Positions 1 to 64,000 of a DNA stretch of 64,000 bases are shown here, in pieces. How positions within the stretch are numbered: the stretch's first letter is position 1; each line of letters starts with the position of its first letter. The stretch covers positions 57,545,676-57,609,675 of the forward strand of contig CM049316.1 of the NCBI GenBank assembly GCA_026874595.1, given 5' to 3'. The translations under genes and the position numbers were made by a program. The notes under the pieces are model-generated. The model was not told the DNA's origin. It worked only from the letters and a program-made list of their open reading frames with translations, and searched no databases. The stretch is from Sipunculus nudus. Lineage: Eukaryota; Annelida; Sipuncula; Golfingiida; Sipunculidae.

Positions 1-92
1 TTGATTTGGATGTATGTTCATCTACAATGTAAAAACACAGGATGACCATTATGAAAGAGATCTCTGTTATCTGGTATTTTAAATGTTCATAC

Positions 93-169
93 CTCCTCTA
101 TTTCTTCTAAGGCATCCTTTATAAGCCCAGAAGCATCTCTGATGACTTTGAGAACAGCAGCACCATTAT
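93..169 (-). CDS. CCNDBP1: CCNDBP1 coding exon 7 (last one in the window)
   Basis: 77 nt, entered in phase 1 (two bases complete Asp) and leaving in phase 0. It reads NGAAVLKVIRDASGLIKDA then LEEIEE. The acceptor is TTTTGTTCAG and the donor GTATGAAC on the minus strand. It corresponds to the NKAAALL...VKDAHEEMEQ helix of the human protein. Confidence 0.85.
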
Positions 170-313
170 CTGAACAAAAAGAATGACACTTTTTATAATA
201 AACATTTTTTTTTCAATGTCCTACAACAGAAGGGACTGATAATTAAATTGATTCAGAGAGCTGGTATTTCTTGCAAAACTTTCATGAAAACTGGTATTAC
301 CACATGTAGCACA

Positions 314-905
314 ATATCAGCCCTCTGACATTTTACCCAGATTACTGGCTGTCAGAGTTGCTTTACATCTAGGTCTAAGGAACACATTAAAAGGCCCAAT
401 GAGGATGCAAATATTTCCGTCATTTTTTACCAGCCTCAAGGCCTGCAGGTACACTGTATATTGACATTAACTAGACTAATCATTAGCATTTTAGTGTACT
501 TAAAAGCAACACCAAACATGAGTGAGAAAAGTTCAGTTTTAACTCAGCATATTGGTAAACCCCTCCACATGTTTGTTGATTTTCTGACCTAATGATGAAG
601 GCATGGCTCGTACTGGTTACTCGATGAAGCCAACTTGTACGTGATACAGGAAATGACTTGTTACCATAGTCAGGGTTTCAGTTTTGGTTGTGAGTTCACA
701 TGTATTCTCTTGTGTTAATTCATCATTCGTAGCATCATGTTAAGATTATGGGCTTTTACCACAATATGAATGTGACATGATGGAAGGCCACTGTGATGCA
801 TTGCTCAATATTGCTGGTATCAAGACTCAAGTAGGCTTACCGGCCCAATTATCATTGCCTGAAGCTAGTACCACATCAAGACCACAGACAATAACTGTCT
901 CACCC
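314..905 (+). repeat. Dispersed repeat family E, copy 1
   Basis: About 590 bp that reappears in inverted orientation at 50704-51285, with obvious similarity (roughly 80 percent by eye) over the whole length. Shared landmarks are CCCTCTGACATT near one end, GAGGATGCAAATATTT, ACACCAAACATRAGTGAGAAA and ACAGGAAATGACTTGTTACC. One end carries a short inverted repeat (CTCTGACA ... TGTCAGAG). It lies in a CCNDBP1 intron. No coding potential was seen; probably a nonautonomous DNA element. Confidence 0.7.
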
Positions 906-1525
906 CAAGAGGCTTTATTCTAGTTTGCTCTGTTGCTCTACATATATGTCAATGAATGATATGACTGCATGAAAGAATGAGGTCTTTATTCTTTCATAAG
1001 CCTAGAATCAATATCTAATGATTAAAGCCAGCTATTCGTCTACATTTTCTTTAGAATTTATGTGATTTCTGGCTTACTTGGCATACATAAACATGAACCA
1101 TAGGCAATTCCTGAAGAAAAAAGTTTTTATGATGCCTCCGTCATGGATGTACAAACTTCTCTTTTTCACAGCTGCTAGTAAACACAGCTATGTTGACAAA
1201 CAGAAAAACCATGCAACTTGAGGTGGTTGGTTGCATATGTGGGAAAGTTAAAAAGGTCACTAGGTGCAATGTGTCCTTTCCTAAGCTCTGGTTCGTCTGA
1301 CTTGCTGCCACATGTCCTTGCTGAATGTGTTTGGATTATTTTGGTGCTTCCCATTGTAATAAACACATAGATATAAAGAACATAAACAGCACATATGCAA
1401 CATTTTCTGGCCTATTTTTACAAAAGGTTCAAGGGATAATCTTTAGTTAATAGATGGCAGATATCCTAATATACCCCTTAAACAAACACAGACCACAAAG
1501 TTTGCAGTAAAACATGCTTAGATAC
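906..1525. other. Intron of CCNDBP1, no feature recognised
   Basis: AT-rich sequence. I see no coding pattern, tandem repeat or element end in it. Confidence 0.6.
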
Positions 1526-1596
1526 CTTTAGGTAAACTTGGAAACATGTCACAGAGCTCCCACACACTCCCCGTGCTTTGTAAATGTCTCTTCGAC
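1526..1596 (-). CDS. CCNDBP1: CCNDBP1 coding exon 6
   Basis: 71 nt, reading SKRHLQSTGSVWELCDMFPS then LPK, with one base at each end shared with neighbouring exons (Gly and Asp codons). The acceptor is TTCCTTTTCAG and the donor GTATCTAAG on the minus strand. SVWELCDMFPSLPK matches the SVWVACQQMPQIPR segment of human CCNDBP1. Confidence 0.88.
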
Positions 1597-1615
1597 CTGA
1601 AAAGGAAAATAAGAA

Positions 1616-1915
1616 AACCTGATACTACAAATTTTAAACTGTTGGTCTGATAACACTGTGTCTGGCATAGGGCCAAGAATCAGACCTACAAAGGCAGGTG
1701 TCCTGGTGAAATCAGACCAGTGAGAATGGGTGTCACATGTTTAAAGTTTAGAGCTGGATGCACAATGTGATACCATGCTCTCAGTGGTCTGATTACAGTT
1801 TTTGCTCTATGCATGCCGTGGTGTTCTTACCCAGAAAATCTAGCTCTTTAAAGCAGTGGTTGAACAAAAGAGTTCTGGGATGACTACAGTGTATAACCAC
1901 TGCATGAGGTGCGTA
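1616..1915 (+). repeat. Dispersed repeat family F, copy 1
   Basis: About 300 bp whose reverse complement matches 43012-43260: shared blocks include GTCATCCCAGA near one end, TGTAATCAGAC, TTTAAACATGT and TTGGTCTGATAACA. It is intronic and non-coding. Confidence 0.65.
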
Positions 1916-1916
1916 T

Positions 1917-2405
1917 GTTTTCTCTAGACAATCGCAGACATGCACTGTCTAAACTTTTTGTTTTTCCCCCCAATATATACAATTTAAAATAGTGAAATCC
2001 TTTCTGACAACCATCCTGCTATCATGACCACCCTACTAACAATTATAATAAGACACCCAATAATTTTGGTTCCATGCTCATGTAAATCATTGTAAAACCT
2101 CCCACTAACACAACCACCCCACCAACATGAAAATTTTGGCTGGTCCTAACGGTTTGACTAAAATAGTTGTTTTGAAACAGTCAAATGCAAGATGCTGACT
2201 AACTGGTGGAATAAGTGGCTGCCAACTTGGCTGGTTATCATCCCTCAAAGGAAACCTACACATGGCAGAGGCCTGCATTCCTTAAAATGCAGATTCTAGT
2301 CATTTCTCAATAGGTATTGGATAATTTCTCTTGAGGCAGCATTCTTGGTGGTGCAAAAGTTAAAATGTCAGTGAGGTTTACTAAATATTTTATGAATGAA
2401 CTCAC
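1917..2405. other. Intron of CCNDBP1, nothing recognised
   Basis: AT-rich with C-rich patches around 2024-2130. No coding pattern or element ends were seen. Confidence 0.5.
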
Positions 2406-2502
2406 CCATGTGGCCCCTCTGTCTGTAGTACTCTTGCTAACTGCTGTACACTCTGGATAATGAGAATTACATACTGCTGTGTCTGTCTTCTTAATGTCAG
2501 TC
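2406..2502 (-). CDS. CCNDBP1: CCNDBP1 coding exon 5
   Basis: 97 nt, reading (G)LTLRRQTQQYVILIIQSVQ then QLARVLQTEGPH(G). The acceptor is CGTTTTCAG and the donor GTGAGTTC on the minus strand. The start corresponds to the human GITLRK segment, directly after the LPKxQ end of the previous exon. A different frame over this stretch is also open for 70 codons, but it lacks homology and breaks the phase chain. Confidence 0.9.
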
Positions 2503-2871
2503 CTGAAAACGAATGTCAATGCCTTATTAAATCAAAATTTTTCATTGCACATATTGCAAGAATTTTTTGTTTAATTATTCTATTTTAAAAATATTTTATT
2601 ATAATACTTTAATATTGCATATTTTGCATGTCTACAGTTGTTTTGGCAGAGCTATGACAACTTTATGTATTCTAAAAGAGACTAGAAATTTGATATGCAA
2701 ATGAGACATGTATCGAGGAATTCATATTAATGACCTGAATATTACATTAATACAGGCTCTCCCTTGTTCTCATGTAAAGAAGACTGGCTCAGTGATACTT
2801 ATTATGTTATGTCTCATTACTGCATCTATCTTGTGTTGTAAACACTCTTACACTCATATTTTATCACTGAT
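2503..2871. other. Intron of CCNDBP1, nothing recognised
   Basis: AT-rich filler before the 181-bp tandem repeat. No features were seen. Confidence 0.5.
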
Positions 2872-3345
2872 CCCTTTGTAACAAATAACTGGTAAATGTG
2901 TGTGGCTTTATGCTTTGCATATGCTTTCTGAGGATGTATATACTTCAACCTTTCCTTGCAGGACTATTTGTCCTTGCCATTTAATTGGTAACTGTAGCAC
3001 CACAGTGCAGTGCTGCAAGGCTTACCCTTAGTCTTTTGACACAGCCAATGAACCCTTTGTAACAAATAACTGGTAAATGTGTGAGGCTTTATGCTTTGCA
3101 TATGCTCTCTGGGGATGTATATATGTCAACCTGTCCTTGCAGGACTATTTGTTCCTGCCATTTAATTTGTAACTTTAGCACCTCAGATCAGTGCTGCAAG
3201 ACTAAGCCTTATTTTTTTGACACAGCCAATGACCACTTTGTAACAAATAACTGGTAAATGTGTGAGGCTTTATGCTTTGCATATGCTCTCTGATGATGTA
3301 TATGTGTCAACCTGTCCTAGCAGGACTATTTGTTCCTGCCATTAA
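2872..3345. repeat. Tandem repeat, 181-bp unit, about 2.6 copies
   Basis: The block CTTTGTAACAAATAACTGGT recurs with its first base at 2874, 3055 and 3236, an exact 181-bp spacing. Copies differ by scattered substitutions. Units carry GGACTATTTGTYCYTGCCATT and TTTTGACACAGCCAATGA. The last copy fades just before CCNDBP1 exon 4, so the array abuts the donor side of that exon. Confidence 0.9.
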
Positions 3346-3402
3346 CTCCCTTTTTATGCACAGTATAATTTCTGACGGCAGAGTGCTGTTTGCTCTATTT
3401 AC

Positions 3403-3484
3403 CTTGGGTCTTTGGGAGAGAATAAAACATTGAAACAAGAGCCAGTGCAGCCTTCTCCATTGACTCAATCAGTGTGGCAGAGCC
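3403..3484 (-). CDS. CCNDBP1: CCNDBP1 coding exon 4
   Basis: 82 nt, phase 0 in and phase 1 out. It reads GSATLIESMEKAALALVSMF then YSLPKTQ(G). The acceptor is TTTTTTTCAG and the donor GTAAATAG on the minus strand. It matches the human AIKAFIAVYYLLPKDQ segment. The exon before it is 42.7 kb away, at 46211. Confidence 0.9.
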
Positions 3485-3544
3485 CTGAAAAAAATTACCA
3501 TTTATTAACTGTTATAAAAATATACTCAGCTCATGATCTATCAA

Positions 3545-3745
3545 CAACATGCAAACAAGGGACCCATGGGTCACTGTGCTCAGCTGAAGTTGACCTTGAA
3601 GGTAAAAATCTAAAGAATATCAAATGGAAATAAAGTGTAAAAGGAAGAAGTAATATAGGCCATGGTTGGTTTATATTATTGGTTTGTATTGATGAGCAAG
3701 AAATGGTTGAAAATATATTTTGTGACCTGACCATGTGTTTCCTAA
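3545..3745 (+). repeat. Dispersed repeat fragment with the CCATGG-palindrome module
   Basis: Begins with ACAAGGGACCCATGGGTCAC followed by a CTCAGCTGA motif. The part after 3590 matches 39215-39352 (shared GGCCATGGTTGGTTDATAT and TCTGACCATG). The opening module is found at the edge of several other repeats here (19138, 52144, and reversed near 62130). Confidence 0.65.
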
Positions 3746-4250
3746 TGTTGAATTGAAGCATGTGAGCAGTCCAGTGGAAAGTTCTTGCAACAACCCAGAA
3801 AGTAAACTGAAATCCAAATGCATAAAATCCAGGAAAAAGTCTTTGAAAATCTATAATTGCCGCATTAGTCGGATAAGGTCCTAGAATCTGACACACGCTT
3901 CTGCGTCTGCTGGAATCTTCTCTGCTGTTCTCCCTGGTTCTACAAAACAGTCCCTTTATATACCTTCACACCCCAAGCTGAGAATTTTCCACTTCTCGAA
4001 CAGTCTATAAGATCTTGCACAACACAGTCTACATGCGTTTCAGGAATTCTCCAGAAAAACAGTGCTGTGTATCTCCACACACCATGGTGTACACGTGATC
4101 TCGCCCAAAGCCAGCACGATAACAAGAGTTCAACCAGTACAGATTAGACATAGAATGTAATACGCGGCCAGACACAAGTGCCACAACAGGAGCTATGCCT
4201 GTGTCACATAATAAAAAGAGCACCTGTAACAACCTTTCCAATATAACATA
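3746..4250. other. Unexplained segment, less AT-rich
   Basis: More balanced in base composition than its surroundings. The minus strand has open stretches of 70 and 121 codons in different frames, interrupted by stops and without any motif I recognise. I do not call a gene. Confidence 0.35.
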
Positions 4251-5465
4251 CTGTGGTTGCCTTTATATCGGCGGGGCTGGATTTTCGCGGTTTTTATATT
4301 TTTAAAAGTTTCACCGGGTTCCTTTTTCGCGCTCTATCATTGGTCTAGTAGTATATTTTATTATCAAAAATAATTTCATTTACCTGTGATTTCACTATTA
4401 TCTAGGTCTACTATTTCTCTGTCCGGATATCGCATGTTCGAACCTTCACAGAAGGCTGAGCCAACGCCTGCGGGAAGCATTGACCCTGCTGGCTGTAATT
4501 AGTTCAGGGCCAAGGCTCATTAAACACAACTCAAATGTTATTAATGTGTTTCTAGGAATCCAACCTGTAACTACAAAACTGTATATTAAGTTTGTTTAGG
4601 GAAACTGTCTTGATAAGGTTATCTTACACCTGTTAATTAAAGGTCGAGGTAGACCCCTTGTTTCAGTATCAAAGGCAGGGATGTGCCCAGAATAATTTGA
4701 GTCCCGTTTATGTTGCTAATTACAACCATATAGGTGGAAGAAGGAACCGTATTCAGTTTCTCACAGTTAAAATCTGAAGCAAAACATAATATTCCACTGT
4801 TTTACGGCACTTTGGCCCCAAAATGAACTGTGACCTTTCAAATATATTCAAAATTCACGTCATCACTAGCCAATCATACATTGTTTGGCACGTCATAATT
4901 TCACAGAATTAGTCTTTTATACAGTTACAAGGTGGCGCAACCCTAGTGGCTATGTTCACTACTTTAGTGGCAAATTTTATTCATTTACATGACTAAATAC
5001 GGCACAATGTGAAAGAGTACCTTCTACTCAATATTCATTTTTAAGCGGCACTGGATGTCATCTAACTTGGCACACATACACGTAATTTTTTAATATTAGT
5101 GCCCAGCAGGCATTGACACTTTCCATTCATGTGCCAGGGAAAAGGAATAACTGCCGGGCACGTCCACCGGCGTTAGCACGCACCTGCAAAGGGTCCCAGT
5201 TTTTGCATCTAAGCCAACTGATATTATTTTAAATGGGCCCTGTCATTCTCTCTGAATCATTTAACGTATAAGCACCAGGCTTGATGAACATCACTATGTA
5301 GCTGAAGATAAATCTCAAATGTCACAAACTATCGGCAGCTTATGAAATTAATGATCATGGTCTGGTATATATGCATTCAAAATTGCGTGGTTTCAATTTT
5401 ACGGTCAGAGAGCGACTGCAATTATCGCTAATTTGAAACTACCACAAATAAGAAGACAACCACAG
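4251..5465. mobile_element. TA-flanked TIR element (Tc1/mariner- or pogo-like MITE), 1.2 kb
   Basis: The ends are CTGTGGTTGCCTTTAT on the left and, as reverse complement of the right end, CTGTGGTTGTCTTCTTAT; each is flanked by TA (4249-4250 and 5466-5467). Subterminal sequence includes TTTTCGCGGTTTTTAT, a style common in invertebrate MITEs. There is no transposase ORF, so it is nonautonomous. The superfamily is inferred from the TA duplication. Confidence 0.7.
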
Positions 5466-5712
5466 TATATATCTGAATATAAAAATTGATTCATAATTCT
5501 CAATTGCATCATCATAAATCTTAATCTTGTCAGATAACACCACATCATGCATACAAATGTTTATTTATTTTTTAACACAAAAATATGTCTTTTATATCTG
5601 CAAAACAATAAATATATATAAAAATAATACTTGATTTAGATTTCACAATTTTAAATTGTGTCTTTATTTATCCATAATGTGCTTCATATTTTATAAATTA
5701 AAGCATACTGAT

Positions 5713-5728
5713 GGGTTTAATTATATTT
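5713..5728. repeat. Target-site duplication of the L1-like element, left copy
   Basis: GGGTTTAATTATATTT, identical to 14350-14365. The T-run that follows it (to 5749) is the poly(A) tail of the minus-strand element. Confidence 0.9.
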
Positions 5729-5929
5729 TTTTTTTTTTTTTTTTTTTTTATTATTATAAACATAAGTTACATATAACACAGTACATTATATATCGTGACA
5801 GTGTAATGACAGTGACAATACATACATACATACAAATACAAATGACAAGGTACATTACAAAAGTAAAAATGTTCTTGTGATTTGAAATGTGGGGTAAGTA
5901 TTTTTTCTTTATACTGTATTATTCGTTTC

Positions 5930-8900
5930 CTAAGTGTATGCTTTGAAAGTTTTCCACTTTTGAATATGTGTCACCATTTTACCTTTCGTCCTTGCAATAT
6001 GTTCTTCAATTTTATAAATTTGTGTGACATACGTTTTATACACAGAGAATACTGGTAATTTCCCTTTACATTTACATGTATATATATAATGTTTTAGTAA
6101 CAGTAATAGAGTATCCAGTAAGCTGTCGCCCGAGGTGTTGAGTATTAATATTGTTTCTGTTAATGTATTACTTAAGTTTAAAAGTTGATCCAGGTCTTTT
6201 AACCAGCTCTTAAATGTTACTAATAGATTATGGGTTACCTCACAGTGATAAAATATATGTAAGTAAGTTTCTTTTTCCTTTTTACAAAAAGAACAAAGTT
6301 CACTTTGGCTTATTTTCAGTTTGTAAAGAAGTGGATTAAGTGGTAAAATCCTATGTAATAATTTAAATTGAAAATTCTTAGTTTCTCTGAAATAGTAATC
6401 ATGGCAATATTCTTGAATGCCTTAAAGATATTTTCTTCATTTTGTAAACTTAATTCACCAATCCATTTCTTTGTTTGCTTTTCTGGTTTCACGCAGATAG
6501 ATTCAATTACATTTAAGTATACATACCGTGCCGTGTTTTTCTTATTTATTATTTTGTCCACTGTATATTCTTGTGCTTCTAGACTAGGGTTATTTTTTAT
6601 CTCTTTTTTCCAACAGGTTGGAATTGCGTTCACTAAACCTGCATATTTTATAAAGTTTGTACTAACTTTGTATTTGTTAATGAATTCTTTATATGTCAAA
6701 AATGCTAGATAATTGCCAGATTTTTTTGTTATGTCAGAAAGAGTGTTTATACCTGCAGTATGTAATTTCTTATAAAAAATTACTTTATCTTTAACCTTTA
6801 TATGAGAGTTATACCATAATGTTTGTGACTGAATTTCGTCTGATTTAACGGACTTGTTAAAATTGTATTTGCACCAATGGTGAAGCACATCTTTCCAGAA
6901 TGGATCACATGAGTCACTAAAGCTATGTATGTCATGTTCTTTTAAATTACATTTAAAAATAATTGAACCGAGGTTTTTAAATTGTACATTAATAATCTGT
7001 CTCCATCCATCTTCTAAAGGGCCACTGAGGAACCGTTTAACCCATGAAATTTTTAAAGATTGCATGTTAGATGGAAGATGAATCATATTAAGCCCTCCTT
7101 TATTTCTTGGTGCAATAATTGTAGATCTTTTAACTTTATCTGGCCGGTTGTTCCAGATAAATTTAAATATTAATTTTTCAATCTCTTTAATATAATTGAT
7201 TGGAGGGCTTGGTAGGACTAGGAATAAATAGGTTAATTGAGAGATTATAAGTGTTTTTACAATAGTTATTCTACCTGAAAGAGACATCATTCTGTTACTC
7301 CAAGTATTAATTATAACTTTAATCTTACTGAGGATTTCTTTATAGTTGATCTCTATCATTTTTTTCCATTCTTGATGAATATAGATTCCTAAGATTTTTA
7401 CAGGATTGGTACACCAATTTAAACCTAGATTTTTTATGGTATTTTGGTTTTGTGTATTAGCAGTTATTGGTATTATTATTGTTTTTTCTATATTTACTTT
7501 GAGTCCCGATATTTTTTCAAAGTCAGAGAATACTTTTAAGGTTTCTTGTACTGACAGAGGCCCCCCTGTTAAGGTTAGAACTGTATCATCGGCATATTGA
7601 ATGATTTTATGTTCCTTCTGATTTATTGTTACTCCTCTTATGTTACGGTTGTTCCTTATTTCCGTTGCTAATGTTTCTGCTGCCAAAATAAAGAGGTAAG
7701 GGGAAAGGGGGCAACCCTGCCTTACACCTCTGGTAACTGGAAAGAATTCTGTTGCCCAGCCTCTGTTTAATACACAACTGTGAATGTTGTTGTACAATAA
7801 ATTAATCCACTTCCTAAATTTAGTTCCAAAGTTGAGTATTTGAAGAGTGTTTTGAATATAAGGCCATTCTAATTGGTCAAAAGCTTTTTCAAAATCTACT
7901 GATAGTAAATAACCGCCTTTATTAATTTCTTTTAAATAAGAGATTATGCCAGTAATTTTAATAATATTTTCTCCAATATACCTATTTTTTATGAATCCAG
8001 TTTGATCGGAGTGTATTAAGGATGGTAAAACTAATTTAAGTTTGTTAGCTAATGTTTTTGCTACTATTTTATAGTCTGTATTAAGAAGAGACAGAGGGCG
8101 CCAGTTTTTCAAATAAAGTTGGTCTTTTCCTTTCTTAGGAATAAGGCATATAACTCCTTGACGCATAGTTATTGGAAGACAATCTGTTTCAAAGGAGTAA
8201 TTAATAGCATTTATAAGGTGTTCTTTTACATCCCCCCAGAATGTTTTGTAGAACTCGACTGGGAATCCATCGGGACCTGGCGATTTATTGAGAGACATTG
8301 AATCAATTGTAGATTTAAAATCTTCCTCTTTATATTCTTCTTCACATAATTCCTTTTCATCTTCATTTAGAGTTTTAAGATATTCTGTGGAAAGAAAATT
8401 TCTATTTGAGCTATTGAGCTTTTCTCTAGCTGTATATAGTTTTTTATAAAATCGTATTTCTTCTTTTAAAATATCTTTCTGTTCTGATATTAGTTCACCA
8501 TGTTGATCTTTAAGTTTTAGTATAGATTTTTTATTGTAATTTCTTTTTTCCAAATTGAGAAAGTATTTAGATGGTTTGTCTCCCTCTGAGTACCATCTGG
8601 TTCTACATCTCACTATTGCCCCTCTGGTTTTTTCTTCTATTAATTGTCTATGTTTGTTCACTGCTTCCTCCCAATTTTCTCGGTCTTTAGTATCACCTGT
8701 TGTATTGAATAAATTTTGTAAGTTGTGAATCATCTTTTCTAAATGTTTCATTTTTTGTAATTTTAATTTTTTTTTGTATGCTGCATAAGCTATAGTTTCG
8801 CCTCTTATTTGACATTTTAAGGTGTCCCACAGTAGTGTTGGATTTGTCTCTTTATTATTTAGAACTGTTGTTTTTATACATTCTTTAACTGTTGATATAT

Positions 8901-9684
8901 AAGTATCATCGTTTAACAGTGAGCAGTTTAGTTTCCAAAAGCCTGGTCCATGCTTATGTTCTGATTTTATAATATTTATAGTGATTAGTGAATGGTCACT
9001 TTTATATCCAGCTTCGATTCCAGACTGACTAATGCTGTTGATTAAGCTATCGTTAACTAGAAAGTAATCTAATCTACAAAACACTGGATCAGGTCGGTAT
9101 CTGTGCCATGTATATTCCAAACTATTAGGATGTTGAAGTCTCCAGATATCAGATAATTGTTCAAGTTCTATCCAATGATTTATAACTTGTCTGGATTTAG
9201 AATGGTTATTAGAATTTCCTCCTTTTTTATCTAATGCTGGATTTAATGTTAAATTGAAGTCTCCTCCTATTATTATGTTTCCTGTACCATGATGATTTAC
9301 AATGTTAATTAAATCCTCAAAAAATTTAGGGTCATCTTTATTGGGTGCGTAAATGTTTACTAAGGTTAGGTCGTGTTCACCTATTGTTGTGTTAATAATC
9401 AAATATCGTCCAAGAATATCATTAATTACCTCTTTAACCTGAATGTCTGACCTGTTTTTAATTAGTGTACATACCCCCTTTGCTTGGTTGGTGCCGTGGC
9501 TAAAATATATATGGTTACCCCATTCTGTTTTCCATCTATTTTCACTATCTTTTGTGCTGTGAGTTTCTTGTAAAAATATGATAGAACTTTCTTTCCTATT
9601 TAACCAATGAAAAACTTCTCTTCTTTTTGAGTAACTTGCTAGACCTCTAGCATTAAGTGATATTATTTGACAAATATTGGTCAT
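5930..9684 (-). CDS. L1-like ORF2: endonuclease / reverse transcriptase, one frameshift near the C-terminus
   Basis: Starts at MTNICQIISLNARGL. Residues 1-235 form the APE-like endonuclease: LQETHS, GDFNL, and SDHSL near residue 229. The RT follows: SPGPDGFPVEFY, NWRPLSLLN, DFEKAFD near 593, RQGCPLSPYLF and YADD near 697. The first frame runs 1122 codons to 6316. However, from about 6375 the -1 neighbouring frame carries the conserved family C-terminus (LLHRILPLNPLL, then the zinc knuckle CSFCKKEKETYLHIFYHC) to a TAG at 5930. A single missing base near the A/T run at 6370-6380 therefore cuts off the last ~150 codons. With it, length would be about 1250 residues, as usual for L1. The protein nicks target DNA and reverse-transcribes the element RNA. 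Confidence 0.92.
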
Positions 9685-9874
9685 AAAAGATTATATTGAT
9701 TAGTTTTTCTATACTGGGGGAAGTGCCAGTATATATGAATACCCTTGCATTTGTTAATGTACCTAAAATATATACAACACATACAGTAAACATGTAAAAA
9801 TACATAGAATACACTAAATAATATGAACAATGACATAAACATCAGAAAAATAAGCTTACCGGTTATGACAAGTT

Positions 9875-12800
9875 ATAAGTTCTGCTACAGATCTAACAGA
9901 AAGAGTACCTGCCTAGTGCTGAGTGTTGACTACTAATCAGTAGAGCTCTGTTCATTATCAGTGAAAACTTTATATTATATAGTGAAAGTGGACTGTTATT
10001 CATCTAGATAGCATCTTGAGAAGATTTTCCTCCCAAGGATGTCTAACACAATAGCACATGTGATATCACAAAAAGTGTCTTCAACTTTAACCCAATCATT
10101 ACACTAATGATGTATAGTTGACCAAATCTTATCTTTTGTATTTCTACCCTTCAATAAGTTAATACTGACATTGTGACTAGTATCTTGTGATAATATAATT
10201 TGAATTAATGATGAAATTGGTTGTAATCAACATGGTAGTAGTATTAATTAAGCCTCATCTGACTAATAAAATTATGTTCATGATATTATAGAGTATATAA
10301 GTAATAGAGGTAAATACGAAATTTTCCCCAAACCATAATACCTCCTTTCAACAAGGTCATCAAAGAGCATGAAATATCCATGTTTGACTGGTCTATTTTC
10401 CATTCCAGAAAGTGTTTAGGTCTGTATGTATTAAAATCTGTAAAAAGTTCTCATAGATATCAATACATTTACTACAGTCGATAGCATATTTATGGTACAA
10501 CTGAATCTGGAGGACCTGTTTTCCTTTTAGAGGCAGGTGTGCGTACTAATATATAGTTAGTATGAGTTGCTGAAAATATTCTATTTTTTTTTAATGCATC
10601 AATGCCGTAGTAACAAAAATGACAATAGTAATAAACATTGTTGTGGATGATCAGACATATGTCAAAACTGTTATTACTCCTTTCCACACTAATACCTGTA
10701 TTAACTACAGTAAAACAGACAATCTTATATGCATCTAAACATAACTGGACTATGCCTTCAGAATGCTTAGAGTGATGCACAAGCAACTGTCATTTAACAT
10801 TAAATTGATGTTTGATAACAATTTACTTATAATAATTGAATGTTTAGAAGTGAAGAAAATAAATAAGATTTGGAATTATTAGCAGCAATGATCTATCCAC
10901 TTTTGATAAGTATTTATTTATTAACATATCTTCATCCTAATCAAAACATTCTTTTGACAAGTACTTGTTACACACTAAATCTAAAGAGTGAAATCCACAG
11001 TGGCATGCATACATACTTTTAACAATACTTAGGAAGTAGAACCTATTAAAAAAAAAAATAATAACAGGAGCATTAATAAAATTTCTTTTGCAAGTCCTAC
11101 TTGTAGTGGTCAAGTTACTAGTCACCTGCAAGAAAGGAGCCTGGAAAGGGGACCTGTCAACTGTTTGGTATTTTCAAAAGCTTCAAAGATATAGCAGCCA
11201 AAACACTGATGGCTACTCGTGCAGGAACACACCTGCTCTATTGTTCTAAAAGATAAAAGTGAGGTAGCCCATGTGTAGTAACAAAACTTGGGCTGCATTT
11301 CATAGTTCTTTACAAACTATATTAAAAAATATTACATAGTCACTTTTGGTGAAAGCAAAAAGGAAAATTAAAATTAATTTCAAAGAACATTTGGGTGCTT
11401 TTAAACACTCTTTTGGAGTAACTAGTATATTGGCTGTTACTTCTTGTATAATACAGTAATAGTTAGACCTTAAGTGTTGTCATGAATATCAATAATATCA
11501 GTAATGTAAAAGTCATGTGGCATGTTAACATGTAATAAATAGTAATAAAGTAAACATTTTAAGTTCAAAGAACACATCTTTGGAATGTTGACTGTACACA
11601 GCTTATGTAACAAACAACTGTCAGTCCTGGAGCATTGTCATGAATATCATTGATATCTGACATATAAATGGTATGTTAATAGTTAACATATGATAATGGA
11701 TAGTACAAGATTAAAAATTGAAAAATCGATAGACCTGGTGTATTGTCATGTATATCATTGATAATTGATATCTGTCATATAAATTTCACATTGAATGTTA
11801 ACATTAGGTAGTAGATAAAAGTAGAATAAATTTAACGTCTAGGAACACACCTGTGGAGATGTAGACTGCTAATGGCTTATGTAGTAAAGCAGGGGTTAGT
11901 CCAGGTGAGTAGTTATGAATATCAGAAGTATCTGACATATAAATGATATACTGAATGTTAACATATAATAGTGAATGGTTGAAAACAAAAATTCAAGGAG
12001 CCTACATTTGGAGATACTGATTGGTAACAGCTTTGTAATAAACAACTAGTAGTCCTGGAGTGTTGTCTTGAATTTCATAATATCTGGCATATAACTGGTA
12101 TGTTGAATGTAAACATATGATGATGCCTAATACAAGATTTAAATTTAGACTAAAAAAGGAACCCACTCTGGGTGTTGTCGACTGCTAACAGCTAATATAA
12201 CAAAACAACAGGTGGTCTTGGACCGAGAAGAGTTGTTGTGAATATCTGACATATGAATGGTATGTTGAATATTAACATAGGATTGTGAATAATGGTAGAA
12301 AATAAGTATTGATTAACTTCAAGGGGCTTCAGGGAAGTTAGTAATTATCAGCTTATTTAATAAAACAATGGATAATCTGGTGTGTTGTCGTGAATTTCAT
12401 TAATATTCTGACATACAAATGGCCTATTAAATGTAAACATATGATAATGGCCAGCAGAAAAAAGGTTATTTATCTACAAAGAGTACAACTTTAGGGATGT
12501 TGACTAAAACAAGCAACGAGTAGTCTTGAACTTAGTGTTGTCAAGAATGCCAATAATATCTGACATATAACCGTGATGCTGGATGTTAACACAGGATTTC
12601 AAAACTTAGAGAATTAAACCAAATTTGACCTCAAAAGGATATATTTTTGGTATTAACCAGTATGTTGGCTGGTAACCAAAGATTATGAGGAAAAAAAAAA
12701 AAAAGCGAAGGGTAGTCATGGAGTGTTATCATGAATATCATTTATACGTAAAATATAATTGGTATATGGAATGTTAACATATGATAGTGTTAACACTGAA

Positions 12801-12982
12801 GTTGAACCAGAATTCTCAACTAGTGCATATAGCATATAACATGTGGTAACGAAGAACATTTTTTTTTTTTTTTTTTTAAACTACAACGTCATACGGAAAT
12901 GAGCCTAGTAAATATTATGTTGCCTACTAGAGTTTAGAGGCATATAATTTACAACTTACATCTGACAGTTTTTGTTTTTTTT
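9875..12982. mobile_element. Probable nested insertion inside the L1 spacer (class unknown)
   Basis: Bounded by 11-bp direct repeats TTATGACAAGT. No terminal inverted repeat is visible. The right end is T-rich (TTTTTGTTTTTTTTTT) on the + strand, which does not fit a target-primed insertion in either orientation. No ORF above 100 codons. The identity is open; the boundary evidence is the short direct repeat plus the composition change. Confidence 0.4.
11460..12810. repeat. Decayed tandem array, unit about 150-170 bp, about nine copies
   Basis: The block TGTTGTCATGAATATCAT followed by ATATCTGACATATAAATGG and TGAATGTTAACATATGATAAT recurs near 11475, 11635, 11745, 11915, 12065, 12235, 12385, 12540 and 12725 with many differences between copies. 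Each unit has a near-palindrome around GTTAAC. An intervening block GAACACACCT...GCTTATGTAA...AACAACT also repeats. Confidence 0.8.
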
Positions 12983-13311
12983 TTATGACAAGTCCCATTG
13001 GAGTACTTCTGCGTTTTGGATGGCAACATTCTGACAGGAGTCTCAAGGTACGCACTGGGCGATAAAAGATATCCGCAGTTTCATCGGGTCTCGCCTAGCC
13101 ATAAAAGTGGTCTGGCTCCCTGATCATTGTAAATGTATGCTCTAATTTTTGGGAGATGGGAACTTTACTATTCCTGGGGCTCGGTCTTGGCACTCTTGCG
13201 CCCCTGGTGGCTTGTCAAGTGCAAACCAGCAGGCCGCGGTTCGACCACGTGTGTTGTGTTGTGGTAGGGTGAAGCTAACGTCGACCACCAATACAGAGGC
13301 GTCTAATCTTA

Positions 13312-14272
13312 TTATTCCGTCGCCGAGGTACAATTGATTGGCACGTCTTTGCCGTCAATTATTAGTCGTCCACGCCAGAATCTCACTTTCAGGTGGTCTT
13401 CGTGGGCTTTACGCATTTGGGGGGCCGCTTTCTTTTTCATGAGGTAATCCTCGTTGGTCAGGTCCTCCGCCAGGAAACTTGACGACGGATTAGCTTGGGG
13501 GTTTTGACTTCTTGTTTCCTTTTGTGTTTTCAGCAACTTGTTCCTTATTGGTCTGGAGTACAATCTTGCAATTATGTGTCTGTCGCCTTTTGCTTTTGAT
13601 TTGCCCGTTCTATGAGCATTTTCGATTGTGTTCAAAATATCCCTCATATCTGCACCCTCTAGAAGCTTCTTTTCATGAATAAACTGTGACACTATGTTTT
13701 TGCAATCTTCGCCTTTTTGTTCTTTTATGCCAATCAGTCTAATATTGTATTCCCTACTATTTCTTTCTGAATTCAACAGTTTTTCTTTCATCCTGGAGAT
13801 TTGTGCATCTTTTTCCTGATTCTCTTTTTTCAAAATTTGTATTTCATTTCTCAGTGATTTGTTCTCAGTCTCAAAGTTTTTAAATTTTTCTGTCATTTTC
13901 TCAACATTAGATTGGGTGAATTCCAGGCTCTGCACAACAGTATCCATTTGACATTTCAATTCTGAATATTTTTTGTCTGTTTTTTTACAGTCATTTTTGA
14001 TAGATTCGATGTCCTCACGTAGGGAGTCTGTGAAATCTTTTATGGCAGATTGTAAAACCTGTTCTAACTGAGCGCATTTGGTATTTACAATACTTGTAAT
14101 GTCACTCGCCTGTACTGACTCTTGTCCCTGCCCATGCATCTCCGACTGTGTGTGTTCTACAGAAGTTTTTTTTTGGTCCTATCTCCAAGTATTTGTCCAA
14201 ACTTGTTTGTTCTTTGGCTGTTAGGTCACTTTTGCTCCTTGATCTGGTTAAAATATTGAACTGGTCAGCCAT
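13312..14272 (-). CDS. L1-like ORF1 (RNA-binding chaperone), one frameshift
   Basis: Starts at MADQFNILTRSRSKSDLTAK (14272), with the frame lost at a run of nine A (T-run 14166-14174 on +). It resumes in the next frame as TSVEHTQSEMHGQGQE and is then open to the stop at 13312, about 320 codons in all. A long coiled coil (QLEQVLQSAIKDF to EKLLNSERNS) is followed by the L1 ORF1p RRM start NSREYNIRLIGI and the C-terminal domain (IENAHRTG, RHIIARLYSRPIR). The family product is a trimeric nucleic-acid chaperone that coats the element RNA. The frameshift is a single-base change in a homopolymer, so a sequencing error is possible. Confidence 0.9.
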
Positions 14273-14330
14273 AATCACTATAGACAACAAAGTATACCGA
14301 GAGCGCACTGATGGAACGTCCGTTCACTCG

Positions 14331-14339
14331 GCCATATTG
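14331..14339 (-). promoter_or_regulatory. YY1-like site at +11 to +19 of the L1-like element
   Basis: The minus strand reads CAATATGGC within TTCAATATGGCCGAGTG. The element's first base, set by the target-site duplication, is 14349, so the motif covers +11 to +19. Human L1 has a YY1 site (CAAGATGGCCG) at nearly the same distance from its start, where it fixes the transcription start. Function here is inferred. Confidence 0.6.
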
Positions 14340-14349
14340 AACCGGAAAC

Positions 14350-14365
14350 GGGTTTAATTATATTT
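14350..14365. repeat. Target-site duplication of the L1-like element, right copy
   Basis: GGGTTTAATTATATTT, identical to 5713-5728. It marks the 5' end of the element at 14349. Confidence 0.9.
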
Positions 14366-14945
14366 GTTAAAATCATCTAAAAGAAAACTGATTTCTTTAA
14401 AAATGCTACATTAACACAACATGGCATCTTCTGGATTACACCTTGAATTACTTTTTCAAGGAAAGTTTTTGTATATTGGAGTGAAAACGGCATAACAATT
14501 TAGGAGATACAAAGAAAACAATAACAATTACTGCATAACACTTTTTTTATCAGATTAATTTTTTTTTATTTACAAGTTTTATAAATTTGTAATAAAAAAT
14601 CTGAAAATATAAGTTAAAATATCAGAAGTCTAAGTTGCAATCATTATTTATCTAGAGTGTAGCTCATATGGGGTCATATTATGCATACACATATATTTTA
14701 TTATTTTAAATCACAAATGTTTGAACTGAATTTAAAAGAAAATAATGCCACAACATGGCATCTTCAAGATTATTCCTTGAAAAACAATTAAAATGTTTTG
14801 TATATTGGCGTTTTCAGTACATGCTTAATTTTATTCACTGAAATTAAAGATTAAGTAAATTTGATAAAAAAAAACCATCTTTTTAAATAATGTATACACA
14901 ATCTTGGTTGAATGAGGGACAAACAACATCATTGTGCTAACTAGA
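14366..14945 (+). repeat. Family C repeat, 3' portion
   Basis: From about 14540 this matches 53085-53475 and 20560-20720: shared TTATTTACARGTTTTATAA, TGAAAATATAAGTTAAAATAT, CATATTATGCATACACATAT and the end block GGTTGAATGAGGGACAAAC followed by ATCATTGTGCTAA. 14366-14540 holds a second, weaker CACAACATGGCATCTTCTGGATT copy of an internal block. Non-coding. Confidence 0.7.
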
Positions 14946-15305
14946 ATACGGGTAGTCGACAAGCGACTACGTGTATCCGCCAAAATCAGAGTAAGACGGG
15001 TGAAAAGAGGCATGGATTGAGTGGCAAGGGGATATAGAGTTACATGTGTTACATATCAGAATTGAAGTCTGCCACTTAAACATGATTGTAGGTGGCGCCA
15101 CCTGTTATTTGAACGAGAAACTATCCAAGATGTATACACATGCAAAATTTCAGGTGGAAAAGTCAAACCACTGCAGAAATAAGAGTGATTTTATCCCACA
15201 GCAGAAAAACAGATGGACACTGTGTAAAAATGGCTGCTGGTGGCGCCACCATTTTTGTGTATGTTATAAAGCAATCCAAGGGCTACATTTCCTGATTGGT
15301 CAAAC

Positions 15306-16605
15306 CAAGGAGTTTACAGGGATGGAGTAACAACTGTCAGAAGCCCTGCCAGGTCGCGAGTGTCAATTGCAATTAAGACATGATAAGCCCATTAACTCTA
15401 TTGTACGCCTATTGTGCCGCCGGGTTAGGCGCAGCGGCGGCACCGCCTTTGATAAAGCGAGCCTGCTAGATGTTACTTCTGCAGTCCGCTGTAGCTCGCT
15501 GAAGCGGAGAGCGATATATCCAGTAACTGAGCAGTAAATCACGGGAATAACATTGACCGGAATTATGAATGCGCAAATGGTTTGTTTTGTCAAGAATTAT
15601 GCGCAACAAAAATATCTAGAAAGGTCTCGTGTTGAGGAATCACTTGATCGATTTTGGGATAGATGCGGTCACTCTACATCAACTTCTGCCGTGATTCATG
15701 ACGGACGGACTGGTAAGTGTAAACCTTACTTTCCCTGAATAGCTTCGGAATTATAAAAAATTCCATCAATTCCCACACTTCTGACTTATATTAATAATTA
15801 GCCATGTATTATAGTATTCCGTCGATAAAAAAAATTTTGACGCTTATTATCGGATGACTCTCATTTTGATGGATAACTGATAGCCACCACCCCCTCTGTC
15901 ACTGACGGCGTTGTTCTCGTATTATCGCCCATATTTACCGCAGCCAAGCTATAGCTCAGGCGTCATTAGCAACGACAGCTTCACACGTTTCCCACACATA
16001 AGAAAATATGGTATTCAAACTTATGATTGTTTAAAAATTTATATTAAATACTACCCGTGATAAATTTGGTAACTTAGGCCAAAAAAATAAAAGGATATGG
16101 TTCTCAGGCACTTTTTTTCAGAAATCAATGCGGGCGGGCGGTATTTTTTTTTTTTTACCTTTTTTTTGTATGTTTCGATAAAATGTCATTTGATCTGGGA
16201 AAAGCATGAAAATGACAGGTTTCTTCTTGCTAAACAGGTAAAGGCACTACATAAAAAAGATAATGGTATCGAAATTGTATTATTTTATCTTCTTGAAAGA
16301 TGAAAATAAAAAAAAAATGTTTGATGCGGGGGGTTAAAATTGACGCGGGCGGTGCCTGAGAACCATACCTTTTATTTTTTTTTGGCCTTACTCATCCTTG
16401 TCACAATATTTATAAAAATACCGGTACTATAACGAGCTGTTCCGAATTAGTCACGCCGAAGGGGGGTCTCTCGCGCTGTATCAATTAGCACCGGGCTTAT
16501 CAGCGGCATCTCTTTGTGCCTTAGAGTAGCGAGTTTTATGACCCCCGTCAGCAACATCCGACACGGCAAGACTCTCACTTGATACTCCATCCCTGTAAAC
16601 TCCTT
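15306..16605. mobile_element. hAT-like nonautonomous element, 1.3 kb
   Basis: Flanked by the 8-bp duplication GGTCAAAC (15298-15305 and 16606-16613), which is a normal internal sequence of the host family D monomer. Terminal inverted repeat: left CAAGGAGTTTACAGGGATGG, right end reverse complement AAGGAGTTTACAGGGATGGA. An 8-bp duplication fits hAT. No transposase is present. A GC-rich hairpin (CGCCGGGTTAGGCG region, 15418-15445) lies inside, and a Harbinger-type MITE is nested at 16077. Confidence 0.8.
16077..16387. mobile_element. PIF/Harbinger-like MITE, copy 1 (311 bp)
   Basis: The ends are GGCCAAAAAAATAAAAGG and its inverted counterpart ending TTTTTGGCC, each followed inward by TATGGTTCTCAGGCAC. 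Flanked by the 3-bp duplication TTA (16074-16076, 16388-16390). A second copy sits at 40843-41179 in the opposite orientation. Interior has GCGGGCGGGCGG and long T-runs. Superfamily inferred from the TTA duplication. Confidence 0.85.
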
Positions 16606-17440
16606 GGTCAAACAAGTCCAAAGATAAAAGCATTAATGTCTGCAGCGTGAACGTGAATGTAGGTGGTGCCACCTGTCATAAAATCAAGAAAGCTATCTAG
16701 GATGTATACACATGCCAAATTTCAGGTGAATTAGTCAAACCACTGCAGAGATATGAGTGATTTTAACCCAAGGCAGATGAACAGATGGACATGTGTATGT
16801 TATAAAGCTGTCCAAGGGCTAAATTTGTGTAAATTTTTTTTCCTGAATGGTCGAACAAGTCCGGAGATATAAGCATGGATGTCTACAGCGTGAATGTGAA
16901 TGTACGTGGCGCCGCCTGTCATAAAATCAAGAAAGCTATGCGGGATGTATACACATGCCGAATTTCAGGTTATTTGGTCAAACCACTGCAGAGCTTTGAG
17001 TGATTTTATCCCAAGGCGGACAAACAGATGGACGCTGTGCAAAAATGGCTGTAGGAGGCGCCACCATTTTTTTTTGTACGTTATAAAGCTATCCAAGGGC
17101 TACATTTTGTGTAAATTTATTTCCTAATGGGTCAAACAGTTCCTGAGATATGAGTTTGGATGTCTGCAGCGTGAACATGAATATAGGTGGTGCCACCTGT
17201 CATAAAATCAAGAAAGCTTTCTAGGATGTATACACATGCCGAATTTCAGGTGAATTAGTCAAACCACTGCAGAGATATGAGTGATTTTAACCCAAGGCAG
17301 ATGAACAGATGGACACTGTGCAAACATTTTTTGTGTATGTTATAAAGCTATCCAAGGGCTACATTTGTACAAAATTTTTTTCCTGATCGGTCAAACGATT
17401 CCTGAGATATGTGTGGAAACAGATGCACAAACAGACCATG

Positions 17441-18158
17441 GAGACACTTGACATTGTGTATGAAAACTTGAATAAAAGCTTCTCTATTCCATCAATTCCT
17501 TTGAAATTTCTTGTTTTAAAAGATTAAATCCTTATGTATATATGCTGTGAAAATAAATCAACAATGCTGACAGGGAAAAAAAATGCCGTAGCCAAAGTTG
17601 GACAAAATTTAATGTATTGATTTTTTATTAATGCTAAAAACTTAAAAAATTTGCATAATTCAGATCTAATTTTGGGTAAATAATTGAATCTCGATTTAAT
17701 TAAGTTATATCCCTGAAAAAAAAGTCTCCAGCTTTAGCTATTCTCATGTTAAGTGAGTAAATATATTTCCTGATTTTTAAAAAATTGCAATATATTTGGA
17801 CCCATAACTTCAAAACAACACTCAATACTGACCTAATTTTTCGGATGTAAATAGAAACTATATGGAAGAATAAGAATACTAAATATGATCAAAAACAGGT
17901 CAATGGTTTTGATATTAGGCAGCCTTGAAGTGTAACAATGGCTTTTTTAAGGAAAACAGAGGTTTTTCCTTAATATTTAGAAGGAACACTGACCCAATTT
18001 TTGGTATGGTAGGAGATTTTGGGGACATCTAACTGTATGCAAAATTTTGGATTCATAGGCCCAACGGTTTCAAAATGTGCCCTGTTAACGGACGGCCGGA
18101 TTGACGACAGACAAAGGACCATGACTGTAGCTCAGATGACTTATAGTCAGCTGAGCTA
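17441..18158 (+). repeat. Family A repeat, copy 1 (single monomer)
   Basis: Contains the ordered blocks AAAGATTAAATCCTTATGTA, CAAAGTTGGACAAAATTTAA, CTAATTTTGGGTAAA, TTTTGATATTAGGCAGCCTT, GGAGATTTTGGGGACATCTA, a CGGACGG run and a terminal hairpin at 18128-18158. The same order occurs at 20741-22145, 40255-43003 and 53850-55300. Non-coding. Confidence 0.85.
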
Positions 18159-19134
18159 AAAAGCAAACGTACCACATATCCATATAATGGCATGCCACTT
18201 TAAAGGTGTGCCCCAGATCCCAGCCCTAGACTGGAGTATTGTATGCAGTTCAATGATGGGCATTTTCAGATAATATCTATAGTCATAAAGTAATTTTTTT
18301 TTTCAAATCAAAATACCTGAATATGATCAATATAAGAACACAGCAATACTTTTACTATTTTTATTTGTTCCATTAGGCTTAAAACTGACAATATATATGA
18401 TTAGAAACTGCATATTACCAAGCATCCATGGGGTAGTATTTATTTCCCATTCACTGTTTTCTGATAATACTGTTAAAGGGTTGTTGGTCTTAACACAATA
18501 ATAATCAAAGATAATTAATGATGGCCAATACAGAGAAAATAATGAAAGGTCAATTAATATAAATCAAGGGACATTTATCTGCTATGGAGCATTATATAAC
18601 AATTTATACATACAACATTTCAAAGTACATATCATGGTGGATAATCGCTATCAGGATGTTAACAGATTTTATGATAAGTATAAAAATGTATGTCCTTATA
18701 TTAAAAGCCAGTCCTGAGGTAAATGTAAATATGAACTTATGGTGCAAAATATAGAAACTGTAACAAAAAAGTTAACTACAGTAACTGTAAAAACAACAAG
18801 TATATCATATAAAAAACTAAAATAACAAAATAATTTATTCATCATAACATTTGGTATAACTGAAGAGTATTGATTCAGGGAACACAAGTTGTTTTACAAA
18901 ATATGTCATAAAGGAAATTATTTGCCAGTCTGTAACTTTCACAAAATTTCAAGGAGACCAAGATTTATCCAAAATAAAAATAAAATAAAAATGCATATAT
19001 ATTTGGGAGAAAATTGGTTAATTCTAAAGCACTCTACCATCTCCTGTGATTATTCTATCTGCTGAAGCTTGGGCCCTTTTCACTTTAAGGCTGAATTATT
19101 CCTATATATTTCAACAGGTGAAATTCCAAGCTAA
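18159..19134. other. Intronic AT-rich sequence, nothing recognised
   Basis: No element ends, tandem repeats or coding pattern were seen. A 63-codon minus-strand ORF at 18696-18887 is low-complexity hydrophobic and is not called. Confidence 0.5.
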
Positions 19135-20740
19135 AAACAAGGGAACCATGGGTCATGACGCTCAGCTGATCGTGATTGGACTATAAATGTTTCTCCACTG
19201 TGATACTATATCGAGTCAATAAAGCTTATGAATATCATGGACATGTTGGGCTATTATAAAGGAATGTAAATGTAATATGTGAGTAAATGATAAATGAAAT
19301 TACATGACTGATGGATTAATAGAGTCAAATATAGTGGTTTATTTTTTTATTTATTTAGAAGGGGTTGAAAATTGTGATATATTTGAGCAAATATGAATGC
19401 AATGACAGCAGTAATAAGCAGTAGTAGAATGATGATAAGGCTATTTGTCTAAAGTGTATGGTAGTCTGCAAGCTTTCAATTTGACAGATATGATGTTATG
19501 ATTAACTTTGCTGATGAAGTGATTTATGAATTTGTGACTGTATGACACAATATCTCTTTAGTCTTGACAAGGTACATTATTGTGATGCCCACAATGCCTA
19601 CATATTACACAATATTGACATAATTTCTGGCATGTACATAGGTACCTATGGACAAATAGTTAAACAAAATATTAAAGTATGAATATATCTGTTTCATCTT
19701 GTTCTTGCTTACTGAGGCTGACTTTGGGATAAGGTTCAGAGAAGGGAAAAGTGAGGGCAGCTCGAAGGTGGATGTAGAAATATTCTATTGTAATGTTTTT
19801 CATTTATATAAGAATATGAAAAGCTAAGAGGAAAGGGGCCCTCCTACTTGGTTATAGTAAAGTTCTAAATATATGATTGCAACTAATACTCTGACAAGAC
19901 TGTCATGAAGAAAAACAGTAAATGCAAGCTTTCAATTTGACAGATATGATGTTATGATTAACTATGCTGATGAAGTGATTTATGAATTTGTGACTGTATG
20001 ACATAATACCTCTTTAGTCTTGACAAGGTACATTATTGTAATGCCCATTATGTCTACATATTACACAATATTGACATAATTTCTGACATGTACAAAGGTA
20101 CCTATGGAACAATAGTTATACAAAATATTAAAGTATGAATATATCTGATTCATCTTGTTCTTGCTTACTCAGGCTGACTTTGGGATGGGGTTTGGAGAAG
20201 TAAAAAGTGAGGGCAGCACGAAGGTGGATGTAGAAATATTCTATTGTAATGTTTTTCATTTATATAAGAATATGAAAAGCTAAAAGGGAAAGGGGCCCTC
20301 CTACTTGGTTATAGTAAAGTTCTAAATATATGATTGCAAACTAATACTCTGACAAGACTGTCATGAAGAAAAACAGTAAAAGTTTTGAGATACTGTAATG
20401 CATATGAAAATTTACAGATGGACAGGCAAGTGGACAGAATGGACTAATACCTTTATTTCACTTTTAAGGGATTAATGTATTTAAGTTTATATATAAGCCT
20501 TTTTTTAAGCATATCCACTTTTTCCATTGAGAAGTTTTTATCTGAATCATTTTTTTTATTTACAGGTTTTATAAATTTTTAATAAAAAAACCTGAAAATA
20601 TAAGTTAAAATATTAGAATTGTTGCAATCATTATATATACAGAGTAAAAAACTGAAACTATAAGTTAAAATAATAGAATTGTTGCAAAAAATGCAATCAT
20701 CATATATCCAGAGTGTAGTTCATATTGGGTCTAGGTGGGC
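19135..20740 (+). repeat. Family C repeat with internal 456-bp tandem duplication
   Basis: Opens with ACAAGGGAACCATGGGTCAT and GCTCAGCTGATCGTGATTGG, then ACTATATCGAGTCAATAAAG. It matches 52143-53480 in the same order. The block from about 19465 to 19920 is repeated at 19921-20380 (AGCTTTCAATTTGACAGATA at 19471 and 19927), nearly identical. The copy at 52143 carries only one such block, so the duplication is local. Confidence 0.85.
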
Positions 20741-22145
20741 TAGATGTAAACAACACTTGACATGGTGTATGAAAACATGAATAAAAGCAATTCTTTCCAA
20801 TCAATTTCTTTGAAATTTCAGATTTTAAAAGATTAAATCCTTATGTATATATGCTGTGAAAATTAAATCAACAGTGCCAATGTTGGACAAAATTTAAGGT
20901 ATTGATTTTTTATTTATGCTAATAACTTGAAAAATTTGCAAAATTCAGATCTAATTTTGGGTAAACAATTGAATCTTGATTAAATAAAGTTATATTCCTG
21001 AAAAAAAGTCTCTAGGTTCAGCAATTCTCATGTTAGGTGAGTAAATATATTTCCTGATTTTTTTTAAAAATTGCATTATGTTTTGGCCCATAACTTCAAA
21101 ATAATACCCAATACTGACCTAATTTTTGGTAAGTTCATAGAAAATGTATGAAAGAATGTGAATACTATATACGATCAAAAACAGATCAGTGGTTTTGATA
21201 TTAGGCAGCCTTGAAGTGTAACAATGGCTTTTTTTATGGAAAATGGAGTTTTTTCCTTAATATCTCGAAGGAACGAAGTCCTAATGACCCAATTTTCGGT
21301 ACAGTAGGAGATTTTGCCAACAGCCTGGGGAGCATAGAGATGTGCACTGAATGACCTGCAGTCATCAAAGTGGACTGCTTGACAATGTAAGGGGAATACA
21401 ACAAGAGCCTCCAAAAAAATTCAATAACTAGCCTAATTTTGCAGCTTTTATTTTCAAATTTCAGATTTGAACGGATTAAATCCTTATGTATACATGCTGT
21501 GAAAATTAAATTCACAGTACTTACAGGAAAAAAATGTGCCGTGGCCAAAGTTGGGCAAAATTTAAGGTACCAATTTTATATTTTTGCCAATATTTAAAAA
21601 AATGTAACAGATTTTGATCTAATTTTTGGTATACAATTAAATTTTGATTAATTAAAGTTGTATTACTGGAAAAAAGTCCCTACCTTTAACACTTTTGGTC
21701 TTAAGTGTCCAAATATCTTCCTGATTTTTTTACAAAGTCCATTATGTTTGGGCCCATAACTTTTTTAAATTATATAATACTGACTTAATATCTGGCAAGT
21801 ACATAGGAACTATATAGAGGAACATTTATGGTAAATATGAAGAAAACCAGATAAGTGGTTTTGATATTAGGCAGTCCTGAAGTGTGAAAATAGATTTTTA
21901 ATAAAAAATGAGGTTTTTCCTTAATATCTGGAAGGAACGAAGTTCTATTGACCCAATTCTCGGCATGGTAGGAGATTTTGGGGATATCTAACTGTATGCC
22001 GAATTTCAGATTCGTAGGTCCAACGGTGTCGAAATGTGCCAGTCTTACGGACGGACATCCAGAGGGACAGATGGACAGACAGACGGACGGACGACGGACA
22101 ATGGACCATGACTATAGCTCAGATGACTTATAGTCAGCTGAGCTA
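20741..22145 (+). repeat. Family A repeat, copy 2 (two monomers)
   Basis: Two related monomers of about 680 bp in tandem (20741-21420 and about 21440-22040), followed by a GGACGGACGG-type run and the hairpin at 22115-22145. Each monomer contains TTTAAGGTAYYRATTTT, CCATAACTT, GGTTTTGATATTAGGCAG and GGAGATTTT. Confidence 0.85.
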
Positions 22146-23250
22146 AAAAAAAACATTTTCAGGGGGAAGGGACAGAAAAAAGGCCCCTTGAAATGCCTAG
22201 AAAAACCCCTTGACTCTAACCCTTCCCCCCCCCCTCATCTAAGGCGGAAATTAATTTGTTTCCAATAGAATAGTGATGTTAAATTCTATTTAGAACTTTA
22301 ATGATTTTCAAATATATCAAATTCTTTGATTTCTCAGTGAAAAGAGAGAATAGGACTGAGTGTCTGTTCATAAAAAAGATTCTTGATTCAATGTGGGAGT
22401 AAATACAAACACTCCATTTTTTTCATTTCTGAACAAGAAATGATACAGGCCACAAATGAAAAGAAACCCTTTTAATACAGTAGAGCACTGTTTATCCGAA
22501 AAGCTCATGGGACAGGGTTTTTGTTTGTATAATGGTCATTCAGATAAATGATTCCACACGACTCACCATGATTGCCAACCTGCTGCCAAGCACCAGACTG
22601 ACAGACATGAATAAATGGAGCTAGTAAAAAAATAAACAACAGCATTTTAATAAGGTTTTCCATCGATGTAATCAATTTATCATGTAAAATGTAAAATTTA
22701 AGACTATGATAAGTCTGAAAGATAAAGAGTTAACTCTCTTGTATATACAACCACATACTATAAATAAAGTCCCCTACAAAAGGTTAAGGCTGATCCTTGG
22801 ACCAGACTAGCTTTGTTTCTTAGATGATGTTTGGTTAATTACCACTTTTTTTAATTAGGTCTCCACAGAGTATACTAATACTATTATATTTTACCAACAC
22901 TGAACATTAGCAGTGTCCCTTTGATCAGAATCACACTGCTCTATAGGTCAATATGAATATGTTCCTTAGATCAAGCTATGTTTAACTTATTACAATCATT
23001 CTAGAAATATAATTTTTTAAATAGAAACAACATTTCACAGAACAAGTTTATGACCTTACAATAAGCACTGTTACTTAGTGCTTATCATGTTATATAGCTC
23101 CTAAGATATTTTTCTTTAACTGGCCTTAGATTATGCCAACATTATCCTCTAATTAATGTTTCTTGGATCAGTCTGATTTCCATTTCTTTCACTGCACTAA
23201 GTTCCTTAGATAAATCTGATTTTTATATTTGTTTGGCTTGGGTCTTTCCT
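22146..23250. other. 3' flank of the prominin gene; one pogo-like end
   Basis: AT-rich, without coding pattern. CAGTAGAGCACTGTTTATCC at about 22480 resembles the terminus of pogo/Tigger elements, but no matching inverted end was found nearby. No long A-run and no clear AATAAA on the minus strand directly after the prominin stop codon. Confidence 0.4.
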
Positions 23251-25797
23251 TCAGGCTATGCTAACTTGATTTCTAGATGGTGGCTTCACAGTTCCTACTG
23301 AATCCTTCATTTGTCGGTAATACTTGGCAAGCTTCACATTAATAAACAAACTAGGCACCATGAAGAAGATAGCCCAACCTAGAGAGAACCAGAATCCATT
23401 GAGTGTATCAACAAAATACCTGCACAGTACAGTCCCTGTTATAGCCGTATACAGGTTATACAAAGGCTGACATCCACCGGCAGTGTTCACGATCTTGTCC
23501 AGGGTGTGGTTTATGTAAGACTCGGCTATCCCCAGTAGCCGAGTGCCGTAGACTGTCGCTTGATCCTTTATAAGTTGGGAGCCATTCTGCTGAAGGTAAC
23601 TTTCCACACTCTTGGCATTGTCAAGAGTAGAATTCACAGTGACAGGTATGTTAGCCATTGAGTTATTCAAGCTTTGTACATTGGTCAGTAACTGGGCTTG
23701 CTTAGTCCTCACAGTTTCAGCGAGACCATTATCCAGATCCCTCAGGTCGCTGGCATGATTTATCAGACTTTCGTTCACTGGTGATGTACTGTTAGCAGCC
23801 AGCAGTTCTAGAACTTCCGCGAATGCAGTCAAATTTGCCTGAGTTGTGCCTTTCCCAAGTTCTGAGTTAAACTGATTAAAGTCAATACTTGTGGTAGCAC
23901 TGAAATCTCTCAACTGGTTTTCTGTGTCTGAACTCAGGATGCCCACAGAACTCAAATCCACATTGATCTTGTCCATCTCACTGCTGATGTTGATTTGGCT
24001 ATGGATATTAGCAATCTGCTGGATATCAAACAAGTTATCCAGCTTGAATGCAGCCATGGCACCCTTATTGTTCTTGCAGTCACTGAGTACACCAGCTGTG
24101 GTTAAGGGTACACTGCCGTTTTTCAAAATTAACTTACCCAGCATGTATTCTTTGAAGTAACCGTTAGGACCATCCAGCAGTTCTGATAAATCTTTCAGCT
24201 GTGGGTCCTTCAGTGGCTCACACACCAGCTTTTCGAGATTTCCTCCTACAAGGAATGTAGTTGATGTCAGCAGCATCAGCAGCACAGAGAAGATGAAGAT
24301 GAAACCAGTTGCTGCCATCAGCATCAGTCCGCCACAGTTTGAGCAGCAGTTCCTGTCCTTAGGATTAGTATCAGCACTGGAACACAGACATCCAAACACA
24401 AGTCCCAAAACCTGGAGTACTACAATGATCAAAATGGTGCTGGCTAAACCAATGGAGCCGTACCATCTATACTGGTCATACTCCTCAGCCATCTTACTGT
24501 AGTCTGTTACCATGGTCTTATACTTGGAGATTTCTGGGACAATACTCTTTGGCATGTCATTCACAGACTGGAGTGTGGAGTCTATCTTTGTGTTAAAATT
24601 ACTCATCATACCTTTGATGTCACTCACTGTTGAAGCAGTCTCATTCTGCACTCGCTGAGGAATGTCGTCAAATTCTTGCTTTCCCTGGATAACCAGAGCC
24701 GTCAGATTCTTAGCTGTTACATCTTGCATCTGGTTAACTTCACTAGAAATATCAGGCAGAGAATTAAAGTTCACATCCATCTGTAAAGTGGTGATGTCAA
24801 TCTGATCACTGCATCCAGCACATGCTGGATCAGATATTGTAATGTTAATCTGCTGTTGTACATCAGACAGGTTACCTGACAGCTGGGCAGCGTTTGCTTT
24901 GATCTCATTGATACTTGTGTTCACGGCGAACAAACTAGCAGACACTGAGGATATGGTGGATTCCATGTTGAGTATACTATTAATAGCACTGTCCACTCCA
25001 CCATTTGTGAGCAAGTTTCGTCTGACTGGGATCCCGACAAGGTACCCGATATTATCCAGATCTCTCGTGATGACTTGACTTGTAAAATTAAAACTCTGAG
25101 GACCAAGGAAATTAATCTCCTGGAGGGTGTTATTCAGGTAACGTTCAGCATTATCCATCTGATCGGCAGTTGTGGAGCTGACTGCTCTCACAGCAGTCAT
25201 TATGTGCTCACTCGTTACGTACGTGCAGATCATGCCGACACCCATGAACACAGTCAATATGAAACAGGTCAAGCTGAAAACAGTTCTCCTGCATCCGGAG
25301 CTGCTGTTAATGTTTTGTGTCATCTTCCCTCCACATTTACCGCAACAGCGGCAACAACAGAATATGAAGCCCATGAGCGGTGTGATGAGTATATACAGGA
25401 TGCCGATCGCAAAACATACTGCGAAACCTATACCATACATCACTATCTGCATGTAATCACTACCAAAGTTAAAAGTCCCAGATATCAGAGCTTTCACCAT
25501 ATCTGTAGGAAATGTGTTTGGCTGAACCACATTGATGAAATTTCTTGCACCATTAAACAGCGGACCCAGTCCTCCGTCTTTAAATGATTCATCTCCAGCA
25601 TATTGTGATCCTGCAGGTGGACTGCCCCATGTAATGCTGCTATTCTCATTTGCAACATGTCCATTGTCGGATATTGTACTTGGCGAAAAAACAGGATCAG
25701 CACAACGAACACTCGATGATATAAAAACCACCAAAATTGCTCCTGATAACACAATCATGTTGACAGCATCTCTGGAACCAATATGTTGACAAGCCAT
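23251..25797 (-). CDS. Prominin (CD133-family) five-span membrane glycoprotein, intronless
   Basis: 848 codons without interruption, the usual length of the family. An N-terminal signal segment (MIVLSGAILVVFISSSVRC, residues 14-32) precedes an extracellular start, TM1 (about 116-147) and a cysteine-rich cytoplasmic loop (FCCCRCCGKCGGK). TM2 (172-195), a large extracellular loop with many N-glycosylation sequons, TM3 (443-470), a short Cys-containing loop, TM4 (492-520), a second large glycosylated loop and TM5 (800-825, FWFSLGWAIFF) follow. It ends VKLAKYYRQMKDS, the typical prominin ending, plus a short tail. Prominins bind cholesterol and organise plasma-membrane protrusions. Vertebrate prominin genes have over 20 exons, so an intronless complete copy suggests a retrogene; it lies within a CCNDBP1 intron, same strand. 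The alternative is an ancestrally intronless paralogue. Confidence 0.92.
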   Translation of the reverse strand: MACQHIGSRDAVNMIVLSGAILVVFISSSVRCADPVFSPSTISDNGHVANENSSITWGSPPAGSQYAGDESFKDGGLGPLFNGARNFINVVQPNTFPTDMVKALISGTFNFGSDYMQIVMYGIGFAVCFAIGILYILITPLMGFIFCCCRCCGKCGGKMTQNINSSSGCRRTVFSLTCFILTVFMGVGMICTYVTSEHIMTAVRAVSSTTADQMDNAERYLNNTLQEINFLGPQSFNFTSQVITRDLDNIGYLVGIPVRRNLLTNGGVDSAINSILNMESTISSVSASLFAVNTSINEIKANAAQLSGNLSDVQQQINITISDPACAGCSDQIDITTLQMDVNFNSLPDISSEVNQMQDVTAKNLTALVIQGKQEFDDIPQRVQNETASTVSDIKGMMSNFNTKIDSTLQSVNDMPKSIVPEISKYKTMVTDYSKMAEEYDQYRWYGSIGLASTILIIVVLQVLGLVFGCLCSSADTNPKDRNCCSNCGGLMLMAATGFIFIFSVLLMLLTSTTFLVGGNLEKLVCEPLKDPQLKDLSELLDGPNGYFKEYMLGKLILKNGSVPLTTAGVLSDCKNNKGAMAAFKLDNLFDIQQIANIHSQINISSEMDKINVDLSSVGILSSDTENQLRDFSATTSIDFNQFNSELGKGTTQANLTAFAEVLELLAANSTSPVNESLINHASDLRDLDNGLAETVRTKQAQLLTNVQSLNNSMANIPVTVNSTLDNAKSVESYLQQNGSQLIKDQATVYGTRLLGIAESYINHTLDKIVNTAGGCQPLYNLYTAITGTVLCRYFVDTLNGFWFSLGWAIFFMVPSLFINVKLAKYYRQMKDSVGTVKPPSRNQVSIA

Positions 25798-27429
25798 GTT
25801 CTCAAAGTTTACTCCAAGTGTTGGGTTCCTCTAAAACTTAACTATATGTAACACTGTTTAGTACTGGTCAACAGTGTACCTTAATTAACCACGGGTCAGT
25901 GTGAGCTCCCTTTTAAGCACTCTGTTGTCAAGCTGACTACCTGGGCAAGTTGTGACATATTATCACATAGCAACTGCCAGAGTTAGTTAATCATCACTCA
26001 ACCTCAATACAGTTTACGGTATTCTAATTAGGGGTTACTGTCTCACATCAACAGACTCACCTGCAATAGGATTACTGTAGTACTATTCATTAGAAAGGAG
26101 TTGAGCCAGTACTGTATACCATAATAAACACACCAAGGTCATTATTCAGTAATATATATTAATAACCATCTGGTTTTGATAAATACCAGTAATTCTATTT
26201 TTGCATCTTTTTCTAAATACACTAGGTGTGACATTGTCACAAACACACTGAAAGTAAAAAATGACCCAGTCACAAATCATTATAATCAAACATCAAAACA
26301 ATAAGCACAGTTTATTTGGAATTAGCCACCATAATGGGCACAAAAAGCCACCTTGATAAAAGAGAGCTGACATGTATAAGTATTGAACAATACTTTTTCT
26401 TTTTTTTTTATTAAAAGAGTGACTTTCATAAATGAGGCCACACAAAAAATTGTTCATGGGTTCACTATTCTTTGCAATTGAGGACCAGGTCCTTGGTAAT
26501 ATTGCCTCAATCCTTAGATTAATTCTTAAAAGTGGGTAAAGGGTCTAAATGTTTTGTTGATCATATGCACCAATCCAAGCTCTGAAGTCAATTTTTTGTA
26601 TTTTTTTTTCAGGCCAAATTTTATCTTTTCTCAACTGGTGAATTAAAGAAAACAGAAATTTGCCCTCTTCCACCAATTTTTTAATTAATTTTTTATGCCA
26701 GTGTTAATAGAAAAATAATTTTTTTTGTGTGTGGCCTCGGCTACATGCAGGCTTCCATGAATACCACACAGGGCTGTCTGATAACAATCAAGATAAAAGT
26801 ATGGAAGAAATAAACAAGTAATTTTTCAATCATCTGTTTACAACACAATAGCTGACTTATCAAGAGGGGGCTAAGTAGATTTATATAATAGTAACATAAT
26901 ACCTTTCTCATCAAAAGTGAAGCATGTTTATATTTAACACTGTTTCCACACTCAAATTATACTATACAAACCGCTCATATGTTCATCAGCAGATTTATAA
27001 CAAACCAAGCCATATTTTATTACGTCTACAAGGATTATAAAGCTATATTGTACAACAAATATTTAAAAAGGTTCAAATCTGGTTTGAATTGCTGAACTAT
27101 AAGTGATATTTCAGGTGCAATTAAAATCCATTTGTTTATCCAAGAAGTGAAATGTTTATCAATGAAGCACTATGCAATTAACATGCTTGTGCATAAAATG
27201 CATGCAATGATAGAAAGAAAAAGTGGCTGGTATAGATTTTCAACAATATGTGTTTACAATATTCCACACTTAAACACCCACATTCAGAAAGTTAAGTATC
27301 TGTTTAACTAAATATGAGTATATTAATAACTACATGATCTTATTACTACTGTAGTGGGATTTTTGTTTGCGAGGGTTTCAAATTTGTGATGTTCCTGAAA
27401 GGGGATTTATCATGAAAATAAACCTTAAA
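25798..27429. other. 5' flank of the prominin gene, nothing recognised
   Basis: AT-rich. No exon-like segment and no clear TATA box. TTTTAG lies about 30 bp upstream of the start codon on the minus strand, so a 5' non-coding intron cannot be excluded. Confidence 0.4.
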
Positions 27430-27446
27430 ACAAAAAATTATCTAAA

Positions 27447-27747
27447 TTGGTTGTGTGGCTTAATGTCAATAAGTTATCTTTGAATATTGATAAAACACAC
27501 TTTATGGTATTTAAGAAAACTAGAAAAAGACTGCAGTTAAAAGATAACATTAAAATATTGATTAACAATATCCCATTACAACAAGTGTTAAAAACTAGAT
27601 ATTTGGGTGTTATTTTGGATGATCAATTAAACTGGCGTGATCAGATTATGATTTTACGTCACAAAATCTCTAGGGGATTAGGAATTATATGTAAAGCTTG
27701 TAAAGTGTTACCCAATTCTTGCATGGTTTCATTGTATAACAGCTTTA
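27447..27747 (+). pseudogene. RT C-terminal fragment of the CR1-like element (first part)
   Basis: Open for about 100 codons up to the MITE insertion. WLNxNKLxLNxxKTxFMVF and YLGVxLDxxLxWxxQI are conserved RT palm/thumb motifs. The open frame beyond 27749 runs into MITE sequence and is not protein of this family. Confidence 0.8.
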
Positions 27748-27749
27748 TA

Positions 27750-28583
27750 CAGAGAAGTCTAATTATAACAAACATGTTTGTTCCATGGGAATAAGTTCCA
27801 TAAATCGAATTTCCTTTGCATGAAATTTCAGAGTATGCAGTTTATGTGGTATGGCAGAAAATTGAGCAATAAGAGCAAAACGTTTATATCAAATAAAACT
27901 TGTTTATTACATAATGAACATATATACAAAGCAAAATTTACAATGTTAATGTACATAATGAACATAAATACAAAGCAAAATTTAAAACATTAATGTTCAT
28001 AAAAAAAACTGTGATGCTCGCCTGTTTACATCCGTATGATGAATCAAGACTGGTCATCGGGGCCAGATCCTATACTATTTATACCTAATTTTTCAAAGCT
28101 ACATTGTTTGGATAATTATGTCATGGTTGTTTGGTTTAACATACTTTATGGTATCTTTTGAATCTCAATTAACGAGGTATGTGACAAGGTCATTTAGTCC
28201 TACCAAACAATTTGACATTGATTCACTAACTAATCCAGCAACACGCGAGGTGTGAACACAGGTGCGCTCAACCGAGAGAGCGGGTAAACAGAGGTGACAT
28301 TACCACTAGACTATGGGCTGGTATGAAAATCTGCTCTGTCATGTGTTAATTAGCCCGTCTGGGTGTAAGAAAGATCAAACGACTAGGGGAAACTTGGACC
28401 TTACCACCGCCAATCTTAGTTTGCTATAGCAATTTTGAGTATAGGGGCGAGGTTCATTTTGTTTCATGTAAATCCGTTCAGATCTGGAACTTGAGTTTTC
28501 CGTTATACCGAAGCCAATTTTAACTTTCATTCCCTAGAGATTCATTCTGTTGTAATGGACCCCGTTATAACAAGACTTCACTG
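27750..28583. mobile_element. pogo-like MITE inserted in the CR1 RT gene
   Basis: Left end CAGAGAAGTCTAATTATAAC; right end as reverse complement CAGTGAAGTCTTGTTATAAC; TA on both sides (27748-27749, 28584-28585). Removing the element plus one TA rejoins the RT frame as SFI-YPYLTYSIEVW, the family motif, which confirms the borders. 834 bp, no transposase. Inside lies a degenerate tRNA-like A box on the minus strand near 28300. Confidence 0.88.
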
Positions 28584-29392
28584 TATATCCATACCTTACC
28601 TACTCTATTGAAGTTTGGGGATCTGCTAAAAATCATGATCTTGATATGTTAATTTAACTTAAAAAAAGAGCTGTAGGAATAATCACTTCATCATCGTATT
28701 GAGCTCAATCTGATATATTATTTCAGTCACTGAATATTCTTGAGTTACCAAAGATTTATATTAATTGTGTGCTTCTTTTCATGTATAAGTTTAACAAAGG
28801 TCTCCTACTGTCTCTTATAAATAATTTATTTTCAGTAAATACTAATGTTTATAATACAAGATAATGTACCAGTATGAAAAATTGGGGCAATGTATAGGAC
28901 TATTCATTTTAAAGGTGTTAATTTATGGATCACTTACAGAACAGTATTTGACATGACCCCGTCTATCTAAGTGTTTAAGAAAAAAGTTAAACAGTATTTA
29001 ATGTCTCAAAATATGAATTATTAATTCATTATAACACATTGCATTCAATTATTCATGCACATTTTCTGTTTAATGCACAATATTTCCTGTTTGCTCTGAT
29101 TAATAAATGTACTGTAAGTGTAATTAGTAAAGGGGCATATACTCTTTAAGGTTGAGCCCCCTTTGATCGATGGCATAAAATGTATATTTGTTGGTGAAAT
29201 ATCAGAATGTTTTGAAGTATGTTTCTACTTGTATTATGCCTTAGTCAATAAATTTCAAAGTTCAAGTTCAAGTTCATGAATATCATGACTCATCTACACA
29301 GGTGCACAGCCACTTATAATATAGCTCACTAGCATCTCATGTATAATATGTCAATGCAATATTGATACCGTATATTCTCTTGAATAAGCTGC

Positions 29393-30142
29393 TGTGACAG
29401 AGGTGTTATAACCAGTTCATTCCTTGTTGGTAAATGTTAGAAAGTGTACATTAGATTTTTGTAATTTTGAATCTGTCTCTATATGGTTAATTACCTGTAA
29501 GTATAATTAGCAATTCAATGAAGGCCAAAGCTTGTTCAAGGAGGATGACACTTAGATTAGAACTAATTAGCAGTTAGGTAAAGGCAATGGATCTTAAAAA
29601 GAAATTCACACCCTTGTATGTGGTGCCAGTCAGACTAAAAGATGTTCACACTTATGCTACTGGATTTAATCCAAGCATTCTTGTTGATTAGTTATCAAAG
29701 AAATCATGACCAGTTCAATATGTTTATAAGGATTGGTAATCGGGTGATAGGGCAGAGAGATAGAGATATAGGAGACAGAGGTGTGCACCCTGTGCATCTC
29801 TGTCCACCCTTGTAGGACATGGCTGACATGTGGCACACTGATGTAACTGGCTGCAACCTTGGAAGAATATTTAAGTAAGTTATCGACTTCCATCAGCAGA
29901 AGTAATGACCTTTGATGTGATCCAAGAGCTGCCTCCTATGATTGTTATGTTCTCTTAAGTATCTGTGAATCTGTGATGTTCAGCCGGAATTTAAGCCAAA
30001 ATGTCAACAGGGACAAGTATCTGTATTGTTCAACTGTGCAGCTGTAGTGTTATGTTCAACAGAATAAATTATGTGTTAAAGTTTGAAGGACTTACTCTTT
30101 GAAGTCACCAAGATAATATAACAACAACTATGCCATGTGACA
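29393..30142 (+). repeat. 5' LTR
   Basis: 750 bp, complete, TGTGACAG...TGTGACA. It differs from the 3' LTR by scattered substitutions and by a segment of about 190 bp (about 29422-29606) that the 3' LTR lacks. Confidence 0.85.
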
Positions 30143-31365
30143 TATGATGGACAACAGTGGTTAAGCATTCTTTCCCAAGATGCTAAGGTCCCGGATCCTC
30201 AAACTAGCCAAGTATGAGCTCTACCAAGATAATTCCCCAGTGAAACACAACATCTGCCAGAAGAAAGATGGGCATCCTCAGAAAACCCAACGTTCCAGCA
30301 GAGGAACCAAAAAGAAGAAAGATAATCCTCAAGTACTGGTATTTTTATAGTTTCTGCACACTAAGTTACTCAAATGGACCTTGTTTTAAACAGAAAATTG
30401 TAATACCTTGTAATAATAGCCAAGGTAATGTTGTTTAAGATAAATGTTGGTCATTCATTGAATCATGTATGTAGACTCATAGTTTATTCAGTGTCAAGTG
30501 CATTTTGATGCACTAAAAAATTAACCTTACCAAGAAAATACAAAGATGGATAAGTGTATTTCAGGATAGGTTCAATTTTACAAGATTCTAAACTACATGT
30601 ACATGAAAATTCAAACAGAATATAAAAGAATCATATATGTATATACTGAATTTATTATGGTTATAATAGAAATTACAGAAGTATTATGTTCATAATTCTT
30701 TAGTGCAATGGTTACACTGTGTTCATCTATGATTATTAAGCTACATAGCGATGTCCATCTCAATTCATACTCACTGCAATTGCATCAAAGGTAGCTACAT
30801 ATTTCAGGTGGTTATAGTACTTGTGTTTCGAACCAAATTCTATGTGTACACGTAATTAGATTTAAAATTTTCAGTAACACACCTATGAGTGTAAGCCAAC
30901 CTGTCTTGACCTCCATTTTCCATTTGTATTCATTTATCATTTCATCGAAAGGAACATCATATGAATTCTTGCAAAAAAGCTGAGACATGTATGAAGTGCC
31001 TCTTGTAAGCTTAGTTTTGCTAATTAAGATGTTGTAACCAATTAATTACTCAGTGGTAAATGTTTGAAGTTTATGTATGGGCTGTATATATTGCATCAGT
31101 CCAGTGGTAAAAATGATGTATCTTAAGAAATTAACAATGGTATGTTGTTTAAGTATAACGATATTAGTCTGTGTCTTGCAAAACCAGCTGAGAAATGATA
31201 AGTCTCTGGCAAGTCAGGTTCTGCTGATTAAGATATGGGCCATATACTCTAGCCCTAATGGCTAATCTGTTAGATAGGGTATGGTATCATATTGTGACTT
31301 CATACTTAAAATAATTATTAATTCTTAAAGGTTCAAGGACGAACCTTAAGGAGGGAAGGACCATA
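30143..31365 (+). other. Internal region of the LTR element
   Basis: Holds one small basic ORF at 30181-30351 (MLRSRILKLAKYEL..., with SSRGTKKKKDNPQ), possibly a gag remnant or chance. The remainder is AT-rich without coding pattern. It ends with a purine tract AAGGAGGGAAGGA at 31348-31360 next to the 3' LTR. Confidence 0.6.
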
Positions 31366-31877
31366 TGTGACAGAGGTGTTATAACCAGGTCAAATCACAC
31401 CCTTGTATGTGGTGCCAGTCAGAATAAAAGATTTTCACACTTATGCTATTGGATTTAATCCAAGCATTCTTCTTGATTAGTTATCAAAGAAATCATGACC
31501 AGTTTAATATGTTTTTAAGGATTGGTTATCAGGTGATAGGGCAGAGAGAGAGAGAGAGATAGGAGACAGAGGTGTGCACCCTGTGCATCTCTGTCCACCC
31601 TTGTAGGACACGGCGGACATGTGGCACACTGATGTAACTGGCTGCAACCTTGGAAGAATATTTAAGTAAGTTATGGACTTCCATCAGCAGAAGTAATGAC
31701 CTTTGATGTGATCCAAGAGCTGCCTCCTATGATTGTTATGTTCTGTCAAGTATCTGTGAATCTGTGATGTTCAGCTATAATTTGAGCCAAAATGTCAACA
31801 GGGACCAGTATCTGTATTGTTCAACTGTGAAGCTGTAGTGTTATGTTCAAAAGAATAAATTATGTGTTAAAGTTTGA
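31366..31877 (+). repeat. 3' LTR, left part
   Basis: Same start as the 5' LTR. It is continuous up to AAGTTTGA at 31877, where the TIR element begins; the LTR continues at 35616 with TTGAAGGACTTAACC, matching the uninterrupted copy at 30088. Confidence 0.85.
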
Positions 31878-32934
31878 GTGCAATTCTTCAAATAGGGGTC
31901 AAAATAGGGTCCGACTGCTTCATAGGGTATTATTAACACACAATCATGGTTATAATTATATCAGAATGAGTTTGACGATTTACTTCGATTCCCCATGTGA
32001 GGGTAATATTGCAAGAGTAAGTCCAGATACAATTTTAGGGCCAATTTTTAAGATCCAAAATGAAACCGTAATAAAAAAATATATGTCCTAAATAAGAGGT
32101 TCCAATGAAAATATAAATAAATTTAGTACCCATCACTAATAATTCGGGTATTTTTGTGTTTGTTTACTATAAACAAGATCTAATGTGCTTCCTACAAAAT
32201 TTCTATGAGCTGCTCTTCAGTATTTTTCACTCGCTGGACTAACGAAGCCATGTCCTAAATTTTCGTCAACTCCGTTACAACTGCACCAATATGCCATCTA
32301 CAGCCATCCAGTGGAACAAATCGAGTGGCTGATCATATCATTCGTTACAGTGTAGGGCATTCAAAGTGAAGAATCATGGCTTCAATCCGGAGTTTTGATT
32401 TTTATCAGTGAAAAAGTGTATAAAAAGTAAAGTAGCTTAATTCACCCATCAACTCTGTTACGCCATTTGTGAAAAAAGTAATTGTTGAAACCTATAAACA
32501 TCCATGAACAGAGAGAGGCATCGTAAATCTATCAGAATTGAAATATTTGTTTGAAGGATTTCATGTCTATCATGTCCGCTGATTAGGTAAAATTTAAAAA
32601 ATAATCAGCTCCGTTACGATCAACTCCGTTGCCATTCTATTGTAACGGAGTTGACGAATCACCAAACATTTTTTTATGAAAAGTCCAACCAGTAATAAAT
32701 TATTCTCTGGTGAGAGGATTTATAAATAAGCACACTGAAGATAAGAAGCAGCTTCACTGACCACTTGATATATAGTATAATCCCTTTTAATGCGTTTATC
32801 TTGGTCTGGAAAATACTGTTGCTCTTTGAAAACAAATAACTAATTTTGGTAATTAAAAAATGCTTAAGTCTTGAAATTTGACAGCAATAGAAACATTAAA
32901 ACTTATATATTAGACATATTTTATAAGTTTGTTT

Positions 32935-34029
32935 TAGAAGTGCGGACCGGACCGGACCGTTCGATGCACCAAGTAAGCGCCCTGTTTTTGTCAGGTCCAG
33001 CTGTAAGCGTTCCGGTCCATAAGGTGGACCGGTCCAAGGGGTTCGGCACATTTGTTAAAATATCATCAAAATTAAAATATATTGTAATTCCTTTTATTCA
33101 ACGTTTGTTCTACATATTTTTTATTACATATATTTGTTCAAATATTTAACAAAACCAAATATCATACACAACAAAACGTGCTATAAATGTAATATAATAA
33201 TCTATACTTTAATCGCAGGATCTGGGTTTGATTTTTAATGACAAATTTAAAATTACAGTCTTTTTTAATAAATTTTTCAGTGGTAAATATTTTGTGTTAC
33301 TGTGTGGGGCATAGTGATTAGAATATAAGCCAAATGTGCAGGGTGGAGCGAGCTGATTTAAAGAATTTGCTTGGCGGGGATAGATGCGGGCTGACATACG
33401 CTGATGAAGTTTTGTAGCGGTTTAAGTGCGATTTGATATTGAAAACTTATTAATCTAATGTGCAGGGTTGGGCGAGCTGATTCAAAGATTATACTGGGCA
33501 GGGATGCAGATTGACATCAGCTGATAAGTTATGTAATGGTTTATGTGCGATCTGATACAGAAAACTTATTAATCCTTTGTTAATAATCTAATATAAAGAA
33601 TATATTTAATGTATTCATCGTATAGAAATTGGTCTTATTATACTAAGCAAAAGTATCAGCATTGTGCAACACAGCAGGGACAATGATCTAATGCTGAACA
33701 TGTCACTTCAATCATAAGTTAATAACAAAAAATGAACTTTAACTGTTACTCATGATGGAAAAAAAAATAAAATAATACATGTGCACGTATATAATTGTAC
33801 TATTGCAGCTGTCATTGCTTTAAATATATTTTATGTAGCCAATGAGTCTTTCTGAGATGGTTTATTACCCCTTGTTCATAACACGATTGTTGGTGAAACT
33901 AAATCCTGAAACACATTTGTTTAACTTAATCCTTTTAACATTAAGTTCGGCAGTCAAACCGGTCCGGTCCAGGAATAAGCGGTCCGGTATTTTGTGTTAT
34001 CGGTCCAAGCGGTCCGGTCCGCACCTCTA
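32935..34029. mobile_element. hAT-like MITE with GGTCC-rich ends, 1.1 kb
   Basis: Flanked by the 8-bp duplication GTTTGTTT (32927-32934 and 34030-34037). Ends: TAGAAGTGCGGACCGGACCG and, reversed from the right, TAGAGGTGCGGACCGGACCG. Subterminal GGTCCGGTCC motifs are repeated on both sides. A 124-bp internal tandem duplication (33333-33456, 33457-33573) begins AATGTGCAGGGT. No transposase. Confidence 0.88.
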
Positions 34030-34081
34030 GTTTGTTTATGAGCTTATAACTTAAATTCATTGGGTTTACAGGCTAATCACC

Positions 34082-34264
34082 ATGGCTAAGACTGGAAAAG
34101 AACGAATGAGGGTATATAGACATTATTATTTTCTGTTGGATTCATCTAATGAAGTGTTAGGCATTTATATAAGAAAGAATATCCCCTTAGCCCACAAACG
34201 AAAGGAGAACATTCCAAATATGAACACTGTGTGTTGTGTATTCTGTTCTCTGTTCTACACCTGA
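34082..34264 (+). pseudogene. Possible transposase N-terminal remnant
   Basis: 60 codons from MAKTGKERMRVYRHYYF, rich in Lys/Arg at the start. TTTACAG and a CACCATGG context precede it, and a possible donor (GGTATATAG) follows after 12 codons. Similar AKTxxERxRxYR openings occur in some invertebrate transposon proteins. The rest of the protein is absent. Confidence 0.35.
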
Positions 34265-35533
34265 CAGCTTTTATTGTAACACAAATTCAGGTTGATTACA
34301 AGGCCGCTGAAAGTGTTCAGCTCCATCACGTTTTAGCATTGCATTGACCATCCAAGGAAATTATGACTTCTTAATAAAACATGAAGTCTTTTGCATTAAA
34401 TTAGGAGAAAGTTTTGGAACATATTACTGTGTACACCTTTTAAGTGGTCGAGCAGGCCCTTTTTACTTAGGATTCACTGTAAATCCAAAAATTGGTATCA
34501 GTTTACTATAATATTTGCGTTATTGTTTTAAATATTTGTGAAATTAATGGTAATATTTTATTAGTTTAGATGACACTAGCCTTTAATGCCAGTTGCATAT
34601 ATAGCACAGCTCTATAAGGTAACAAGACTATCATTTTTGTTGAAAATTGATCAACTCCGTTACAGCTCTTAATTGTAACAATATTTTCCTGGATTTAGAT
34701 AATGTTGGCATTTCTTTACTTTCTCAAGTATTTTATTGTCATTAAAGGAGAAATATGTTTTTATTGAATTCATATTGAAATGGTTAAATACCTAGTAGGT
34801 AGGCATTTAGCAAGTTCTTTCTCGCAACAATCCCGAGCTGAGTTGTTCAATTTAGCAGTAATTTACATTAATTGACTTTATGTGTTTAAAATAAACTTTA
34901 TATGGTAAACTTTTGTTTACCGGTCAGGGTAACTTGTGTCGATATATTTTAGCATGATACAACTTGATAGTTATCTGTTTACTTTTTGTTCAAATGTGTT
35001 AAAAGTTTAGGTAAGAATATCTTAATAATTTAGTGCGTTATCAACTCCGTTACATTCCAGTCAGCGCAACATTTTAGCCAAAAACTATATTCGACCGTTT
35101 TCCTCCAGACTTTGCAGAAGATAACGTTACAAACTATTGTCAAATGATGGACAATTTGTAGGAGATCAGTAATATTGAGCGTATACCTGTCTCTTTTAGC
35201 AAGTTCTCTTCAATGCACTTTATGGGTCAAACATTTGTGTGCACTATCACCTTATTATTTAGCATTAATAAAAATGTCAGGAATAATTTTCATATCAAAC
35301 TCTAGTGTTTATGATGATTGTGTACCATACTTTTGTAAAATCTACATACGTGACACATTCATTCTTCTTTTTTTACCGCATTATTTTGTGATTTAAAAAA
35401 AATAAACTGCTGTAACGGAGTTGACTTGCTGACTAAAGACTGCTATTCTTCTATTGTGGTAAAAAAGCAAGTATGGATAAAAGTGCGCTGCTGATGGGAG
35501 TTTTTGACCTTTCATATATCCCGCTTGAAAAGG

Positions 35534-36406
35534 AAAGAAGAAAAAATGAATTTTGCAACAACTTTTTTCCCTCTGTTTGGGAACTCGAAATTGACCCCTA
35601 TTCTGAGAATTACACTTGAAGGACTTAACCTTTGAAGTCACCTAGATAATATAACAACAACCATGCCATGTGACACAGCACATCTATTTGAAGCCACACC
35701 AAAATTCAAAGAAGGAAATCTGGAAAACCCCTGTTGGAAGAAGCACCAAGGCTTCAAGGTGCATGCAAAAATTCTACCTGAGAACGTTCATGGAACACCC
35801 TAAAGATTGGCTCTGCCACGATCACCCTTCTGTCCAATGTGGCATGATCTCATGAAAGCCAGATTCAATTGTATTGACCCTAGCCTTAAAACAAACAATG
35901 AAATAACCAATGCATAATAAAATATAAATCTGACGTGGCCTCACACTTGATACGATTATTAAAACTGACAGATTTCAGACATAACTGATAACTTATGTTG
36001 GAGAAGGTTAAAGGCGGCCATAGAAGCAGTACATGCAGACTGGTTTATCGCTCACAGAGAATGAATTTGCTCAATGTGGCTGGCCTGCTTGAAACTTTGA
36101 ATAGCAAATAAAGCTACTCTTGAACCAGCACTGCCCAGTTTAAAGATGGCCTTGGGGGGGAGTTTGACAACTCAAGTGTAACCAGTAAACACTGTTTCCA
36201 TTTGCCGTGTGCCAAATGATATGCATAAGACAGCATACAAAGAAATCTGTTCACATACCTTTTAATCAAAATTAATTTGGAATGCTTTGTTTTGTAATGC
36301 ATACACTCAAATTTGTGCATATCAAAAAATATAATTTGCAAAAAAAAGATATTAGTAATCACAGAAGCATATTTATCATTGCACTCTTTTTTAAGATGGC
36401 ATGTCT
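35534..36406 (+). repeat. 873-bp tandem duplication, copy 1
   Basis: Begins AAAGAAGAAAAAATGAATTT and includes the right end of the TIR element, the end of the 3' LTR and downstream DNA. It repeats 873 bp further on with only a few differences (for example GTTCACATACC versus GTTCAAATACC). AAAG is present at the join and at both outer ends (microhomology). Confidence 0.92.
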
Positions 36407-37279
36407 AAAGAAGAAAAAATGAATTTTGCAACAACTTTTTTCCCTCTGTTTGGGAACTCGAAATTGACCCCTATTCTGAGAATTACACTTGAAGGACTTA
36501 ACCTTTGAAGTCACCTAGATAATATAACAACAACCATGCCATGTGACACAGCACATCTATTTGAAGCCACACCAAAATTCAAAGAAGGAAATCTGGAAAA
36601 CCCCTGTTGGAAGAAGCACCAAGGCTTCAAGGTGCATGCAAAAATTCTACCTGAGAACGTTCATGGAACACCCTAAAGATTGGCTCTGCCACGATCACCC
36701 TTCTGTCCAATGTGGCATGATCTCATGAAAGCCAGATTCAATTGTATTGACCCTAGCCTTAAAACAAACAATGAAATAACCAATGCATAATAAAATATAA
36801 ATCTGACGTGGCCTCACACTTGATACGATTATTAAAACTGACAGATTTCAGACATAACTGATAACTTATGTTGGAGAAGGTTAAAGGCGGCCATAGAAGC
36901 AGTACATGCAGACTGGTTTATCGCTCACAGAGAATGAATTTGCTCAATGTGGCTGGCCTGCTTGAAACTTTGAATAGCAAATAAAGCTACTCTTGAACCA
37001 GCACTGCCCAGTTTAAAGATGGCCTTGGGGGGGAGTTTGACAACTCAAGTGTAACCAGTAAACACTGTTTCCATTTGCCGTGTGCCAAATGATATGCATA
37101 AGACAGCATACAAAGAAATCTGTTCAAATACCTTTTAATCAAAATTAATTTGGAATGCTTTGTTTTGTAATGCATACACTCAAATTTGTGCATATCAAAA
37201 AATATAATTTGCAAAAAAAAGATATTAGTAATCACAGAAGCATATTTATCATTGCACTCTTTTTTAAGATGGCATGTCA
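36407..37279 (+). repeat. 873-bp tandem duplication, copy 2
   Basis: Nearly identical to the preceding unit. It therefore carries a second, orphaned copy of the TIR element end and LTR end. Confidence 0.92.
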
Positions 37280-38869
37280 AAAGTGACCATGTCCATATAC
37301 ACAAGTGTGTAAAATGTCATTTCTGAACACGATTTTATTCCTGTCACGCAATATGTTAAATCCTGCAGGTCAAGATTTCAAGTCCATATTATTAAAGTGC
37401 CTGGGTTCATCCCGACCTTGAAATTGGATTGCCCAAACAGCAAGGCAATACAGCCTGAGGCGGCCACAGTTTTGGGACATCTCCAATACATCAGTGAATA
37501 AAGTTAACTTGAAATGTCTTCATTGGCAATGGAGAAATGAACCTCACTAAAAATCTTTAACCTGATGTGTTCATGAACAAAAGGGGGCCTGTGATCTTGA
37601 CCTTTGGATCCCCAAATCATAGGGTGGATTAATAACCACCAATACAATACATAAATTTGAAATGAAAGCAATTTGGTCAGTGGTTGCCATGTTATAAAGT
37701 GTAAACAACAACTTAAAGTTTAGCTGGGTTGGGATCTGTACAAATTTTGTATAATTACTATAGTCCGTTTCACCACCTGCTGTCCACCTGTTTTTTGTAG
37801 CTGATTTTCTTAAAAGTTTATATTTTTCAATAATTTCCAAGAAAACATCATATGGAAGTGACAACCTAATATGGCAATTAAGAATTTTACAATAAATCCC
37901 CTGTTTATGTTTCACAACATTATAGTCTCTTCACCATGATCTGGCAGACTATGATATGTTCCTCCATAAGCAGCCATCTTTGTTTTAGCTGGTTATATTT
38001 TTTAGAATGTTTACATGAGATCATCCAATCAGCAGCTGTCAGTGGAGGCTGTTTTTGCATGTGACCAATGACCTTGACCGACATAAATGGGTCTGATATG
38101 TTGTAAAATGTAGACTGATTTCTCATATTTTCAGAAAATTCTGTTACTCAAATATGGCATAAGGTAGGAATCTAGTTACCTAGTTGAAAATTAGGTTCTG
38201 TAATCCTCTCCTCTACACTATAATTGTTTCCCTTGAAATGTACCTAATAAAAATTTTCATAGCAAAAAACAGGTGGACATGAGGGGATGAAACGGACTAT
38301 AGCCCAGAAATTAAAATATGGTTTCCCTTGAAATGTACCTAATAAAAATTTTCATAGCAAAAAACAGGTGGACATGAGGGGATGAAACGGACTATAGCCC
38401 AGAAATTAAAATATGGTAAAAACTTTTAATAGCTGTGCTAGGTATTGTCCTTGTACATAAGGGTATTAAGTTTATTTGAAATTTCTTCATTAGCAATGGA
38501 GAAATGAGCCTAACAAAAAACTTTAACCTGACTTGTTCATGAACAACAGAGGCCTGTGAGCTTGATCTTTGACCTTTTGATCCCAAAATCAAAGGAAGGA
38601 TTAATAACCACCTATACAATACATTTGTGTAATATGAAAGCAATTGGGTCAGTGGTTGCCGAGTTATAGATTTAACAAAAAAACTTTAACCTGGGGTGTC
38701 TACAGATGCCGCCGACTGTGACGCTGATGCCTATGGTGTCTTCAAGCTACACAAGATATATGTGCCAAAACATATTTGAACAGTTCTGTTCAACCATCCA
38801 TGAGCTAGACTCTCACTGTACCAAAATGTAGCCCTTGTGTCAAGCAGTAATATTTTTACCTAGCTTGAC
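37280..38869. repeat. Family G repeats with a nested TIR element
   Basis: Related blocks at 37505-37700 and 38470-38672 share GGCAATGGAGAAATGARCCT, TTTAACCTGA, GTTCATGAACAA and GATTAATAACCACC. A 95-bp unit starting GTTTCCCTTGAAATG is duplicated at 38226-38320 and 38321-38415. The rest is AT-rich without coding pattern. Confidence 0.7.
37761..38300. mobile_element. TA-flanked TIR MITE, 540 bp
   Basis: Left end TAGTCCGTTTCACCACCTGC, right end reverse complement TAGTCCGTTTCATCCCCTCA. Both continue TGTCCACCTGTTTTTTG, giving about 39 bp of inverted repeat with four mismatches. The borders read CTATAG, consistent with a TA (or TATA) duplication. The right end is copied again in the adjacent 95-bp duplication. 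Confidence 0.75.
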
Positions 38870-39352
38870 AGCATTTGGGAGGGGTTGAAAAAAGCAATTT
38901 ATTTGAGCAAATATGAATGCAATGACAGTATACTAAGCAGTGGTATAATGATGATAAGGCTATTTGTTGAAGGATCTGTAGTGTATGGAAAACTGCAAGA
39001 TTTCAATTTGACAGATACAAGGTTATGATTAACTATGCTGATGAGGGGATTTATGAATTTGTGACTGTATGACATGATATCTTGACACTGGTCTTGACAA
39101 GGTACATTATTTTGATGCCCCTCACGTCTATATATTACACAATATTGACATAATTTCTGGCATGTACATAGGTACCTATGGACAAATGGTCAACAGTACT
39201 GAACCACCTGGAAGGTTAAAATCTTAAAAATATGATGAAATGTAGATAAAGTTTGAGAGGAAGAGGTAATCTGGGCCATGGTTGGTTGATATGATTGAAG
39301 AAAATGTTGCAAATAATATTTAAGATCTGACCATGCTTTTCCATTGGTTACC
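38870..39352 (+). repeat. Family C fragment plus the 3545-type fragment
   Basis: 38870-39185 matches the inner part of family C (GGGGTTGAAAA, GAGCAAATATGAATGCAATG, TTGACAGATA, ATAATTTCTGGCATGTACAT). 39205-39352 matches 3590-3745. Confidence 0.75.
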
Positions 39353-40023
39353 TTTTTGATAAGCTGTTGACAGTTCAACAGTTAACACATTTGTCTGATG
39401 AGATCCAATTTATATGGTAAACCTTTTTTATCAATTTTATGATATGAATACAGTTGCCATAACGTCCCCACTCCACAGGTGCAATGACTTGATGGGGGGG
39501 GGGGGGGTGTTGTGTTATGATCAGAGTTACAACACCTCTGTCTCTCTGTAGATATTTTCTTTAATTTTTTAAATTTTATGCTATAGCCATAGAAATATTG
39601 TTCACAGTGCCAAGGAGCAAAGCCTAAGTGGGATGAAGAAGGGGATGGTGAGAGTTACAACACCCTTGCATATTCATACAGGATATGAAATTTAATTCAA
39701 CAGTGCTTATAAAAAGGTTTATTCATGAACATTAAATATTTAAAACAGGCAGAAAGATGGAGAATCAAAGCAAATAATTTTATCCCAATTCTACTGAGCC
39801 AAGAAAAAATTAACAATAATTGCATTTATTCTTTTTTTTCATTACATAATTTTAATCCAGGTTTACGAATGTTACTATAAATTTACAGTATAACATACAT
39901 GTGATTGTGAATATTTCAGTTCATTCACATTTCTAAATTGCATCAACATTTATAGCTAATGTATCTAGTTTATAGTACCTGTCAACAGAATGGGATGGAG
40001 GGAGAAAGGGAGGCAATTAGGGT

Positions 40024-40072
<49 letters not shown>

Positions 40073-40154
40073 AGAGAGAAAGAAAGATGGAGAGAAAAAG
40101 AGAAAAAGCAGAGGAGAGAGCGAGAAAGAGAGAGAGAGAGAGAGCTAGACTGCC

Positions 40155-40185
<31 letters not shown>

Positions 40186-40254
40186 TAGAGAGGCTCTCTG
40201 GTAATTACTGCCTGACCCAGCCTGACCCAGACACTCACTACTGACCTGATGTAA
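39353..40254. other. AT-rich sequence with simple repeats
   Basis: Contains a run of 14 G at 39495-39508 and the GA microsatellite at 40021-40195. No gene is supported. Confidence 0.6.
40021..40195. repeat. (GA)n microsatellite
   Basis: Long imperfect AG/GA runs. Open frames across it are pure Arg-Glu or Leu-Ser repeats caused by the microsatellite. Confidence 0.95.
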
Positions 40255-43003
40255 ACAATGAAGACATGGTACTTGGAAACTTGAATGAAATCTACAGTTT
40301 TTGATCAATTGGTTTCAAATTTCAGATTTTAACAGATGAAATGCTAATGTGTACATGCTGTGAAAATTAAATCCACAGCACTAACAGGAAAACTTTGAAT
40401 GTTTATATTTTTTAAATGGTATCAGGAAAAAAGAAAAGTATTCTCAGCTATGAAACTAATACACGTGTTAAAATTATTCCAAGGATCAAAACACCCAATA
40501 TATTTTACCAGGAGCAAACTGGAGTTGGGAATGTTTAATTTTATGAACTGAAATAAAGGATCAGCAATATAAATTTTGATTATTTAGCCAGTATCATGTA
40601 ACACCTGATACAACCATGAGTTATAAGTCAAACAAATTAAAATCTTTAATGAGCACTTGTCTGAGTAATATTTTAAATTTTTGACATATTTATTTGTTAT
40701 TTTAATTTTGTAATAAATATAAACAACAAGTTAAACACCTGGAACAGACCTGGAAATTTATATTAATTTAATATAATCAACTGCATCCTTGTCTATCATT
40801 ATCTTGCTTCATATAATCCCTAATAATAAACAATTTATTTTAGGCAAAAAAAAATTAAAGGTATGGTTCTCAGGCACCGCCCGCATCAATTTTAAACCCC
40901 CGCATCAAAACTTTTTATTTTGATTTTCAATATAAATTTTCCAATTATGAGCTGCTGCCGCTCCGAAATTTCTTTCAAGAAGATAAAACCATACAATTTC
41001 CTTTGTTTTGTAGTGCTTTTACTTATTTAGCAAAATAAAACTGTTATTTTTTTGCTTTACCCTTATCATTTGACATTTTTATTGAAACATACCAAAAAAT
41101 TTAAAATAAAAAAAGCGCCCGCCCGCATTGATTTCTGAAAAAAAGTGCCTGAGAACCATACCTTTTTTTTATTTTGGCCTTAATTATTTATTTTTAATTT
41201 ATATGGTTGAAATGAAAAATACCCAAGTGTGACTGCATGGTGTCATTTGAAATACAATTTTGGCCATCCATGGAAGATCCATAAATGATCAGTAATTGCA
41301 AGGTAATTCCCTGTAACTCATTAACTATAAATTCCTTTTCCATTTATTTTTTTTTAAGTTCTTATCATAAACCAAGAATTAAAAAAAAGTTTATTGTTAT
41401 TTTTATGGCCTAAACAAACACTAGAGGAGGGGGTTGGACAGTTACATCCAGCTGAAGGCGAAGCCACCCAAGAGCTGGCTGACTGCAGAGTGCCTTGCTT
41501 CAAGCATGCATAATTGGCCTGAAAGGTCAATGTGGGGACATAAAGAGGGGTTTCAGTACAGCCTAGGTGTGATTTGGACTCATAAAAACTTTCATAAAAG
41601 CTAGTTTTTTATCAATTCCTTATATAACTTCAGAACTTAGAAGCTAAAATCCTTATGTGTGCAAGATATGAAAATTAAATCAACAGTGCTTACAGGGAAA
41701 AAAACATGCCATGGCCAAAGTTGGTCAAAATTTAAGGTAATGATTTTATAATTATGCTAATAACTTAAAAAATTTGAAAAATTCAGAACTAATTTTGGAA
41801 ATACAATTGAATCTTGTTGATTAAATAATGTTATATCCCTGGCAAAAAATCTCTACCTTCAGCAATTCTCATGTTAAGAGAGTAAATATATTTCTTGATT
41901 TTTTACAAAGTGCATTATGTTTGGGCCCATAACTTAAAACAATTACACAATACTGCATGACATCATTTCTGGCATATGCATAGCGAATGTATAGAAAAAT
42001 ATGTATATTATATATGATCAAAGTCAGATCAGTGGTTTTGATAAGCAGTCTTAAAGTGTAACAATGAGTTTTTAATGGAAAAATTAAGTTTTTTCTTAAT
42101 ATCTCGAAGGAATGCAGTCCTGGTGACCAAACTTTTGGTATGGTAGGGGATTTGGGGGACATCTAACTGTATGCTGAATTTAATTAACTTAGAACTGAAG
42201 CTCGGGAGCTGAGCTCTAGCAAACTGCATAACACTTGCTTGATGTAAACATTATGTGACATAATGCTTGAAAACTTGAATAAAATCTAGTTTTTGATCAA
42301 ATGGTTTCAAATGTTTGGTGTTAACAGTTGAAATGGAAACAAAAAACATGCTTTGAAAATTAAATCCACAGCAGTTACAGGAAAAAAACGTGCCATGGTA
42401 AAACTTGGGCAAAATTTAAGGTTCTGATTTTATTTTTATGCTAATAACTTAAAAAAATTACAAAATTCAGCTCTAATTTTGGTAAACAATTGAATCTTAA
42501 TAAAACATAGTTATATATTTGGGAAAAGAGACTCTAGTTTCAAAATTTTTCATGTTAAGTGAGTAAATATTTTTCCTGATTTTTTACAAAGTCCATTATG
42601 TTCCGGCCAATAACTTCAAAACAATACTCAATACTTATTATTATACATAAGTATACAATTATACTTAACAGACTTAATTTCTGGCATGTACACAGGAACT
42701 ATATAGAGGAATATTTATGGTAAATATGAGGAAAAACAGATGAGTGGTTTTGATATTAAACATTCCTGAAGTGTGAAAATAGGTTTTTAATAAAAAATTG
42801 AGGTTTTTCCTTAATTTCTCAAAGGAACAAAGTCGCAAAGACCCAGTTTTCCGCTTAGTAGGAGACCTTGGGGACATCTAACTTTATGCCGAATTTGTGA
42901 TTCCTAGGTCTTACAGTTTCAAAACGTGCCACATCTACGGACGGACGGACGATGGACAATGGACTACGACTATAGCTCAGATGACTTATAGTCAGCTGAG
43001 ATA
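40255..43003 (+). repeat. Family A repeat, copy 3, interrupted
   Basis: Family A blocks start at 40258 (ACTTGAATGAAATCTACAGT) and resume at 41580-42180 and 42235-42900, then a CGGACGGACG run and the terminal hairpin (42973-43003, last bases GAGATA instead of GAGCTA). 40400-41580 includes unrelated AT-rich sequence and a Harbinger MITE. Confidence 0.75.
40843..41179. mobile_element. PIF/Harbinger-like MITE, copy 2 (337 bp)
   Basis: Inverse-oriented relative of 16077-16387. It shares TATGGTTCTCAGGCACCGCC at the left and GCCTGAGAACCATACC at the right, and is flanked by TTA (40840-40842, 41180-41182). The left terminus has lost one C (GGCAAAA for GGCCAAA). Confidence 0.85.
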
Positions 43004-43011
43004 AAAATCCA

Positions 43012-43345
43012 GACATACACTTCTCACGCAGCAGTTATACACCACAGTCATCCCAGATATTGTTTTGTTTTACAGCTGCTTTCTATGGCAAGGTTCTCTG
43101 GGCAGGAACACCAGGGTGTGCACAGAGCACAGATTGTAATCAGACTGCTGAAAGCATAGTATTGAATTCTGTATCCTGCTCAAATTTTAAACATGTAACA
43201 CCTGATATTATTGGTCTGATAACATCCATTCTGGCAAAGGGCTAAGGATTCAACCAATGAGAGCTTGTGTCCCAGTGTAGTCAAACCAATAAGAGTGGAT
43301 CTTGCATGTTTAAACAAGCTCTCATTGGCCTTATTCTTGGAGCAA
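43012..43345 (-). repeat. Dispersed repeat family F, copy 2
   Basis: Inverted relative of 1616-1915, with the same ordered blocks (GTCATCCCAGA, TGTAATCAGAC, TTTAAACATGTRACACC, GGTCTGATAACA). A second, internal repetition of the last block follows to 43345. Confidence 0.65.
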
Positions 43346-43870
43346 AATAAAGACATGGGGTATTTATTTTCAGTATTCATATTGGAATACACAATTTTGA
43401 GTATTTGTATTCAAATCATTTTTATAAAATGTCAAATGTATTCATAATCAGTGAGTACAAAAAGAATACTTTATTTTGCAAATTGATCAACAAATTTTAA
43501 TTTGATTTTGGTACTGTAATAAACATCTAAAACAATATAATAAACAATATTCTCTTTCATTTACTTGTCTGAGAAACATTTATTGAAAATAAAGTCATAA
43601 CTAAGCATATATGTAAGCTTGCTGTCTGTGAATGTCATGAATGCATTCATGAATATATTTTAAAATTACAGTAGAGTACAGTTTGGGACATTACCGGATA
43701 CTGACCGACCCAAATTGATTAAGCTAGCCCAAGTTAAACATGTTATAATATATTGTAACATTTTCGATAAAATTTATTTAATTTATCATACAGTAATATA
43801 CTGAAACATTTTCGATCAATTTAATTAATCTATAATACAGAAAAACTAGATGTGTTGGAACGACACAAAT
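43346..43870. other. AT-rich intronic sequence, nothing recognised
   Basis: No element ends or coding pattern were seen. Confidence 0.5.
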
Positions 43871-45200
43871 GCCCCCGCCTGGGGCAAATTAGAAACATTT
43901 GTTAAATTTTGAAACATTTTTTAAGTTCAGGAGGTGTCATATGGTCAAAAGTAGGTCAACAAGGGCAAAATGCAAACTCGATCTGTTACGGGTCATTATC
44001 AAGCAACACACCAAAAATCAGGCCAGTATCTGCAGGCACTGTGAAAAAAGTCCATACATGTGCATTTTCCATAAAAATTTCTGCCTTTCATGAAATTTTC
44101 TATGTTTAGGAGCCGTAAAACAATCAAAAGTATGAAAATGCGAACTCGATCTGTAACTGTCATTATCTGCCCACACATAAAAAATCAGGGTGGTATCTGC
44201 AGGCATTGAGGAAAAAAAGTCAATACATATGCATTTGTTATGAAAATTTCTATTTTTCATGAAACTTTCTATGTTCAGGAGCAGTCAAATGGTCAAAAGT
44301 AGGTCAACTGAGACAAAACAAGAACATGATCTGTAACTGGTCATTATCTGCCTACACACCAAAAATCAGGCCCGTATCTGCAGGCATTGCGAAAAAAAAG
44401 TCCGTACATGTGCACTTTTTTATGAAATTTTCTATGTTAGAGCACCGTCAAACGGTCAAAAGTAGGTCAACTGGGACAAAACATGAACTCAATCTGTAAC
44501 TGGTCATTATCTGCCCACACACCAAAAATCAGGCCAATATCTGCAGGTAATGCAAAAAAAAAGTCAGTACTTGTGTATTTGTCATGAAAATTTATATTTT
44601 TCATGAAATTTTCTATGTTCAGGAGCTGTAAAACGTACATAATTAGGTCACCTGGGATGAAACGCGAACTCGATCTGTAATTGGTCATTATCTGCCCACA
44701 CACCAAAAATCAGGCCAATATCTGCAGGCATTGCGAAAAAAAGTCTGTATATGTGTATTTGTCTTGAAAATTTATATTTTTCATGAAATTTTCTAAGTTA
44801 AGGAGCTGTAAAACGTACAAAAGAAGGTCAACTGGGACGAAATGCGAACTCAATCTGTAACTGGTCATTATCTGCCTACACACCAAAAATCAGGCCAATA
44901 TCTGCAGGCATTGCGAAAAAAGTCTGTACATGTGTATTTGTCATGAAAATTTCTATTTTTCATGAAATTTTCTAAGTTTAGGAGCCGTAAAACGGTCAAA
45001 AGTAGGTCAACTGGGACAAAACGCAAACTCGATCTGTAACTGGTCATTATCTGCCCACACACCAAAATCATGCCAATATCTGCAGGCATTGCGAAAAAAA
45101 GTCTGTACAACTGTTGTATTTCGGAATGACGGAAGGACTGAAGGACGGAATGATGGACATGGGTAAAACTATATGCCCCGGCCACTTTGTGGCGTGCGCA
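43871..45200. repeat. Family B minisatellite-bearing repeat, seven units of about 163-181 bp
   Basis: CATTATC recurs at 43994, 44161, 44342, 44505, 44686, 44866 and 45045. Units read GGTCAAAAGTAGGTCAACTG, CGAACTCGATCTGTAACTGG, CAGGCCAATATCTGCAGGCA and TCATGAAAATTTCTATTTTT. It is framed by AATGCCCCCGCCTGGGGCAA on the left and, after a GACGGAAGGACTGAAGGACG run, TATGCCCCGGCCACTTTGTG on the right. Confidence 0.9.
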
Positions 45201-46210
45201 TAAAAAACATTATTATAGCATGGTTTATACAAAGCTTAGACTTTTAAACTGCAGTCATAAGTAGTGATTCTAGCCAATCAAAATTCCCATATTTTGGGCA
45301 GAAATAATCTGACCAATAGACTTTGTGAGGCTGAGTATATCACACCTACAACTTGTGGCCGGCTACTCAGTTATGGTCTGTTGTAACATTTTATTTGTAT
45401 AGGTCAATTACCGCAGCCTGGGCATTCTGATTAAAGCAAGCTATGGACAGCCTCAGCCGGTGGGGCAGTGTTTTTACACCTACTGCCTATGCTGGGGTGA
45501 ACTAATCAGTCGGCACTATGTATCACCACTGATCTGGCTATTTTTGTTTTAAATCGGGCAATCTTTCATACCGTTTTATTCTGGATTTTTTGTCATTGTT
45601 CAGATTTGGGATAAATGGTCAAAATTTCAGTTGTCAGTTTTTTATTTTGGATGAACGATTATGTATTTTGAAAGTATTTGCATTCGTAGTCAAATACTTT
45701 CTTTTTACCTGTAACTGTATTTATATTCACAGAATTATTGAGAATTCCTTTACATATTCAAATACATTTGCAAAGTATTTGCCACATGACTGATCAAAGG
45801 TTCACTCAGTTATTAACTAGATAAGCCCAGTCAGAATTCCATACTGTCTCTACATGGCAGAACATGGAACAATTGCAGGTTCTATCATCTGGTTATAGAT
45901 TCTTCAATTAAGAAATTCTCACTATGTCATTATATAAATGCTCTGCTCCTTTTACTAAGTTATGCTAATGAGCCCCAAATATGCTCTTACACAAAAGGCT
46001 TTTACATGTCTATGTTTAAGAGAGGTTTTTATAAGAAAATAGTGATGTCACAAAAACGTCATAAAGGTCAGTTTCTAATAGCCTAGGTCTGTCATTTTCC
46101 TTGTTTGAGCTCCAGCTATTAACAACAGTTTTACTAAACTTACTTAAAAATTAAGAAGAACTAAGCCAACTTTGAAATACACTGGTATAGATAACACCAA
46201 ATAGATTTAC
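45201..46210. other. CCNDBP1 intron, nothing recognised
   Basis: No tandem repeats, element ends or exon-like segments were seen. Confidence 0.5.
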
Positions 46211-46290
46211 CTTTTTGCTTGGAAGCTCTGGATCAGAGAAAGCTAGGCTTAGTTTTGTGGCTTCTTTGGATATCAGTTTGATGACCTGCT
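46211..46290 (-). CDS. CCNDBP1: CCNDBP1 coding exon 3
   Basis: 80 nt, reading (E)QVIKLISKEATKLSLAFSDP then ELPSKK, ending in phase 0. The acceptor is TTCTCTTCAG and the donor GTAAATCTAT. It matches human AAVTVSREATTLTTVFSQLPLPS in pattern. Confidence 0.9.
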
Positions 46291-46599
46291 CTGAAGAGAA
46301 AAAGGAAAAGCTGTAAGAAGCAAGAGTAATTCACTTTTGATGTGCACAGAAATAAATATGATTTCATATCAATAAAAGTAATTTTACATCAGTATTTTTC
46401 TTTTTCTTAAAGGATAAGTCCATGGCTTGCAGGTGGCACTGTCTACTTTATGAGGATGAAGTATCTATAGGATCAGAATATGTTGTAATTCAACTTCACA
46501 GTTTCAGGTTTTATATGCACAGGGCTCAGTATAATCCAGAAATCATAACCTGTCGTTTAGACTTTAGAGTGAATCTCTGAGGTTCTTTAACAAGATTTT

Positions 46600-46690
46600 G
46601 CCATTAAGACCTTGAGGCACTGGTGGGATCTTCAGCTAAGAAGTCCTATGCCTTAACCACTAGGCAACATCCTACCTCTAATAGTATTCT
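46600..46690 (-). repeat. Degenerate tRNA-derived SINE fragment
   Basis: The minus strand has TTGCCTAGTGGTTAAGGCA (46649-46668), an A-box/D-arm of Leu/Ser tRNA type, followed by GACTTCTTAGC. The B box is not recognisable. It lies in the intron between exons 2 and 3. Confidence 0.4.
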
Positions 46691-46839
46691 TTTTATGATA
46701 AAAAAGTGCTACTTACCTTCAAGTGCATGTTTTACATCATCTGAATAATACCCAGATACTCTGATACAACATATAAATTTAAGATAATAATTGGGCAGTA
46801 TACTGTTATTATTTAGAAAGCAAATTAGTAATATCTTAC

Positions 46840-46902
46840 CAGTTTTGGTCCAGTAAGGCTGCAGAGAAAAATCAGGGTCAGCTGCTCTGCTGCTCTCACC
46901 AC
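46840..46902 (-). CDS. CCNDBP1: CCNDBP1 coding exon 2
   Basis: 63 nt, phase 1 in and out, reading (G)GESSRAADPDFSLQPYWTKT. The acceptor is AATCTTACAG and the donor GTAAGATATT. It provides the FNREMFWRRL-like stretch of the human protein. Confidence 0.85.
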
Positions 46903-47494
46903 CTGTAAGATTTCACAATGTAATATAACATGCCAAGGTTCCACTGTCCTCAGAAACAGTGATGTTGTACTTTAATCTGGACTTGAATCACTCAAGGGTC
47001 CTCGACTGGGACTCTGAGGTTAGTACTCTAGGAATCAGGCAAAGTCCATCTTGAGTCGAGTAAAAAAAGCTCTGTCACATAATTTAAATACTCATATACA
47101 CATGAAAACTATTAAAAGAATATTACATAAAAAGACTATATATACTAAGCTTTAGTACCACATTGGAAGGTAAATGTGACCAAATGTTCATGTAAAAGTA
47201 CACATGAAAATGTCAATTACAAAATTAAATTTCTTTTAACGAGAAGATTCATACTGGACTAAGACTTGGACTCTGGGTCCAAATGACTCAAACTCCAAAA
47301 AGGTCGACTAGAATTTAAACCTAAAGGACTCTGATCTGAACTTAGATGGTGTGACTTTGAAAACAGATGTTCAATGAACCATCATACAGTAAGCCTTTCA
47401 GTCATGGTCTGAAGATTCATGGTAGAGTACTTCATGTGCTTTTATGAACAGGAATTAGAATAAACAAGGCCATATAATCACCATAGTTTAGTCC

Positions 47495-47615
47495 GTGAAT
47501 ACAGGACGTTTCGGACACGGACGGTCCGGACTTGAACAGTCCGAGCTAGGACAGTCTGGACTAGGATGTTTCGGACAGGCTTTTCTGCAGGGGAGGATGT
47601 TTCGGACAGTTCAAT
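47495..47615. repeat. Cluster of GTTTCGGACA / GTCCGGAC motifs
   Basis: AGGACGTTTCGGACAC, GGACGGTCCGGACTTG, ACAGTCCGAG, GGACAGTCTGGAC and two copies of AGGATGTTTCGGACAG lie within about 115 bp. A further TTCGGACATG is at 47884. It looks like subterminal repeats of a decayed transposon. Confidence 0.55.
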
Positions 47616-47959
47616 ATTATTACCAGAAAATGACATTTTGTTGTTGTAATTTTTAGTGTTTCAATGTACCCATATGTTTAATGATATAATATTCATTTGC
47701 CTCCAAAATATGGGGATTAATTGAGGTTTCTTTTTATGTTATTTGTAAGAAAAAAGATACAGTATTAAACAGAATAGAGTGAAACAGTTTTCAATATTCA
47801 ACATAAGCACATTCCCATTGTCAACACCTTAAAACAAATATACATTGCTCATTCCCTGAAAATCACCGTAAAAGGTTAATCAGTTCGGACATGCTGTTGT
47901 AATCAATTTTATGGAAAGTTCTGTTCACATAAGCAGTATTCATTATCCTCATCTTTAAT

Positions 47960-48169
47960 TTATATGTTAGGGTGACCACCTCTCAAGTTCTGGCTGACAC
48001 TACAAAGCAATTCTGGGATGGCAATTCTATCTGAAACTCTGTCCTCACACAGATTATGTAATCTGGCTTGCAATTCCTTGTGAATTTTCTTTAACCTTTT
48101 CTTTTGACAAACTCCACGTTCAGCTTGCTGCACTTTCCAGAAGGTTTTCACATATACATATCTTTCCAA
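47960..48169 (-). pseudogene. Small unrecognised ORF, possible transposon protein remnant
   Basis: 69 codons, MERYVYVKTFWKVQQAERGV then CQKKRLKKIHKELQARLH. The YVYVKTFWK...C...ARLH pattern is faintly like the FLYWCH-type zinc finger of MULE transposases, but the full set of ligands is not visible. It lies 350 bp from the GTTTCGGACA cluster. I do not assign a function. Confidence 0.25.
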
Positions 48170-48179
48170 GCCTTTGTTG

Positions 48180-49118
48180 AATTTTTTTTTTCAAACAAGT
48201 ATAGCAATGTTTATTGATATTACTGTGTTTTGTATTTTACATTTCTGTCACATTGTGGCAAACACTATATATTTGGCCATATAACATTACAGAAGGGTTG
48301 CAATAATACCAGCTTTCATGTCGTGATAATGATAATTTATGGCATTATACCGAAGTTAAAATGTAGCAGGGTTAGCCAATCCTTTACACTTCCAGTACCT
48401 TCCTTTAGACTGTTAAAAAATTTCATGTTAAAACAGTTTATATTACATCAAAGTTGTGAAAAAGATTAAAAACCATCTGTATATGCCTATATGTGACTAC
48501 TTAAATACAAAATTTAGGAATGATCTGCATCAGTGGGTATCATAATCCCACCCTGGTGAAAATGATGCTCCACCACAGGCTGGTTCATATCCGGTAAACT
48601 ATTACCTGCTGATTCATGTTACCCTTGTTGCCATCAGCCACCCATCATGTGCAGTGTTATCAGTATTGACAGCCATGCTAAAGGAACTTGTGCACTTTCA
48701 TGTGTTAGTAAATGTTAAGATGCAGACACCAGCTTTTCCACCTGTCTAAGACAGACAAACACATGACAGGAAAAGCATTTTTCATTTTATATCCATCTAT
48801 TGGACAGGTGAACCTCCAGCTGTTCCCCACATTACAAATAATGAATAATACATAAAAAAAAAAAAAAACAGTGTGGTAACTTGGAACCCCCCAGCTACTT
48901 GGGCCTATATTCAATCACAACATTAGAGGGTAACAGCAAAGGTTAAATATGCCCCATAAATGTCAAATTGAAGTGACCGATTGAAAAGTTTGATATGATG
49001 ATAGGATGCATCTATAGTGGACAGGCAAATTTTACTGCAGAAAAGGCAAAACAACATTTATGCCTTTCAGCTTGGATTGTGAACATTTCAAATAATTACG
49101 ACCCCTGATGACTTTTAC
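48180..49118. other. CCNDBP1 first coding intron, nothing recognised
   Basis: AT-rich. A 15-bp A-run near 48855. No element ends or exons were seen. Confidence 0.5.
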
Positions 49119-49224
49119 CTTTGAGCTGGTCAACAACCAGCTGCAGGTTTTCAATCAGAGAACTGAATATATTCGACATATCTGCTGCATGCTCAGTCTG
49201 GGAAGTTCTTGTACTGTCTGCCAT
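49119..49224 (-). CDS. CCNDBP1: CCNDBP1 coding exon 1 (start codon)
   Basis: Reads MADSTRTSQTEHAADMSNIF then SSLIENLQLVVDQLK(G). The start ATG at 49224 has the context AACATGG. The exon begins upstream at 49247 after the acceptor TTTCCTTTCAG, so a non-coding first exon lies further right. The donor is GTAAAAGTC. Confidence 0.87.
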
Positions 49225-49247
49225 GTTTGGAGCAATGTAGTCTGCCC

Positions 49248-50292
49248 CTGAAAGGAAACACAATGTTTATACAAAACATATGTAACATCAATTTTCAAGC
49301 AGATATATTCCCACTTCAGTTTGAATATTAAACCTTCTAAGGCATTTCTCAGTTACATACTGGTGTTAGAAACAGGCACAAAAAAAAGAAATGAAAGAAA
49401 AAGGGCTGCCATATCACAAGCCAGACTTTTATGTGGACATGAAAGCCGGTTTATGTAATATATTGATATTTGTTAAATTATTTGTGACATGGACAATATT
49501 TGAAACAAAGCAATACACTACAAGTTAAAGCTTGTATAAAGTTTCTGTCATTACTTCAGCTTCACTACCTCCATTGCCAAAAAATGCTCAAAATCGTTCA
49601 GCTAAATTTGGTTTAACACAATAAAGTATATAATTTTATTAAAAAAACCCTAAGTGCTTCATGTGATGGGGTCAGACTTCCAGTGTAGCATATTTTAATG
49701 TGGCTTTGTGCGATTGGGGATCTGACCTAACGTTACCACAAACACAGAGGCAGGCATAGTGGAAGTTAACTATGATCTGTGACGACCAAACCACCCCACC
49801 CCCCTCCCCTCACATGAAGCAGGACCCTTCCTGTGACCAGGTGGAATTACCCCATCACTCTAGTGCATGGGAGCACAACAGGTCATGGGGGGGGGGGGGG
49901 GTTCACAGGAAGGAGCGTACATTCTACATCCCTCCCCCTCCCCCATGCCGCCTGCAGTGATGAAACATCTTGCACTGTTAACAGAAAACTGTTTTGTCAC
50001 CTCCCCATATATAGAGGTTAGTGGTATGATCATATTTTCCAGAAAAGGTAGTTTTATTTTCAGTTTCACAGATGGGGTGCCATTAAAACTTCTTAACCAT
50101 GTCAAAAGTATCTAATTTTCAATACAACTGCAAAATTAAGATCAAATACTTTAATTATTTTGTATTTTGGTCTAAGAAGACACGGGCCGTACTTCTCATA
50201 ACCCCCATGACTGAAGACAATTTTTTTGTACGGGTCCCATTTTATAAGATTAATAGACTTAATCAAGCTGGGAATTTATGCAATTAGCTTAT
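49248..50292. other. CCNDBP1 5' intron, C/G-tract-rich
   Basis: Contains CCACCCCACCCCCCTCCCC near 49790 and a run of 14 G at 49887-49900. Overlapping open frames here are by-products of these tracts. No gene is supported. Confidence 0.5.
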
Positions 50293-50699
50293 CATAACAG
50301 AATTTTGTCTCTAAAAAATGAGATACTTAAGTTACTGGGGGGTTTTCTCCCTTTCATAGACACAGATCATACAGAGGTTAGAATCCCACCCAAGTGCATA
50401 CAGTATTACATGGGATGGTGACTAAAAAATGTACTCTCAAATATATCTAACATATCTCACCCTTGGTGGCTAACCCCCCCCCCCCCCCCATAATTCATAA
50501 CAGAATTTTGTCTCTAAAAAATGAGATACTTAAGTTACTGGGGGGTTTTCTCCCTTTCATAGACACAGATCATACAGAGGTTAGAATCCCACCCAAGTGC
50601 ATACAGTATTACATGGGATGGTGACTAAAAAATGTACTCTCAAATATATCTAACATATCTCACCCTTGGTGGCTAACCCCCCCCCCCCCCCCCCCCCCA
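50293..50699 (+). repeat. 203-bp tandem duplication ending in poly-C
   Basis: CATAACAGAATTTTGTCTCT at 50293 and 50496. The two units appear identical apart from poly-C length (about 13 versus 20) at 50475-50489 and 50679-50698. Confidence 0.93.
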
Positions 50700-50703
50700 T
50701 TTA

Positions 50704-51285
50704 GCTGTGACAATCTGACTCAGTAGGCAATGATCATTGGGCTGGTTAGCCTTCTTGAGTTGTGATACAAGCAATATCAAGGAATGCATCACAGTAGTGT
50801 TCCATCATGTTGCATTCTTATTGCAGTAAACAGCCCATAATCTTAACATTATGCTACCGATGCTGAATTAACACAAGAGAATACATGTGAATTCACAACC
50901 CAAACTGAAACTCTGTCTCTATGGTAACAAGTCATTTCCTGTATCGCGTACAAGTTGACTGTGTCCCATAATCCGTGCAGGCCATGCTTGTATTCATACG
51001 GTCATAAATTTAACAAACATGCAGAGGTTTGTTTTACCAATAAGCTGCATTAAAACGGAACTTTTCTCACTTATGTTTGGTGTTGTTAGAAAGTAAATTA
51101 AAAGAGCTATTAATGATTAGTCTGGTTTATGTCAATTGACAGTGTACCTGTATGCCATGGGGTGTTGTGAAAAAAAGAACAAAAATATTTGCATCCTCAT
51201 AGTGCCTTATAATCCATTCCTCAGACCTAGATGTAAAGGCACTCTGACAGCCAGTAATCTGACAGTAATGTCAGAGGGCCAATAG
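50704..51285 (-). repeat. Dispersed repeat family E, copy 2
   Basis: Its reverse complement matches 314-905 block by block (CCTCTGACATTACTG, GAGGATGCAAATATTT, TACAGGAAATGACTTGTTAC). A C-tract (51294-51309) follows immediately. Confidence 0.7.
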
Positions 51286-51809
51286 CTTGCTACCCCCCCC
51301 CCCCCCCCACCACCACCCCACCACTCCATGAAGGAGGGCCTTACAAAAATAAAAATCCCTCAGTTTTTGAGACAGCTTAATTGAAGGCTGGGTACAAGTC
51401 TAGAATTCAGGCTGCTGTTCTGGGCACGTTAAGAAACCACAGATACATGTGAAACATTGTATTAATATATCCAGTTTGCTCCTTTGTAAGTTAATGGTAT
51501 CTTATATCCTTCCCATGTACCTCTTACCCTGTAATAATGTACAATTCATCCTTCCTTCACGCAATTTAACATGCTCGTATCAGTCATGTTTCCTCCCTCT
51601 TGCTTGTTTACACCACTTGGCTTATATGCACATATCCTGCCTACGTCATTCTCATCCGTTGTCTTGCGCCCTTCAGGCATCATGGATATATATTTTGTGT
51701 ATTTCAAGGGTTAGGGTTCACAAATGAAAGTGACTCAACCTTGTCCGCGCGAAGCGCGAGATTCGCGCGAGACGGAGTCGGGTTTAGTGGCAGGCAGTTA
51801 ACAAACGGC
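51286..51809. other. Unannotated stretch with CpG-rich inverted repeats at its end
   Basis: Mostly featureless. At 51744-51775, CCGCGCGAAGCGCGAGATTC followed by GCGCGAGAC forms short CpG-rich inverted repeats just before the fold-back at 51810. Confidence 0.5.
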
Positions 51810-51893
51810 TGAGGGTTAATTTTTTTAAGCTTTTGCGACGTCCGGGCGCAAAGCGCCCGGACGAAGCATACGCTTGACAAAAATTAACCCTCA
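51810..51893. mobile_element. 84-bp fold-back (mini-MITE) with CpG-rich hairpin core
   Basis: Ends TGAGGGTTAATTTTT and AAAAATTAACCCTCA are perfect inverted repeats. Near the centre CGTCCGGGCGC / GCGCCCGGACG (51839-51849 and 51853-51863) form an 11-bp perfect stem with an AAA loop. Confidence 0.75.
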
Positions 51894-51967
51894 TTTTAAC
51901 AACTATGACCAATTCTGAAGAGTAGATTTAATTATCCCCATTCTCAACCCCTCACAACCAACTCGTC

Positions 51968-52040
51968 TTGCATGGCGCAGTGGAAGCGCATAGCACTTGT
52001 TAATCCATGATTGCTGGTTCAAGACCCGGTGGAGAACTTC
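51968..52040 (+). repeat. tRNA-derived sequence (Asn-like), probable SINE head
   Basis: An A box TGGCGCAGTGGAAGCGCA starts at 51973 and a B box GGTTCAAGACC lies at 52017-52027, with CTTGTTAAT between them at the anticodon-loop position (GTT, Asn). The stems are too damaged for a functional tRNA. Confidence 0.55.
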
Positions 52041-52142
52041 ACAATTGCATGTTATGTGTACTAATAATTCCATTTCTCATTACAGGTTCGCCACTAGACG
52101 GAGACACAGATACATACGGCAGACATACAAACAAGAAACTAG

Positions 52143-53480
52143 AAACAAGGGACCCATGGGTCACGGCACTCAGCTGATCATGATTAGACTATAAATGTTT
52201 CTTCACTGTGATACTATATCGAGTCGATAAAGCTTATATCATGTACATGTTGGGCTATTATAAAGGAATGTAATGTAATATGTGAGTAAATGATAAATGA
52301 AATTACCTGACTGATGGATTAATAGAGTCAAATAAAGTGGTTTATTTTTTATTTATTTAGGAGGGGTTGAAAATTGTGATATATTTGAGCAAATATGAAT
52401 GTAATGACAGCAGTAGTAGAATGATGATAAGGCTATTGAAGGATCTAAAGTGTATGGTAGTCTGCAAGCATTCAATTTGACAGATATGATGTTATGATTA
52501 ACTATGCTGATGAAGTGATTTATGAATATGTGACTGTATGACACAATATCTCTTTAGTCTTGACAAGGTACATTATTGTGATGCCCACTATATCTACATA
52601 TTACACAATATTGACATAATTTCTGGCATGTACATAGGTACCTATGGATGAATAGTTATACAAAATATTAAAGTATGAATATATCTGATTCATCTTGTTC
52701 TTGCTTACTGAGGCTGACTTTGGGATGGGGTTTGGAGAAGGGAAAAGTGAGGGCAGCACGAAGGTGGATGTAGAAATATTCTATTGTAATGTTTTTCATT
52801 TATATAAGAATATGAAAAGCTAAGAGGAAAGGGGCCCTCCTACTTGGTTATAGTAAAGTTCTAAATATATGATTGCAAACTAATACTCTGACAAGACTGT
52901 CATGAAGAAAAACAGTAAAAGTTTTGAGATACTGTGTTGCATACGAAAATTTACAGATGGACAGGCAAGTGGACAGAATGGACTAATACCTTTATTTCAC
53001 TTTCAAGAGAATAATGCATTTAAGTTTATATATAATCCTATTTTTTTAAGCAGATCCACTTTTTCCATTAAGAAGTTTTTATCTGAATCATTTTTTTATT
53101 TACAGGTTTATAATTTTTTAATTAAAAAACCTGAAAATATAAGTTAAAATATTAGAATTGTTGCAAAAGTTGCAATCATTATATTTACAGAGTAAAAACA
53201 TTGGGTCATATTATGCATACACATATATTTTATTATTTTTAAATCATAAAAGTTTTAACTGATTTTAAAAAAAATAATGCCACAACATGGCATCTACAAG
53301 AATATTCCTTGAATCACAATTGAAATGTTTTGCACATTGGAGTTTTCAGGACATGCTTAATTTTATTCACCAAAATAAAATAAAAGTAAATTTGATAAAA
53401 TAAAACATATTTTCAAATAAAGTATACACACTGTTGGTTGAATGAGGGACAAACAATATCATTGTGCTAATTAATATCCC
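52143..53480 (+). repeat. Family C repeat, full-length copy
   Basis: Starts ACAAGGGACCCATGGGTCAC and ACTCAGCTGATCATGATTAG, includes ACTATATCGAGTCGATAAAG, and ends GGTTGAATGAGGGACAAACA. Collinear with 19135-20720 and, at its end, with 14560-14945. Non-coding. Confidence 0.85.
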
Positions 53481-53849
53481 AGTTTTAATTAATTACTGGA
53501 ATTAATAGTCAATTTCACACCTGGTGAAGTTTTTACTCTTCTGAAGTAAGGAATTACTTATCTCATGAACATCCACACTTTCACAGCAATACACCACTTT
53601 GTGGACACAATTAAATGTACACTTTAATCATTGTAACCCTGGTGGTTCAATACAAAATCTAAAATGTAGCATGTCCAAGAATAAAATAAAATACAGAAAA
53701 ATTATAACATTCATCTAGTTTATGCACCAGCTGGGGGGGGGTGGGATGAGTGCAGGGCAGAGGGGATGCCTGCTAGTAGTGGCCAAGCAGGGCCAAGGTA
53801 AGCTGCCTGGGGTGGGTTACATAATGCAAGTGAAGGCTGTACTACTAGG
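53481..53849. other. Spacer with G-rich patch
   Basis: 53731-53815 is GC-rich (GGGGGGGGTGGGATGAG, GCCAAGCAGGGCCAAGG). No exon or element is supported. Confidence 0.45.
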
Positions 53850-55300
53850 TTGGCTAGATGTAAACAACACTTGACATGATGTTTGAAAACATGAATAAAA
53901 GCTATTCATTCCAAACAATTTCTTTTGAACGTTCAGATTTTAAAAGATTAAATCCTTATGCATATATGCTTGGAAAATTAAATCAACAGTGCCAAAGTTG
54001 GACAAAATTTAAGGTATTGATTTTTTATTTATGCTAATAACTTGAAAAATTTGCAAAATTCAGATCTAATTTTGGGTAAACAATTGAATCTTGATTAAAT
54101 AAAGTTATATTCCTGAAAAAAAGTCTCTAGGTTCAGCAATTCTCATGTTAGGGGAGTAAATATATTTCCTGATTTTTTTAAAAATTGCATTATGTTTTGG
54201 CCCATAACTTCAAAATAATACCCAATACTGACCTAATTTTTGGTATGTTCTTAGAAAATGTATAAAATAATGTGAATACTAAATACGATCAAAAACAGAT
54301 CAGTGGTTTTGATATTAGGCAGCCTTGAAGTGTAAGAATGGCTTTTTTTAAGGAAAACAGAGTTTTTTTTCTTAATATCTCGAAAGAACAAAGTCCTAAT
54401 GACCCAATTTTCGGTATGGTTGGAGATTTTGGGGACATCTAAAATTATGTCAACAGCCGGGGGAGCATAGAGATGTGCACTGATTGACCTACAGTCATCA
54501 AAGTGGACTGCTTGACAATGTAAGGGAATACAACAAGAGCCTCCAAAAATATTCAATAACTAGCCTAATTTTGCAGCTTTTATTTTCAAATTTCAGATTT
54601 TAACAGATTAAATCCTTATGTATACATGCTGTGAAAATTTAATCCACAGTACTTACAGGAAAAAAACGTGACATGGCCAAAGTTGGGTAACATTTAAGGT
54701 ACCAATTTTATATTTTTGCCAATATTTAAAAAAAATTTAACAAATTTTGATCTAATTTTTGGTATACAATTAAATTTTGATTAATTAAAGTTGTATTACT
54801 CAAAAAAAGTCTCTACCTTTAACACTTTTGGTCTTAAGTGACCAAATATCTTCCTGATTTTTTTACAAAGTCCATTATGTTTGGGCCCATAACTTTTTAT
54901 ATATAATACTGACTTTTATATATATAATACTGACTTAATATCTGGCATGTACATAGCAACTATATAGAGGAATATTTATGGTAAATATGAAGAAAACCAG
55001 ATGAGTGGTTTTGATATTAGGCAGTCCTGAAGTGTGAAAATAGATTTCTAATAAAAAATTGAGGTTTTTCCTTAATATCTCAAAGGAACGAAGTCCTATT
55101 GACCCAATTTTTTGCATGGTAGGAGATTTTGGGGACATCTAACTGTATGCCGAAATTCAGATTCGTAGGTCCAACGGTGTCGAAACGTGCCAGTCTTACG
55201 GACAGCCATCCAGACGGACAGACAGACGGACGGACGGCCGGACGGACGACGGACAATGGACCATGACTATAGCTCAGATGATTTATAGTGAGCTGAGCTA
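53850..55300 (+). repeat. Family A repeat, copy 4 (two monomers)
   Basis: Closest to copy 2 (20741-22145), with the same two-monomer order. It has a CGGACGGACGGCCGGACGG tract at 55227-55245 and the terminal hairpin at 55270-55300. Confidence 0.85.
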
Positions 55301-56015
55301 ACCATAAACATAGACACCAGAAGTTTTATTCATTCACTCACACTCAATGGCTCAAACAGCAGCCTGAATTCTAGATGTGCTCCGAAGGCTGCTTTGCTCT
55401 AATTTTGTTCATTTGCTCTGGCTGAATGAATTATAAAAGCTTTTCTTATTTATGTCGCTTTACTTTCGGTTTATACACGAACAATTACGGTATCGATACA
55501 TAATCGTGAATTTATAGCTGTTCACGCTGAATTTTGCGGTTACCATGATTATGGCCATCCTTATTATCAGATTCTGATCAGTTAGCATCTACCTTTTGGT
55601 AATAATGTAAAACTTACAACTTTTCGCAACTGTCAGGGTTGTCAAGACCTTTAGATAGGCCTCGGTGCCTTGAGAACGTCAGGTGGTGGGTTTCGAAACC
55701 TGATGCGGACGATAATAGGGGATCAGAAAACTCCTTAAAAGCAATCTAGTGAAGCTGATATAGTCTCATTAACTAAAAACAAATAATCTACATTTATACT
55801 TTACTAAGAAAATTTTCCCATATTTAATAAAATTTTGTCCAAAAATAGTAATTTTGATATATATTATGGAAATATTCTGTAATTATTGTACATATTATTG
55901 ATCGGTTGCAAGCGCGGTTGAGATTAAACTGCTATACTAGTTTGTATCATATCCCTCTGATCTGATTTTCAGCCCAAGCAGAGCAACAAAACAGCGTGAA
56001 AGCCAGCTAACAACC
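55301..56015 (+). promoter_or_regulatory. Upstream region of PDCD5
   Basis: Should contain the PDCD5 promoter, but I see no clear TATA box. A weak tRNA-like piece with TTTCGAAACC lies near 55690. TTTTCAG at 55966-55972 is an acceptor-like sequence, so a 5' non-coding intron is possible. Confidence 0.4.
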
Positions 56016-56078
56016 ATGGACGACGAACTGGCAGAAATTCGCGCTAAGAGGATGGCCGAGCTACAGGCTCAGATGGGG
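56016..56078 (+). CDS. PDCD5: PDCD5 (programmed cell death protein 5), coding exon 1
   Basis: Reads MDDELAEIRAKRMAELQAQM then G, followed by the donor GTGAGAGA (phase 0). Human PDCD5 starts with the same kind of helix (MADEELEALRRQRLAELQAK, from memory). The family is a small helical protein, about 125 residues, conserved from archaea to humans; in animals it associates with the CCT/TRiC chaperonin and with apoptosis regulation. The start context is AACCATGG. Together with exon 2 this gives the first 60 residues. It faces away from CCNDBP1, whose start codon is 6.8 kb to the left. Confidence 0.92.
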
Positions 56079-56921
56079 GTGAGAGAGTGTTGTTTATATA
56101 TTGTAACTCAAATGTTTAAACTGTTTCTAGAGTGTAAAAATATGAGTCCAACATAAACATATCTGAACTCACTTCACAAATGAGTTGTCAAATTTGATGG
56201 GTGTATAAACAGTATATATATACATGTGTTTTTTTTTTTTTTTTGGGGGGGGGGGAAGGATTAGAAAGATGGGTTATTTCGGGCAAATATTTAATTAATT
56301 ATTTAATATTATGTTTCAATAGAATATAAAAATATGTTCCATTTCTGTGTTAGTATATTTACAAGTATATTTCTTATATATGTGTTTGATATTTATATTC
56401 AAGATATATTTTGGTAATTTCAAGCAATAGAATTAATTATTATGCTGCGATTTAATATAAAAATTTAATTCCACTTCTTTGTAACTGTTCTATAAAGTAT
56501 ATGTCCTCAATGTATAATATAAATTCAACATATGTTTAGCTAGGTCACACACCATATATTTATAACAACTTATAAGTATGTAATGGGTGAAAATAGATAC
56601 TGGGCCTGCAACCTGTGACACTCAAGTCGGTCTTTCTACCGCTTCACTAATAAAGCAAGCTTCACTAGTAAGGCCAGTGTCCGGTTACATTTATGTCAGT
56701 GATTATTAAGTTAACTGAATCTTGAGAATAATTTGGATTTACTGATTTAAAAAAAAAGGATATTCCTCAGTTGCAAGGTCACTTCCCCCCTCCTGTATCC
56801 ATGCAAGTCTGTACCACTGTGATGTGAAACTTCTTTTTGTCAAGGAATTTTGCACAAATTTGTAAATATAAACATTTTTTTACAAAATATATCAAATTTA
56901 TTATATTTTTTATAACAACAG
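56079..56921 (+). other. PDCD5 intron 1
   Basis: AT-rich, with a T-run followed by a G-run near 56232-56256. No other feature was seen. The acceptor is TTTATAACAACAG, with the exon starting at 56922. Confidence 0.8.
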
Positions 56922-57039
56922 GGAGGTGGAGGTGAAGCCCAGGCCAAAAGACAGCAGCAAGAAGAGGCCAAACAGAGACAGCAGGAGATGAAGAACAGCA
57001 TCCTGTCACAGATCCTGGACCAGCAGGCCAGGGCTAGAT
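56922..57039 (+). CDS. PDCD5: PDCD5 coding exon 2
   Basis: 118 nt, reading GGGEAQAKRQQQEEAKQRQQ then EMKNSILSQILDQQARAR, with one base of the next codon, followed by the donor GTAAGGCT. EMKNSILSQILDQQARAR is the family's most recognisable segment (human EMRNSILAQVLDQSARAR, from memory). The next exon (LSNLALVKPEK-type) is not found up to the right edge. Confidence 0.93.
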
Positions 57040-57079
57040 GTAAGGCTGTACAGTATACTGTATCAATGAGGAAATATGA

Positions 57080-57345
57080 GAAAGGGGGGGGGCAGGGAGA
57101 CCGAGAGACAATGGGAGTGAATTTAAGACTGAGAGAGATAGAGAGAGAGATACAGTGACAGAGACAGAGAAATACAGATAGATATAGAGTGACAGAGACA
57201 GAAAGAGACAAAGGGAAAGAGAGACAATGTGAGTGAAAGACAGAGATCAAGAGAAACAGAGAGAGAGATACAGTGAGAGAGACAGAGGGAAACAGAGACA
57301 GAGAGAGAGACAGAGTGAGTGAGAAAGAGATAGAGACAAAAAGAT
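57080..57345. repeat. (GA)n / (ACAG)n microsatellite in the PDCD5 intron
   Basis: Long imperfect GAGA/GACAGA runs starting after a GGGGGGGG tract. The minus-strand Leu-Ser open frame here is a by-product of the microsatellite. Confidence 0.9.
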
Positions 57346-57675
57346 CAGTTAAATAGTATAATAGAATATTATTAGTAAAGTATAATATTTTAGTGACAAA
57401 ATGTTGTGTAAATAAATTATTGCAATGAGTATGCAAAGATAGAAGTACTGCCTTGTTTTGGAAAGAAAAACAAAAAAAAAGTATTTCCAGCTGCAGTGTT
57501 TTCCAAGGTATAGGAAATAAAAACAAAATATATACCGATTCATGATATTGATAATCCTTTAGTTTCTTGTCAGAGTTATCTGCAATCATTGTGGTCCTCT
57601 TTCAATAATTGATAAACTGAACCAACCATAAATACTATAATGATAATGTAACTTGAGGGAATAAGTTTACTACTC

Positions 57676-57905
57676 AATTCTGGTCAAGTGTTTTTAATTT
57701 TGATTAGCTATGAGTGCTAATCAATTCTGGTCAAGTGTTAATCATTTTGATTAGCTATGAGTGCTAATCAATTCTGGTCAAGTGTTAATCATTTTGATTA
57801 GCTATGAGTTCCAAAAAATTCTGGTCAAGTGTTAATCATTTTGATTAGCTATGAGTGCTAATCAGTTCTGGTCAAGTGTTAATCATTTTGTTTAGCTGTG
57901 TAGTA
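57676..57905 (+). repeat. 47-bp minisatellite, five copies
   Basis: AATTCTGGTCAAGTGTTAAT then CATTTTGATTAGCTATGAGTG recurs at 57676, 57723, 57770, 57817 and 57864, an exact 47-bp period with very few differences. Confidence 0.95.
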
Positions 57906-59713
57906 GGTGGGTTAAGTGACTTTTGACTTCATTTCATGATGCAAAGGTCCCCTTTGGCATAAAAGTACCTTAGGGTCATAGGAATAAATTTATCCAAAGA
58001 CACAAGTTAGATCTCCCTTAGTATGTGAAATATATGCAAATTATTCAAAATGGCCACCGAAAATACTCCAAACCCCATATGCTTGCTGCTGTTACAGCTA
58101 TAATGACAAATGTTGTGTCAAAATATACATTTTCGTGGTCAAGGAATCCAATGAAATAGGTTTCCAGATTGAGAAAACAATAGTTTTCTTCTTAACATGA
58201 AAATCTGAGGTAAAATGGGCACATTTCATAAAACATCAGTGATTTTCTTCCATTATGGTAATCTGAGACACTTCTTATCCATGTCTTTGGCATTTGGGAG
58301 GTATTAAACAGGTGTGAATAGACCATGAAGACGCGTCTAACTGAACGCAATCCTCAATCGACATACATAGAGCATGAAACCACAGGAAATTTAATGCATT
58401 AACTAGAGACTTACTGGTACGTGGCACTTACTTAATCTGAGTTTAGGCAGTACAGCAAGACCATGGTATTACAAGGACAGATATACAGTTTTTTTTTTCT
58501 TTTAAGAATCACCCAATGAAATATCCACATTCTTGGTCTTGCGTCAATATATACACACACTGTTCAATAAACCCACACACGATGCTCTATTACTAGCAAA
58601 TATACATAAGGCCTGGGTTGTGGTTTATCCGCATGTGCTGTAATTTCATTTATATACATTATCTGGGTAATACGACATAAACTGACCCTTCTGGGCCTCA
58701 CAACATGCATAGGATTCACTTGGCAAAAACCAGAGTACCAGTACACACAGGAATGTCTTCCACAGGAATGGGAAGACATTCCTGTAACAAAACTCAATAA
58801 TGTTGCCAACTGTAGTTTCTTCCCAGTATCTTACATTTTATATTTTGTTTGAGACACATATTATCTATCTCCTGATGGTCAACCCTTAATAGTACATGAT
58901 CAAGGCCAAAAGCACAAAGGCATCAGTCATTGACTTTCTTTGTTTTTATGCTTCACCAGTTAGTTATTGGGTTTTATAGGGAAATACACGTATCCTGAAA
59001 ACTGTGTTCGTATTTCTATTTTCACAAGTAACGTCAAGTAACTGAAGGAATTAGATGTGTTATGTTTTATTGTGGATGGAATGATTGTTGAAGTAATGAA
59101 GTAATATATAGTATTCATCCTACCTTGAAATTATGGGGAAAGTATGCAAATTTCAATAAATTTTAGTATCATCATGAAAACTTAATATCTTTGATTGTTA
59201 TTGTATTATATTCCTTTATAAGTTCTTGTTTATTATCCTTATATATAAAGGGGAGCATTTAATAGCAGTGTATATGTACCCGATCTGTGCGATTCACTGC
59301 ATACAGAGCATAAAACATTAAACAACAAAGTGATAAACATATTTGTATTAAGTGGAGAAATAATTAAGCTGTATGCTATTCGAATAATATATAATTATGC
59401 TTATAATTATGATCAGATATCATTTAATTGAACGTAAGAACACACTTCCATAGTCTTGCTTCCGTAAGTTTCCGAAATTACTGCCATGTTCTGGAATACA
59501 ATATCTCTATAATACCTCTTAAACCATACGTTTTGCACGGCTTACGTAGGTTTCACTCTGTCACAGGCGGAGTACACAGAGGTATTGGCAGCTGTACAAA
59601 GTGGACATGAGAATTTCTTTATTGCCAACAGAATATTATCGTCTGCTTAAGCCTCATTGTACAACTTTCAGGTCTTGTGCGATATAATCATCACATAATC
59701 TATTTAAGATTTT
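57906..59713. other. PDCD5 intron, no gene recognised
   Basis: AT-rich. The one clear structure is a 15-bp perfect inverted repeat at 58747-58785. No further PDCD5 exon was seen. Confidence 0.5.
58747..58785. repeat. Perfect 15-bp hairpin
   Basis: ACAGGAATGTCTTCC (58747-58761) and GGAAGACATTCCTGT (58771-58785) are exact complements around the 9-base loop ACAGGAATG, which itself repeats the start of the stem. Confidence 0.85.
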
Positions 59714-60840
59714 TAGCTCAGCTGACTTTCAGTCATGCTGGGCTATAGCGATGGGTCTTTGTCCGTCGTCCTTCCGTCTGTCCGTCCGGCCGGCCGTCCG
59801 GCCAGCCGTCCGTCTGTTAGCAGGGCACAAATCGTAACCGTAGGGGCTAGGGCCATGAACCCTATGCAGTCTTAGAGGTTATAAAAAGATCTCCTGGCAA
59901 ACCTGAAATTAGGTCACTGCTACCTATATTCTCGAAGTTATGGGGTGTGTTTGCACCCCCCAGAAATAACTCTTTGAGACAAAATTTTCATCCCAAACCT
60001 TCCATCTTTCACATACAGCTCACCTACCAACAGGGGAAGAACCATAATTTTTTTGAGGTCAAAAGGTCAAAGGTCAAGGTCACAGGAGCCTCTTCTTTGA
60101 AAAGCGTGTGGATGCATTTTAAGCCAACCCTTTCACCCCAATTCTTTGATTTTTCACATATAGCTCACCTACTAAGTTGGAGAAGAATCCTATAGATTTT
60201 GAGGTCACAAGGTCAAAGGTCAGGGTCACAGGATCCACTTCTTTGAAAAGTTTGTGGACACATTTCAAGCTAGACTTTTCATTCCAAACCTTCCAGCACT
60301 GATATCGCTTCTCAGCCAACAGGGGAAAAGACCTGTTGATTTTGAGGTCAAAGGTCAAGTTCACAGCACCCACTCCTTGCGTGGAATCATTTTCAGGCAA
60401 ACTTTTCAATCTGTACCTTCCATCTGTCATATATGGCTTACCTACCAATAAGGGAGGAAGCCTATTGATGTTGAGGTCAAAAAGTCAAAGGTCAAGGTCA
60501 CAATATTTAATTGTTCTAAATGCTTGTGAGCATATTTCAAGTGTAACTGTTCAACCCAAACCTTCAGTCTTTCACATATGCCACATCTATGCATCACTCA
60601 GTTTGACTCAAACTTCATATTTATGGGTCTTTTTGCTTGAATAAATAACTTATTGATTTTGGGGTCAGCTGGTCAGCAGGTTAAAGGTTGCAGGTCAAAG
60701 TTATTCACCCATTGGTTGCCAAGTAATTACACCAGATTTTAGTGGTTAGTAGTTACCCATCATTTAGAAAGAATCCAGTTGATATATGGGCAAAAGGCCA
60801 AGGTCATAGGTCAGGGATGTTCACAATTACTTATTTTATA
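59714..60840 (-). repeat. Family A-ended repeat with internal tandem units carrying AGGTCA arrays
   Basis: Opens (+ strand) with the hairpin TAGCTCAGCTGACTTTCAGT... (59714-59744) and a GTCCGTCCGGCCGGCCGTCC tract, i.e. the family A terminus inverted. The interior is different: units of about 129-146 bp with TTGAGGTC at 60053, 60199, 60342 and 60471, each with several AGGTCA half-sites, and CACCTACYAA blocks. Confidence 0.8.
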
Positions 60841-62165
60841 GACCATCTCTATTTTTCTTGTACATATAACCATCCCACTCCAGCTGGTACATCTCCCTGT
60901 GTGGCTGTAATTGTGAGTGACACTGGTGACATATGACTCCCTTTTGTATCAGCCTATTAAGTGATAAGGCTCAGTGATAAGTACCTCATTACTTCATAAC
61001 AAAAACACTGTTGTCAGAATGCTTCAGCCAGGCATTAAGACTATGAGAGTATAGTATTAAGGTTTAGCTTCTGATTTATAAGATGATGGGAACATTTTGC
61101 AGTTTATTTTATGGAATCCTAGCAATAAACTTAGTTTCCTAGATATCTGAATATTTTAATATATATCACCACATATAAAAGCAAGTGTTTGTTCTCATAA
61201 TATGTGGATGTGTACCTTGATTTAGGATGGCTTTTTGTTTTATTTCAAGACTCTTAGTCATGCTTTCTGCATTTCTTTTCTTTCAGGTTTGGCAGTTTAC
61301 CTACCCTGCTGACCCCATTGAAAAGCAGAGTGATAATAAAAAATATTGGACTTACACTTTTTACAATTGCATATCTATAAATCTGATATGAGGGCCTGGA
61401 CATGCCTTTTGAATTATTTTGGGCATTCATTACTGGAAAATTTGCCCCAAGTTTGGTCTCTTATTGGAGAATGTGGGATATCAAATGTCATACTTGTCAG
61501 AAATCCATTATATCTGCCAGTTAGCCACCTTAGAAATTCTTTCTTCAGTGCAGTTTCAGTAATTTTTCTTTAATGTTTGGTCCGATTTAGAGAATGTTTG
61601 TTGTCTGATTTCAGACTTGTCAGAAGTCCAATATGGCCACCAGGCAACCATCTTTTAATTCCTTTTGATCATATTATCTCAAGAACAGTTAAAGTGAATG
61701 CAGTTGGATGTATATTTATGTAATCTTGTAAAGGATTGGGTCAAATATTTCTGAATAAATATTACCATCATTTATAAAAGTGCAGTACAGTTGGCTTGTA
61801 TTGAATAAAAATTCATACAGAAGCACCTGTTTCTCAATAATTCTTGCATGTATTTCCTTGATTTTTGCTATATATTTTGATCTTATATTTGCCCTTTGTG
61901 GTGTTCCTTTGAGACTGACAGGTTTCAAGCCAGCTGTTGGAATAGTTCCTGATAGCTTAACAATCATGCATTTTCCTCAGACCATCAATTCACTGTGTTT
62001 TAACCAGACAAAGGTGATATATATTTCTGTTGTCATAGAAAATTTTCAACAAATTGGCAAATTGGTTCTTCAAAATTTGACTGGAAGTTGTGAATCTCAG
62101 TCCATGATGTCACAGGTCATGCTTGGCAGCTGAGCGTCATGACCCATGGGTCACTTGTTTTTTAT
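60841..62165. repeat. Low-definition dispersed repeat ending in the CCATGG module
   Basis: 61440-61640 has two related blocks (CTTGTCAGAAATCCATTATA / CTTGTCAGAAGTCCAATATG, then GCCA..AGCCACCTT / GCCACCAGGCAACCAT). 62125-62160 reads CAGCTGAGCGTCATGACCCA then TGGGTCACTTG, the reverse of the module seen at 3545, 19135 and 52143. Confidence 0.55.
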
Positions 62166-63435
62166 AAAAATGGAAGCACCTATTTCACAGAATCTAGCAT
62201 TCTGGATAGTGAAGTCCATTGCACGAATCACATTAGTCAAACCTCCTTATGCCCAGAAAGTCAGTACTACTATCAGAGTTTTCACAGGACAGTCACAAAT
62301 TGATAAACTTGGCCAAACATTGTTTGTTTACAGACCTAGTCAAACTGCATTTGAGAATGTGTGTATACTTCTGAAGCCAAATCCTCAAACATCTATCTTT
62401 TAGATTGGAGTGATTCCTGGACATTGGTGTTTATTAATATTTATAATGAACTTAATAGCTGTCTGATATCCGTTGAAATTCAAACGAGTAAGCACAACAT
62501 GTATTATGATCTTAGAAATCTCCCTAAAAACCCAAAGGTGACCTGTTATGGTCCTACTTGCCAAATTTATCTGCAGAATATCGGCAGGTGACCCTGAAAA
62601 ACTGAGGAGCATTGCACTTCAATTAAAAATATTGAATTGTGTGCATAGGAATTAACACATGGTGGTACCACAGCATAAATTAAAGAAAACCTATATCTTG
62701 CTTCATAGGTTAAATAAAATGTCCAGTGCTGTTTATGTTATAGGCCCTTCGCCTTTTAAGTGATATTTGTTGCGCGTCTTGCTGACGTCAAAGCAATTTG
62801 AGCCCCTTTTTTAGGTTAGTTGTGACGAACTGTAAAAATATAACATACACATTTTATTAAACTTATTAGCAAGAATTAGTTTTTCTGAAAAAAAAAACAG
62901 ATTATTTGTTTGATTGGAAATGTGAGAGAATTTGCTGAAGAGGTCAGAGACAAGTAACATGACGGGAGCTGCCGCTGTTTATCAACGTTGCCCATGCCTG
63001 AAAGGGTTATACATAGTAACCGAAGCTGCTGGTGCGACATGACTGATTGGAGTTGCTAAATAAGTTCATCAGAGAATACCTAACTTTGGAGAATCATTGA
63101 CAAATGGTCAGTTTTACAACCCAAAAAAAAATTGTTTTCCACTGATGGATCTAAAAAGGTTTTTCTCTTGGTGTAAGCCCTGACACTTGTATACTCCCAC
63201 GTACTGATAACTTAATTTCCTAGGTGTGTTCGGGGTATTGTTAGGTTAAATGACATATTATTCTCATTTACTTCCCAATGGACATTGGACACCAGGAACA
63301 TGTGGACCAGGAGGTCCTCAGGGAGTACATGTGAGATCCTTTTGCCCAAAGATTATAGCTGATTTTAGGCAAAGGAAAGAAATGTCTTTGGACGCAAAGT
63401 TTAAAAAAAGAGCTAATCACTGAGAACATGAAACA
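62166..63435. other. No gene recognised
   Basis: Several open frames of 60-85 codons overlap on both strands at 62146-62612 without any motif. Nothing else was seen. Confidence 0.45.
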
Positions 63436-63570
63436 TAGGAGTCGAGTGGTAATAGACTTTGATCTCTGTGCTGGCTATATCAGGTTCAATTCCTAGGACA
63501 GCTATGAGAATAGATGACAGTGACCCTTTCCAGGTCAGTAGTTTCTCTGGGTCCATGTAAAGTAATAAAG
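63436..63570 (+). repeat. tRNA-derived SINE
   Basis: A-box-like GTCGAGTGGTAATAGACTT at 63441 and a perfect B box GGTTCAATTCC at 63483-63493. AGTTTCTCTGGGTCCATGTA follows about 50 bp later, as in the body of many metazoan tRNA-derived SINEs. The acceptor stem pairs only partly. Confidence 0.6.
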
Positions 63571-64000
63571 TTACAATTTATCTAATTCTAAACTTTATTG
63601 AATTACATTTAGACATTACATTCAACACTTTCTGCTTCTCTGTTATGACTAGTGTAAAAAGGTTATATAGCACGGAAATTAGAGGTAAAGCCTGTTAGGC
63701 GGACTTGGCATCTCGCCTTCTTACTTTGCTTATACTTCGGTTGCAAGTTTTTTATTATTGCATCATTAACATGCAATATGTGAACAAAGTTTTCAGGATA
63801 TATCACAATAAAAACCTAAACTAAGCATAAACACCAAGAATGTCAAGGACTGATGGCTTTTTTTGCTTTCAGCATTGATCATTTACTATTATGGGTTGGC
63901 CATCATGAGATAGATCGTGAGATAGATAAGATGCATTTCAAGCAATATATTCTGTCGAATATCAAAATGTTAGATTCTGGGAAGGAACCACAATTGGCAC
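63571..64000. other. Right edge, nothing recognised
   Basis: AT-rich, presumably still PDCD5 intron. No exon or repeat was identified. Confidence 0.4.

What the first reader, a model, noticed from the sequence alone, without database searches (positions are those of the whole stretch)
23251..25797. Complete intronless prominin gene nested in a CCNDBP1 intron
Seen: 848 codons without a stop, with five membrane spans, the cysteine-rich first loop and the canonical C-terminal YYRQM end, between CCNDBP1 exons at 46211 and 3484 on the same strand. Known: vertebrate prominin genes are split into more than 20 exons. Inference: a retrogene that was kept functional after landing in the giant intron, perhaps using host transcription. 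No poly(A) tail or target duplication remains, so it would be old and under selection.
Basis: partly seen in the sequence, partly recalled or inferred. Interest (0 to 1): 0.8.

Follow-up and report, generated by a model that had tools for sequence, protein, structure and literature searches.

The report
Conserved prominin retrogene inside CCNDBP1 intron
A complete, intron-free copy of the membrane-protein gene prominin sits inside an intron of another gene, was most likely made long ago from the RNA of a 22-exon prominin gene that still exists in the same genome, and has been kept intact by natural selection.

Summary
Window 23251-25797(-) is an 848-codon open frame matching almost the whole Pfam Prominin profile. 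It lies on the host's strand in a 42,726-bp intron between two CCNDBP1 exons whose joined peptide hits GCIP_N. The retrogene reading is supported. A multi-exon parent on C1 (about 22 coding exons, 60 kb) is 63% identical in protein; the ORF lacks its introns, 20 of 21 junctions gap-free. A second intronless copy on C1 (96% identical) lies in a DNA-level segmental duplication (pieces 85-91% identical). Between the copies the CDS has no indels where flanks predict 25, and dN/dS is 0.16-0.22: both were kept. No CCNDBP1 exon was found at C1, so host transcription is probably dispensable (inference). Eleven very diverged intronless prominin ORFs on C14 and C8 do not form one clade with this pair (p-AU 5e-5), so intron loss happened at least twice. 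The kind is known: retroposed, intronless expansion is documented in molluscs for another family. Searches listed no prominin case.

The parts
23251..25797 (-). intronless prominin ORF, 848 aa (retrogene)
18097..38873 (-). window side of a DNA-level segmental duplication shared with C1:60098642-60113254 (collinear pieces 85-91% identical, broken by repeats), wholly inside the CCNDBP1 intron and holding the retrogene
25798..27749 (-). 5' flank shared with the C1 copy: 90.1% identity over 1908 aligned bases, 20 indels; 93% in the 200-bp bin 25909-26108. Its far end (about 27425-27749) is a dispersed repeat
22309..23250 (-). 3' flank shared with the C1 copy: 93.6% identity over 942 bases, 8 indels; the C1 copy has no run of 7 A in the 1250 bp after its stop
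46211..46291 (-). CCNDBP1 exon upstream of the nesting intron (acceptor exact to within 1-2 bases)
3403..3484 (-). CCNDBP1 exon downstream of the nesting intron
3485..46210 (-). CCNDBP1 intron (42,726 bp) that hosts the retrogene

Best explanation
A spliced mRNA of the multi-exon prominin gene now at C1:83.32-83.38 Mb was reverse transcribed, probably by a LINE, and inserted elsewhere. The intronless copy gained or brought enough regulatory DNA to be expressed and was kept under purifying selection. Later, a block of at least 14.6 kb carrying it (as measured on C1) was duplicated at DNA level, so that one copy now lies in the CCNDBP1 intron on C11 and one at C1:60.107 Mb. It most likely makes a full pentaspan prominin that works at membrane protrusions like other prominins, from its own promoter inside the shared block. 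Shown: absence of the parent's introns, closest relationship to that gene, DNA-level duplication, constraint. Inferred: reverse transcription and LINE machinery, own promoter, expression, cellular role. The direction of the duplication is not known.
For: Parent: 23 exons drawn by my spliced alignment, the first (19 bp) probably spurious because exon 2 has its own ATG and signal-like N-terminus, leaving 22 coding exons and 21 introns; score 2660 against 278 and 270 for reversed and shuffled protein; 519 of 827 residues identical. 20 of 21 junctions have no gap within 8 residues (20 of 22 with the doubtful first). The parent protein aligns to the window block and to the C1 copy as one exon each. 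Tree: window+C1 copy join the C1 multi-exon gene with 100/100 support. 11 of 21 parent introns match the C2 multi-exon paralogue in position and phase, 0.35 expected if placed at random, so introns are ancestral. Selection: 0 indels in 2547 bp against 25 expected (P=1.4e-11); 57 synonymous and 33 nonsynonymous changes at 563 and 1981 sites (Fisher P=1.2e-17); 32 amino-acid differences against 122-200 in 2000 neutral simulations; dN/dS 0.155-0.222; both branches short of nonsynonymous changes, 10 against 22 synonymous and 14 against 18, 21 unresolved. Synonymous divergence (0.101) is near flank divergence (0.087), so homogenisation of the CDS is not the reason.
Against: No poly(A) tail was found, and target-site duplications were not searched for, so the insertion signature is missing; with saturated dS it should have decayed. 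No RNA data. No other species was available, so selection rests on two paralogues. dS of the parent comparison is saturated, so the event is only known to be old; YN00 failed on that pair. The C2 gene model that supports ancestral introns scores only about twice the random control (605 against 270-278) and was guided by the C1 protein.
Confidence: 0.9

Rival explanations
1. The copy arose by DNA duplication of the multi-exon gene and lost its introns later, by recombination with cDNA, rather than by insertion of a retrocopy.
For: No poly(A) seen; the locus did later move by DNA duplication.
Against: All 21 introns are missing, and flanks of the retrogene (27749-25798 and 23250-22309) show only three matches of 26-44 bp at E 0.002-0.004 to the 65 kb of the parent locus; at this age flank similarity could have decayed, so this is weak.
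Confidence: 0.06
2. It is a processed pseudogene that happens to be open.
For: Intronless, nested in an intron.
Against: No indels in the CDS against 28 in 2.85 kb of flank; 32 against about 159 amino-acid changes expected; 99.95% of neutral simulations had a stop.
Confidence: 0.02
3. Prominins of this lineage are ancestrally intronless, so no retroposition is needed.
For: 13 long intronless prominin ORFs in the genome against 2 multi-exon genes found.
Against: The multi-exon genes share 11 introns; the intronless pair nests beside a multi-exon gene; one clade of all 13 intronless proteins is rejected, p-AU 5e-5.
Confidence: 0.01
4. A retrogene, but expressed only as a by-product of CCNDBP1 transcription (intronic or chimaeric transcript).
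For: Same strand as the host, in a 42.7-kb intron.
Against: The C1 copy is intact and constrained, and the two CCNDBP1 exons tested were found only on C11; such short exons can be missed, and whether C1 lies in another gene's intron was not tested.
Confidence: 0.15

Closest known systems
Multi-exon prominin of this genome (C1:83.32-83.38 Mb) and vertebrate PROM1/PROM2
   Same: Prominin profile, signal-like N-terminus, five membrane spans, Cys-rich stretch at the first loop; many-exon prominin genes are described for mammals (PMC5049760 and PMC10967083, passages seen).
   Different: No introns, different place in the genome, 63% protein identity to the C1 gene; exon-based alternative splicing of the parent kind is not available to it.
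Intronless nicotinic acetylcholine receptor genes of molluscs (PMC6896357, passages incl. part of the abstract seen)
   Same: Intronless copies of an intron-rich gene that persist and spread further by DNA duplication.
   Different: Different family; there many in tandem arrays, here an interchromosomal duplication plus a dispersed set mostly on one contig (C14).
Nested functional retrogenes in host introns (general class, recalled; general retrocopy reviews were only listed, not read)
   Same: Same-strand retrogene in an intron.
   Different: A duplicate outside the host gene gives an internal test of dependence on the host.

Membership tests
Prominin family (PF05478) | match over nearly the whole profile | tested here: met
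   622.5 bits, 21-799 of 799
Prominin family (PF05478) | signal peptide and five membrane spans with Cys-rich stretch after the first | tested here: met
   hydropathy only; no topology or signal predictor run
Prominin family (PF05478) | fold like a solved prominin | tested here: inconclusive
   model pLDDT 69, pTM 0.43; no prominin chain found in PDB by sequence; Foldseek matches have low TM; TTYH chains among them, prob up to 0.91 but TM 0.24 or less
Prominin family (PF05478) | location at membrane protrusions | not testable with these tools
   no experiment
Functional retrogene | intronless copy of a multi-exon parent elsewhere | tested here: met
Functional retrogene | closest to the parent in a tree | tested here: met
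   100/100; single-genome tree, no other species
Functional retrogene | intact frame and purifying selection | tested here: met
Functional retrogene | poly(A) remnant | tested here: not met
   A7 runs at 22852 and 22423 only, none in 1250 bp after the stop of the C1 copy; a mark of young copies, expected to be lost in old ones, so not decisive
Functional retrogene | target-site duplication | not tested
   transcript ends unknown
Functional retrogene | transcription | not testable with these tools
   no RNA data
CCNDBP1 (host) | GCIP_N and GCIP_C domains on one strand around and beyond the intron | tested here: met
   remaining exons not traced. GCIP_N searched exon by exon in the genome gave nothing; a second, sub-threshold GCIP_C match lies on C13 (27 bits, cut-off 36.2)

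The most novel reading that the evidence does not exclude
Prominin in this animal has been repeatedly retroposed: once giving the conserved C11/C1 pair, and at least once more giving an 11-member, dispersed, intronless set (10 on C14, 1 on C8) that evolves fast (dN/dS 0.66-0.88 between its closest pair) and may have become a diversifying family of membrane-protrusion proteins with a new role, such as immunity or gametes. Intronless genes would then make up most of the prominin repertoire (13 of 15 genes found).
Probability: 0.3. Interest if true: 0.6.

Novelty: new member of a known kind. Interest (0 to 1): 0.45.

Why it matters
It is a clean natural experiment on how a retrocopy of a 22-exon membrane-protein gene stays functional: one copy inside a host gene, one where no exon of that host was found, both conserved, next to a second, separate set of intronless paralogues. 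It makes testable whether splicing-free prominins need host promoters, and whether prominin, a widely used stem-cell marker family of unclear molecular function, has diversified by retroposition in this lineage (species unnamed, mollusc-like by recall only).

Tried and rejected
Pseudogene, ancestral intronlessness and assembly duplicate (haplotig) were considered. The last is rejected because the two copies lie on contigs of 111 and 79 Mb with pieces of 85-91% identity, and the CCNDBP1 exons were found at one locus only. A transposon carrying the retrogene was considered: edges of the shared pieces abut dispersed repeats. In the C1 self-comparison the 40 best matches printed were all direct, none inverted; a dispersed repeat of about 270-300 bp does occur in direct orientation at C1 positions near both sides (4922-5189 and 16104-16402 of the 19.8-kb stretch), but the shared block runs past the first of these, so I do not read it as the end of a mobile unit. 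A ~3-kb repeat lies at window about 22141-19140 with an empty site on C1, read by eye. UTR similarity between the retrogene flanks and the parent locus: only three matches of 26-44 bp at E 0.002-0.004. GCIP_N searched exon by exon in the genome gave nothing, whereas the joined two-exon peptide did. Species identification from literature by assembly size and chromosome number failed. Sequence and fold searches for a solved prominin gave nothing useful. The C2 paralogue model scores 605, about twice the random control, and holds many tiny probably false exons; I rely only on its 11 shared junctions and on the two exons found independently, though the model as a whole was used as a row of the tree. 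Dropped before the tree: the C14:33.37 Mb fragment (180 aa open) and single exons of the multi-exon genes. Of nine proteins given to hmmscan, eight hit Prominin; L012 did not, although it scored 66 bits; it was kept in the tree. L009, L010 and L030 were not given to hmmscan. The paper search is uninformative: of 350 papers ten were listed and none of these holds the word prominin.

Full report
Observation. The window holds an 848-codon frame at 23251-25797 on the minus strand that matches nearly the whole Pfam Prominin profile (E=1.4e-186, 21-799 of 799). Hydropathy shows a signal-like N-terminus and five further hydrophobic blocks, with seven cysteines from residue 128 to 155. It lies between two CCNDBP1 exons of the same strand, about 46291-46211 and 3484-3403, with splice-site borders and a 42,726-bp intron. 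Their joined peptide gives one GCIP_N match (6.8e-10, profile 4-57), and a GCIP_C exon follows just outside the window. Only the 'canonical YYRQM end' is overstated, since 15 residues follow.

Relatives in the genome. The genome (1.43 Gb, 153 contigs; unnamed, with mollusc-like repeats, which is recalled and not tested) gave 20 Prominin matches, all 48 first-look candidates being scored. Two are the window ORF and a copy at C1:60107020-60109563. Four are exons of a multi-exon gene at C1:83.32-83.38 Mb. Two are exons of a second multi-exon gene at C2:63.10-63.13 Mb. Eleven lie in long intronless ORFs (10 on C14, 1 on C8; 755-1028 aa from the first Met). One is a C14 fragment.

Parentage. A spliced alignment of the window protein to the C1 multi-exon locus gives 23 exons. 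The first, 19 bp, is probably false because exon 2 carries its own ATG and signal-like N-terminus, leaving 22 coding exons over about 60 kb; 519 of 827 aligned residues are identical. Controls with reversed and shuffled protein score 278 and 270 against 2660. At 20 of the 21 remaining junctions the window ORF aligns without a gap within 8 residues. In the converse test the parent protein aligns to the window block and to the C1 copy as a single exon each. Eleven of 21 parent introns recur in the C2 gene model at the same position and phase, against 0.35 expected if placed at random. That model is weak as a whole (score 605, about twice the control) and was guided by the C1 protein. I conclude that the introns are ancestral and the ORF lost them.

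Tree. With 15 proteins of this genome, the window ORF and its C1 copy group with the C1 multi-exon gene at 100/100, then with the C2 gene at 98/97. The other 11 intronless ORFs lie outside these. Holding all 13 intronless proteins as one clade costs 64.8 log units and is rejected (p-AU 5e-5). Intronless prominins therefore arose at least twice. The C2 and C14:22.2 branches are long, the root is by midpoint only, and no other species is in the tree.

Duplication. The C1 copy is not a second retroposition. Homology extends far beyond the ORF, in collinear pieces of 85-91% identity from window 38873 to 18097 against C1:60098642-60113254, broken by repeats. At one of these the C1 side shows, by eye, the empty site. 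Genome searches with three flank pieces (each scoring only 40 of 688, 1967 and 180 candidates): 25798-27749 and 18097-19140 matched over their length only at C11 and C1, with short dispersed repeats at one end; 36572-37553 matched C11 (two places, one partial) and C1 at 89%, and also partial, more diverged relatives elsewhere (up to 829 bp at 81%), so that piece is itself repetitive. The block lies entirely inside the CCNDBP1 intron on C11, and the two CCNDBP1 exons tested were found only on C11, though so short a query can miss. Which copy came first is not known.

Selection. Between the two copies the CDS has 90 differences and no indel; the flanks (2850 aligned bases) have 28 indels, which predicts 25 in the CDS (P=1.4e-11). 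Synonymous divergence (0.101) is close to flank divergence (0.087), and nonsynonymous divergence is 0.017. 32 residues differ, where 2000 neutral simulations gave 122-200 and 99.95% had a stop. dN/dS is 0.155-0.222 by three methods. Polarised with the parent, both branches lack nonsynonymous changes (10 against 22 synonymous, and 14 against 18; 21 sites unresolved). To the parent, dN is 0.25-0.27 and dS 1.4-3.0 over both copies, saturated; YN00 failed. The event is old. The C14/C8 set behaves differently: its closest pair (555 of 778 residues identical) has dN/dS 0.66-0.88, a second pair 0.39-0.51, and a third 0.21 at saturated dS by the only method that worked.

Mechanism. Best reading: LINE-type reverse transcription of a spliced prominin mRNA, retention under selection, then DNA duplication. 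The window carries an open 1122-aa endonuclease/reverse transcriptase ORF, which shows that such machinery exists here, not that it did this. Because the C1 copy is conserved where no CCNDBP1 exon was found, host transcription is probably not needed and regulatory sequence probably lies in the shared block; this is inference. Whether the C1 copy sits in another gene was not tested. The protein probably acts like other prominins at membrane protrusions (role from PMC10967083, passages seen); nothing here tests that. An AlphaFold model was of middling confidence (pLDDT 69, pTM 0.43), and its fold search was not informative beyond weak TTYH matches.

Literature. Searches pairing prominin with retrogene (6 papers, all listed) and with intronless (8 papers, all listed) showed no title or abstract start on a prominin retrogene; a third listed ten of 350 papers, none holding the word prominin, and says nothing. 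Only open-licence PMC papers were searched. Intronless expansion by retroposition is known in mollusc nicotinic receptors (PMC6896357, passages). Oyster papers mention prominin transcripts in infection and in larval shell formation (PMC9679248, PMC5824581, passages). The case is thus a well-supported new member of a known kind, with an unusual family background.

Noticed in passing
L003-L010, L012, L029, L030 (C14 and C8): Eleven long intronless prominin ORFs, mostly 14-30% identical to one another; several seem by eye to begin with a short N-terminus without a signal peptide. Closest pair dN/dS 0.66-0.88.
   Followed up: partly
L030 (C14:17066500-17071200), minus strand: Its 1028-aa prominin ORF carries a long C-terminal tail of degenerate repeats, seen by eye (RR.S ... 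W(D/E)G).
   Followed up: no
L031 (C14:33370500-33373500): Fragment of an intronless prominin (180 aa open), by eye resembling the C14:16.9 Mb copy: probably a decayed member of the set.
   Followed up: no
window 6316-9684 (-): Open 1122-aa LINE-type ORF with endonuclease and reverse transcriptase domains, in the same CCNDBP1 intron.
   Followed up: no
window 13312-14139 (-): 275-aa coiled-coil ORF that may be a LINE first ORF; no Pfam family over its cut-off.
   Followed up: no
window about 22141-19140: A ~3-kb stretch bounded by dispersed repeat ends, 3' of the retrogene; the C1 copy shows the empty site by eye.
   Followed up: partly
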